Positions 1 through 64,000 of a stretch of 64,000 bases of DNA are shown piece by piece. The first letter of the stretch is position 1; each line of letters begins with the position of its first letter. The translations under genes and the position numbers were made by a program. Source of the stretch: Chrysoperla carnea (Eukaryota; Arthropoda; Insecta; Neuroptera; Chrysopidae); NCBI RefSeq assembly GCF_905475395.1, contig NC_058339.1:11354001-11418000 (forward strand), in the 5' to 3' direction. The notes beneath the pieces are model-generated. The model was not told where the DNA came from. It made no database searches and was given only the letters and a program-made list of their open reading frames with translations.

Positions 1-536
1 GGAATATCGATTTGAAAATTTGGACAGAAAATACAAGGTGATGGGTCACAAATTGACAAATAGGAATTTTGTCTAACGTCAGAGATAGTTAGGGATTTCG
101 AAAAAAAATACCGTTAGAAAAAGTTGCTTAGAATATTTTTTTATACGTTTTTGACGTAAAATTACCCAAAAACGTGGGATACCTTTATTCGGTTCAAAAG
201 ATACAAATTTAACTGTTTCTAGGGAGGGAGAGGGATATACAAAAATTGGACCAATAGCGTTTCTAGCAACATCCGGAATATTAATCTAGAAGTTTTTCTG
301 AACAAGAATTAATTGACAAAATGCAATCCTCGAATTTTGCACACTCAACTCAACATAATATTTCAAAATATGTCATAACGAATGACGATTATTATTAGTG
401 AATTATGAACTTATACTTAGAATAATCTTATCATTTTCTATGAAACTATGAAAAACTAATTAATTATTAAACATTTTTTGTATATAAATTGAAAATGATT
501 TTTAATTAAAATATTTTTCAATAAAAATTTTTTTAG
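1..536. other. Intronic sequence upstream of the first visible Cdk12 exon
   Basis: AT-rich non-coding sequence. It ends in a pyrimidine-rich tract and AG at 535-536, the acceptor of the first Cdk12 exon in the window. The first 60 bases (an ATCGATTTGAAAATTT core, then GATGGGTCACA) resemble 53930-53970, so this is probably a dispersed repeat. No open exon is recognisable. Confidence 0.6.
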
Positions 537-3078
537 TTGTACCTGGAAGTGAAGAATTAAGTGGTGAAGAAGATGCCACAACAACACCGCCACGACCGTT
601 TGGTGTAAAAGGAAAATCAACTGATAAAGTACGTTCAGTGCCAAAACCTAAATTAAAGAGGCCAAAAATATTAAAACGTCGTGGTTCAAGAAATTTATCA
701 ACAGCTCCAATGTCTGCAACGGGCGGAAAAGATTGGGGTGAACGTTGTGTCGATGTATTTGAAGTAATTGCACAAATTGGTGAAGGAACTTATGGCCAAG
801 TATATAAAGCACGTGATAAACGCGCCGGACAATTGGTTGCACTAAAAAAAGTGAGATTAGAAAATGAAAAAGAAGGATTTCCAATCACTGCCGTTCGTGA
901 AATAAAAATTTTACGTCAATTAAATCATAAAAATATAGTTAATTTACGTGAAATTGTCACTGATAAACAAGATGCCTTAGATTTTCGAAAAGATAAAGGT
1001 TCCTTTTATCTTGTGTTTGAATATATGGACCATGATTTAATGGGACTTTTAGAATCAGGAATGGTTGACTTTAATGAAATGAACAATGCTAGTATTATGA
1101 GACAATTATTGGATGGACTTAATTATTGTCACAAGAAATACTTTCTTCACAGAGATATTAAATGTAGTAATATTCTTATGAATAACAAGTAAGTTCAATA
1201 ATTATATATATATTGTTTTCACTTGTTTAAAATATTTTTAGCACTTATTTGTCCAAACAAAAACTATTTATGAACTAAACTTCCAAAAAATACTCAGTAC
1301 TCGCGTCAACCGTTCGGTTGTCCTTAATCGCGTGATGAGAGATTTACTCATGCGTTCTGCACATGCATTAACATACTGCTTCCCTATCAAAACAGGATGT
1401 AAACAGGATGGTAAATTAACGTCCTTAACTAAATTTACAATTTTTCTAGGGGTGAAGTGAAGTTAGCTGATTTTGGATTAGCACGACTTTATAATGCTGA
1501 GGATAGACAGAGGCCTTATACTAATAAAGTAATCACCTTATGGTATAGGCCTCCGGAACTTTTACTTGGCGAAGAACGCTATGGTCCAGCAATTGATGTA
1601 TGGAGTTGTGGTTGTATTTTAGGCGAATTATTTTGGAAAAAACCATTATTTCAGGTTATTTTTAATAATATTATCTCGTAATATTAGTACAGTATAATTT
1701 AGAATCGCGATCATCATTAAACAAACTTAGAATATCTTTCAAATTAATTAATAAATAAAATTTGATATACTGTACTAATATTTATGTAAATTGTTATTTG
1801 GACTAGAATGTCATGTTAAAAATAAAATTTTTTCAGGCTAATATAGAAATGATGCAATTAGAAATGATTTCGAGGCTATGCGGTACACCAACACCAGCAG
1901 TATGGCCGTCTGTTATTAAATTGCCATTGTGGCACACTTTAAAACCTAAAAAAATGCACCGGCGACGATTACGAGAAGAATTTGTTTTCATGCCAACATC
2001 GGCATTAGATTTGTTAGATAAAATGTTAGAGTTAGATCCTGAAAAACGAATCACAGCTGAAGATGCTTTAAAATCGTCTTGGCTAAAAAATGTACAACCT
2101 GATCAGTAAGTCATTTTATTTTTTTAATAGATCTTATTTTTTTTTGCAAATATTTTAAGTTCACAATTTTCCTGAAATAATGTATGTGTAATCTAAGGGT
2201 AGTTAACTGTAAATCCGAAATCCTTAAGTAAATAAAACAAAAACTAAAAATTTCTTCTACGGCAAGGTGTAAAAAAGTTTGTTCATGCCTGCTGAGCGAA
2301 ATTTACGGAGTCATTATGATGTCTAGTTAACATTAGACAGAATAACAGTTGGACAATAAAATGTTCTCGAGTAATAAACAAATTTTGAGACAAAACAATT
2401 GTCTTTAATATAAATATTATCGAAGATAATAAATGAGAACTCTAGGATATATCGAAATAAATTTCGAATTTTGGACCAATTTCCTAGATCAGTTTTTTGT
2501 ATTTTTAAAATACGTATTTTCGACTACCAAGTAGTCATCATCAGTAAGAATTAGCTAGTGATTACTTTGCACAATGATACTTTCGTGTGTCTACAATTTA
2601 TACTGTTCACAGTATCTGTCAAATTGTAGTATCAGTGGCGCTAGCCAATCAACTTCCATCAGTTGACTAGTGCTTGGCCAATGAACGTGATACTTGTGGC
2701 AGTTCTTTACCTTCGGGAGATTCTGAAATCATTCGACTGCTTTCGATAATCTTCCATAAAAACAACGTATGTTGTTTTTTGCTCTCTCGAAAACAGAATG
2801 TAATAAATATTGTCACGAGGCCCTAAAATTTAGTTCTGCACACAACGAATAAGTATTTAGTTAATTTTTAACACAAAATATTTCTTTTTTACTAGAATGG
2901 CAGCACCTCAATTACCTCATTGGCAAGATTGTCATGAGTTATGGAGTAAAAAACGTCGAAAACAATTACGAGAACAACAAGAATCATTACAGAATTTACC
3001 ACCAGGTAAACCCGGTGGTATTGCACGTGATATAAAAACATTAAATAAAGGAATAGATGAACCATCAGGATTAGTTGG
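537..3078 (+). CDS. Cdk12: Cyclin-dependent kinase 12 (partial: 5' end outside window)
   Basis: CDK12/CDK13-type serine/threonine kinase. In the known family it pairs with cyclin K and phosphorylates the RNA polymerase II C-terminal domain in the nucleus, supporting elongation and expression of long DNA-repair genes. Four exons are seen: 537-1188, 1450-1654, 1837-2105 and 2896-3078; phases agree at every junction. Exon 1 carries a basic [13 protein letters not shown] stretch, then the glycine loop GEGTYGQV (near 779), VALKK, the CDK12-type PITAVRE helix, and HRDIKCSN (near 1148). Exon 2 carries [27 protein letters not shown] and [13 protein letters not shown]. Exon 3 finishes the lobe ([26 protein letters not shown]). 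Exon 4 carries [17 protein letters not shown], the post-kinase motif diagnostic of CDK12/13. The donor of exon 2 (CAG|GTTATT) is weak; the others are standard. Reading through the last donor gives an immediate TGA (3080-3082). The N-terminal RS-rich part is not in the window. Confidence 0.95.
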
Positions 3079-5260
3079 GTGAGTCAGTCTTCTTGAAACG
3101 AAGTTGCGCTACTCCTGGAAATTACTAACTTAAAAATGGTGAAATATATTTTATTTCTCTTTACTATGTAAACAATTATTACAATTGTTCTACTTTCTTA
3201 AAAATGAGCATTATAAAATTGCTTGTTTACTTTAAATAATGGCCTATTTATATAAAATGAATATATATTATATATATTTATAAAAACTGTATAATAAATT
3301 TGTACATAGTAATTATTTAATGAAAACACGAAAATACCAAACGATTATTTTCGGGCTTTTTATCTTTATTATAAATGGAAAATAATTATGTAAAATAAAA
3401 TGGCATCAGCGCGTGTTATATACATATTTTTTTTTTAAATTATAATTACACGGTTATTGTGTTTCAATGAGAATGTGTTATAGCATCTTATAAAAGTATT
3501 GGTGAAAATATAGTGTGTCCCCCGGACAGAGGTAACTATACTTGTAAATTTTCTTATTTTGCATTTTAAGAAAAAAAGTCATTCTTTATAAGAAGTTTTG
3601 TATATTATGAAAAGTATGTAGGAATATTTAAAACTTCTTAATAATGTACAGGGTAGTCAAAAATTTGGAATCACTATTTTTATTTTTGGTAAACTACCCT
3701 TCGGTTTTAAAAGTTGACTAAATGTTACTAAAAAAAGTTACTCGAAATTAACAATTATGACTTTAAACAAAATATCAAAAAGATCTTTCCAACTTTGACA
3801 ATTCCATTCTTAGAGAATGTTTATCCGAGAAAATAAATTTTCTTGTTAATTTTCTTAACTAGTCCACAAAAAATTACATTCGCGGATAGTACATGTTAAT
3901 TGATTTATTATTATTTTCTTTCTTACGTTTTTTTTTATAATTAGAGCTTTTGTTCAAATAAAAAATGATGCTCTAATTAAAGTACACTTATCTTCTTGAT
4001 ATTTTGTATAGAGTCATAATTGTTAATTGCGAGTAACTTTTCTTAGTAACATTTAGTCAACTTTTAAAAACGAAGGGTAGTTTACCAAAAATAAAAATAG
4101 TGATTCCAAATTTTTGACTACCCTGTACATTATTAAGAAGTTTTAAATATTCCTACATACTTTTCATAATATGCAAAACTTCTTATAAAGAATGACTTTT
4201 TTTCTTAAAATGCAAAATAAGAAAATTAACAAGTATAGTTACCTCTATCCGGGGACACACTGTATATTTTGACTGTTCAAATTAAAAAAAGACTGTTCAA
4301 GTTGTGGTTGGAATTATGGAATTGTGTATCCCAGGCTCGTGTGCAGGAATTATCCAAGGGAGAGGTTCAAAATTTTGTTCGCCATGTTAGGTCATAAAGT
4401 CAATAAAAACCAGAAATTCTTTTTTCGAGTAAGGAAACTTAATAAGGTCAAAATGTGAAATTCAGTCACTGTTTTTCAATAAATGAATTCTGCGAGGTAC
4501 AGAAAAAAATTTTTCCAAAACTCTGTGTGCATCGACCTCCTCCACAACTCGATGTATATTGAACGAGGACTAAACCGTTTTGAAAACTTTCCTGTATTCT
4601 TCTCCAACGTTTCCTCTTCTTTCAAAATGTGTTTTTCAGCATCAGTAAGTTTGATAGCCTCGCCAAGATTCTGGTTTTCTGTTTGAAGTACTCGACTCAA
4701 AGACAAAGTCAAAGAATGTACCGAGCTCAAAATATGTATGGATATTTGATTCGTCAGTGGAAATGAGTCTCATAAATAGGTGCATTTACAGTACTATGTT
4801 GTTAGTGCAAAATGTATGTGGACAGATTCTCAATGGTAGGAGTTTTGTGTCCCCCAAAACTTCTCCCTTGCGCACGGACCTGGTGTATCCCGTTATGATT
4901 ACGTTACACAAATACTAAAAAAAAAATAATAAAATATGATCTGTTAAAAAGATCATAAACCTGTTCTTTCCTGAGTAACACAAATGTTGAATTTAAAAAT
5001 TGATGAGTTGTTACTCATTTTTTGTATAGTTAGAATCAAATGTTATATAATTATTATATTATTTAAGTTAATGATAAAGTGATAACTTTCTTATAATTTT
5101 CATGTACTATATATTATTATTAATAATCTTTTTTATTTAAAAAAAGAGATTTTAAATAGCTTTCACTTATATCCTGAAGAAAAATATGTATGAAAATTCA
5201 TATCTTTTGGTACATCAAATGTTTATAAATTATCTTCGTTTTTTTTCCACTTGCATTTAG
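3079..5260. other. Non-coding stretch after Cdk12 exon 4
   Basis: Probably a Cdk12 intron. It holds the fold-back element at 3511-4262. The stretch 4300-4900 is open for short runs on both strands but shows no domain I recognise; it is probably degraded repeat. The rest is AT-rich and featureless. Confidence 0.5.
3511..4262. mobile_element. Long fold-back (palindromic) element with mariner-like ends, flanked by TA
   Basis: The left arm starts TAGTGTGTCCCCCGGACAG and the right arm, read in reverse complement, starts CAGTGTGTCCCCGGATAG. The arms stay complementary almost to the centre (near 3887); for example GGTAACTATACTTGT at 3531 pairs with the stretch near 4230. TA dinucleotides lie at 3509-3510 and 4263-4264, as expected for a Tc1/mariner-type target duplication. 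There is no transposase ORF, so it is a non-autonomous MITE of about 750 bp. Confidence 0.85.
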
Positions 5261-5279
5261 ACGATCAGCTAGTGACTGA
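5261..5279 (+). CDS. Cdk12: Possible terminal micro-exon of Cdk12
   Basis: Exon 4 of Cdk12 ends in phase 2 before a strong GTGAGT donor, so at least one more exon is needed. At 5240-5260 there is a long T-rich tract ending in CATTTAG. Splicing there continues the frame as G-R-S-A-S-D-stop (TGA 5277-5279). The acceptor is good, but so short a tail cannot be proved by eye, and no other convincing continuation was found before the next gene. Compared with vertebrate CDK12 the resulting C-terminus would be very short. Confidence 0.35.
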
Positions 5280-5308
5280 AAAAAATAATCAATGACAGGG
5301 AATGCATA

Positions 5309-6179
5309 CAGGGTGGGTCATTTTAATAATATATTATGGATAATAGCTCGTTTTGTAGTTAACCAATTAAAAAACAAGTTAAACAAAAATTGCAGAATTT
5401 GATAGGTGACATTCTGACATCAGATTGGACCTAGTTCTCTGGGTTGATTTTAATAGTCAATTTAGATCCTAAAAGGTAAGAGATAGAATAAAACTTTAAA
5501 TTGAGAAAGTTAATAAAACTTTAAATTGAGAAAGTTGATTCTCATAAAAAAATTTTGCCAAAAGTTGTCAAAGAACAATAGAGGAAATTCGCCTGTGACC
5601 ATGGCTTTTACACGAAATTCTAGTTTCAAGGTCAGTAGACCTAGATCTTCAAATTATCTTGTTGGCTTTAGAAAAATTTTCATACAAAACTTGTCAAGGT
5701 CAATAAAGGTCATGTGTCTGTGTTAATAACTTTTAAGCCCAGGTAAATTTTCAAGATAATTTGAAGATCAAGGTCCAGTGACCTTGAAAGTAGAATAACC
5801 ACAGAAAGCCATGGCCACAGGAGAATTTCCTCTATTGCTGTCAACTTTTGGCTGAAACATTTTTCTGTAACTAGCGAGTTTTCTTTCGATTAAATGCCAT
5901 AACGACATATTTTTCCGAAAGCTAATAATTTTTGAAGAAATATTTTAAATAAAAAATGCTAGTTTATTTATGATGATCGATTTTCTAATTCAAATTGTTA
6001 CTCTATCTTTGACCTTTTAGGATCTAACTTGACTGTTAAAGTTACCTGGAGAACTAGGTCAAATCTGATATCAGAACATGATTTCTCCCATCAAACTCTT
6101 CAATTTTTGTAAGTTATTTTTTGATTGGTTATCTAAAAATGGGCTATTAGCCATAATAGATTAAAATGGTCAACCCATA
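5309..6179. mobile_element. Long fold-back element, about 870 bp
   Basis: Left end CAGGGTGGGTCATTTTAAT; the right end read in reverse complement is TATGGGTTGACCATTTTAAT. Inner blocks also pair, including AGAGGAAATTCGCCTGTGACCA at 5580 with the inverted copy near 5810-5835, so almost the whole element is one imperfect hairpin. The open frame at 5526-5726 is part of an arm and is not a gene. It lies between Cdk12 and CtIP and directly abuts the next element. Confidence 0.8.
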
Positions 6180-6181
6180 TA

Positions 6182-6446
6182 CAGCCACAACCAACAGAAA
6201 AATGTTCAACAGGTACACTAAAAATTCATTGGCAGGCGGTTTTCTCGTGTACAAACTTTAACATAACAATATTTTGTTAGCTAATATTGATTGTGTTGAA
6301 GTTTGTACACGAGAAAACCGTCTGCCAATAAATTTTTAGTGTATTGAAAAGTTTAGTCTTGTCTTTTATTCAAATGAATGGCAGACTGTAAAAAGTTGTT
6401 CTCTTTGTTTTACAAACAAATGCTTTTTTGTTGTTGCCTGTGGCTG
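6182..6446. mobile_element. Small TIR element with TA target duplication
   Basis: Ends CAGCCACAACCAACAG on the left and, inverted, CAGCCACAGGCAACAAC on the right, with TA at 6180-6181 and 6447-6448. An internal inverted repeat (6218-6346, arms of about 45 bp around AAGTTTGTACACGAGAAAAC) forms a strong hairpin. No coding capacity. Confidence 0.75.
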
Positions 6447-7182
6447 TATATAATGTCCTCTTATCATTGGCAGACTGTAAAAAATTGATTTTTTTCTGTC
6501 ACGAACTGACAATCTTTCATTCTAGGATATAATGAATATATCGAATTTAATAAAAAATTCATTTTGTTTTAATTTGGAAGAAAAATAATGTACTGTTTTC
6601 AAATAAAGAAGTTTCACAAAAGTTATTTTTTTACATTATTCATTTATTTATTCAATTTATTTTTTTTAAAGAATCCATCCTTTTTACAGACTAAAATTGT
6701 GTGATACAGGTGTATATGTTTATATCAAATTAAAGACTGAGAAATAGTGTGATTAAAAAGAAAATTTTGCACAATTTTAGACTGTCACGAGTAGAGTATT
6801 TAAAAAATAAATTATTGAACAATTTTTATTACAGATAGAAATTATTTGACGGCACTTAAAAAGTGAGTCAATGTAAAATCAATCTTCATACATATTTCTC
6901 TTTGCAATAATTTTGTGATAAATAAAAATTGAACAAATTATGTATTTAAAAAAAAAAAAAAAAAAAAACAAATAAAATTATGGGTTTCCTAATTTTAAAC
7001 AATATAATTTTTATAAATGTAAACCTGTGTTTTTAATTCTAACCTATTATTATCCCTATTATCCCTGTTTTTTTTTTTTTTAAATTAAATTTGGCATATG
7101 ACAGATATTTTGAAACATTGAGGTTATATTTCAATGTGTTCATTTGTGAGTTTGAATTAGAATGTCTCGTTTTTAATTAAAA
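6447..7182. other. Intergenic and 5' flanking region of CtIP
   Basis: AT-rich and non-coding. It contains a direct repeat of GGCAGACTGTAAAAA (6379 and 6470) and an A-run of about 18 bases near 6951. Possible polyadenylation hexamers (AATAAA near 6604 and 6971) could serve the upstream Cdk12 gene. The CtIP promoter must lie in the last few hundred bases, but I see no clear core motif. Confidence 0.5.
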
Positions 7183-10100
7183 ATGGTTAATTTAAGTTTA
7201 AAAAGTACACGAACATTAAAAAATGTGTGGGAATCATTATATGATAATAAAACATTATCGTTTTTTGATGAAAATGATGAATTTTTACCTATATTTATGT
7301 TGATGAAAATTTTAGAACAAAAGGTGCAAGGTAAGTAAAAAATACAAAATAATTACAGAATAAATAAAACAACGTAGACCTAACTTAATAAACAATGACT
7401 AAAAACTATCTGTTCTAGAAATAGTGTAGAATTTATTACGATTATAATCTCAAAAATAAAAGCTCGAATAAAACTCTATCAATAACAAGTGAAAATAAAC
7501 AATTAACTGAGTTAATTGTTGAAATACCATATATAGACAATGTTGATGACGCCACACACACATTAAATAGCCACACACACATAACTGATATTCCCATATT
7601 AATATATACTATAAAATTTGCACCTAATAAGCGCCCTCGTGGGTAAACAGTAATGTTCACAAAAAAATGTTTCAAACAAAAGTTGTTTATTTTTTTATAA
7701 GAAACATTTTTTACATTTAAACTTTTGTTCTATCTCTAACGGTTTACAAGTTGGGTCCTACGGACCCTAGACCCAATTGACCTATGTTGCCCATTTACGA
7801 ACTCGATCTCACTTTTTATGTCCTAAGCAGGCTGTAATCTTGGTATCATTTTTCGTTTTTGAGTTATCGTGTTGACAGACAGATGGACAGACAACCGGAA
7901 ATGGACTAATTAGGTGATTTTATAAACACCTATACCAAAATTTTGTTCGTATCCTTAATATTTTTAAGAGTTACAAACTTGGGACTAAACTTAGTATACC
8001 TTGCATATTACATATACGCATGGTATAAAAATTGTGAATTTACTTTAATGCTTGGTAAATATTTCAGAATTGGTGACAAATCAAAGGAAATGTACTTGTA
8101 AAAATCCTGCTAGGAAACTAGATAAAAGTATACAAAAAGGATTAAATTCACCAGAAACTATTTTAGATTTCAAAGAACAACATAACAAAGTAATTGGGGA
8201 TTCTCCTAACGAAATAATTAATGAACAATATCAAAATACACCAAAAAGTTCACCAAAACGTTCTATTTATAATGAAAGAAATCTTTGTGAAGAAATAGTT
8301 GTTGAAGAAACTGAAAATATACAAGAAGAATTAAATTTCAGTAATAAACATTCCAGTAATAGCGGAAAAAGGCTTTCTAAAGAAAGAATTATTAAAGAAA
8401 ACCTTTCTCCTAATGAAATAATTGATGAAGAAAATCAAAATACACCAAAAAGACTAAGTTCACCAAAACGTTTCATTTTTAATGAAAGAAATCTTGCTGA
8501 AGACACTGAAAAAATACAAGAAAAATTAAGTTTTCATCATAAACATTCCAGTAATAATGAAAAAAGACTTACTGATAACATAATAATTGAAGAAACTGAA
8601 AATATCCAACAAAATTTACCAAATCCGTTTGTAAAAACTGAAACGAAGTTTTCAGATCCATTTTTAGTAATAGAAGAAACTGAAAATCTCGAAGAACAAT
8701 TAAATTTACCAATACACGAAAAAAGACTTTTTAGTCAAATTATTGATCTAGATTCAGGAAGTGACTCAAGTTTGGACATAATCAATGAGAGTTGTGTAAC
8801 AAATAGTATTGAAACTAGTCCTGTATTAAAAAATAAAAATATTAAAAAGATTAGTAGGCTGAGGAAAAGTTTGAAATTAGATAGAAGATTTAAAAGTGAT
8901 GATACAGGAATAAAAATACTCAAAAATGATATGAATGAAACTAAAAAGAAAGATAGTCCGCATAAGTCTAAAAAAGTGTAAGTTTTATTTTTTATATTTT
9001 AAATTAATTTCAAAATCGTATTAGTAAAATATTGATAAATGGAAGTTGCAACCCCGCCAACTGGTCATAATAATTCGTACTAATTAAAACAGGAAGTGTG
9101 CCCGTTTTCAGTAGTTCTAATTTAGACTACCAGATGGCAATACTTGTACTCATCATTTTTAAAGGACAATATAAATATTCAAAATCAAATCAGATAACTG
9201 AGAGTTGCAACACGACATTTTTCGAACAAAAAATATATATTAATACATTAATTTTAATGATTTTTTAGCATACAATCGAAATTGGACACCATATATAAAA
9301 CCGAAAAGATAAAGCCAAAGCCTCTTGAAGCTGTACAAAAAATTATACAAAATAAAGATAATATACAGAAAAATAAACAAGAATTAGAATCATCGAAGAC
9401 TGTAAAAAATTTTGAGAAGTTTGAACGTATTCAAAATGATTTCCTCGATCCTGATGAAACTCAGTATAATAAGCATATTTTTTTCATTATATACGTACAT
9501 ACTAAATTATTATTTACTTTATTACAGACTGGATCCATTTGCTCCAACATTTTATTGTCCGAATCCGACAACACCTGTAAAAACTACTAATGAAGAAAAA
9601 GTCAAGTAGGTCCTTCTTTAGTATAATTTTCATTATTGATATTTAAACCACTAAATTATGAGTATGATTTTTTTTTTAGATTATCGCATGCAAACAAACC
9701 AAAATTAAATGATTGTTATGTAAATGAAAATGCAGACGAAATTAAAAAAGAAAATTTAGAGGAAGAGAAGCCAAGACAAAATATTAGGAAATTTAGAGAC
9801 ACTAGTTATGACAGGTAATTAAACGATTCGATTTTTTCCCCCAATTTTCTAGATCAATTTTTGTTTTATACAAATACATATTTCGACGTGCAGAAGTATG
9901 TAGATTCCATCATGTTTTTACTGATTTCTAAATGTTTTTTTTTTTTAACAGAATTCCTGAACATGACGATGAACCTAAATTTGCGCATCGACGATATGCA
10001 GTTCGAAAAAAGGCAGATAGAGCCAAATTAAAAGGACAAACGTGTTATCAATGTGAAGCAGTAAGTATTTTAATAGCGTGACGAATAACTAGATTGTTTT

Positions 10101-10599
10101 GGTGGTGAAATAAGCTGCCAGGCACCTTAAAAGATATTCCTAAGGATAGAGTGAGACCGAAGTCGGAAAGTCTAGGTGTATTGATTTATTTTTGTTTTCA
10201 GTTTTTTAAGGCAATGGGAGGAGATAGTGAAAAACGGTATCAAGATAATTTAAATAAATGTTCGCGTCATCGCGATAATTATGCTCCGAGTAATACTCCA
10301 CCAGGTGAGGATAATATTTTTATTTAATTTATAATATATTCATAATATATTACACTGCCACCCTCTCCCTCTCATATTCTTCCTTATAAATTAAAAGTGA
10401 GTCGGTTGAGCCGTTATGGATTTATAATGTTTTGGCTACATTTAGTCGGAAATAATGTTCACCGACTTAGTTTCACCAATTTGTTATTTATTTGTATACA
10501 CCTATAATTTTAATTAATTTTCTTTGATAATAATTTTTAATAATCTACTAATAAGCTTTTTACTTCTTATTTACAGGATTTTGGAAGCCAACATTTTAA
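7183..10599 (+). CDS. CtIP: CtIP/RBBP8/Sae2-family DNA end-resection factor
   Basis: CtIP works with Mre11-Rad50-Nbs1 to start 5' end resection at double-strand breaks, committing repair to homologous recombination. Eight exons, phases consistent: 7183-7330, 8068-8977, 9269-9463, 9528-9605, 9680-9814, 9952-10060, 10202-10304, 10577-10599; 566 aa. Identification rests on the C-terminal Sae2/CtIP domain in exons 6-8: RRYAVRKKADRAKLKG, the CYQCEAFFKAMG cysteine pair, then NKCSRHRDNYAPSNTPPGFW, ending PTF-stop. Exon 1 encodes MVNLSLKSTRTLKNVWESLY, probably part of the N-terminal helix used for oligomerisation. The large exon 2 is low-complexity (N, E, K, S) with a tandem duplication of about 68 aa. 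The ATG at 7183 is chosen because the one at 7162 meets a stop after three codons. Intron 1 contains a dispersed repeat. Confidence 0.9.
7630..8025 (+). repeat. Dispersed repeat, copy in CtIP intron 1
   Basis: About 400 bp, closely related to 61165-61605. Shared blocks include GTTTCAAACAAAAGTTGTT, GACCTATGTTGC, TTTTTGAGTTATCGTG, ACCAAAATTTTGTTCGTA and ACTTGGGACTAAACTTAGTA, ending in CATGGTATAAAAA. No coding frame or terminal inverted repeats are visible; class unknown. Confidence 0.8.
8202..8740 (+). repeat. In-frame tandem duplication inside CtIP exon 2
   Basis: A unit of about 204 bp (68 codons) starting SPNEII at 8202 is repeated from 8406. Both copies keep the order SPNEII, QNTPK, SPKR, NERNL, ENIQE or EKIQE, KHSSN, KRL. 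A third, shorter copy (IEETENLEEQLNLP, EKRL) follows to about 8740. The copies differ at many sites, so the duplication is not recent. Confidence 0.8.
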
Positions 10600-10628
10600 C
10601 GAAAAATGTCTTATCTTAACTGCTTCAA

Positions 10629-10634
10629 AATAAA
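10629..10634 (+). promoter_or_regulatory. Polyadenylation hexamer AATAAA of CtIP
   Basis: AATAAA lies 30 nt after the CtIP stop codon and is followed by an A/T-rich stretch, consistent with a very short 3' UTR. Confidence 0.5.
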
Positions 10635-12884
10635 GAAAATATTATTTTCAATTAGAATTGAATATTTTTGTTCAGTGGAACCAAGACTATGATTCCCTAA
10701 TATACGACCGTAACTACGATTCATGTATTTCTTTTTTTACTATAATGTTGAGACAATCAGGGAAAAGTATCGAAATTTAGTGATACAAACCAATTCGATC
10801 GCCACCTTGAAAATAAAGTTCACTCATTTTCCCAACTTTTCTTTAGAAAATACTGAATAATTTTGATTTTTTTTTTAAATAACATAAAAAAAGTGAAAAA
10901 GATTTTAAAAAATTATAACGAATTTAAAACGTTGATTTTGCGCTAACTTGTGTATTTTTGTTAAATTTTTTATTATTTTTCCACAATGTTAAAATTGTTA
11001 AAATTGTTGAAAATTTAGAATAAATGAAAACGTTATCCCGAAAAATGACTTTATACTGTATAAAATGTGAAATATGTACAAATATATATAATAAAATATC
11101 GTTTATATCAATTTTTCTGATTTAATTATTATTATTCAATATTATACCTACCTTTATCTTTTATCCTTTACATCGATTTCAGGAATATCAAACAGAACCT
11201 TCAATTTTAACAAAATATTACTACAATTATTCATTTATAGGTAAGATTATTAAAAAAGGTGAGTAGAAGGTATTTATATTACATTATTGATAAATATAAC
11301 AAGTCTAAGGTGGAGTAGTGGCTAGCGCAGTCGCCTCCGGTTAATAAGTACCTCGGTTCGAATCTAGCAATGCTTCGATTACTTTTTAATTATATAAATT
11401 ACCGAAATAAAATAATTTTTTGTAGATAATTGTTATGAGAACCAAAAATAACAAATAAGTAAGAGAGCGGGGTATATTTTATGTTGTTTTAATTCCCACC
11501 CCTCTGACAGAAGAGTGATTTATGACATAAGTAGGAAAGTGGGACTAACAACATAATTACATTTTTTTTTTTGTGAAATAACATGTTCTCCTATTACAGA
11601 ATCTTATAAAATTTAATTTTGTAGCATGTACAACAAAAAAGCAAGCAAAATAAGTATTTTTTTAATATTTTGTAATAGGAGAATATGAGTGAGATAAACT
11701 ATATGACATGTTCTCCTATTAAAAAGTTTCAAATTTTAGCATAACCAAGCCATTTTTATACATATTTTTAATATTTTGTAACAAGAGAACAAAATTTTCA
11801 ACAGTGACATATTTATGACTGTTTAAATTCCCACCCCCTGACAGAATTGTGATTTATGACATATGTATAACTGACGTTATTTATAGCAAGAGGGCGTGTT
11901 ATATAGATAATTTAAACTATAAAAAGAGTGGAAAATTTTCAACATCAGAAAAAATTCATTTAATTTAAAAGTAAAAATGTTAGCCATACCTGGATACGAA
12001 CCAGCGTACCTTGGATTCATAGGCAAGTCTTATACTGACACAGCCACTCAGTTTATTGACATCTATATAATTAACTTAACAGTTATCTTTACTTAATAAA
12101 TAATTAATTAATAATGAATGTGAAATATTTATATCCAAAAATTGTTAATAATAAACGAACAATCAATAATTTCTTAAAATACATTGATTAAAGAAGTAAA
12201 AAGTGGAAATCAATAGTATGGGGGGCTAACTTATGGACAAATAATTGTTTAATAAATAATAAATAAACAACGATCGAACCAATGAAGAACAAACGACGGA
12301 CAATGAATTAAAAAAGATTTATAATTAATTAACCCGAACAAACTTTTTTGGGGGGCCAAATTACGTTAGTTGATATATTAGTAATTTGCCAATTCACCGG
12401 GTAATAATAATTGAACTGCGGCTTGAATTTCCCGACTTGTGATTGTTGAACGTTTGTTATAATCAGCCAAACGTGATGCTTCAGCAGTATTGTGTAAATA
12501 GGACTTAAAAAATAGTTTTTATAATTTAAACTAGTCTTTACATAAAAGTTACTAACATATAACTTTTGATTAAAGTTGGTAGTAATGTAAATACAAATTT
12601 ACAGTACACTTGTATTAAGATGACTTTGCACAGCATAATATTTCTCACATAAAAAAGGATGGATAAAGTGAAAATAATGCAACAAACAAAGATACCAACA
12701 TACTACTATTGTAAAGAATATATTAATATTATAAAAATTACTATTTTATAATAATTCCCTACAAAGTGTGGGGATGGGAATATGGATGTGACTGTTCGAT
12801 CTGCCGGTATAATTTCCCGCTTGGAATAATACAGTCCTTAAGTTTTTTTTTGAAATAATTAAATTTGTTTAAATTAAATACAAA
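10635..12884. other. Intergenic region between CtIP and PPM1G
   Basis: No coding frame recognised. The middle is occupied by the tRNA-ended composite element (11308-12058). The last 300 bases before 12885 are the presumed PPM1G promoter and 5' UTR; no distinctive core-promoter motif is evident. Confidence 0.5.
11308..12058 (+). mobile_element. Composite element with tRNA-like ends in inverted orientation (copy 1)
   Basis: The left end (about 11308-11380) reads like a tRNA gene: an A-box-like TGGCTAGCGCAG, then GCCTCCGGTT and a B-box GGTTCGAATCT. The right end (about 11985-12058) is tRNA-like on the minus strand, with TGGCTGTGTCAG, GACTTGCCTATGAA and a B-box GGTTCGTATCC. The interior has two direct copies of a block (AATTCCCACCCCTCTGACAG at about 11491 and 11825, each followed by GATTTATGACATA) and several copies of an 18-bp motif around TGTTCTCCTATTAC. 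The same architecture occurs inverted at 30808-31680. Best described as SINE-like, of unknown class. Confidence 0.7.
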
Positions 12885-15800
12885 ATGGGTGCATATTTAT
12901 CAGAACCGATCACAGAAAAAATATCCAGTGATGAAATTGGGGAACGATTATCATGTGGGGCAAGTTCTATGCAAGGTTGGCGGGTTAGTCAAGAGGTAAC
13001 GAAAATTCAATTTTTAATCGTTTATAATTTTAATTTAAAAAAGGAACCTTTTAATAGCTGTACAATTTTTGCAAGTGCTAACTTATTAAAAAATATAATG
13101 CCTTGCAAAAATTATATAAAATATCCTTGTTTACATTGATATCCGATATATTGTAACGACTATTAAAATGTTTACACAGTTTATTCTATTAATTTACGAA
13201 GAATGCAAAAAACAGTTACTCCGAAAATTTATAATTTGTAAATTTTTCATTTTGAACAAAGCACTTTTTGAAATTATAAACATGGTAAAATCAATTTCAA
13301 TTAAAATTTCACTAGCTTTATGAATATTTCATGAATTTTCATGAAAATTTCAATTGTAATACGTCATGAATATTTCAGTTCGCGAAATGTTCTCGTATAA
13401 TCAGTTCTAATTTGTACAATTTTTAACGAAAGTTATAATTTGTACGGAAATTTGTTCAAAAGACTAGTATTTATTGATAAATTTGTAGTCAATTAATCTT
13501 ATCACATAAATATGAAAATTAAAAGTTCATTTACGTAAAGTTTAAAAGTATGTATTTTGCTAAGCCATGCTATTTAATTCAAAATTTCAGATTTATAAAT
13601 GAGATAAAATTAAAAAAAGCTTTCAAAAATTTAAAATCAAATTAATTGTAAAAATTTTGTGTTATCTACGATTTTGATTATTAGCTCAAAGCTCAAATTT
13701 AGGCTTTTAAATGTAATAATCTGTTTTCTGAATATCGAATTACAGTCGCTAACAATAATGCTACACATTTTAAGTCCTGTAAATCAGTTTATTTAGGTAA
13801 TTTGTCCCCCCAAATCACTTAAACTTAACCCCACATTTTGTTTTATTTATTCGAAATATTATACTTAAATGTATCCATAGAAAAAAACAAAATTTTCTTA
13901 CCGCATGGTGCACGAGAAAAATATATGGGATCTTATGAGTATCCTTATACAATAATTCTGGAAATTGAGGGTTTATAAAAAAGAAGTAGACTTGAGCTTC
14001 TAGAAACAAACTTTTTAATAGATAGAACGAAATTTCAAGCGTACATCAGTAAAACATTCAAAACGATTTACCGTATACTTTCTATTTAATTAATTTTATA
14101 ATATTTTAAGTGTCCGACAATCGAAATAAGAGTGAAACTTTAAACTTAAACAAGTTTTGTATGAGATAACATATTTTATTTATTTTCAAGAGTATTTTAT
14201 TACATTTTGTGTAATATAGCCTGTGTCAAAAAAACGGACGGATTTGCATGTATCTCTATGGAAACCGTGCGTTTTTTGTGACACAGAGTGTATATAAAAC
14301 GATAAAAATATAAACTTGTAGTGGCATAATCATCACGCAACATTACATGCAGTGTTAATACATGGAAATTTTTGTTTTTTCAATCAAAATGAGTTCTTAA
14401 CTAGATCTATAGAGCGTCTGATTTTCCTCGTTTTAAAAAATTTAACCAACTGGTTTAGTAAATAACACGCGAACGTAGGTCGAATGTTTGAAACGTGAGA
14501 TCTGGCCCAGCGCCCTTAAAAGAAAACACAAACAATAAAATCGATGATATCTAACCCGATCTATGTGATCGAACCATCAATAAATTATATATATCACGTT
14601 ATGTTTGTGTGTCAGTATGTGTGTCTGTCTGGGCTATCGTAGCTCCTAAACGAATAAACCGATATTAATTTATTTGCTTGTTTGTTAGCTTATTTAATCG
14701 AGAGTGTTCTTAGCTATATTTCAAGTAAATCGGTTCACTTTTGAGAGAGCTACAAGAAAAAAATCGCATTTGTCGAAATTTTTTTTAAAAATTTCAAAAG
14801 TCAAAACAAATAATATAACTGTTGGTTTTTTAAACTTTTCTAATTTATTAAAAATAATGCAAGCATTGACATTCAAGACTTTCTATACAGGATATTTCAA
14901 CAATTAACACAGTCAATTGTATGTTTCAAACCTTCTCTCTTCGATTTTTTTCGAAAAGATTGCATTTTCAAATTATCATGATGACGTCATATTTGAGTTA
15001 TCGTTTTGAAAAAACGCAGCCTTGAATTTGTCGGACACTATGGCTACTTGATAACATTAATAATTATTAGACAATTCAGCAAAAGTAAACCATGTACGAA
15101 TTCAAAATCGTACTGCTCATCGGTGCAATATTTTTCTCGTACAAAATATTTTATTGTTTAAAAATTATTAATGCTATCAAGTGGTCATAGTGTTCGACAA
15201 ATTATCTGCTGCGTTTTTATATTACATATAACGTCATCATGCTCATTTGAGAACGCCGACTTTTCGAAGAAAAATCTTAGAGGAAAGTTTAGTAGACTCG
15301 TCAAATGGAAGCCACTTACGAAGTATGTATTTATCATTTGAAAAACCCGAAATGTCCTACGGTCTATAAAGTTTTGAACTGTTATACGAAAATCAAAATG
15401 TAATTCTTATGCTCTTTGCATTACGACCTCTTCATTTATACACCGACTTATTTGTAATTGTATCCATTTTTTTTTCAGGATGCACATAATTGTATTATAG
15501 ATTTTGATGAAAATACATCACTGTTTGCAGTCTATGACGGTCATGGAGGGCATGAGGTAGCTTTATATTGTTCACAAAAATTCCCAGAATTTTTAAAAAC
15601 AGTCGAATCTTATAAGAAAAAGGACTATAAACAAGCATTAATCGATGCATTTCTTCAATTTGATGGAACATTACCGACTCCAGAAATTACTGAAATATTA
15701 AAAGAATTAGCTGGAGATAAGAAAGAAAATAAAGATGGTGAGGTTGAATATTCTGATGAAGAAGAACCACAAGATGAAATCAATCATTTATGCGAGGAAG

Positions 15801-17628
15801 CTTCAATGCCTCTCGAAAAAGTTATGGAAAAATATCAAAATCAACATTTGCTTAAAGTACAAGATAAAAAACCAATATCACCGTATTTACGGTATAAAAA
15901 AGAATCTCGAATTGCTGGAGATGGCGCTGGATCGTCAGGAGAAAGTAAATCATTTAAACCCAGTAAATTAACCAAAGAGCTAAACGGTGAAGTTTCTACA
16001 GAATCAGGGGATTCAATAGAGAATGATAGTAAGGAAAAAGTTAATAATGATGAGAAATTATCAGAAACCAAGTCTAGCGATAATAAAACAGAAGAAAATA
16101 GTAAGTGTGATGAAATTAAATCGGATGCAAATAAATCAGAAGAAAGTGGATCAGGTACCAAACCAGAGGCAAGTAATTCTGAGAGTAATAAATCAGAAGA
16201 AACTAAATCCGAAAGTAATAAATTAGAAGAAACAAAAGAAAATAAAATAGAAGAAAAAAATGAAGAAAAGCCTTCGGTAAATGGTGATGTGACAGATAAA
16301 AATGAGGAAGCAACAAATGGCGAATCAATAAAGGGCAAGGGTAAGGCTAAAAAATCCCCTCAGAAGGTATTGAAAGATCGTAAAGCAAAAAAAATGGGTA
16401 TTAGTACTGAAAATATTCAAGCCATATATAGTGCGATTTTATCAGGGTTCGTTCCTGATGAAGATACTGAAGATTCAGATGATGAGCATGACGATACATT
16501 TAAGGCAGATGAAGTAGAAAAAAATAGTTCTGAAGAGGAAGAGGAGGAAGAGGATGATGAAGATGATGAGGAAGATGAGTCAGATTTAGGAGAAGAAGAG
16601 GCTACTGATGAAGAAGATGATAGTAATGAGATGAATGACGATGATGATTTCAAAATGCCCATGACCGAAGAACCAGGATTTGATAGTGGATGTACGGCCG
16701 TCGTTGCTCTTTTACGTGGTGATGAATTGTACGTTGCAAATGCTGGTGATTCAAGATGCATAGTTAGTCGTAAAGGTGAAGTAATCGAGATGAGTCAAGA
16801 TCATAAACCAGAAACTGAAGAAGAAAATGATCGAATTGTTAAAGCAGGCGGTAAAGTTACAAGTGATGGACGAGTAAATGGTGGATTAAACTTATCAAGA
16901 GCTATTGGTGATCATGCTTATAAACAAAATAAAGATTTACCAGCTGAAGAACAAATGATTACAGCATTACCAGATGTTACAAAAATTTCTATCACACCAG
17001 ATGATGAATTTTTAGTGTTAGCATGTGATGGTATTTGGAATTTTATGAGTAATGAGGAAGTTATTGAATTTGTTAGGCCACGTTTAGCTGATGGTAGAAG
17101 AAAAATATCAGAAATTTGTGAAGAGGTATGACTTTTGTTTTTAACATCTTATTTCAGTATTCCTAGATTGGGATTTGAGTTCCATGTAAATCAAATCCCA
17201 ACCGTTTTTAAATTCGTTAAAGTCGAAAGAAATTAACTTTTGAATGTCCGTTAATAGTATCAAGTTTAATTTAACTTTTAACTTTAAATTGTAATTTTCT
17301 TTCTTGATTCGTAGTCAACAAATTTTTGTTCCTTTCATGATTCTAAAAAAGTCTTGTTTTTCTTCAGATGTTCGATCATTGCCTAGCTCCAAATACAATG
17401 GGAGATGGTACAGGATGCGACAATATGACTGCAATAATTGTGCAGTTACAGAAAAAAATTGTCGGTGGACTTAAAAGAAGTGCAGAACCATTATCACCAA
17501 AACAAGCTACCGAAGAAAAGCGACTCAAATTAGATGAAAAAACCGAATCAACGACAACACAATCTGAAAAATCCATAAATGAAAGCACATCTGAAACAAC
17601 AGATACAAAGCAAGAATCTAACTTGTAG
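12885..17628 (+). CDS. PPM1G: PPM1G-type PP2C protein phosphatase
   Basis: Metal-dependent serine/threonine phosphatase of the PPM family; PPM1G orthologues are mostly nuclear and linked to splicing and histone H2A-H2B handling. Three exons, all phase 0: 12885-12995, 15479-17125, 17368-17628; 672 aa. Exon 1 encodes [12 protein letters not shown] and [17 protein letters not shown], continuing as DAHN in exon 2. PP2C motifs: [11 protein letters not shown] (metal-binding Asp and Gly), then [48 protein letters not shown] and, in exon 3, [13 protein letters not shown]. As in other PPM1G proteins, a long acidic Ser/Glu/Lys-rich insert (about 15720-16660) splits the catalytic domain, with an almost pure Asp/Glu run at 16530-16600. 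The initiator MGAY suggests N-myristoylation, a known PPM-family feature, by inference. Intron 1 (2.5 kb) holds a fold-back element. Confidence 0.95.
14575..14765 (+). repeat. Dispersed repeat of the 'GTAGCTCCTAAACGAATAAACCGAT' family
   Basis: TGTGTGTCAGTATGTGTGTCTGTCTGGGCTATCGTAGCTCCTAAACG-type sequence followed by GTGTTCTTAGCTAT. Related copies lie at 57594-58080 (tandem) and, inverted, at 62930-63055. Non-coding. Confidence 0.6.
14931..15288. mobile_element. Fold-back MITE in PPM1G intron 1
   Basis: The left arm (TCTTCGATTTTTTTCGAAAAG, ATCATGATGACGTCAT, GTCGGACACTATGGCTACTTGAT) is repeated inverted in the right arm (ATCAAGTGGTCATAGTGTTCGAC, ACGTCATCATG, CTTTTCGAAG). The loop centre is near 15110. 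No ORF. Confidence 0.75.
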
Positions 17629-19819
17629 AGAGAGAAAGACGAACGGGATACATTAATTTATGAACTGAAAATTTAATGGATTATTTCTTAATCTATACAC
17701 CATTAAACTAATTATTGCGAAGGGGCCTTTTTTAAGTTTGTAAAGTTATACATTTCATAATTAAGGAATAATTTAAAAAAAACATGACTGTGTTGTAACA
17801 GTTATTGACAACAACAAAAAAAAAAAAACGCAAAAATTTGTTAGGGAAACTGCATTTTAAAAATGAAAAAATAAAAATACACACTGAATGTTTATAATTA
17901 AATTAAAAATCAATTCATTCGTTATAATTCAATTTAATTTTTAGTGTTGTTTGTATTTATAAAAAATAAATGTACAGTCATTTTTTATGTAATTATTATT
18001 CTAGGATCTAGCTAATTTATAATTTGAAATTCTTAACAGTTTAATTTTTTTTAATCTTAAAATATGTGTCATACGATAATTTAGGTTTGAGTACAATTTA
18101 CTTTGCTTTCAATTTCAATTGATTATGGCTTAAATCGCGACAATGAATTATTAGTAATGAATAAAAATTAGAAGAGGAATTATCGATTTAAAATAAATAA
18201 ATTACAAGGAAATGTACAATAAAATAACTAGAATCAATCTTTAATTTTGGATATTTCGTTCCCTTTATTAGAACTTCTTCAAGTATAATCTTAATACCTA
18301 GGTAAATTTTCGAATACTTATGGTTGCTGAAGAAGTTCCAATAAAGGGAAAAGGTTTTATTATCCATCTCCCTGTGACTTATTTATTTTTTTAATATTAC
18401 ATATAACATTCAACGTCGTAAAATATTTGTTTCCCAATTCATTGTCAAAATTTCAACTGCAGCTTTTTGAATTTAGATGAAAATTTCAATTTAGATTAAA
18501 TAATATCCTAATTTTGTTACTATTTGTATTCCATAGAAGGTAATTCATTTTAAATCGAGGACAGTTTTATAAATACAGGATGAATTAAGAATCAAATATT
18601 GTTTTCTAATTTATAAGTAGTACGGACACAAAAGTTTTATTGTGTCTTATCCATGCCATTTATTGAAATTGGTTGAACTGCTAACTGCTGTTCAAATTTT
18701 TGTTATAAATTTGAACACTTTTTTTTATACTAATTTAAGGAATTCCATCCGTACTACTTACAAACTAAAAAATCGTAATATTTGATAATTTCCTTTAGTA
18801 TGCCAATTACCGTTTCTAGGTTAACTGTTATCAAATTTAAATTATCGTATTAATATTTAAAAATGCATTGTTTTTTTCATTTTGCAAAAATTTTATAATT
18901 TATCTCGATTTGTTGATTATAATTAATGCTGAGTGAAAAGTTAAAGATGGGGGACATAAAGGAAGAGTTTTTATTGATACTGGATTTCCAATTTAACTGA
19001 GAAAAAGTTTTATTCTTTGATACATGTGATACATGTTTTCTGTCGATATCTGATAGAATAAAATTAAAGAAAAATCTTATCGATTTCCAATTTTAATTAT
19101 TTTTAAACTTTTTTTTCTTTAAAATTTCTCGTTCCCGGTATTTCCAAGAAAATAACCAGTTGATTTTATGAAATGATTAATTGTTTAATTATATTCAGTA
19201 CGAATTCCTCTGTTATTTTATTTAAATTATGATTGATCAGTAGAATCCACAAAGGTCAGTTTATATATCCATTAGTTAAAATTAATTTAAATCTTAGAAT
19301 TTACCAATGAAATACGATTGAAATGAAAATTTGACTGGTAGGCTAGAAATGAATAAATTAAACAAAGGTGGTGAAATAAACCAATTTTCTAAATGTCTAA
19401 TACAAGAAAGCAATCGAGGAAGATAGTTAAAAAACGTGCTATCTTTTTTTTATATAATAATTATATTTATTTTTTCGTGTTAATTACAAAATTTTAATTC
19501 GCTAAATAAAAATAAATTTCAAAAATCGAATAATTATGAAAAGAGATCATATTTTTTGGTTTCTTGTTAGCATGTATAAAAATTTGTTATTGTGATAAAT
19601 TTTAAGTTTTTGCATTATAATAATTTTTTTTTATTTTCCGTACATTTTTTTTTTTGTTTTATGTATTTTTAACTAAGTGTAATTGTTTTCTAAATGAATA
19701 GTATGTAGTTTGTAAAAGTATTTTTGCAAAAAACAAAAAAGAAAAAAAAACATTCGAACTGGCTAGTTTTATATATAAAATTAAATTAATGAAATCAAGA
19801 ATATTGTGGTTTTTGTTTT
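17629..19819. other. 3' flanks between convergent PPM1G and IFT20
   Basis: AT-rich and non-coding. AATAAA hexamers at 17870-17875 and 17965-17970 are candidates for PPM1G polyadenylation; TTTATT at 19630-19635 is a candidate for IFT20 on the minus strand. Two small inverted repeats lie at about 18265-18350 (arms around GTTCCCTTTATTAGAACTTCTTC) and 18585-18790 (arms around TAAGTAGTACGGA); the latter is probably a small MITE. Confidence 0.55.
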
Positions 19820-21826
19820 TTAACTATAATAGGTTAATCGATCCAATACATCTTGCTGTTCCGACATTGTTTTTTGCATTGAATGATGTTCAATACGTAA
19901 TCTTTCCAATTCCAATGATTTTTCCATTAGCAATGCCTAGAAATTTTCATATTTATTATGTTAAACAAAATTTGCTTTACAGTGTTTTGCGAAACAGTGC
20001 TGTAGTAGGTAGTGTATTACGTTTGTGAGTACTGTTAATGAGTACATCAAAATGAGGTGACGATTATCGAAGACGATATTTGACTACAAATGCGAAGTTA
20101 CAAAGAGGTGCGCGTGGAATTTTTTAACAAACATAAAATTAATTGTGTAAGTGTGCAAAAAATTACTGTTATTGATATTTGTACAGTTATTCAAATGGAT
20201 GACAGTCTAATTCCTATAATTTCTGCAGAAAAAGGAAATGTTATTGAGAAATGAACAGCTAGTCAAAGAATATATAGAAAAGGGTACAAAGAGAATGTGG
20301 AAGAGAAAGCTCACAGCAGAGTGACGGTCTATCTAGCAATTATAGACAGACTTGTGGAACATCAAAAAAAGGCGAGTAATTCTTACAGTAAATTTTTTAA
20401 CCATTTTGATAAATGGGGCAAGTATGTTAGTAACGATGTATTTTTGGGTTTTAGAAAATTACTTTCTTGATTAATGTATCTATTTACGTTCTTATTTAAC
20501 AAGCCGAGTTCGAGTCGGACAACTGTCCCTCAACCAATGCGATTTTACAGGTTCTAAGAAATAAAGAACTAAAAAAATAAAAAAAGGTCTTGTCTTTATT
20601 GATCGATTTTTATTACGGGGGGTGATAATTTTAAACTACATACGGGCGTAATATTTGTTAAAGCGCCTTTGCTTAATTTACTAAAATACTCGACTAAAAA
20701 AAAACTGAATTATACTTGGTACTGACATAATATAAACAAAGCTTTAGATATTAAATTATTTGCTAGTTCACTTCATTACTGGCATAATGAGAAAAGACTT
20801 TTCTTGAAGCCGAAAGGGAAGTGGAGAATGAATTGATGATTTTTTCAACTTTTCCCAAAACTGTTAATTTTGTTCTTTAATGTAAACTTCTGGATTAAGT
20901 CATGGGCACACCAGGATTAAGTCATGGGCAGCTTTGACCCAGAGTGTTGAGGGTGGTAAGGGTCAACACAGTAATTATTAGCCCTAAAATTTCATAAGTT
21001 CAAAATATAGCCAATTAATATAATGGTCAGTTCAGGTTCAGGGTGGCAGCTGTCTTTCCATTCCTCGCTACGATCATGAAACTTTTTCATGTCTTTGCAT
21101 TGTTTTTATTATGCGAATTATTTTCTTGTGAAATATTCTATCAAGTTTAGAAATGTGTTGCGTATCTACAAGGGAGTAAATCGGCAAAGATAGGTTTTAC
21201 ACCAAAAAATTGTTGGAATTTTCGGATTTTGCATATTATTATAATATTAAGTGTTTGTAACCTCCGGGCAGAGGCATTTAAATCTGGGAGAGCTAAAGTG
21301 TTTTTAATTATAGTTTAGGTTGACCGAATTATCAGAAAAACGACTCAAATCCAAGGGAAACCGTTTTGAAATAATACTTTGAATAAAACTTTGTGCATAA
21401 TTAAATGAAGTGTTGAAATATAGGCAAACGTTTGTGCAAGTATATATACAAAAATTCTAAAAAACGGAACCTGTAATTGATTTTTTTCCAATTCATTTTG
21501 TTTGGTCATTGATTGAACCATATTTCGTCGCCCTATGGCACATAATTTTTCATTTTCAACTTCAGATGCCAAACTATCCATAATTTTAATAAACTTATCA
21601 GTTAGTGTTTGAAAATTATCAAGTTCTGTAAAAGAATTCAATGATGCAATAGAGACGTTTGCACTGATAAAAATTATGATTCATATGAATATAATAACAT
21701 ACTTTCAATAAAATTTTTACATTCATCTTTCAGTTTTGTGGATTGATCAGCTAATTTTGGATCAATTACACGAATTTTATTTAATTCATCAAAATATATA
21801 CCAGATTTCATAAGTATGTCCGCCAT
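19820..21826 (-). CDS. IFT20: Intraflagellar transport protein 20
   Basis: IFT20 is a small coiled-coil subunit of the IFT-B complex that moves between Golgi and cilium; in insects it is needed in ciliated sensory neurons. Three exons on the minus strand: 21826-21703, 21625-21471, 19936-19820, with phases 1 and 0; 131 aa, against about 132 aa for the human protein. Exon 1 gives MADILMKSGIYFDELNKIRV and DQSTKLKDECKNFIE; exon 2 gives the signature ASEVENEKLCAIGRRN and the coiled coil to LEKNQLQ; exon 3 gives ALLMEKSLELERLRIEHH and ends LDRLTYYS-stop. The exon 2 donor (CAG|GTTCCG) is weak, but exon 3 has a clean acceptor (TTTCTAG) and continues the family alignment exactly. Intron 2 is 1.5 kb. 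Divergent from the BTB gene to its right. Confidence 0.93.
19937..21470. other. IFT20 intron 2
   Basis: Non-coding. It contains a short tandem duplication of GGATTAAGTCATGGGCA near 20892 and 20913. Nothing else is recognised. Confidence 0.6.
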
Positions 21827-21863
21827 TTTTTAGTTGTAAATAAAATAATTTTTAGGATGGGTA

Positions 21864-22569
21864 CGGAAGCCTGAATGTCCCAATAGCTTTTTTTTAAAAG
21901 TGTCTACCCACAAATATAAAACCAACTAGTTCACTTTCAACAAGTGCACTTGTAACTTGTGGGACATAATGGAAACAAACCTTTTTGAAAATGTCAGTCG
22001 GTAATGACTATTCTTTAATTAGCCACTATCGAAACTGTCTGGAATTATTAATAATTGTATGTCCGGATTTAATGAAAATAATTAAATTTAATGATAATGT
22101 TTATAATTTGTCTTACGTAGTTAAAAATTTTTATTAATATTATTTAAAAAATATAATGCTTTAATTAGCCTTTTTTCTCATAAGATCCGATAGATGGCAG
22201 AACTAGAGTAGGTAAAAATATTTTGATTTCCTATATTTTTATTTCCTGTCATCTATCGGATCTTTTTTTAATCTTCTGAGGAAAAGGCTAATTAATAAAA
22301 ATTTTTAACTAACTACGTAAGATAAATTATAAACATTATCATTAAATTTAATTATTATCATTAAATCCGGACATACAATTATTAAAAATTTCAGACAGTT
22401 TTGGTAGTGGCTAATTAAAGAATAGTCATTACCGACTGTCATTTTCAAAAAGATTTGTTTCCATAAAGTCCCACAAATCACAAGTTCACTTGTTGAAAGT
22501 GAACTAGTTGGTTTTATATTTGTGGGTAGACACTTTAAAAAAAAAGCTATTGAGACATTCAGGCTTCCG
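21864..22569. mobile_element. 706-bp fold-back element between IFT20 and the BTB gene, flanked by TA
   Basis: Both ends read CGGAAGCCTGAATGTC inward, with TA at 21862-21863 and 22570-22571. The arms are complementary along nearly their whole length: TGTCTACCCACAAATATAAAAC, AACTAGTTCACTTTCAACAAG and GTCCGGATTTAATG all recur inverted. Near the centre, AGATCCGATAGATG pairs with CATCTATCGGATCT. No coding capacity. It lies 36 bp upstream of the IFT20 start codon and about 217 bp upstream of the BTB gene start codon. Confidence 0.9.
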
Positions 22570-22786
22570 TAAATGGGTGCTGTAAAAAATATTTATGCAG
22601 CGATCATTTAACAACATGTAATTAATTAAATTTATGCATGATTTATTATTATAAAATTTAATATTTCGTGTTAATAATTAGTTCTTTTTTTTATAAATAC
22701 ATTGTTGTTAATCATTCATTGTTTCGTTTAGTGTTTTATAAACCATAAAAATTGGGTTATGGTTCACTCAAATTTTCAAACTTGAA

Positions 22787-25243
22787 ATGTCTGGTGACCA
22801 TAAAACTGTGATAAAAGGTAGCCCATCACAGTATGTAAAATTAAATGTTGGTGGTTGTTTACATTATACGACAATTGGTACATTAACTAAAAATGACACA
22901 ATGCTTCGAGCTATGTTTAGTGGTCGTATGGAAGTTTTGACTGATTCTGAAGGTATATTATATACGAATACGCCCCTTGTACACTTTGCCACAAAAAACG
23001 ATAAGCTTGCCCTAAGATTAGTATCATTGTTTTAGGTTGGATTCTAATTGATCGTAGCGGAAAACATTTTGGTACAGTGTTAAATTTTTTACGAGACGGT
23101 TCAGTACCATTACCAGAAAGTTGTAAAGATATGGCAGAGTTATTAGCTGAAGCGAAATATTATTGTATTGCTGAGTTAGCAGAATCATGTGAACAAGCAC
23201 TTTTAAAGAAGGAACGTGAAGCAGAACCAATATGTCGAGTACCTTTAATTACTTCACAAAAAGAAGAACAACTTCTAATTGGCTCAACTACAAAAGTATT
23301 TATTTTCATTATTTTGTATTTAAAAGTAGGAATTATCTTAACGTAGCTTTGTGCTTAGAATATATTTAAATACATATTCACGTATCTCTTAAGTATCTGC
23401 ATATTTCGAATGTTAACGGTTTATAAATGTCTCAGATAAAATTATAATTATTCGTAAATAGGTATCGTTATAAAATATTCGATTCGATTCATAGAGTAAT
23501 TACGATTAGCTAATTGATAATAATGATTGTCGAAGACATTATGGGATTTTAACGCTAGGTTGCCAGTGCCACGAGTAAAAAAGATGTAAAATATATCTAT
23601 TAAACTGCTGATTTTTTCATTGAATGAAAAAAAAAACCAAAAGATACCTACCTAATTTTACATTTTAAGGTGCTGTGCCATATTTGCGCCCTTAGTCTTT
23701 TATAATTGCGAAAGTTTTTCTAGTTTTTTTCTATAAACTTTGAAGTTTGTGTTCTTATTTAATTTTGTACACATAATTTTGTATAATTTCTTTAAGTCGC
23801 GATTTCTTTTTGAAGAATTGCACATTGGCACGCTTCAACGTCACTTAAACTCAAATCAAAGTGACCCAAATTAAAGTAAAAACAGTCAAAAGTTCCACTG
23901 GACACAATCCAAAGTCACAATGGACACGAAAATCCAAATATGTAAAAGTGCCACGTTTTTTCTGTTGTTTTACACTTGCAGACAAACATAGAGTTTAAAA
24001 AACCTCAGGTTCACATTCCTGAGTGATTATTAACATTCCAACGCCCATAACTCAAGCACGTTTGCATTTTGATCATTGTGCTCATTAAAACTTTTGATCA
24101 GGATGCCAAGTTCTACAAAATCCCTCAAAATGAGAAAATTTGACTGAGACTTTATTTACATAAATAAGATTAGTGAAGGGTTCTTTGTAACGATTGAAAG
24201 TAATAATAATTATTAACATCTGTGAAAATGATTTGCCAGTTCGACTGTTACTGTTAGCACGATTACTTTTGCGAAAAATTCAATTTTTTAAATTGGGATA
24301 GGTTGGTGAATGTAGGTAGTACACAGTGTGTCCATTTCAAAAGAATTCACCCTTGATAATTCTCGAAGGGAAGTTCAAAAATGGTCCATAGAGAATTTTA
24401 TGTTTCATACCTTTGCCCCTACTCACCCTTCACTTTGAGGAGATCCATCTTGTTGGAAATGCAAGTTTTCCTCACTGAGTGTCATGTTTCCAACTTCATC
24501 CACTTGATTCTCCAAAGATTCTGTTATTAATGGATTTATCACATTTTCCAACATATCGAGGTACAATTCTCCATTCAAGACTGGGGTTGAGGGGATGAAA
24601 CCTAAAATTCTCTTGGTACCATTTTTTAACTTCCTCCTCGATATCTAAAGCGACGTGTTTTCACTCAAAACAATAATCACATCAACTAAAGAATTATTAA
24701 GGGTGGATACTTTTAAAATGAACACACTGTTTACTTACAGTATATTTAGATAATTATGTGAATGTAACAAAATGTCTAATGAAATAAAATTTCTTTTTTT
24801 AGCCTGTTGTCAAGTTGCTCATAAATAGACATAACAATAAATATTCATATACAACCACATCCGATGACAATCTATTAAAAAATATTGAATTATTCGATAA
24901 ACTATCATTACGTTTTAGTGGCCGTGTATTATTTATAAAAGATGTAATCGGTTCTAGTGAAATATGTTGTTGGAGTTTTTATGGTCATGGTAAAAAAGTA
25001 GCAGAAGTATGTTGTACGTCAATTGTATATGCAACAGATAAAAAACATACAAAAGTTGAATTTCCTGAAGCACGAATTTATGAAGAAACATTAAATATAC
25101 TTTTATATGAAAATCGTAATGGACCTGATCAAGAATTAATGCAAGCGACATCAAGTCGAGGCGCTGTTACTGGTATGTCATCGTATACGAGTGATGAAGA
25201 AGAAGAACGATCCGGTTTGGAAAGATTACGCTCAAATAAGTAG
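22787..25243 (+). CDS. BACURD-type BTB adaptor (KCTD10/KCTD13/TNFAIP1 group)
   Basis: BTB (T1-type) substrate adaptor for Cullin-3 ubiquitin ligase; vertebrate members target RhoA and affect actin organisation. Three exons: 22787-22952, 23036-23295, 24803-25243 (phases 1 and 0), 288 aa. Exon 1 carries the BTB start [20 protein letters not shown] and [18 protein letters not shown]; exon 2 [39 protein letters not shown] and [10 protein letters not shown]; exon 3 the highly conserved C-terminal domain ([54 protein letters not shown]). It matches the group end to end except for a shorter tail ending ERLRSNK. Intron 1 is only 83 bp; intron 2 is 1.5 kb and contains a TIR element. Insects usually have a single member, so I do not choose among the vertebrate names. 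Confidence 0.94.
23296..24802. other. Intron 2 of the BTB gene
   Basis: Non-coding. It holds the TIR element at 24324-24729; the rest shows no recognisable structure. Confidence 0.65.
24324..24729. mobile_element. TIR element, about 406 bp
   Basis: Left end CAGTGTGTCCATTTCAAAAG then TTCACCCTTGATAATTC; the right end inverted reads CAGTGTGTTCATTTTAAAAG then TCCACCCTTAATAATTC. The inverted repeats are about 40 bp and the interior is not palindromic. The flanking dinucleotides are not TA on both sides, so the exact borders are uncertain. No intact transposase frame. Confidence 0.7.
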
Positions 25244-25489
25244 TATCACGCTTGGCGATCGGCCATTTTAAATCAATACTCAAAATGGCGAATGTGATGT
25301 TATCAAAGATGATAAAAAAAATGTGTTTTGTTTCTTTTTCTTTTTTTTTTTTGTACGTATGCGTATTATTGTGTGATGTTTTTCATATTTATATATTAAG
25401 ACTTTAAAAATATTTGTTATAATTAAAATTTTCCTATGTATTTTTGCCATAATTTATTTAACTTTGTGTATTATTTGTATATGAGAACT

Positions 25490-25991
25490 TATCCAGTCAA
25501 ATTAGTCCATAAAATATAAGTAAGGTTACAAAAATTCCCATAGAGCTAAAAATTGATATCAATGGTCAGAATAATATTATAAATGTATTGTGAAAAGTCC
25601 CCATCAATCCTCCTTGTGCAAAAAATTTTATTGAGGGGGGAAGTTTGCAAAAATAAGCTTTTCGCGTTTTTCAGCAAAACGATGAGTTTCACAGCAAAAA
25701 TAGAACCGCTATATCACGAAAATGGCAGCATGATCTACAATTTTTTTTCTGGACTATTTTTGCTGTTAAACTCACCGTTTTGCTGAATAACGCGAAAAAC
25801 AAATTTTTGCAAACTTCCCCCCTCAATAAAATTTTTTGCACAAGGAGGATTGATGGGGACTTTTCACAATACATTTATAATATTATTCTGACCATTGATA
25901 TCAATTTTTAGCTCTAGTATTCTGAACATTCATACCAAATTTTAGCTCTATGGGAATTTTTGTAATCTTCAAAGTGTAATTTGATTGGATA
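25490..25991. mobile_element. Fold-back element downstream of the BTB gene
   Basis: The arms are near-identical inverted copies: GGTTACAAAAATTCCCATAG, TTGATATCAATGGTCAGAAT, GTGAAAAGTCCCCATCAATC and CTCAATAAAATTTTTTGCAC appear on opposite strands on both sides of a centre near 25735. The arms are so alike that both strands carry the same short open frame beginning MYCEKSPSILLVQK. The 3' end of the BTB transcript could run into it. Confidence 0.85.
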
Positions 25992-26865
25992 AAACACAGT
26001 ATGTTTGATATTTTTATATTCATCATATAAAAAGAGGCTCACTTAATTCTTATTTATTTATTAATATGGCGTTCAGTTGAAAAAAAAAACATTCTTCATT
26101 CATCTACATTTTACATACATTGAGAAGCTAAGAAAATGGGACAATGATTAAAATAAAAAATCAGATTTTCTTTTTTATATGATAATAGATTCAATAAAAT
26201 AATATTAATTGAAAAATATACATTTGAAAGTATTCGAAAATATTTTTATATCGCAGACTTATTTAATAAGAGGACAATTATTAAAAATTTCTCGACTATA
26301 AATTATTTTTCATTCTTCATTGACTGATAAATTTCAACGGGAAAATAAAATCTGATCTGAATGAAATATGTATCATTCGAAAGCTTTTAAATTTTAGTTT
26401 TTGAATCAATATCTCTAAGAAATTGAGTATGTGCAATCAAAAACTTGTTCATTTCACCGAAAATCGAATTAAAAATAGTGAAGATTTCTTGAAAATCCTT
26501 GGATTCTTATACAGAACACAGACGCTTAAATTTAATATTTATTCTGTAGATAAAAACATCAAATATTTTAACAAAAAATAGTTAAAATGCGGAACATACA
26601 ATCCGGCATATAAACCTTAAAACCTATTAAATTAAAATTGTATGCTTTTATCCGTATATGATATACGGATGCCATAGTCGTAATGGAATTTATTGCGCCC
26701 TGTCATTCGTTACTCGAAATTACGACATAACATAATGGTCGTAGGACGTAGGAATAACGACGATCTTACAGAAGGAACAGCATTATGTAGAGCAAACGTA
26801 ACAGTGACAAAGACAGAAATAATTTACTGACTTCGGGATTGTTATGTCTTAAGTGTCAGCCCCAT

Positions 26866-28025
26866 GGCAACGTAGAACACTGACGTTGGGTGGAGTTAAC
26901 CAATAAGAAGCCTATATTTGTTACGTTACGTCATATGTTTGATACGCGACGTAATAAATATTGGCTTAGAGCTGAGGTCTTGGGTTGAATAAAGTAGAAG
27001 TGGGTACTTTCGGGAAAATTACGGATTCAATCTAGAACGTTTCTGGAGCGAAAAGGAACTAGTTTCTGGGATCTTATTCGGGAAACTATTTAATGTTTTT
27101 AATTCTAATGGTGATTAAATTAACAAATAAGTAGACAAATTACATACAAAATTTTAATAAAATTACAATTACAATCACAAACCTGTCGGGTACGTATCCG
27201 ACAAAAGATATGGTTCATGGAACTATACTGACCTGGAACTATCCACCTCTAGAGTAAAGACTATCATAACTTAGATGATAAGTTATTCAAATTAAGATGA
27301 GCATTTCTGTGGGCTAAAGGGAATTTATTTTATCAAAATGCAAGGTGTTGAATTTTTTTGATAAAGAAATATCCTATGAAAACTCGAAAACCGAATTTAA
27401 ATAAATTAAAAAAACTGTTAAATTTTTGTCCTATGTTCTGTTCTACTCAATATATCTATTAATACATGTATTACCGAAGATAGATTATTTACTTAAGTTT
27501 AAGTTAAAACATTCTCTGAAAAGCACACATATTAATAATTAGACTTAAATGTTTTAGGCATGAATTTCATGGACAATATTTTTTAAGTAGTTATGGTACA
27601 TTAGAATCCTACTTTTTTTTTTTTTTAATTTTCATGCTCATATTAATGATTATGATCGGTAATTTAAAAAATACGTTAAAAGTCATTTATGTAACAAATT
27701 TTGTATCTGTTTTGAATATTGTGGTTAGTTTCATATTTGCAACGCCAAGAAATAATAGAGAAAAATGCGTTTACGAAATAGTTAATTTTTTTTTTACAAA
27801 ATATTTTGGATATTGTTTGTATTTTTTAAATTATTGTACAAACAATTTATTCCATAATGTTTTATTAATCAAAAAAGGGTCCACGCATTTGTAGATTAAG
27901 GGCTCACATTTATGCCGACGTAAAGCGATACAAATCCCTGACACCCGACGTAACAAATGTTAGCTTATGATTGGTTAATGCCACCCAACATCAGTATTTT
28001 ATGTTAACATAAAGCTGTTACAGAT
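26866..28025. mobile_element. Possible 1.2-kb TIR element or inverted repeat pair
   Basis: The block ACTGACGTTGGGTGGAGTTA, ACCAATAAGAAGCC, TTTGTTACGTTACGTC (26879-26930) recurs inverted at about 27946-28000 (GACGTAACAAATG, GATTGGTTAATGCCACCCAA). The interior has no coding frame of note. It could be one element with TIRs of about 120 bp or two solo copies in opposite orientation. Confidence 0.5.
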
Positions 28026-28479
28026 GAAGTAAACTTTATATTAACTGTTTTGTATGCGATTTAAAATCATTTTTTAGAATGGTGCATTTTATGTAATCAA
28101 AACTACTAATATGAAAACGTATAGATTATTTTAGGTTTAATAATGACGCATATTTTTTTATTTCCGTTTTGTACGTGCCAAACTATCCGTTTCAAATTCA
28201 AAATAAAAATAAAGTTTAAGTATGTTCTTTTACAAATCACAATCAAAGATATGTAATTTTTTTGGATACTGCAAAAGATGTTACAAAAATCGGCATATTG
28301 GAATACTTTATCTGTGAAAAACCTACTCAAAAACTTTTAGTAAAATTTGAGTATTTAAATGTCGAACAGTTTAATCGAAAAAATGTACCGGTGTCTATGA
28401 GAGCTGTGTTATTTTGGATTTAAAGAGATCAAAATGAGAATGAATTGATTCCCTTAAGTGTGCGCAAATGAATTGCCCC

Positions 28480-28841
28480 TTGTGGAATTAAATCTATTCT
28501 GGAATTTAGAATACTTAGTTTGAAATTCAGAAAAACAATATGTGAAGTAAAACTATCTCTGAAAACTCAGAAAAATTTTGAAAACATTAAATAAATTATT
28601 AATCAATCATTTAATGACAGATAATGGTAATAGATTGAGACTCTTTCGGAAGAAATATTTTGAGTTACTAAATAATTTTTCAGAAAAGTAGTAACTAAGA
28701 ATATTTCTTCCGAAAGAGTCTCATTAGACTTTGAATGTCTCATGAGAATTAGACTTTTTTCAGAGATTGTTTTACTTCACATATTCTTTTTCTGAATTCA
28801 AACTAAGTATTCCGAGTTCCACAACAGATTTATTTCCACCA
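28480..28841. mobile_element. Fold-back MITE, about 360 bp
   Basis: The arms TAGAATACTTAGTTTGAAAT, ATGTGAAGTAAAAC and TGAGACTCTTTCGGAAGAAA each recur inverted around a centre near 28660. No ORF. Confidence 0.75.
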
Positions 28842-29967
28842 GGGATGGTGCATGTATATTTGAATCACTTTTATCTCAAATGGGTATAATCTTTAAAATT
28901 GTCGATATAAACAAAAACTGCCTGATAAATAAAAGAACATGCTTTACAAATTAAGTTATACATACATACCTGTTGATAAACATTGTTGATAAACAGATGT
29001 ATTATTACATAATCATGTTACTTAATGCACAATTTACTAACAAGTTGATTAGATTGATTTAGCAACAAAAAAAAAAAAAAAAAAAAACTCATTTCTAGAT
29101 TGAGTTTATAGACATTCCTTTTGTATAACCAGAATGAGTTAAAATTTCTAAGTAATTTCAAATATGGTAATGTATTTCGTAGAAATTATTTTATCACAAT
29201 AACAAGAAGTGAATTGAAGTATTTTCTTAAAAAACCAATTGTATACATCCGTTGGAAATTTTAAAGAAACTGTGAAAAGTGAGCTCAATTTTCGAATTAA
29301 GTATTAGTAGTGGTTTTAGAAATATCTGAATACACTCAAGTATTTTGTTCATTATTTGTCATACTTTTTTTTGTAAATATAATCCAATCTATTTAAATTG
29401 TTGTATCCATTTTTTAAGCGTTTTTTTCTTAAGTGGAACTTTTTGAGTTGATCACCTTTAATTTGCACCTTATGTGCAAATTAAAAAGAAAATGTAAATC
29501 TTTTGCTGTAAATCTAAGTGTACTCACCTATGATGATGTTCTCCTAATACAAATTGAAGTAATTTTGGCCAATTAAACACAAAAAATTTAAAAAAATCAT
29601 TCAATATTTAAACAAAATTTTTCATTTTCACGAATTTCCCGAAAATTTTTCATCGATGTTATTTGGAAAAACATTATAAGCAAGCGGTTCAGGAGGGGCT
29701 CAAAATTTTCGTTCTCCAACAAAAACCGTTCTCGAGATATAGCCAATTTTCCATTTTTACATGTCACTTTTTAAAAACTAATTGAATCAAAAATTATGAA
29801 ATTTTTTTAACATTTCTATTAGGAGAATATAAGTTACAAAGGAATTAGTAGTACCTGATAGGGAAATGGTGAGTAAGTGTTTTCACCCTAAAAACGTAAA
29901 AGTATGAATTTTAAAATTTATTTCAGTGAAAAAAATTAAAGGATTACAAAAACAAAATACATCCAAA

Positions 29968-30180
29968 TGCCATCTATGGTAAATTTTATTGAACTACCTA
30001 TTAAGTTCGACGATGATGCCATCTATGATAAACTTCTTGAACTAAAATTTATTTGGACGGCAGTGCCATCTATGTTAAACTTATTGAACTAAAAATTTAT
30101 TTCGATGGTAGTGCCACCTATGGTAAACTTGTTGAACTAACTATTAATTTCGACGGCAGTGCCATCTATGTCAAACACCA
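29968..30180 (+). repeat. Minisatellite with 48-bp period
   Basis: TGCCATCTATGGTAAAC-type units start at 29968, 30016, 30064, 30112 and 30160, an exact 48-bp spacing. Each full unit continues TTATTGAACTAAAATTTATT and TTCGACGGCAG with a few substitutions. Four full copies and one partial. Confidence 0.9.
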
Positions 30181-30807
30181 CAATATAGTTAGCGTGGAAT
30201 ATTAATAAAATTTATTAAATCATATATCAAAAAATTGCTCTCTAAATGCTCCATCAGATTCCAAAATTGCTCCAATTATTAAATTATCAATTAATTAAAT
30301 ATTTGCAATTAAAAATACAAAATTTTATTTTCCAATATCTCAGTAAATTGATAGTTTTTCCTAACGTTTTTGCTATCAATAAATTGCTCCCGTTTATTTC
30401 TTTCGGGATATAACAATAACGATTTATAAATATCTATTATTTTTGCATAATTAATTAAAATTAATAATTGCAATTCAAACAGGTATGTGATGACGTCATT
30501 CACAAGGGGAATGTCATAAACTGGGGGGAGCGGGAAGGGAAAGAAAAACAAAAAAGAAATAATAATAGAAAGTAAATAATTAGATGTATCAGTGAAAAAT
30601 ATCAAAAAATTGCTCCGTAAATACTGTTTCAGATTCCAAAGTTGCTCCAGTTATATAATTAATATGTAATTAAATATTTTCAATCGTTATATATTCTTTT
30701 TGTTTTATTTTTTAAATTTTCTATCCTATTTTTTCTTTCAGAACAGAAATATCAATTCATTAATTATTTAATAAAGGTAAGTATTAAATTAATTATATAG
30801 TTATTAA

Positions 30808-31680
30808 TAACCCGGTTGGCTGTGTGGTTATAGCACTTGCCTATGAAACATATGTACAATGGTTCGTATCCTGGTGTGGCTAACATTTTTAAATTAAATG
30901 AATTTTTTCTGATGTTAAAAATTTTCCACTCTTTTTATAGTTTAAATTATCTATATAACCCGCCCTCTTGCTATAAATAACGTCAGTTATACATATGTCA
31001 TAAATCACTATTCTGTCAGGAGGTGGGAATTTAAACAGTCATAAATATGTCACTCTTTAAAATCATGTTCTCCTGTTACAAAATATAAAAAATATGTACA
31101 AAAATGGTTTGGTTATGCTTAAATTTGAAACTTTTTAATAGGAGAACATGTCATATAGTTTATCCCACTCATATTCTCCTATTACAAATATTAAAATTTG
31201 TATTAATAAAATTAAAAAATCGCTCGTTAAGAACAAGATTTCAAATTTTGTAACAGAAGAACATGTTATATATTTTATCCCACTTTTTTTTTTATAACAT
31301 ATTCGCCTATTACAAAATGTTAAAAAAATTCGTATTTTACTTGCTTTTTTCTTTGTACATGCTCTTTATTCTTAAATGAAGTTTTATAAGATTTTGTAAT
31401 AGGAGAACATGTTAATGCACAAAAAAAAAAATTAATTATGTTAGTCCCACTTTCCTACTTATGTCATTAATCACTCTTCTGGCAGTGGGTGGGAATTAAA
31501 ACAACATAATTATGTTAGTCCCACTTTCCTACTTATGTCATAAATCAATAAAAAAATGATATTCTCTCACGGCATAATAACTTATTTAATTAAAAAATTT
31601 TCCAGGATTATATTGGATACGAACCGAAGTACTTTATAACCGGAGGCGAGTGTGTTAGCCATTACTCTATCTTTGACATA
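30808..31680 (-). mobile_element. Composite element with tRNA-like ends (copy 2, inverted)
   Basis: Left end: TGGCTGTGTGGTTATAGCAC, ACTTGCCTATGAAACA and a B-box GGTTCGTATCC, followed by TGTGGCTAACATTTTT. Right end read on the minus strand: TGGCTAACACACTCGCCTCC, GGTTATAAAGTACTTCGG and a B-box GGTTCGTATCC. Its ends match the opposite ends of 11308-12058, so it is the same element inverted. The interior carries at least six copies of the ATGTTCTCCTATTACAAAAT motif on either strand and the AATTCCCACC/TCTGACAG block twice. Confidence 0.7.
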
Positions 31681-32160
31681 TTATACTTATCAATAATGTA
31701 ATATACATACCTTTTACTAACCTTTTTTTTAATAAACTTGTTTTCTTAAACTTACAAATTATTGATTCCTGATTCCTGAGTTGCATCTTTAAACTGCTGA
31801 AATAATATATTTGAAAAAATAAAAATAAATAAAATTCCGTTAATTTAAACAAATGTTTATTTTAAAACAAAAAATACTGTTTCATAATACAATGTAAGTT
31901 TTATAAAATTAAAATTAAATTTATTGTCCAAAAGACTAGTTTGATATGAAACAACACGAGTTTTACATTTGTGAAACTTATCCTTAACAAATTTAAATAA
32001 ATAACAATATTTTAAAATTAGATATTTTAAATCAAAAAATAAACTGTAGGTACTTAACAATTATAAATAAAACTAATTAATTTTATTGCTTGGAAATATT
32101 AACAACAGATTTTAAGGGGAGATAGTGTTTTATACAAAATTTTAAATAACTGAAAATTAA

Positions 32161-32166
32161 TTTATT
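32161..32166 (-). promoter_or_regulatory. Polyadenylation hexamer for the Lac2 B cassette
   Basis: TTTATT on the plus strand is AATAAA on the minus strand, 27 nt after the B-isoform stop codon (32193-32195). Confidence 0.4.
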
Positions 32167-32192
32167 TAAATATTTTAAATTTTAAATTTAAA

Positions 32193-35100
32193 TCAATGTA
32201 TTTCAATAGGTGGCTTAAAATCTCCACATCGTGGAAAATTAGGAGGAACTGGTGGTAAGTCTCTATGGGTACCAACATGAACAACTAAATTCATCCCTAT
32301 TACAATATGGAACAAGAAATGACAATGGAATAACCAGTATCCTGTGAAAACAAACAAATAATAAAAGATTAGTAATCAATCTATTCAAGAAATTTTATTT
32401 TAAGGTAATTTGTTACTCAAATCACTCAATCTTTTCAGCTGTGAAATCAGTTTTTCACTAGCTATCACTTATGTGCTTCATTCCGGGACCAGGACTCCAC
32501 ATTCTTAAAACCTATTAGAGCTAGGTAAATTTTGATCACAAATTTGAAAAGTATGACCCAAATTAAGTAGGATTACATACTTGGTTTATCAAAATTGGAT
32601 AAAATTTGGATGTGATAGAGCAAAATTAAATTTTTTGGATTCTGATGACGTCATAAAGTTAAAAAATTCGATTTTTTTGATAACACAGGCAAATTTGATC
32701 CGATCTTATTGGAATTTTTATTGAAACCCACTAATTTTGGGTCATTCTTTTCAGCTGTGATATCAGTTTTTCGCTAGCTATCACTTATGTGCTTCATTCC
32801 GGGACCAGGACTCCACATTCTTAAAACCTATTACCGCTAGGTTAATTTTGATTACAAATTTGAAAAGTATGACCCAAATTAAGTAAAATTACATACTTGG
32901 TTTATCAAAATTGGATAAAATTTGGATGTGATAGAGCAAAATTAAATTTTTTGGATTCTGATGACGTCATAAAGTTAAAAAATTCAATTTTTTTGATAAA
33001 ATAGGCAAATTTGATGCGATCTTATTGGAAATTTTATTGAAACCCACTAATTTTGGGTCATTCTTTTCAGCTGTGATGTCACTTTTTCGCTAGCTATCAC
33101 TTATGTGCTTCGTTAAGGATCAGGTTCTGGTAACAAACTACCTCTCTTAAATAACTAACCAGGATTGTCAGCTCTAAATCTGAATACAACATAACCATTG
33201 TTTGGTACAGCAATTGTATCTTTCGACGGTGGTTTATTAAACTGTCGGTGTAGTAAACCTCGTCGATCTAAATCCAATGCATGTTTTAAATTAATTTTCT
33301 TGATTTCCTTGTCTGGCGATCGTCCAACACCAATTACATTAAATGAATATCCGTGTAAGTGGAATGGATGACTCAAGTTTGGAGATTGTACTAAAAATAA
33401 AAATTTATTGTGATTATTATTATTGTATTAATACTAGCCTATATTAAAACAAGGAGGCCTGTGCTTACAGGGGGGGGGGTTGGGTTTTCAAACAGGATAG
33501 GGGATAAAATATCTTAAACAAAAGTCATAGTTTAAACCAGGGCTTCTTAAACTTTTGTAATTCACGACCCCATTTATGATTGCGAGTTTCTTGACGACCC
33601 CATACAAATATAAAAGAAAAATAAATTAATATTTTTTGATGATTTTTTGATGATTAGGTAACAATATATACATACGAAAATATGTAAGTTTAGAATTCGT
33701 TTTGAAACATACAAAAAATTAAAATTAAAAATTGCACAAAAAATTATAAGATTGTATTTATTATAGTTTCAAAAATAAAAGTGGATTCTGACCGTCTTAA
33801 TTCTCTCGAATATATTCAAGTAGTTGCGTGGTAAGTATTAAATTAAAGTATAAGTTAAAAATTTAATGAGATGGATGTGCCTGTTTTTTATTGCATAACA
33901 AATCAAATCTTGGTGGAATGTTTGAAACTGCTGGACGTAAGACCTCTTCAACATTTTTTATCGCTGAACGATATTGGGATTTAATATGTGTTAAAGCTGT
34001 TTCTTCAGCATTAATACCTAGAAATTTTGTTGATAATTATTTCTCGGGATTATTTCGGCTTTTAGAGATTGACAAAAATAAATTTATATTTTTTATTAAT
34101 TCCAATAACATTTCATAATTCATAGTAAATGTTATTCAAGTTATTATAATACTCTTAATAGAAAAGCAGGTACAAACAATCTTTCCGAACTAGAAGATTT
34201 TATGATATATTTATCTACGATAATTGTTATTCTATCTTCATAACAATAATTTTACAAGTTAAAAAACATTTTCTGTCAAATTGTATTTTTACCTCTCGCG
34301 ACCCCAGAATTTTGCTACGCGACCCCAAATGGCGTCGCGACCCATAGTTTAAGAAGCCCTGGTTTAAACAAATAATTTACCTTCATCAACTAAAACAACT
34401 TCCACAATTGCATTTAATGGAATATCAACTTTATGAGTACACATACAGTTGGCTCCACAATCTGGTGGTCTGTTATCTCCATTACAGAAGAGTTCCGGAT
34501 CAAGATCATTAATTTGCGATAAAGGTGGTGATGGTGGGAATGTAAATGAAATTTCATCAACTAAACTGATTACATGATCTCCACCTGGTGCAGCTGAAAT
34601 TTAAATTTATACGGTAAGTATTGCATACATATTTAAAATTAAATCCATCAGGTCTTCATTTCAAGATCTTAGGACTAGTATTCGTAGAAAAAACAACGAT
34701 CTATCAATATAAGGTCTTTTTTTCCTGGGATAGAATAATTTAAAATAAATTCTAGTTGAAAAAAAAATACAAGTCTTTTGTTTCAAAAAAAACCCAATTC
34801 TTCTTTTTCAAGCAAGTTTAATTTTATTATTCTTTTGAAACTAATAGCATTGCTTTTTTTATCTATGTGCGTTTTAGGCCAAGAATAGGATTGATTTGAT
34901 AATATGTTATTTTGTTGAATTGAATTGACAGTTATTATGAAAGAAAAAGGGGGTTTCATTGTCCCTTTTTGAAAAAACAATGACATATCTTCAACAAATG
35001 TGCCACGTTTTCAAGCGTAATATATGCCAAGAACAGGAATGACTTCTATTTTGGCTAGACTTACCTTAAATCCTTATTATATGAATAATTGACTGTCAAT

Positions 35101-35794
35101 TTTTGTAAAGTTTGTCATTAGATGGCATTTTCTTCATAACAACTTTAAATCCTTGCTTATATTATAAATGCGAAAGTAACTCTGTATGTATGTACGCAAT
35201 CACACCTAAACTACTGAACGGATTTAAATAAAATTTAGTACAGAGATAGTTAAGAGGTTTTTAGAGGTTGAAAGGAATGTGTTTCAAAAACTTAAAAAGT
35301 TCTGCATCGATAAAGCTCAAATTTTGACACGATATACAATCAGCTCAAGGATTGTTTTTATATATTTTTAACCTTTCGAGGTGGAAAGGTGAGGGATTAC
35401 TAATAATTATTGTGTATATCTTCAACTTTTGCCATATTAGAAATAATGTTTTCTCAAGCAAATAAAGAGCTGAGAATTTAGCTAAGATACCATTAGTCTT
35501 ATCAAAACATCTAATATCTAAACAACTGACTATCCAATCAAATCTATTTTTCGCACAAAATATTCAATGATTATTTTTAACAATACATGAATAATTACCT
35601 AAAAATCGATTATATGTATTTGGTTTGAATAATTCTTCAGGTTTATAAAATAGAAATCTAAATGGCAAAAATATTTTAACATCTGGACGTGCTTGTAACA
35701 AAGCTTGATCCACTTTCTTAGCATTTTTCAATTGGCTCACACATATAGCATCATTTCGTGGCTTATTACAAATGGCGTCCAATGGATTCATCAC
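32193..35794 (-). CDS. Lac2: Lac2 distal 3' cassette (isoform B)
   Basis: Exons 35794-35599 ([20 protein letters not shown]), 34593-34381 ([35 protein letters not shown]), 33390-33160 ([20 protein letters not shown] to FRFRADNPG) and 32341-32193 ([20 protein letters not shown], ending KPPIEIH-stop). The first two match the lengths of the A exons exactly (196 and 213 nt); the last two (231 + 149 nt) sum to 380, the length of the single A terminal exon. All copper-binding residues are kept, so the product should be an active oxidase. A tandem 316-bp repeat and a hAT element occupy its introns. Confidence 0.95.
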
Positions 35795-38700
35795 CTAAAG
35801 AAATAATATATTATATTAAACAAATATTTTTTTTGTTGAAAAATTTAAAAAAACAAATTGAAAGCATGCAAAAAACATATAATATATAATATTTATATAC
35901 AAATATTTGCATTTTACTTACAGTAAACTTGAAGCACATATATAAAAGCTTATAGTAGAGATATTTTTTTTCTAAAATTTACTACTTTATATTGCTAGAG
36001 AGAAAAATGTACAAAATTACTAATTTAATCTTATAAGTACATTTTAAAACTAAAAAAAAATAGGAAATACTTTAAAGCAAATTATACAATCTCTGAAAAA
36101 ATATTTTTTATAATGTCCAATGAATAAATATTAAGACAAAAATTATTTATATTTTGAATTATATTACAACAGTAAATGTATAGTCTATGAGATAATAGGG
36201 AATATTCATGTATTTTTTTAAATATTTTTAATTCATTGTTTACACCGTTATAACAAAGTAAAAAAATATAAATACTGTTTAAAAATGCTGTAATTAAGTG
36301 TAAAAAAATATTTAAAATACATTATAATTTTGAGATATTTAAACGCAGTTTTTTGGCGCTCTCTGTTGATGCCGTATAAGTACGTGATCTGTCTATTGGT
36401 GACAGTTCAATGTATAATTTACACTTAAAAAAAATGAATTTACAACACAGAATTTACACTCGTTATTATTAAGTTTTCTAATAAAAAGCCGTAGAATAGT
36501 ATAATTTGATGAAATACCATATAAAATGTAAGTAATTAATATCATACAGTATGTCAACAAATTTGACAAGCCCGTACTTTGATGTCACGTCCGTATAAAA
36601 ATTTGAATTTCCGTTTTAGAAATTTTTAAATGCCCTCACTGAATTTGTACTTTTATTAATTAATTTTAAGTAATTAAAAAGATATTAATTACTAAAATAA
36701 TGATTAAGTTGAAATGTCCAGTCATTAAAGTTACGGAAGAAAAATATTTGAACCAAATTTAAATTTCATGAATATTCCCTATTAGAAAAAAATTAAACTT
36801 TGAATATCAGATGTAGGGAAATAAATAGTCACCAGTTTTAATTACGTCTTTTGGAAATATTAGTCCAATATCCAATTACAGATAAATTTAAAGTCAAAAG
36901 TTTGTAAGTATGTCCAAAGAGGATTTGTTTTTTTTTTAAGAAAGTCAGTCATTCCTTAAATCGGATAGTATAGTTTAAGGCATAAAAGAAGCACCTATAT
37001 CTCAAAAAAAAAGCAATGGTTTATATATTTATAAGAAACGTTAAGTGGTATCCTTTAAAAATGTTTAAATTTATTATATGGTACACAAAATATTTATATA
37101 CAAATTCTTAAGAATATTAAATAAAGAACATTAAAATTATATTTATACCAATTTTTTTAAATACTGTTTTTTTATAAGGGGGTGAAAAAATAATCATGAT
37201 TCAGAAGTAAATGCATAAGATGTCGCAGTAACTGTTTTATATAAAATTATTTGATAAATATTTGAACCTGTGAAAAAAATCTAACAGCAATATATTTACA
37301 CCCAAAAAAAAGCAATTGAAAAATTTGAAAATGTTTTGTAAAGTTTAAAAAAAACACAATAAATAACATAAAAAATTTACCAGTATTACGTATCAAGGAA
37401 AAAATAAGCACTCGACTAGAAAATGTCGTTAATAGTTAATGTCTGATTTTAAATAAGACAAAAGTACGATTTTTGAAATGATTTGTTCTATTAAAAGTAA
37501 TAGAAATGAGGAAGAAATAGATTATAGATAAATTATAGAATAATAGATAAGATAAATTATAGAATAATAGATAAGATAAATTATAGAATAATGAAGGAGG
37601 TAAAATAGTAGGACTATTATAAAAGATGAAAATACTGGCTGAATGACATCTTTTGTTTCTAATTTTATTCAATTCCATTAAAAGTGTATATTTTTCGAGG
37701 TAAATTACAAATAATCTCGACTAGTAAGTAATTCAATTCACCCCGAGTCATAACGAATGTATGTATATATTTCCAAAAAGCGTGGGTTGACAAACCGTGG
37801 AATTCTTTTATGAGTGCAAGCAAAAAATTTAATCTAGGAAATATTGTGATTTGGCACATATAATATTTTTGACCGGGTTATGATTGATGAACTTACATCT
37901 TAGGTTAGGTTAGGTTAAGTTAGGTTATATTGGCTGTCAACGAGAGACACACTTTGGCCATATGGCTGATCAATTTACACCTTAGGTTAGGTTAGGTTAT
38001 ATTGGCTGTCAACGAGGGACACACTTAGGCCATACCCGTTAACCCAGATTTGTTAACAGTGAAAAATAATAACTTTTAATGTATATCTTCAAAAAAGTAG
38101 AGAGAATATAAAATTACTAAACACCCTATACATTTAATTTACAAAAAACATTTAATTAACATAATATGAGAGGTACATATTACAATAATTTATATGCAAC
38201 CATTGAAAAGCCAAATTTTAATATTATACAAAATAATTCAAAAGAAAAACAAGTCGATTTGCATTTTTATCCATCAGCAATCGAAATTTATCGAAATTAG
38301 CATCCAAATTCTGGAATATGTCTTTATTTACAATATAGGAAAACCAAATATATATATTTTTAAAACCCAAAATGATTGCATAGAGTTGGAAAATATTTGG
38401 AATATTTTATCTTACAGTCGTATTTTACAGTTAATGTACATGATTAATATTTAAGGTATTCTCAAAAGTAAATGTTTAAAAAAATCAGTGGTTATTGATT
38501 TTGGAAAAAAATAACATAACCTTAAAATTAAATACTAATTCATGGAGGTTAGAGAGAAGGAGAACGATCGCTAAGTAGTATCTGTGAAGTTAGCTGTTTA
38601 TGAGTATAAGTAGATGAAATTACTTGCATAATGTACAAAAACAACAGCCCGCTTTTATTGAGATAACTTAGCGATCGCAGCGCCTCACTTATTTTGTCCG

Positions 38701-41700
38701 TATTTCTGGGACATCATTTCCTACAGCGATCGTTCTCCTTCTTTCTAATCTCCATGACTAATTTGATGTAATTTTTAATAGAATACCTTAAATATACATC
38801 TTGCGTATAATACTATATTTGAAATAAGAAAAATAGAAAAGAAAAAAAAAAATTTAAAATCATATAAAACATAAAAAAAAATAATACAAAACATAAAAAA
38901 TTAATATAAAACATTAAAAAAAATCAGACATTTCGCATTCATACGATGTTGAGGAGAGCACCAATTAAAAACATAGCAACTATCAAAAAATAAAAAACGT
39001 TTTACAAATAAATACACAAAAAATATAAAAAAAGTTACGTCTTTTCCTGTAAATTCATCCAATTTCTATCTCTTGATTGTAACAGTTTTAAGTTAACGAT
39101 GGTAACAAAAAAAAATTTATTAATACTTAAAAAAACTAACTTAAAACTGAAACAAAGAAAATTACATTTAATACAAATATTTAATATCTAGGAATCATCT
39201 AATTAAGTGGAATAGGTGGTAAATGATCTCCACATGTTGGGAAACCTGGTGGTATTGGTGGTAAATCGGCGTGTGTTCCCACTTGTAATACAAGATTCAT
39301 ACCAATTACAATGTGGAACAAAAAGTGACAGTGGAATAACCAAAAACCGGGATTTTCAGCACGGAATCTTAATACAACGTAACCATTGTTTGGTACAGCG
39401 ATTGTATCTTTAGCTGGTGGTAAATTGTATTGTCTGTGTAAAAGACCTCTACGATCTAAATCTAAGGCGTGTTTTAAATTGATCTTTTTCACGTTTGTAT
39501 CGGGTGATCGACCAACACCAATCACGTTAAATGCTTGACCATGCAAATGGAATGGATGACTTAAATTTGGTTGTTGTACTAAAAAAAGAAATTCAATATT
39601 TCGTTATTTTAATTTTTAACAAAATGGGCTGTTAATATATATAATTTTGTTCCATTTGTACTTCGAAAACTAGAAAAACTACTACTGCAGTTTTGGGTAG
39701 GATGGACAGTTTTCTATCCTAACACAGAAATAATACTTGTTTTTTAGTTTTCTTTCTAAACAATGTCTTCTTTTAATTTTATATACTTTTCCTACTATGT
39801 TCTACCTGTGTAAATAGTAATTGGCTAATGAAATTCCTTGGTAAAATAGACATTTGAAAATGTGATAGCCTTCGAATTCGTTAAATTCGAAAAATTAGAG
39901 ACTATGAAACAACAACAAAAGTAGCTGGGAGTCAGATATGCTGCATACGGTGGTGATAAATCAATTTAAACTCCAATTCGTGGGTTTTTGTTAATGCATC
40001 TTTGGTTTTGAAGGTGCAACTGTGGCATCAACACGTACGTAGAGCTTTCTATGCTTAAATCTTCAATCATTATATGAGAAAACAAGTTCTTTCGTGATCT
40101 CTTCTGCCTTTTCTATTTCTAGAGCATTTGGTGAACTTTTTCGATGTGATCCTCGTTAGCTGCAATTTTACGTTGTTTCGAAGATCGAATATTCGACATT
40201 ATCAACTAAGATGGTTCGTTATCAACAATGACACACTAACATTGACTGATACAAACGGCTGTGAAACAGGAACTGATTGTCGAACATTGGTAGAATTTTC
40301 AAAAGAACCTCTGAATAAATAAAGTATCTTGGAATTTTAATGGTTATAGGGGACCGTAAATTTAACTTCAGTTTTCTCGTAGATTCCAACAGATATGTCC
40401 GTGAATTTTCGAGGTGTAGCCTATTATCCCTAGATTGGAATTTGCAAGGAGCAAGAAGAAAAAGAAGACCCGAGAAACATGAAGAAGGACAATTGAGAGA
40501 GAACGAAGGAAGTGAACAAGACTTGGGGCGAGCTGAAGGCTCTTGGTGGAGACAGGGACGGGTTGAGAGCTCTTCTGGATGCCTTATGCTCCCACAGGAG
40601 ATAAAGGAAATCCTACAGGGATGCACCCACAAGAGATAAACGAAACTCTTTGCAAGGAGTAAAAGAGAATACACGAGTTAAGCAGTTTAATGAAGAAATC
40701 TAACGTTTTGAGAAAAGTTTAATGGTTACTGAGATTTTGACAATGGGGAATTCCATCGAGCTCAATACTAGTATATAGAATATAGCAAGTTTAATTCTTC
40801 ACTTACGTTGGACACTATTTGATCGAATTCGCATAGTTTACTACTGTTCTAATTATGTTTTGTTCTGATAACTGTTATTAACAGAGTATCCTAGTTTTAG
40901 AAATACAAAGGACAAGAAAAGTTTCTTATATTTTTACCTTCGTCAACGAGAACAATTTCAACAATCGCATTTAATGGAATATCAACTTTATGAGTACACA
41001 TACAATTTACTCCACAATCTGCAGGTCGATTATCACCATTACAAAATTGTTCTGGATCAATATCATCATACTGTGAAATCATAGGCGATGGTGGTGACAA
41101 ATAAGAGATTTCATCAATTAAACTAATAACATGATCACCATTTGGAGCAACTAAAAACAATTTTTGACCATCAAATAAATAAAATTGATATCATCAAGTT
41201 GCATGCACATTATTTTATATAAAATAAATTCAAACCTAAATGACGATTGTATGTATTTGGTGCAAATAAATCTTCTGGTGTATAAACATGGAAACGGAAT
41301 GGTAAAAATATTTTCACATGTGGTTGTTCTTGTAGAATGCCTTCATCAACAGCACGTGCATTCTTTAATTGACTCACACATACTGCATCATTACGTTCTT
41401 CATTACATCTTGCATCTAATGGATTTAATACCTGGTGGATATCCGCAAAATATTTATGATCAAAATCAATCAAAATTTTGAGTTTGTTATTTGTTATTAT
41501 TTTTCAATATGTTACTTAAATGGACCAAAATGGATTATTTGATGAATTTTATTAGATGATATGAGTTCACTTACCAATCATAATTTAAATATTTTTTTAT
41601 TTATTGCTGTAATCGAAACTTACAGTAAATTTTTATTAGTTTCCAACACCGGGAATATAACTACTTAATAAGCAACTTATTTCAATATTTCAGAATATAC

Positions 41701-44700
41701 AGTATGTACAAAAAAAAGTATCTTGTCTATTTTATAAGGCATCTTATAGTATAAATAATACTAAATAAATTATATCTAACTTTTTATACTTTTTATACAC
41801 ATTGTAATAACTTTTGTACAACTCAAACACACAGGAAGAAGCTATCAACAACATAAAAAAATGAAAGGTTTATAGATTTTGAACAAGATAATTTTGATTA
41901 TGAATAAACAAAATATGTGCAGTGTTTTTTGGAAGATCAAATAATTATAATAAATGGATTTATTACAGTTTGAAATAAAATTTGTAAATATGTGTTTTAT
42001 TACAAAGTTTCAATGTTTGTTTTCTAATGTTTATATATATAATTCTTCTGGACGTCTGTATATTAATGAACTCCTCATAAACAGCTGGACCGATTTTGAT
42101 GAAATTTTGTGTGTGTGTATTCAAGTGGATTCGAGAGTGGTTTAGATTTATAATTCAGTCCTCTGAGCAAAAACAATAAAGTCACTTTCAATTGAATATC
42201 AATACTTAAAGAAGGAGAGAAGCCCTTACAGTATTGATAAGCCCTTTTGTCAGTTTAGATACTGAAATTGAAAGGTTTTGGACGTGGAAGAATTATTTTA
42301 TAGTTGAGTTAATTTTTATGTCTGACCGTTTGATTTGGGCTTTATTGTTACTGAATCTTCAAGACAATCAGCAAGTTTCAGAAAATATTGGGAGGGTAAA
42401 AATAGTATATTACACTTCTATAGGGAGCAAAAGTAAAGAATGTCTCAGATCTCGTGATTCTCATAATGAAGTTGAAATCTGAGACATTCTTTACTTGCTC
42501 CCGTGGTGATTATACTATTTTTCTGCTCGACAGAGGCAGAAAGCGGCAACTTAGTTTATCACAACGGTATGAAAGTTGACACTTTCCGTCCGGTGGGGAG
42601 AAAAATTTTGTTAACAAAGGGAACGGCGAGAGTTGAGTGTTATTAATCGTAGGGAAAAACGTGAAGATATTATACATGAAACCCTATGTTGCAAATATGT
42701 ATTGCCGTTGAACTATTGTAGGCGTGAGGGGGGGGGTATCTCCACTAGAATTCTAGGGAGACAAAAAGTGCCTTGCCTTCCATACAAGATATAACAATCA
42801 AATTACGCGAGCGAGTAAGATTCTTCAAGTTTTAAGCATTACAATCATATCAAAATTAAGAACTTTCTCAGTCTCATTATTTAATAATTAAAATAAAACT
42901 GCGCATTAAAATGAAAAACCGATACATACTCAGTCAAAAATAAGTCATTCTAAGTGTTATTACTATAACATTACATATGATTCACATATAATGCCATAGT
43001 TATAACGCTTAGAATGGTAAAACACGTTAATTTTTAAAACACGTTAAAGAGTGAATTCATATCTATTTTTTATAGGGTTTATGAGAAATATGTTTTTTTG
43101 GTAAAAACAGACTTAATTTTTCATAAACTTTACAGAGAATCGATAGGAATTCTTCATAAAACATGTATAAAAGGGTGATTAATTGATAAATAACATTGTA
43201 AATATTTGGTTTCATTTTTTGATGGTATCGAAATATCTTAAGGTTAACATTCTTTTGTAATAAAACACATTCGAATAAAAGTGATGAAATGAAAAATATA
43301 CAATTAGCAAGCAAGTATAGAACATGGACGGCTATAGAAGAAGCCTTGTATATGCTGTAGTGATGATATGACGTGTTGATTGATATATTTATGATTATTT
43401 ATTATAATATGAATTTAAGTGAGTGAAAGCGTTGTCATTAAACATTAATATAAATAACAAACATACCACTCCTTGTGGGAGACCAAAATCGTATTGTGGT
43501 GCTGCTGTATCTGGTTGATATGGCCCACGGGCGTAACGTAATACAGCTAATTGTTGTGCACGTTTTACACCACATTCACCTAAACCTCGTAATTGAATCC
43601 AATATGCTCCCACAGGTTGATCCGCATTTATTACAAAATCGTAACGTTCACCTGGTTCACACATATTTCAATTAAATTTTTATTTTAAGTAATTCAAAAA
43701 AATGTAATTTTAGTTTAAAGAAACTAATAACGTTAAAATATGCGAGATACGTCCCTGGACTTATTCTTTAATCGTATCATTTTAATAGCCCCTTTTTAGT
43801 TCTTTTTTAATTTTTCTTGATAACTCTGCATTTTAGGGCACGAATTCTTCGAACACAAGTTGTAAAACATACATTTTCCTACCGATTTGTACAATTTAAT
43901 TGTTCTTAATATATCGTATTTTCGAAAACAATCGATAATGAATGCGTAAATTCAGAGATGGTGAAAAAGGTAAAAATTAGTCGTGCGAAAGTATCCCCAC
44001 AATTATAGGAAATGAGTGTCTCCTCATTTAAGATATGAGGTGAGGCTCGTAGAGTTGCAAGGGGCCTATGAAGTAAAATTTAAAAGAAAATATTTGTAAA
44101 ATAAAGTGAAACATACCAGAGAATGAAATAATTGTGTTAACATCAACAGGATGAACTGGTTCACCATCAGTAGCGATAACGGTTAAAGTATGCCCTTGGA
44201 ATGTTAATTGTGCTGGACAAACAGAACCGAATGAATTGATCATACGGAATCGATAACGTCTACCCGGTGTCATTGTAAATATTTCTAAAGGTGTGTTTGT
44301 CATAAAACCAGTATTTGGATCTCTAAATTGTCCTTTTCCATTGATCAACAAACTTTCTGGATCTTGACCAGTATTAACAGCTAAACGTCCTGGGAAACGT
44401 TCAGCAGCATCTTCATGGAACCAATCGGTTAACATCATAACATGTGTAGTTAAATCGTAATCGTATAAGTGACTATTTGGATCTTTTGATGGTGCTTGTC
44501 GTACAACAATACTTCCATGTAAACCATCCATTTTTTGTAAACCAGTATGGGCATGCCAGAAATGTGTACCCGCATTACTTGCGGTCCATTGATATCTGAA
44601 TGTGTTACCTTGTTGAATTGGACATTGTGTTACATATGGTACACCATCGTAATATTGTGAACCACGTTGCCATACACCATGCCAATGGATTGTTACTTCC

Positions 44701-47700
44701 ATACCTTCCATATGATTCTCAACATCGATAACAACTTTATCGTTTTCACATACTTGTATACTTGGACCTGGTATCATACGATTTGCTGTTAATATACCAC
44801 GTTCAACACCGTCAGCTAATACACATTGACAATGACTCCATACCGTGTTTGTTGCATTTGGTGTGCACACTTGGCAAGCTCTGTAAAAAATATAAAAAAA
44901 TTTTTTTTATCTCCAATTTCGATAAAACTCAGTATATAAGGTAATTTTGACACAAAAAGTACAAAAATCGGGTGCATTTGATGGCTGGTCGAATAGTTTT
45001 TGAGATACGGACTAAAATCAATCCAAACATTGCGATATCTCAGAAACTCTACCCACCCGCTTCGCTGGGCAGTTGCATTTTTAAATATAAAGACTTTTTT
45101 TTTTATGGAATACTTTAATCATCATTATTTTTTAATCAATGATTTGGAATTTCAAATCACATTCTTATATTTGAATTGAATTTCAGTTATTTCAATTTAT
45201 TTATTTTATGCAGTAATGTAACAGTAATGTTAATTTTAGAATATTTAAACATTGCGGGTGTAACCGTAGAATGCCATTTTAACAACTTTCTATTATTAAT
45301 ACCTATAAAAATTTTTGATTACAACCACCTTTCAATTACCCTAAATGAATTCTTCGATTGGCAATTGATGACAACTCAGAGTTCCACCTTACTTAGGACT
45401 TTGCAAGGATATTCTACCAAAACATGAAAGGCAGTATCACCTGGATTGTCATAGTAGCTCTATTCTCCACCAGTTGAAGTCTTTTTAGTAGGTTTTAGTT
45501 AGGTTGACTCTGCGGTGTAACCAGCTATTTTTAGCTTGTCTTGCCTACACAGTTGTTCAGGATGAAGAAGCATCGTCTTCTATCATACTTCTTAGTTATG
45601 ATTCCGATTCCCCACACAGAAATGTCACTCTTTTTTAGACAAGTTAGCCGATCTCTTGAAAGACTTTTTAAACTGTTTAGTTCCAAAATTTCATTGAACT
45701 TGAGTTTAGATACTTTCATCTTCGTCTTCTAAAATTTACCGACACTCTAAACAATTTTCGAACTATTTTATTCAAAGTACTTTCTCAAAAAAATAAGAGT
45801 GAGAAAGCAGAAAAAAAAATCAAACAAACATTTTATCCGGCAGACAATGGGAATGACTTTGTATAATGACTTATTTAAATATTTAAAAGTGATAATTGAG
45901 TTACCATTCAAAGATCTAATAATAGAGTTTCAGTCACACATCAATGGATAATAGTTGTGAATATAAAAAGAAATTTAAAATGCATTCGCTGTACTTGTTT
46001 GTAATTTTTAATAGATACATGTAAATAATCAGCATAATAAAGAACAATGAATTTTACTCGGATATTGCGTATGAATTGTTAGGGTCCGAAGAAAAAAAGT
46101 ATGAATTACTATCTTTAACCAAATGTATATGAACCTTAATATCTAATTGCAGTTTTCTAAGAAAATAGGCTGAAGGTTAAATGCAAGAAATTTAATTTGG
46201 CTAGCATAAAGTTTAATTGTTGATATACAAATGATCTGTATAAAAATCTGTATAAAATAAGGGATTTTTTTTATTATTAGCTTCGTATCATTTGTCGATA
46301 TTAGAGTCATCGTAGAATTACTCACAGGACATGATAACCTGAACAAGTTCCAACATCAGATCGGAAAAAGACAATCTCCCGCGTGTGACAGATGCGGAAA
46401 TTCAGAAGAAACATCGATCCATTTTCTCTGTTACTGCCCGGCGCTCACACAGCAGCGAAGGAAATGGTTTGGTCCGGCCATAGTCGAACCAGAAGAAATT
46501 AGGAAACTCAGCGCTAGGCAGATCCTAGGTTTCAGTACATCAGTTGGTTATAATAGCCACTGAAAAGCGTAGCGGGGATAGAGTACAAGGGTCTATATTT
46601 GGCTAAGTGCTCTGAACCATTGCTTCGAGGCCCGATGCTCGAGCATGGCCCGCTAACCTCTATACTCATACTCATACTCATCATTGGTCGATAGATTTGA
46701 ACTGTTTTTTTCTCAGGCTCCGAATAATTTTAGCTGTGAGACGAACTTCTGCCCGAAGTTGCAGAAGTTTTGATCCTTTAGATTGCGAGATAATCAGCTG
46801 CAAAGTTCGTGATTTCCAGGGTTAAATCGTGTAACACTCACGGTCCTCTTAACTATTTTTACGATATTAAAAAATTGATAGAATTGAAAAAAAAAAGTAG
46901 GAGAGTTGAAAGGAATGTAAAAAAAAGATCATCACGTTGTTTTGTTTTTGAGACATTAATTTTGACGTAAATTGTCAAAATTTGGAACTTATTCGAAATT
47001 TTTGAAATTGTGGGATTTAATAGTAAGCCCTATTATTAGTTTGTGAAATTCGTTAAATTCTGTTGAAAGAGAGTGAGTTTTACCATTGTTTTAGCAAAGA
47101 AACTGCAAATACTCTGCTATAAGTACCCTTACCCCATCGCAGGATTTCTTATTCCTCGTACCTATCTATAACAGTTTTAATTGGCTTCCATTCGACTAAT
47201 AGGACATTTATTATCTTCCATTTCCCGAAATGTAGGGTAATCGAAGCGAAAGACACAATTAAGAACTTGTAATTTACGCCAAAGGATACTTAGGTTAGGT
47301 ATTTTTATGATTTTCTGGTAACCAGATAAGTAGAGCTTACGTTCATAATTAATAAAAATTTAAACTAAAAAATTATGAAACTTATAAACAATATTCTTTA
47401 GTAGGCTCTCATTTCCGTGCGCTCCCCTACATTGCGGTTATTAGATCTACAGCATTTAATGAATCACTGTTGGTATCGTGGCTAATTTCCAAAAACTTTC
47501 CATAAGAAAGAATTATAGAAAGTACAGTGACTAACATCTGTGCTAATCTAAGAATCCTTATGTAAATACGATTTTTTGCAATTTTCAGGATGTAGAACGA
47601 AGTTAGAAATAGAAATTCTGCTGACGGATACCGATTTTATTTCTTCCTACGAATCTCCAACGATACGGTTAAAATAGTTTAAATACACTAACGTATGTTA

Positions 47701-50700
47701 TATTATATGCATTCTGTGATTTTAGATTGATGTATGCGAAGTAAATTTTTATTATTATAATAAGTGATATTAATATATATCATGATTTTATGTTAAGAAT
47801 TTAACAAGTGTATTTGTTATGTGTATGATGTACCTATCTATTTATGGATAGAAATTTTATTGAAGACAATTCAATATTAGATTTTGTATTTTAATTCTTT
47901 TAAATGGGAAAAATTAATCTTCCGTCAGTTGCGAAGAATTAGGGAAGTCCATTAAAGACTGGGAATAGCAATATCCTCCAGTTGCAAAGCATTAGGCAAG
48001 TCAATTCATCAAAAACAGAACCTGAAAAACAAGTAGATCGTAGACGAAACATGCAAGAATAACCCAGGGAAAGTAACGTAGAAATATTGCAAGAATATCC
48101 CAGGAAAAGTAACGGAGAAAGAGTCCACATAAATAAGGAATTTGGCTTGAAGAATGAAGAATGTGTAAAGACTTGTCTTAATATATGATTGATGAACTGT
48201 GATAAAACAAATAAAAAACAAAAATATAGGTGAGAATGATAAGCCTTTACATGTAACGACAATTAGAGCCTCCTATTCATTTTGCAAAATAAGGCACCTC
48301 GTAATGGCTCTGGAGTTCAAAAAATTTCAGGACAAGACCTCGTACATAAAAGTAAGCAAATCTTAACCAAAGCTAGCTGCTATTTTTAAATTCTACGGCT
48401 ATTTAGATATTCAAAATATTGAAAAAGTACAAGAAATTTGGTAAAAATAATGTTCTTAACAACTTTTGCCCCAATAATTTTTCATAATGGTTATGTTTAT
48501 TTATATATTTTTTAATCAGAAGAGAAACTTATTTGAAATGTTCTAGGGACATCCTATCAGTTAAAATTTTCTTGGGCTTAATGCTATATTAATTATCAGA
48601 TAAAATAAAAAAAAAATATACTTACGCTCCTAATACTGTGTAATATTCTAATGTGAAATGATAATAACATATTCTTGGTGGTTCGCCTTCGCGACATGCC
48701 CGAGCACATTCATCGGGTGCTGACAATGATGGATTTCTTCGTAACTCAGCTGTTGCACTAGTACGGAAATCTAAATGTCTAAATGGTGAGTTCGTATTTG
48801 GTGATACTGATGCACGTATTGGTCCACGTATTGAGGCTGGACCTACTGTGGGACCACTACTACGTGATCCACCACCACCGCCTAATGACGGATGAGTTTG
48901 TAAAATACCATGTGTTGCGGAGAAAAAGTCTGATGAATCGTCAATATCTGCACCATTTACATTAGCTGTCCACCATGACGCTGCCGTTGATTGATCTGTA
49001 ACACCTGGAAATAAAAATAAAAAGTTAGTAAAATTTGTTGAGTGCTTTTGAGGTTGCAGGGAGATATGGGAGTAGTTTGTTCAGTTATTATAGAAGTAGA
49101 AAATTCTGAGTAGCTGGCAACTTGATGCAAGTATTATTTCGTTAAAATAAATTTGGAACATACTGTAACATAATCTACTAGCTATGTTGTTGGAAAATAG
49201 TTCAAATTTGTCTTTTGAAAACGTTATGTTATTTTTCTAGCCTGCTTTTCTGTACATTGCGAGATCTTTCTTATTCCTTTATCAATTTCTATGATTTACC
49301 CCTCATTTTAAAGCTTATAGTACGCGCATAGACTCACGGTCTAAAACTGTACCACTTGGGAAAGAATAGGCTAGAAAAATAATATTAAGATTTAATTTTG
49401 TTCAGTATGTAATATGTATATCATATCTGTGATAATATTGCCTATCAATAATAGCAATGTAAATTACTGTTGACATTTACCATTTATATCATTTCTGTAG
49501 TCTATTTTTAGCTACGGATACCGTACTGCGGTATTCCGCACGGGTCGATCCAGTTTTGTATATTATTGAATTCAATTTTTGGTGGAACTTCAAAGTCTTT
49601 AAAATTTGCCGAGAAAAACAGTTTTATAAGCAAATACAAAATAGAAAATTGAATTTCCTGGTTGGGGAAATTTTTTTACTATTATTTAAATTGGTCCAAT
49701 TTGTATTTCTATTAGTATTTTTAATGAATTCGAATTTACTATAATCATAGCAAGTTTATTTCTATTTTTGATGAATTCGTAATAGAAATACCGCACCTTA
49801 TAATATATGCAAACATTTTTTATTAAAATTTAGAGTGAATTTCGTACTTTGTAGGATAGTGTACCGACTTTAAATATAAAGTGAGAAATGGAATGCAAAT
49901 AATTATTGGTTAATATTAAATGTTATAATTTATTAAGGTTCATGTTATTATTATTTTATGATTATGATTATGATTATGATTGTGTTATTAAAGTGTGTGG
50001 CATTATTAATTTCGTAACTACTCCGAGGAAAATATACCTTTTAGATTTTACTTCAATTATATGTACAAACAGTGAAAGTATATCATAAAATTCATTTGTA
50101 ATAAATGTATATATAATTCAGTTCAGGGTATCTCAAAACAAAATATTATATCCTCTAGAATTCGACAAATATTTTCTTAGGTCGTTTGTGTTAATATCCC
50201 CGGACAAAATATCCCCCCGACAATATTTTCCCGGACAACATATCTTTTTACGAAACATTACCAGGACAAAATCTCTATACAAATATTACCGTAAAATAGA
50301 AAATCTTTAAAATTAACCGCTGAAAATGAAACAAACAGTAAACAATATTCCAAAAAGTCAAAAAAATCCGTATAGCCGTGATAATCCGACCCACTTAAAG
50401 GCATAGCTAACCCGTGGATTAGTGTGTGAATGCAATCACAGGGTTAACCAAAAAGCCAAAAACCCCGAAAATCAGTGCTTACTCGATCCTATTAAAGTCA
50501 TGACCTGTCAACTTGAGGATCAGTGAATGGACGTAATCATATGGCAAACAAAAATACCAAAAAACTCGCAGAGTCGTCCTAATTCGACGCCATTAAAGAC
50601 ATGGTCAACCAGTTTATACAACCAGGACTTTTAGTTTGAAGATATTTTGTTTGGGAAGTATTTTTTTGCGGATATATTTTATCAAGAGATATTTATCTTG

Positions 50701-53700
50701 GAATGTTTGGCCATGATTAGTTAATTCGCTTAGTTGATGCAACATCTACGTTACCGGATTTTTAATGTAATAAATTAGTAATTGATAGCCTTTCAATTAA
50801 ACAAAGTACTACATAAAAGAACTCGATATAAAATTAATGTCTGATAGATAATAATTGATTCAGTGTTATTTAATAGTTAATACTTCTACTAATAATTATT
50901 ATAATTGCTAATTTATAAATACTTTTAATTGCACCTTTTCATTTAATAGACTTCATGCCAATTTGTACATTTAAGTCTTTTATATCCAATCATAAACATA
51001 AGTAATTTTCATAACTTCTTGAAATATCTCCCGCTGTTACAAAAAATATCCGCTTTCTAAGATTTATTACTGCCCTAAGGCAGTACCTAATACATCTAAG
51101 GCATTTACAATAAAAGTTTTTGCTATTTTTGGTCTAAAATTCACACTTACGGAGATATATTTCTTTTGACGTTTCTACTTTTTAATGTATTAAATAATAT
51201 TCCATAAATCGTTTTTACTTAATAGCAATAATGTAAACAATATGTAGCCAATGACATATATATTAGACAAGACATGGGAACTCACTGGCAGTCTTCTCTC
51301 TCATTCATCATATCGCAAGTTTTGGACCCCGACGTTCTCTAGTTGTATAAAATCTTTGGTATTTTATGAATTATCATAACTGATGACGTTATGATTCATG
51401 GCATACGATTCTGAAGTGTTTTAATGTCACAATTTTTTTAAGCGAATATATTTATTGCAAAACACTTTTAAATGTAAATATTTTTTTTGATTCCTACAAT
51501 CGATTTGATGTTTTTTTGAGTGCATTATGGACAAGAGTGACGAATTTCTCTAATATCTGTATTAATATGTCGATAGGTCACCTTGATAACTAAATAGGTT
51601 AATGGAAAATGTGAAATGCTGCGTCATGTCAAGACAGATAATTTAGCACGTCATGTTAATCATTAATCACTTTTTTATCAGATATTAAGCAGTATTTATT
51701 AAGTGAAATAAAATACCCTTTATACTTATAATACAGTCGTAATACATCAATAATCTGATTAACCCAATAACACTTTTAATGTGTTATTATAATGTAATTT
51801 AAATATAATTATTTAACAATTTTTTTTTTCAAAAACATTTTGTAAATAAAATAAAAATTTTAATAATACATTAAATAATTTACATGTAATGTTATATAGA
51901 CTAACTATATTTATTTAAATAATCAACTTTCATTTAAATTAATGTTTATATTATTTAAATATTTAAACTGACAAAATGTCAAACTTATATTGTCAATTTT
52001 GTGTTTTATTTATTTTATTTTATTTTTATTTTTTTTAAAAATATTATTTAATAGTTTTACAGGTATTGCATTTATTATACAAACTGTCTATTTATCAATC
52101 AATGTCGGAACAAAATATAAAAAAAAAATTTAAGTATTTTTATAAGATAATCAATTAAATAATTATGTAATCTTTTTTGTGTAAATTATTATACTGATGT
52201 GGGTGGTCAATTTTATTGATATTTATACAGACTGGTATTAAATATCAATTTTTATAAACAAATATTGATATATTTTTGATGGCTATAATATATTCATGTA
52301 TTTTAATTTTTATGGTTTTAATTGAACTTTAGTTGGCACTTTTTATATTATAATAGCTCGACCCTCGCAGAATTCCGCAGTGCGTTAACCGTGGCTAAAA
52401 CAGCCTAGATAAATTTTCTTTCGTTTTATTTATAGGCAATTTTATTACAGATATGATATCCAAATTACATAATGAACTACAGGAATCAGAAGTTACCATA
52501 GATCAGAATCATTTAGTAAATAGTTAATTGTACAGCTTTAATTATTATTACATAGATGTGGTTTTTTCAATTGAAAAAAGTAGCTATATTCATAGCATGC
52601 TGCTCACGCGAAACCATAAGTTTTTACTTCAAAAATTGGTTTGAAGGTAGACCAAGAAGGAGATAGTTTGATGATAGGTGGATAGCTTTGCATGAACTTC
52701 AAGAAATGAACTTCAATTCTGTTCAAGAAATGAATAGTGATTATCCTTATAAGCGAATTATTTTTTTATTTAAACAGCTATACATGCTTTGTAATAAAAT
52801 ATTTATATATAGCTGATTATCTTAAGTATATTTATTTGTAATAAGCGATCATGCGTAACAAATGATACTTGAACCGTAATAATATTGTTTGATTTTATTT
52901 TACTAATGGTATGCACATCGATACGTATATGTCGCAGCCAATTGGCTTAATTAGCTGTTCAATTAACAGCCTAGCCATTTTACTAAAAGTTCACATAGCG
53001 ACCTGAATATATTCAGTCATTCAATCAAACAGCTAGGCAAATGATTTGGATCGATAGCGTTTAACTATTTGCCAAACCTAGTCATTTATGTATGAAATAT
53101 ATTCGAAACTAAGTTGAACAGTCGTAAATAGTGTTTCGGTAATGTACCCAAAGTGGATTGCGGGCTCTGGAAAAATATTCAAGGGAAAACTGTTGATATA
53201 AAAAATGACGTTCAAAAAGTTGGAAATAAGTATGGCACTATTAAAAACTGGTATTCTCAGCAAGATTTGCAGTAGGTACTAAGATAAAAACTATGGCGAC
53301 GAAATTTCAGATAGTCCAATTTCTTTGAAAGAGTTCATAAAGTTCTTTGCAGATTTAAATATGTATCACAATATATATTATAGTTAACAATGTCTAAAGC
53401 CAGGATATCATTCAGGCCACTAGTTTAACGGCACCGTATAGTAAGAAGGATAGGTTGCTAATCTAACGGATATTTAAGCTATTTGGCTGGGACATATATA
53501 TGAGAGAAGCATTGGGCGGTAACCCAACAATTTACTGATTTTAAAGTGTAGATAGTGAATACTTCTAGTGCATATTAAACGTATAAATAATAATGAATAT
53601 ATATTATTTTTATTTGTATATAAAATCAGAACTATGTTATATTAAGATTGATGCTTTTACAAGATCAATGCCTTTATAAGGATCATATATTTATTATATT

Positions 53701-56700
53701 AAAGATATATTATACTGTGTTATAATGTATAATGAACTCAGTCAGTGTGTAACTCAAGTATTTTATAATCTTTAAGGCAAAATGTACCATAGGGGATGTT
53801 AAGGCATATTTGATTTTTTGGGAGGATTCATAGAATAAGTAGAAATGTCCTACATTCGAAAATTAGTTCATTACACAGCGTGTCATATTTGAGATGAAGA
53901 CACCCTCATATTTTCATTATTTTCAGAAATATCGATTTGAAATTTTGCAGTCATTGATGGGTCACAGTCTATGTATGTGTGTTTCTTTGTGGCACACTAG
54001 AGGTCAAACGCGTGGGTTGATTTGATTTTGATGATTCTTGCGTCAATCGATTTGTCTTAATCTTGAGGCAGTATTAAAAATTCTATATGGCGACCACCAG
54101 CCGCCATATTGTGAAAAATAAAAAGATGAAAGCCGGCGAACTATGTTAAGTGGAGTATCATTGAATATCTAACGAGTCTGGTCGCAAGAAGACCACAATA
54201 GACCAAACACACATGTATAGACTGAAAATGTAAGTCGATGAACTATGTTAAGTGGAGAAAAAAACAAGTCCAGTAGTTTACATAGCGACTTTAACAATCG
54301 GAACCTATATTTGGGTAGATTTGAGCCGGTCTAAATTTTAATGGGTCCCGCTATGTAAGCTGCTGGACTTGTTTTATTTAACGCAGTCGGTTTTCTTAAT
54401 ATTTTAAATATATTTTCGTATTACCAAACATATACCTAGGTACTTTGACCCATTTTTCATTTTGATTTATTTCTGAAGAAAATATCATCTAGAGAAAATA
54501 ATAAATAAACAAAACGATTTATTGTGCTCGAATTGGTAAATTACAAATATACGTACATAATTTAAAAATAAAAATTATTTAGGTATATTGAATTATGTGA
54601 ATGATTTTTTAAAAACATAATAATTCGTTTCCTTATATAAAAATATCCATTGATATGTAAGGTATATAAAAGAAAATCTATATAATACATTATTACAGTG
54701 CAACCTCGATATAACGAATCTGAAGGGAACCAGTAAATATTCGTTATATCAAGTAATTCGTTAAACTGAGGTTTGTTATATTGAGGTTAAGTTGGTCTAA
54801 AATTCGTTATAAAGAGGAAAAAAGTGTCGGAACCTCTCGCGACATGAATTACATACTATGGAGTATACTAACTGTCATATATTGGTGGGACTTTATACGT
54901 TATATAAAGGTTTTGAATTGACGAATTTCGTTATTTAGAGGTATTTAAATTTTTTATGTAGTTGAAAATTCGTTATAAAGAGGCTGTTCGCAAAAAATAT
55001 TCGTAATGTAGAGGTATATTTTATATTGACTCTTATGGACAATTCAAGGGGATTGCGAAAAATTTGTTAAATCGAGGAATTCGTTATATTGAGGTTCGTT
55101 ATATTAAGGTTGCACTGTATTACTATTAATTTTATATAATATAAATAAATATAATTATTTATGGTAAATTATAATAAATATATTGTAACAATTTTGTATG
55201 TTTTGTGTAAATTCATAAATAAATACCAATACATGAGTATAGTGTATTATTAATATTATATTATATAAAGTATTTCGTATACAATGATACTAATTATTGT
55301 TAGTTTTATCTATCAACAATTTAATTATTATACTTTGAAATAATATAAAAAAAATTATAAATTAAAATGAACCATAAATATGTTACTCTAATAAATGAAA
55401 ATAGTAAGTAATATCTGCTTTATTATATCAATAGAGTGTGCATGTAATTTATGAATGATTATTTGTTTTAGTTATATCATAATATACCTTTAATTAAAGC
55501 AGGTATACCCGTAAAAGTTAATTTTTTTTCAGTTATATAGGTATTTGAAGACAAGCTGTTAAATTCGTCTTTGGAGTCTCATTCGAATTGGATGCTATTT
55601 TATTTAGAATGACATCTGTGTTTTGTAATGAAATCATTTTATTATAATTTATTATAAACTTTTATTTCCTTTGCTTTGTTTGTATGTCATTATTGTCGTA
55701 GGAATTAGGGAAATATATTTGTAGGTCAATTAAATGAATCAAAACGATATTAAGTTAGCAAAGTAAATCCTAGTAGATTGAAAGTACTTTTATTAGGACG
55801 AGTATTCGTTGTGTGCGTAGTCATGGTAGGGACAATAAAATCGATTCCAGCGCTTCGAGTGAAAAATTTTGGCGATAAAGGAGGCTGTTATGACTAATTT
55901 GCAATTATTTACATGTTAATGTTATTGGAAATGTCAAATTAAAATTATTGAAAAACACTAATTAATTAAAATGAATGCATTAAAAATTGTGAAAATAAGA
56001 AATCAAATTGCACAAATATTATTTTTCAAATGTAAATTATCATAATTATTTATTTAAACTTGTGAGACAATATTATTAAATTTTCAATGTAAGTTATAAA
56101 TGCAATCCATACAATTATATATGCATCCATACAATCCTATAATTAAAGTAGTGTATCGTTACCATGGAAACGCCTCCAAAAAAACTCACGCACGGTGCGA
56201 ATAGGTTAAATATTGATATCCGTGTTAGTGCATCCAAATGAAAATTGCAGAAACAAAACAGCGGATCCTCTTTTGTTTACTCTAATTTATAGAGTAAACA
56301 AAACTCGTTTTCCAATTAGACCACAGTTAAAAATTCAATAAGGGATAATTCTGATGTCGAATTGGTCATATTACCCATAAAAATGTAAAACTAGACTTCA
56401 TACCATGACAATTGCATGCAAATGTTGCCCATCTGCTCTAAGCAAAAAGTTTTATATGTAATCTCAATGTCGATACCCACGTATGACACCACTAGTGAGT
56501 ATCTTCCTCTTTGTTTAATTAGGAATTTTAAACGTTCACCTCTTACATACTAGTAAAGATTTTTAAAACCCAACTTCACTTTTCTATTCGTGAAGCGAGA
56601 TTTCTTCATCTGAAGTGCTAAAAAAAAATTTAGTCTATTTTCTTCACATTATTATGGTCTTATGATTTATTAGTAATGAAAACATTTCATAAGTTCTATT

Positions 56701-59700
56701 TAAAATTAAATAATCTTATTACATATTATTTAAATTAATGATACGTTAATTAATAGAGTATGTCAACATTCATTATAAACACACGCACATATACCTGTTT
56801 TAGTTATATCATAATTATTTCTTTTATTTAATTAGGCCAGTTTTGGACGACCTTCCGTATGAGGAGTGAGAATCGTACAATACAAGACCATGCCTCGCTA
56901 TAATTTAAGTATTTTTATTTTTTAATTTAAGAAACAATTTTCATTTTTTTTTTCAATTAAAAATTAAAAAAAAAAAAAAACACTAAAAATCTGAAGTTTT
57001 CTAAATGATTCAATGATTCGATAAAAGAATCACTTAGTGAATTTATTGAAATGAATTGAAATAAATCATTATCGTAAGCGAAGCCGCCGGAAAAAGCTAG
57101 TTATATTAATCAAATTATATTCATAATAATATCCCAATAAGCTATTTCTTCAAAATATTATATGATTACAATGATATGAAATTTTGCGAAACGACTTTAA
57201 ACATTTATCAGACTGAACAATTGACATATTATTCAAGAATTGCAAGTGATATTATTCAGGTAGATATTGCAGCAGAATATATAAAGTAAAACTAGCTAAG
57301 ATGAACAAACATTTATATAACAAATAATATATGATTCATGTAAATGTATAAATATTTTAAATATTTAAATTATATGTGTACTTTTTTAACAATAATGTCA
57401 ATAAGATATGTTATATTATGTAGTCGGGGCATAATAATGTAAATGTTAAGAACGCGGTTCGTTTGCGAAAGTTAGGATGTACGATTACTGTAACTTCAAA
57501 AAGAATAAAGTCTTCATTCTTGTGTTCATATACCAATAAATTTTAAAAGTTTGAAGTGGTTGGGCTCCTTGAATAATGTTTTAATGTTATACTAAACCCC
57601 CGACGTAAAAAGAAGGGTGTTATAAGTTTAATCGCTATGTATGCCTGTCTGTTTGTTTGCCTATTGCACCGGAGCTCTTAAACGGGTGAACCGATATGAA
57701 AACGGTTTTCTTTTATTTCAAAGCAGGTTTTTTAGCGATGGTTCTTAGATATTTTTTTTCAAAATCGGCTAAACCCCTGATATAAAAAGAGGGGTATTAT
57801 AAGTTTGACCGCTATATGTGTCTATCTGTTTGTCTCTCCGCCTGTCTATGGAACCGTAGCTTTTAAACGAGTAAACCGATTTTAATGCGGTTTTTTGTTC
57901 AAAGCATGTTTTCTAGCGATGGTTCTTAAATATGTTTTATCAAAATCGGTTCTAATCCTGACTCAAAAACAGGTTTGTTATAAGTTTGAACCGATTTGAA
58001 TGCGGATTTTTTTGTAAGGTAATTTCATCGAAAATGTCCTTAGCTATGCTTGATAAATCTGAGGGGGGGGGGTTTAAAATCTTATGCATCGACATATTTC
58101 AACTGTTTTCACTTGCAATTAACAAAACCGTAAAAATAGACAGTGGTAACATTAAGAAATTTAAGTAAAATACAAGCATTTACATTGAAGTACAAGACTC
58201 AAGCCTTAAGCGCTAAAAGTAAAATTAATGACAATTGTATCATGAGATGCTCAGTTTTATTTTAAGTTGTAGCCGTTAGAGCCCAAGCGTCTCAAATTAT
58301 TTTCTACTTTTTAATATAAGCTTGTACTTTAAAAAGTTAGTATATTTCTATCATTTCCTAGTCTGCGATTTTACATTTTTTATCATATCGTATTTACTTC
58401 CATCAAAAATATTTAATAAAAAAAATTAGTTACTTAAAATTGCAAACATACCTATTAAAAAATATCAGGCCATTGTCTACTCTGCTCTAACATTCTTTAA
58501 CAACCGGTTTGAAATATATGCCCTATATGCGTACATTCACGTGTAGGTACTCTATGGCGCGTTTACTATATATTTTTTTTTATATTTGTAATGCATTTTA
58601 TATTTATATAATGATTAATTTCTCTAGAATATACTGAATATAATACGGTATCATGTGATTGACAACCTGATTTAAATAATGCCTTATTTGTGTTAAATTT
58701 ATTACATTTGTTTGATAAAAAAAAATTACTTAATGTTAATTAATTAGCTCATCGTAATTGTGATTCAATGATTAAAATTTATAATCATTACATCAAAACA
58801 CAATCGATAAAAATCTTATATTTTTTATTAAATTTTATTTTCATCCAAAACTCTTAAGAGAATAATAATCCTTTCAAATAACTATATATACTATGAAGTC
58901 AGATAGGTATTTCTTTGTTTTGGCAGCGAGATTTGGGGGTACAGAAGTTCATTGCTAAATATTTGACGAGTTTCCTTGGGAAGGTGTTGATGCGATTTGC
59001 ATCTGACGCAGAACAACGAAATTAACACTACCTTCTCAACAGATACTGGATTTGAAACTAAAACAGGAGCACCTAGTTTCGAAACTAGATTTACTAAAAT
59101 TTATGTTATGGTAGTAAAATTACTCTTATTTTATATCTTAAGTTTCTGCAGGTTTATGTAATTAAATAGTACATACAATGTCGTAACAAACTTACAATTT
59201 GACTTCTTTACAATCACAAATTAATATATGTTGACCATTTTTTTGTGGTCCCTATAATTAGTTAGTATGACTTAATATTTATAAATTTTTACAAAATATA
59301 TAAATTGTTATACAATTACAAAATAATAATTATTTCATTTTTTGTTTTTTTTTGCAAAATACGAAAATATATAATTAAAAATTATATTAATTATAAATCA
59401 ATTTGTGAAAAAAATTTCGATATTTAAAATGATAACTTAACTGTTTATTTATACAGGGTGTCCTGTAACTCGATGGTCATAACTTAAGAGCGTATTCTTT
59501 TGATAATTTTAAGTCAAAAGTGCTTAGTATGAAACGATTAGTATGAAAACAAAAATTACGGGTAAATTCATCTATATCAACACATTCAAGATCCGTTACA
59601 TGATGGGTAATCATTTTATCTATTATAATTTTACTCACAAAATAGGGATCATTTTAGCCTATATAAAGGGGATCATTTTACCCGTATCGATATATTTGAA

Positions 59701-62700
59701 CATCGTCATAAAAACTGACCTTAAAATTTATTATACGCCTATGAAATTTGTCTTACCATAAATTATAAGCAGTAAATTTAATATTTTTGCTACAAAACAC
59801 AAGTTAGCTTATCCACCACTATAAGTTTTTGTTGAAAGATTAATTTGATTGCACGGATAAATATACTAGAAGGCTTTTTTGGTTTACTTAAAACAACGAG
59901 CGATCATTTTACGCCGACGGATCATTATAGACTACTTTCCCCTGTATTTTAAAAAACGCCTTCAAAAAGTACATTAATGTAAAGTTTGATTAATGGTAGG
60001 TACTACATCCTCCCCTATAAGTAAATGCATATAAATTCAATTAAAATAATATTACGAAATTAAAAAGTTTAAAATCGACTGTTTAATATATTATAAAATA
60101 AAAAAATTTAATTAAAATAAAATATTAATTATAAAAATTGCATAAAATATTTACAATAATTTCTTTTTTTGGTAAGATTTACGTTAAGAACTTTTTTCAA
60201 TTCATTGAATCTAACAAGATTTGCTATTTAATAAATGATTTTTTGTAAGATGTTTGATAATATTCTTCTTAACTCAGACCTAAATACGTGTAGGTAATTC
60301 AATTAAAATTTTGTAATAATATAATATATTATTTTTTATATATTCATTATAATGTAATAATGTGATTTAAAATTCTTTTTTTTTAATGATTTAAAATAAT
60401 GTTTAAAAGAGAAAAAATTTATTGGTGTGGGAATATTTTAAAGTATACTCTCATTATGTGCTAAAATAAATTACTTTTACGCTGGATTTTTTTTTTTACT
60501 GTATTAAAAGTATTCATTTAAAAATAAGTCTTTTAAAAGATTTATTATGCAAGTAACGAACGTTTTTAACTTTGGTTTTATCTTTAATAGGCTTATTATA
60601 TGCTTGTCATTGATGGGGACTATTACGGATACTAAATGTCGACTTGTTGGTACAATTGGGTAAATAATTTTATACATTATTTCTCTAGAGTGTTTATCTG
60701 TCCCATGGTTATATCTTCCTTATTCCATTATCAAATTCAATGATTTATCCCTCATTTTCAAGCTAACCGTGAGGGCTAATAATGAAAAATAGACTCACAG
60801 TCTGCAATTATTGAGGTTTAATATCTCAGATCCACCATAATAAAAATCCAAGAGTAACTGTTTCGAATGAAACATTTTTATAGATGTTCTCCTAATACCG
60901 ATTGAAAAAACTAACAACATAAAGAGTGATGGAGACTTATTAGGAGAATAATATTTCAAATTGAACTATTTTTAAAACGTGTTCTTCTAATACTAATTTA
61001 AGCAATGACCATAGGTTAGCTACGAGTACCGCACTGAAGAATTTTCCACGAAACGAGCTAGTTTTTAAAAGGAGCTTTCTTCGGCTTTTGAGGAACCAGT
61101 TAGTTAGTGTGTGGATTGTTATAGGTTACACAGAATTCGTTCTGTGTCATTATTTAGTCAAATTGTGCCCTCATAGGTAAACAGTGATGTTTACGAAAAA
61201 ATGTTTCAAACAAAAGTTGTTAATTTTGTTACTAGGGAAATTTTATACATTTTTGATCTATCTCTTACGATTTACAAGATGACTCCCGCGGACTCAAGAA
61301 CCAAATGACCTATGTTGCTCAATTACGAACTCACACTTTTTACGTCCTGAGCACGCTATAAAAATTTCAGCTGAATATCTATTTTCATTTTTGAGTTATC
61401 GTGCTGATAGACAGAAGGGCTACCGGAAATGAATTTTATGAACACTTATACCAAAATTTTGTTCGTAGCATCAATATTTTTAAGCGTTAAAAACTTGGGA
61501 CTAAACTTAGTATAACTTGATATATTTCATTAATACATGTTAAAACAGTTTGGGTCCAAACTTAGTATACCTTGATATATTTGATATTTACATGGTATAA
61601 AAACTCCCAACCTGATCCAAATTTTTATCCAAAAGGTGCAAATTTGTTGGTCAAAATATAATAAATTCAAGATTATCATTTGGCATAAATACATAACTAA
61701 CTAAATCAATAATTAATCCAGGTGGAAGGGGAAGCTACTCTGATATCCTAACAGTGAATCCCTTTATTTCAAAATAAATTATTTTTCATTTTAGCATGTC
61801 TCAACTTGCCGTAGTTGCCGGTTTTTTTTACAGTAGAAATCGTTGATAATGAATTAAATCGTGATTTATGATTTATTGAAAATAGGTGTGCATCTATTCA
61901 TTAATAATATCTTTCTATTAATTTCATTTTTTGCACATAAAATCAGTGACATGAATTAAAAAAATCCATGAATGATAAAAAATTTCATTAATAAACGAAG
62001 TAATAAACGTAGTAATAACGAAAGTAAATTAAGTATTTTCTTTTAATAAATATTTCTTTATGAATAAAAAAATTAGAACAAATAAAAAAATAATAAATTA
62101 ATACAATTATTTGCAGTTTTTTTTTCAATATTTAGTAAGAACTAGAATTAATAAAAATTATATTTATGCAATAAATTATTGAAAATCGTGACAAAATGTT
62201 TTATGGTTTAGCTTGATATTACTGCATATTTGTATTAATTAATAAATTTAATAAAGGAAATGAAAATATATTATTTTTAATTTTATTAATAACATTTATT
62301 ATGGTATATTAACTAATAATTTTTTTTTTTTGTAAAATATAATTTTTTTTAGATTATTGTATTCAATTTTTATAAATTACTTTTGGTCAATAATTAATTC
62401 GTTAATTTAATTTAAGAAGTATTTTTGTTTAATATTCAGACGTCGTTTTGAATTGTGAATTTCTGGGAACGATATTCGAAAATTGAATACATGCTTTACG
62501 ATTATTTGATATAATTTTTTTGGAGTTAATACAAAACGTTATAAAACGCAAGGTTGTTTAAAACATTATTAATATACCAGATTAACACTTTTAAAAACAC
62601 AGATAAACTTATAACACTACTTTAATCAATATCAAAGCGATGGTCAAGGACATCAAATGAGATGAAAAAATACTTAGAGAGCTATCATTTTTTGGGACAA

Positions 62701-64000
62701 ATTTTTGGAAATATTTTTATTGAAATTGAAATATTTGAGTTGACTTTGTTCTTTTGAATTATTTAATTATTTTACCATTTCACTTTTCAAAATGAATTGA
62801 GCCAGGTTTATTTGACCATTCATTTCCATAGTAATTATTTATATGTTAAAATTATATGTCATGCCTTTTCCAAACTGAATTCATTTTGAAGATCATCGCC
62901 AATTTTTTAGTTTTTTCGGGTACTAAACTCTAAGCTCGCGCATGAAACGTAGCTAAGAACACTCTCCGTTAGGCGCTACGATGCCACAGACAGACAAACA
63001 CACAGGCACACACACATAGCGGTCAAACTTATAACACGCCATTTTTGCTATTCAAACACATGCGGGTAACAAAATTTATAATTTTGAAACACACAGTAGA
63101 ATAATGTACAAAATAAAATCATTAAAAAAAACACCAGTTAAATGTAAAAAAAAGTGCATAAAAGTAATGTTAATTTAATTTTGTGTGCAAATAAGTTTGT
63201 GATTAAAGAATATAAAAGCGTTGTTAATTAATGAGTCAAAACAATTTCATATTATATTTCCTAAAGTTGTGTTATACAATTAAACACGATTTATATTACT
63301 TATATGAATTTGAGAACCTTATATTAATATGCATTTGTAGTAATCAGTTGTATACATCTTTTAATTTTAAGACAACAACAACACTAAACTTGTTTCTTAA
63401 AATACAAAGCATAAAAAATTATTCTCCAAAAATATTTTTATTTAAACAGATCGGTATGCCACAAGTTTTCTTTTACAATAATTTATTATTTAACACTTGA
63501 AATGTGGTACAAAGAATTGCAAAAATTTTATGTGACAAGTCAGTATGTAATTTTGATACTATATAAAATATAAAATCACAATTCTTTATTGGACTGTATT
63601 CATTGGCGTAGATTTAATTTAATTAGTACCGGATTAAGCTAGCTCAAAGCAAATTCTATCGAGGGTTCCTTGATGCGATCTTAATAAGGATAATTTTTTT
63701 TAGTCTGCGTGAATCTACCGCTCGCTTTTGTCGTTTATGGTTGCCCGTTACAAAAAAAAAACCCAGCGAGCCTTTCGTTACTATTTTTTAACGTTTTTAC
63801 CTTCGTTATTGCATCACCTACCACTTTTATTGCATAAATTTTCTAAATAGTATGCTATTATTTACCTGATATTTTCGAAAATAGAAAGAACAAATTATTA
63901 TAGTTACCAGTTTTAAATTCATAGAATTTTCATTTCATAGTATATAGTACCTACTTGAAGTCCATAGAAATATTCTCAACATACCTGGAACAAAAATAAA
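32193..64000 (-). CDS. Lac2: Laccase 2 (multicopper oxidase 2) with two alternative 3' cassettes
   Basis: Secreted multicopper oxidase that oxidises catechols to quinones for cuticle tanning and sclerotisation. Common exons on the minus strand: 63985-64000 (3' end of exon 1 only), 49004-48626, 44880-44117, 43651-43467. These join cassette A (41431-41236, 41150-40938, 39578-39199) or cassette B (35794-35599, 34593-34381, 33390-33160, 32341-32193). All phases agree, and each isoform gives 705 codons after exon 1. Copper ligands visible: HWHGV and HFWHAHTG in exon 3, HPFHLHG and [12 protein letters not shown] in both cassettes. The start codon and most of the signal peptide lie beyond the right edge. 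Intron 1 is about 15 kb. Mutually exclusive Lac2 3' exons are known from other insects; here they are inferred from sequence, without transcript data. Confidence 0.96.
32431..33120 (+). repeat. 316-bp tandem repeat in Lac2 cassette-B intron
   Basis: The string CTTTTCAGCTGTGA starts at 32431, 32747 and 33063, exactly 316 bp apart. The first two copies are complete and nearly identical (GCTAGCTATCACTTATGTGC, GGGACCAGGACTCCACATTC, TTGGATTCTGATGACGTCAT); the third stops after about 50 bp, just before the preceding exon's donor region. Non-coding. Confidence 0.9.
33538..34361. mobile_element. Non-autonomous hAT-superfamily element with 8-bp target duplication
   Basis: Ends CAGGGCTTCTTAAACTTTTG and, inverted, CAGGGCTTCTTAAACTATGG, followed by the CGACCCC-rich subterminal motif typical of hAT elements. 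The 8-bp duplication GTTTAAAC is exact at 33530-33537 and 34362-34369. The interior is about 780 bp with one short frame (33891-34118) lacking a recognised transposase or hAT dimerisation domain. It lies in the Lac2 B-cassette intron. Confidence 0.93.
34370..35598. other. Cassette-B exon 34381-34593 and the adjacent Lac2 intron with short repeats
   Basis: Outside the exon, the stretch to 35598 is intron. About 35160-35280 resembles a dispersed insect repeat (CTGTATGTATGTACGCAATC, then CTACTGAACGGATTTAAATAAA); no frame is supported. Confidence 0.4.
37528..37594 (+). repeat. 24-bp tandem repeat
   Basis: ATAAATTATAGAATAATAG plus ATAAG starts at 37528, 37552 and 37576; nearly three identical copies. 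Confidence 0.9.
37889..38036 (+). repeat. Tandem duplication containing TTAGGTTAGGTTAGGTT
   Basis: Two copies about 82 bp apart of TTAGGTTAGGTTAGGTT followed by TATTGGCTGTCAACGAG, GACACACTT and GGCCATA. Runs of TTAGGT next to a GGCTGTCAACGAG-type tail are, as far as I know, a common dispersed repeat in insects. They are not the TTAGG pentamer telomere array. Confidence 0.8.
38447..38795. mobile_element. MITE with perfect 16-bp terminal inverted repeats
   Basis: Ends ATATTTAAGGTATTCT, exact in inverted orientation at both sides, 349 bp in all. Subterminal blocks also pair: TCATGGAGGTTAGAGAGAAG and GAGAACGATCGC with GCGATCGTTCTC, CTTCTTTCTAATCTCCATGA. No ORF. Confidence 0.88.
39199..41431 (-). 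CDS. Lac2: Lac2 proximal 3' cassette (isoform A)
   Basis: Exons 41431-41236 ([20 protein letters not shown] to NTYNRHLG), 41150-40938 ([40 protein letters not shown]) and 39578-39199 ([20 protein letters not shown] to [20 protein letters not shown], ending DHLPPIPLN-stop). The terminal exon is uninterrupted where cassette B has an intron after NPG. Copper ligands are intact. By position and sequence this is the probable counterpart of the 'A' exons named in other insects; the letter is my inference. Confidence 0.95.
39579..40937. other. Lac2 cassette-A last intron
   Basis: About 1.4 kb with locally higher G+C at 39950-40660. The open frames there (40222-40674 minus, 40340-40639 plus) overlap on opposite strands and match no domain I know. 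Probably decayed transposon; class not determined. Confidence 0.4.
41432..43466. other. Lac2 intron between exon 4 and cassette A
   Basis: This is the switch intron from whose donor either cassette is reached. It holds a degenerate dispersed repeat near 42030-42140 (GAACTCCTCATAAACAGCTG, ACCGATTTTGATGAAATTTT) and two hairpins: 42398-42521 (arms of about 45-50 bp around AGTAAAGAATGTCTCAGAT) and about 42948-43017 (arms CATTCTAAGTGTTATTACTA / TAGTTATAACGCTTAGAATG). Confidence 0.55.
43467..49004 (-). CDS. Lac2: Lac2 constitutive exons 2-4
   Basis: Exon 2 (49004-48626) encodes [12 protein letters not shown], a Gly5 run ([13 protein letters not shown]), and the Lac2-specific Cys-rich region ([32 protein letters not shown]). 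Exon 3 (44880-44117) encodes [20 protein letters not shown] and cupredoxin domain 1 with [37 protein letters not shown], then domain 2 start ([44 protein letters not shown]). Exon 4 (43651-43467) encodes [38 protein letters not shown] and FGLPQGV, ending in phase 0 so that both cassettes fit. Exon 4's acceptor (GAACCAG) has a poor pyrimidine tract. Confidence 0.96.
44881..48625. other. Lac2 intron 2
   Basis: 3.7 kb. It contains the non-LTR retrotransposon tail (46300-46681) and two short imperfect duplications at 47930-48120 (GAAGAATTAGGGAAGTCCATT / CAAAGCATTAGGCAAGTCAATT, and ATATCCCAGGAAAAGTAACG twice). Otherwise AT-rich and non-coding. Confidence 0.6.
46300..46681 (+). mobile_element. 5'-truncated non-LTR retrotransposon tail
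   Basis: An intact 87-codon frame (46300-46563) starts inside the element and encodes [18 protein letters not shown], the C-terminal zinc-knuckle-like [32 protein letters not shown] and LSARQILGF before TGA. This is the downstream part of an ORF2 of the RNase-H-bearing non-LTR clades (R1/Loa/I-like), well known for the C-x2-C-x(7,8)-H-x4-C pattern. The 3' UTR ends in (TACTCA)3 at 46663-46681. A near-exact 12-bp target duplication flanks it (CATTTGTCGATA 46289-46300, CATTGGTCGATA 46682-46693). It is antisense to Lac2. Confidence 0.85.
49235..49560 (+). repeat. Dispersed repeat ('TAGCTACGGATACCGTACTGCGG' family)
   Basis: Shares TTCTTATTCCTTTATCAA, ATGATTTACCCCTCATTTT, AGACTCACGGTCT and the terminal AGCTACGGATACCGTACTGC with 60690-61085 in the same orientation. 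Part of it (ATATCATATCTGTGATAATA to CCGCACGGGTCGA) recurs inverted at 52345-52480. Non-coding. Confidence 0.7.
50352..50620 (+). repeat. Degenerate tandem repeat, period about 100 bp
   Basis: Three diverged units start near 50352, 50449 and 50550. Each has CAAAAA..CC, a TCCGAC/TCGATCC/TCGACGCC block, TTAAAG-CAT and a TGAATG..GTAATCA block (the last absent from unit 3). Just upstream, GGACAAAATATCCC-type motifs recur several times (50195-50280). Confidence 0.6.
52345..52480 (-). repeat. Inverted partial copy of the 49235-49560 repeat
   Basis: Read on the minus strand it gives ATATCATATCTGTAATAAAA, TTGCCTATAAATAA, TTTTAGCCACGGTTAACGCA and CTGCGGAATTCTGCGAGGGT, matching 49415-49550. It could be a solo copy or the far end of a 3-kb element. 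Confidence 0.6.
54242..54397. repeat. Small hairpin element
   Basis: The arms ACAAGTCCAGTAGTTTACAT and AGCG pair with CGCTATGTAAGCTGCTGGAC and TTGT; the CGAACTATGTTAAGTGGAG motif occurs just upstream at 54137 and again, with one change, near 54240. Confidence 0.6.
54696..55117. mobile_element. Tigger/pogo-like MITE with TA target duplication
   Basis: Ends CAGTGCAACCTCGATATAAC and, inverted, CAGTGCAACCTTAATATAAC, bounded by TA at 54694-54695 and 55118-55119. The CAGTG-AACCTCGATATAACG-type end is characteristic of Tigger/pogo elements. The interior repeats TTCGTTATA..GAGG about ten times. No transposase frame. Confidence 0.88.
56158..56171. promoter_or_regulatory. Perfect RFX X-box-like palindrome
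   Basis: GTTACCATGGAAAC fits the X-box consensus GTTNCCATGGNAAC bound by RFX transcription factors. It lies inside Lac2 intron 1, far from IFT20, so any regulatory role is speculative. Confidence 0.35.
57594..58080 (+). repeat. Three tandem units of a dispersed repeat, about 178-bp period
   Basis: Units starting near 57597, 57774 and 57956 share CTGAYATAAAAAGAGGGGTATTATAAGTTTGACCGCTA-type starts; the first two continue with TCTGTTTGTCT, ACCGTAGCTTTTAAACG, ACCGATTTTAATGCGGTTTT and AGCGATGGTTCTTA. The third unit is shortened internally. Same family as 14575-14765 and 62930-63055. Confidence 0.75.
59440..59960. repeat. Low-copy degenerate repeat with GGATCATTTTACC iterations
   Basis: After an ACAGGGTGTCCTGTAACTCG start (a common insect repeat terminus), GGATCATTTTACC-like motifs occur at about 59607, 59645, 59670, 59892 and 59918. 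Borders unclear; no gene. Confidence 0.4.
60690..61085 (+). repeat. Second copy of the 49235-49560 repeat
   Basis: Shares CTTATTCCATTATCAA, ATGATTTATCCCTCATTTT, AGACTCACAGTCT and AGCTACGAGTACCGCACTG with the first copy. It also carries extra TGTTCTCCTAATAC and ATTAGGAGAAT motifs (60885, 60938, 60980) in the part between. Confidence 0.65.
61165..61605 (+). repeat. Second copy of the CtIP-intron dispersed repeat
   Basis: Matches 7630-8025 through most of its length. Its 3' end is longer because the segment ACTTAGTATACCTTGATATA is duplicated before CATGGTATAAAAA. Confidence 0.8.
62930..63055 (-). repeat. Inverted copy of the 57.6-kb repeat family
   Basis: On the minus strand it reads TTATAAGTTTGACCGCTATG, TGTGTGTGCC, TTTGTCTGTCTGTGGCATCG, TAGCGCCTAACGGAGAGTGT and TCTTAGCTACGTTTC, matching the core of the 14575 and 57594 copies. 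Confidence 0.7.
63985..64000 (-). CDS. Lac2: 3' end of Lac2 exon 1 (signal peptide end, partial)
   Basis: The last 16 bases, on the minus strand, read F-I-F-V-P and the first base of Gly, followed at 63984 by a GTATGT donor. The open G completes exactly with GT at the start of exon 2 to give PGVTDQ. The hydrophobic residues fit the end of the secretion signal expected in Lac2 exon 1. The start codon lies outside the window. Confidence 0.7.

Follow-up and report, generated by a model that had tools for sequence, protein, structure and literature searches.

In a 64,000-nucleotide stretch of the Chrysoperla carnea genome (hereafter the window), a composite sequence carrying two different tRNA-like segments that face each other occurs twice. 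What kind of element is this, and what are its tRNA-like segments? A preliminary description had set its limits at 11308-12058, taken the tRNA-like segments for the element's ends, proposed that overlapping and complementary Pol III transcripts would arise from them, and placed the whole in an unrecognised class. We compared the two copies with each other and with the host assembly (559 Mb, 337 contigs).

Layout of the two window copies

The two copies align in opposite orientation, ~11238-12113 of copy 1 against 31744 down to 30748. Copy 2 (30748-31744) is thus an inverted copy 1 with an identical L-core-R order, which agrees with the inverted pair first described. The limits 11308-12058 are too narrow for this alignment, and copies elsewhere in the genome reach further. 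Identity between the window copies is 95% in the core and 79-82% in the ends.

Copy 1 begins with a left outer arm outside the tRNA-like unit (LO, 11042-11305, plus strand). It is covered by other loci and matches the LO profile with E 2e-49, copy 1 itself being among the profile members. The left tRNA-like unit L follows (11313-11392, plus strand), with an A box at 11323-11334, a B box at 11355-11365 and then a T5 run. An internal motif X (11478-11533, plus strand) recurs in the same orientation at 11812-11867 (88% in self-BLAST), and inverted-arm pairing places a hairpin at 11583-11686, with arms 11583-11605 and 11664-11686. The conserved core (11656-11970, plus strand) is the inner part of the R half-arm and matches both halves of a relative, L051, described below. 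On the minus strand are the right unit R (11972-12054; A box 12046-12035, B box 12002-11992, then T5) and a partial right outer arm (RO, 12063-12207; profile E 3e-14, also a profile member), for which the collinear BLAST limit is +461 from the core start. Copy 1 consists, on the right (~11660-12115), of one R half-arm and, on the left, of L with a linker of its own. Folding of the entire copy 1 gives a z of -3.87 (20 shuffles).

Copy 2 has RO at 30581-30800 (plus strand; profile E 2e-35), R at 30809-30891 (plus strand; B box 30861-30871), the core at 30891-31195 (minus strand; by BLAST to copy 1), L at 31588-31667 (minus strand; B box 31615-31625, A box degraded) and LO at 31674-31870 (minus strand; profile E 8e-25), both outer arms being members of their profiles. 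An extra hairpin unit with approximate limits 31196-31327 (minus strand) shows as an alignment gap and is missing in copy 1; at other loci, too, a second core-like match adjoins the core.

Inward-facing splice-like signals (TTTTTTCTTTCAG ... AAAGGTAAGTA) lie in the outer arms at 30773-30783, 31715-31725 and 11255-11265, the last being a splice-donor-like AAAGGTGAGTA on the plus strand. Three of the four arm positions carry the exact word AAAGGTNAGTA, which has no other occurrence in the window; in shuffles it appears 0.22 times on average and twice at most.

A dispersed family with variable borders

The window unit gave 579 first-look candidates in the host genome, and the best 40 of them were scored, with 72 matches. 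Further queries returned 532 first-look candidates for the core, 563 for the R-outer sequence, 596 for the R half-arm, 188 for the L unit alone and 241 for the R unit alone; these totals are not copy counts, and the best 40 were scored in each search. The order L(+)-core-R(-) was found in 22 of the 30 loci fetched first (L001-L030, scanned for units and core alone). In the remaining 8, one unit is missing from the arrangement within the fetched stretch, and L020 has two further R matches. Together, the best 40 of the 579 candidates and the 22 ordered loci indicate a dispersed family, as opposed to a duplication confined to this locus. A composite unit bearing two different inward tRNA-like segments is therefore recurrent, as had been claimed, and the opposing case of solo SINEs only, or of one segmental duplication, does not hold. 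Both window copies belong to this family, which is non-coding and present in many copies, and both are old. A local inverted segmental duplication holding two SINE relics would account for the two opposite-orientation copies in the window, but it is refuted by the dispersed copies on contigs C1 to C6, and we give it practically no chance.

The tRNA-like segments are not the ends of the element. Where the units are present, shared sequence reaches ~50-470 bp past them, so they are internal. Among 22 anchored copies, collinear limits from the best core match lie between -183 and -764 (left) and between +428 and +875 (right), for lengths of 931-1507 bp; the anchor point itself varies somewhat among these copies, and some limits are set by nested insertions. 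The borders vary, where constant ones had been named as support for the composite unit, and so the true termini were not found among the 22 copies. Expected target duplications did not emerge from background in these copies either: the longest common flank word averages 5.1, versus 4.9 for mismatched flanks, and one of the 22 copies has a common word of 9. As the copies are old, target duplications may have decayed. A 9-bp word in the flanks of copy 2, TTTAATAAA (30767 and 31728), was considered as a target duplication; among flanks paired at random it stands at the 99% level, and it was dropped because other genome copies continue past both positions.

Variable borders could be truncations of a larger, unrecognised mobile element, with L-core-R as an internal module. 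The gradual fading of homology on both sides would fit, as would further common sequence seen by eye on the R side in L034, L040, L042, L044 and L050. However, L-core-R is the best-covered part, and no stop-to-stop frame of at least 140 aa overlaps the units; we regard a larger element as unlikely, if still a serious contender.

The sequence next to the units bears on whether they are SINEs. In 20 fetched 9.5-kb regions and the window (~254 kb), all strong matches (E < 1e-15) adjoin outer sequence, 22/22 for L and 24/24 for R. Because 19 of the L and 21 of the R matches are profile members, this adjacency test is partly circular; the independent cases are 3/3 for L and 3/3 for R. Weaker L matches (E above 1e-15) fall on R units or on the tRNA-like stretch of a nested element. 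No solo SINE was seen in the ~254 kb, by the same partly circular test. A partner was found for 14 of the best 40 scored RO places.

Two tRNA-derived SINEs might have come to lie head to head around a spacer, and the pair might later have been amplified together at the DNA level. In favour, the boxes mark both units as tRNA-like, L differs from R, and for most scored unit places no pairing could be made, a scored family neighbour being found for 18 of 40 R and 14 of 40 L places (best 40 of 188-596 candidates), so that solo units may exist elsewhere. On the other side stand the outer sequence at every strong match, including all independent ones, the position of the outer sequences upstream of the presumed Pol III starts, and the inversion in L051 of an entire half-arm, beyond the tRNA head. 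The tRNA-like head is not a 5' end, as outer sequence common to the copies lies beyond the units. Besides the absence of target duplications above background, no constant 3' tail was seen by eye in the outer sequences; RO holds an internal (TTA)n stretch, also noted by eye. We find such a SINE dimer rather improbable.

tRNA-like units and their predicted transcripts

Exact matches to GGTTCGNATCY in the window are just the four B-box-like sites of the two copies, at 11355-11365 (+), 11992-12002 (-), 30861-30871 (+) and 31615-31625 (-); with one mismatch allowed, 7 matches are observed versus 2.31 expected. A purpose-written A+B-box scan, based on consensus motifs and on 60 shuffles, gave five window sites with a score of at least 16 (shuffle mean 0.15, maximum 2) and one with a score of 17 (zero in 60 shuffles). 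The five sites are the L1, R1 and R2 ends, another B-box candidate next to L1, and a site elsewhere, at 46565. At the fourth end (31657, A box degraded) the score is 15, and scores of at least 15 occur eight times in the window versus 1.85 per shuffle (maximum 6). Inward-facing A-box/B-box pairs at all four ends of both copies, as originally reported, are thus present above chance. Spacing between the A and B boxes, start to start, is 32 in L and 44 in R; 44 is the tRNA value.

The tRNA identity of the units rests on these boxes and their spacing. In a search of 15 loci with the Rfam tRNA model (RF00005), one R unit (L006) aligned over positions 1-71 of 71 with 21.4 bits and E 6.6, which is below the cut-off of 29 bits and not significant alone. 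The SINE-like arrangement of A and B boxes is present above chance, with a fold-level match in L006 only and below threshold. With E up to 10, the tRNA model matched neither the window copies nor L051; its lack of a match in the window copies counts against the reading as a foldback element with tRNA-derived arm segments. No tRNA gene, and hence no tRNA-gene cloverleaf, was called by ARAGORN in the window or in L001-L051. Matches of the hairpins to miRNA families all fell under gathering scores and were set aside.

All four window units have a T5-T6 run starting 26-29 nt from the B-box start. The word GGTTCGNAT is kept in 13/19 L and 14/21 R units, and among these a run of T4 or longer follows within 40 nt in 11/13 L and 14/14 R units. 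Chance values in 33 nt here are 0.18 for T5 and 0.39 for T4; against this T4 background, and with the runs inherited among copies, their role as terminators is suggestive. Given such T-runs, predicted Pol III transcripts would be short (possibly ~75-85 nt), would end before the core, ~580 bp apart, and would not overlap, so that the complementary transcripts initially envisaged are not to be expected.

Compared with the 87 other columns, those of the B box show higher conservation (L, p 0.007; R, p 0.04), and A-box columns show no special conservation relative to other columns. The B-box signal, together with a core conserved above the arms, would suit a unit in which both promoters are active and complementary RNA runs through the core. 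The T-runs close behind the B boxes, in the window and in the GGTTCGNAT-keeping units alike, and the ordinary A-box columns speak against this unit, and we consider it very unlikely. It is also doubtful, in our opinion, that the arms each carry a working Pol III-type (TFIIIC-binding) promoter that contributes to mobility, to the choice of target or to the pairing of ends. If they did, a DNA transposon would be linked to Pol III promoters. Should TFIIIC bind the B boxes, the genome would contain a large number of paired TFIIIC sites, facing inward and at scattered positions.

Foldback geometry and relation to known elements

Among the best 40 of 241 R places, neighbouring R units no more than 5 kb apart converge in six cases and share a strand in one; no pair is divergent. 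Four of the convergent pairs span 781-860 bp, the other two 2.4 and 3.35 kb; one (L051) was sequenced, and the other five are known by position alone. L051 29-1014 (986 bp) aligns to its own reverse complement with 88% identity, and R, core and RO match on both sides. Two opposed R half-arms were found at C2:29251648, C2:26514826 and C4:52879025 (best 40 of 596), and no second half-arm at the remaining scored places among the matches listed. The long inverted arms of a foldback element are thus found in L051 and suggested by the other R-R pairs. R-R forms exist as a minority, and the L-R form seems commoner. Contrary to the suggestion of an unrecognised class, the palindromic relative and the further convergent R-R pairs point to foldback-type elements.

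We compared the L and R ends by alignment and by profile. L1-R2 scores 57 versus a shuffle maximum of 43, L1-R1 scores 45 versus 43, and L2-R1 scores 44 versus 41 (500 shuffles each); the L2-R2 score of 38 is not significant, as 14 of 500 shuffles were as good. Built from L alone, a profile detects the two R ends of the window (E 0.0095 and 0.024); built from R alone, it detects the L ends (E 0.0032 and 0.028). At E < 0.01, the R-arm profile detects 7 of 19 L arms (best 4e-6) and the L-arm profile just 2 of 21 R arms, in both cases mostly over the tRNA-like part. The L and R ends are related by sequence, which favours the foldback reading. The arm-to-arm similarity is weak in L-R copies, including those of the window, which counts against it, as do the variable borders, the absence of a target-duplication signal in the 22 copies and the minority status of R-R pairs.

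Overall, we suggest, with slightly better than an even chance of being right, that this is a family of non-autonomous foldback-type DNA transposons with a tRNA-derived segment in each arm, and that the window copies combine one R half-arm with one diverged L half-arm. The unit would consist of two inward-facing half-arms that meet at a hairpin-rich centre, each made of outer sequence, a tRNA-derived segment (A and B boxes, then a T-run) and an inner part; in some members the R half-arm stands on both sides as a near-complete palindrome. An ancestral arm may have captured a tRNA or the head of a SINE, and the captured segment may now be a passenger or a protein-binding part of the arm. The arm would then have become inverted-repeated and the foldback element would have spread as DNA, a transposase supplied in trans presumably acting on the arms. 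Copies with two different arms, L and R, would have become the common form. If this is true, promoter sequence derived from tRNA can become fixed in a DNA element's arms and be carried along as the element spreads.

Among the literature covered, the nearest described type is Galileo. Galileo was called foldback-like because it has long inverted repeats, themselves internally repetitive, and no coding capacity; it was later assigned to the P superfamily and makes 7-bp target duplications with the consensus GTAGTAC (PMC2775673). The lacewing family resembles the Drosophila foldback-like elements (FB; Galileo/Newton/Kepler) in its long internally repetitive inverted arms, non-coding copies, related subfamilies and chimeras; it differs from Galileo by the tRNA-like segments in its arms and by the lack of detected duplications, where Galileo has those of 7 bp (PMC2775673). 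Like tRNA-derived SINEs of insects and plants (for a plant SINE, PMC9033089, which also names MITEs), it has A and B boxes in tRNA-like order. In contrast to such SINEs, it has two inward units with repeat sequence upstream of both, and no tail or target duplications were seen. MITEs are likewise short, non-coding and present in many copies with inverted arms, but the lacewing family has far longer arms, tRNA-like content and no duplications found. No report of tRNA-like segments in foldback arms was found in titles and abstracts, which is weak evidence of absence.

Conservation within the copies is uneven. When 18 full copies are compared in pairs (153 pairs), the core averages 0.91 identity, against 0.75-0.80 for L, for R and for the near part of the outer arms. 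As these copies had been picked for their score with the window copy, they may be a biased selection. Gene conversion between the two window copies was rejected as the cause of the contrast, which is the same among the 18 full copies. It may stem from constraint acting on the core, from conversion between cores or from the choice of copies by score. A core more conserved than its arms counts against the foldback reading, as a simple co-mobilised unit does not predict it, and it poses a concrete puzzle for the study of foldback multiplication.

Some family copies contain a younger element (~93-98% identical) that measures up to 2.5 kb and has inverted ends of 140 bp (AGCTCCGCGATCTTAG...). It was present in 4 of 20 fetched regions (L042 1798-4282, L048 1974-4364, L047 ~6059-7405 and L050 ~2013-3738), and three of its insertions have 9-bp duplications (TAACAAGAA, CAAAAATGG and AAGCAATAA), as in Mutator-like elements. 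It holds a direct RO-LO junction of the foldback family and another tRNA-like stretch, which we take to be tRNA-Arg-like and on which ARAGORN made no call. A dispersed repeat of the window with GCCCTCGTGGGTAAACAGTAATGTT... (7485-7837 and 61167-61519) has a relative inside the nested element with 9-bp duplications. Another repeat (CTAACGTAATTTGGCCCCCC..., window 12220-12390) adjoins several family copies on either side and occurs in the outer flanks of L002, L003, L009, L015 and L028 (both by eye).

The window is eukaryotic and AT-rich (GC 0.257-0.333); phage and plasmid searches and the contig patterns of viruses and prokaryotes gave no result for it. It contains four further inverted-repeat elements (3520-4254, 21862-22571, 25541-25916 and 5576-5837) with arms of 86-265 bp that are 85-97% complementary, and copy 2 is flanked by a 48-bp minisatellite (29968-30170, 4.2 copies) and a 316-bp tandem repeat (32426-33111, 2.2 copies). 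Pfam matches were obtained for 5 of 8 window frames: a protein kinase, a PP2C phosphatase, a BTB domain and two pieces of a multicopper oxidase, which we take to be insect laccase-2. Two stretches of the multicopper oxidase gene region are duplicated with their order kept (33157-33405 and 39345-39593; 34376-34599 and 40933-41156), and these are probably alternative 3' exon sets of laccase-2.
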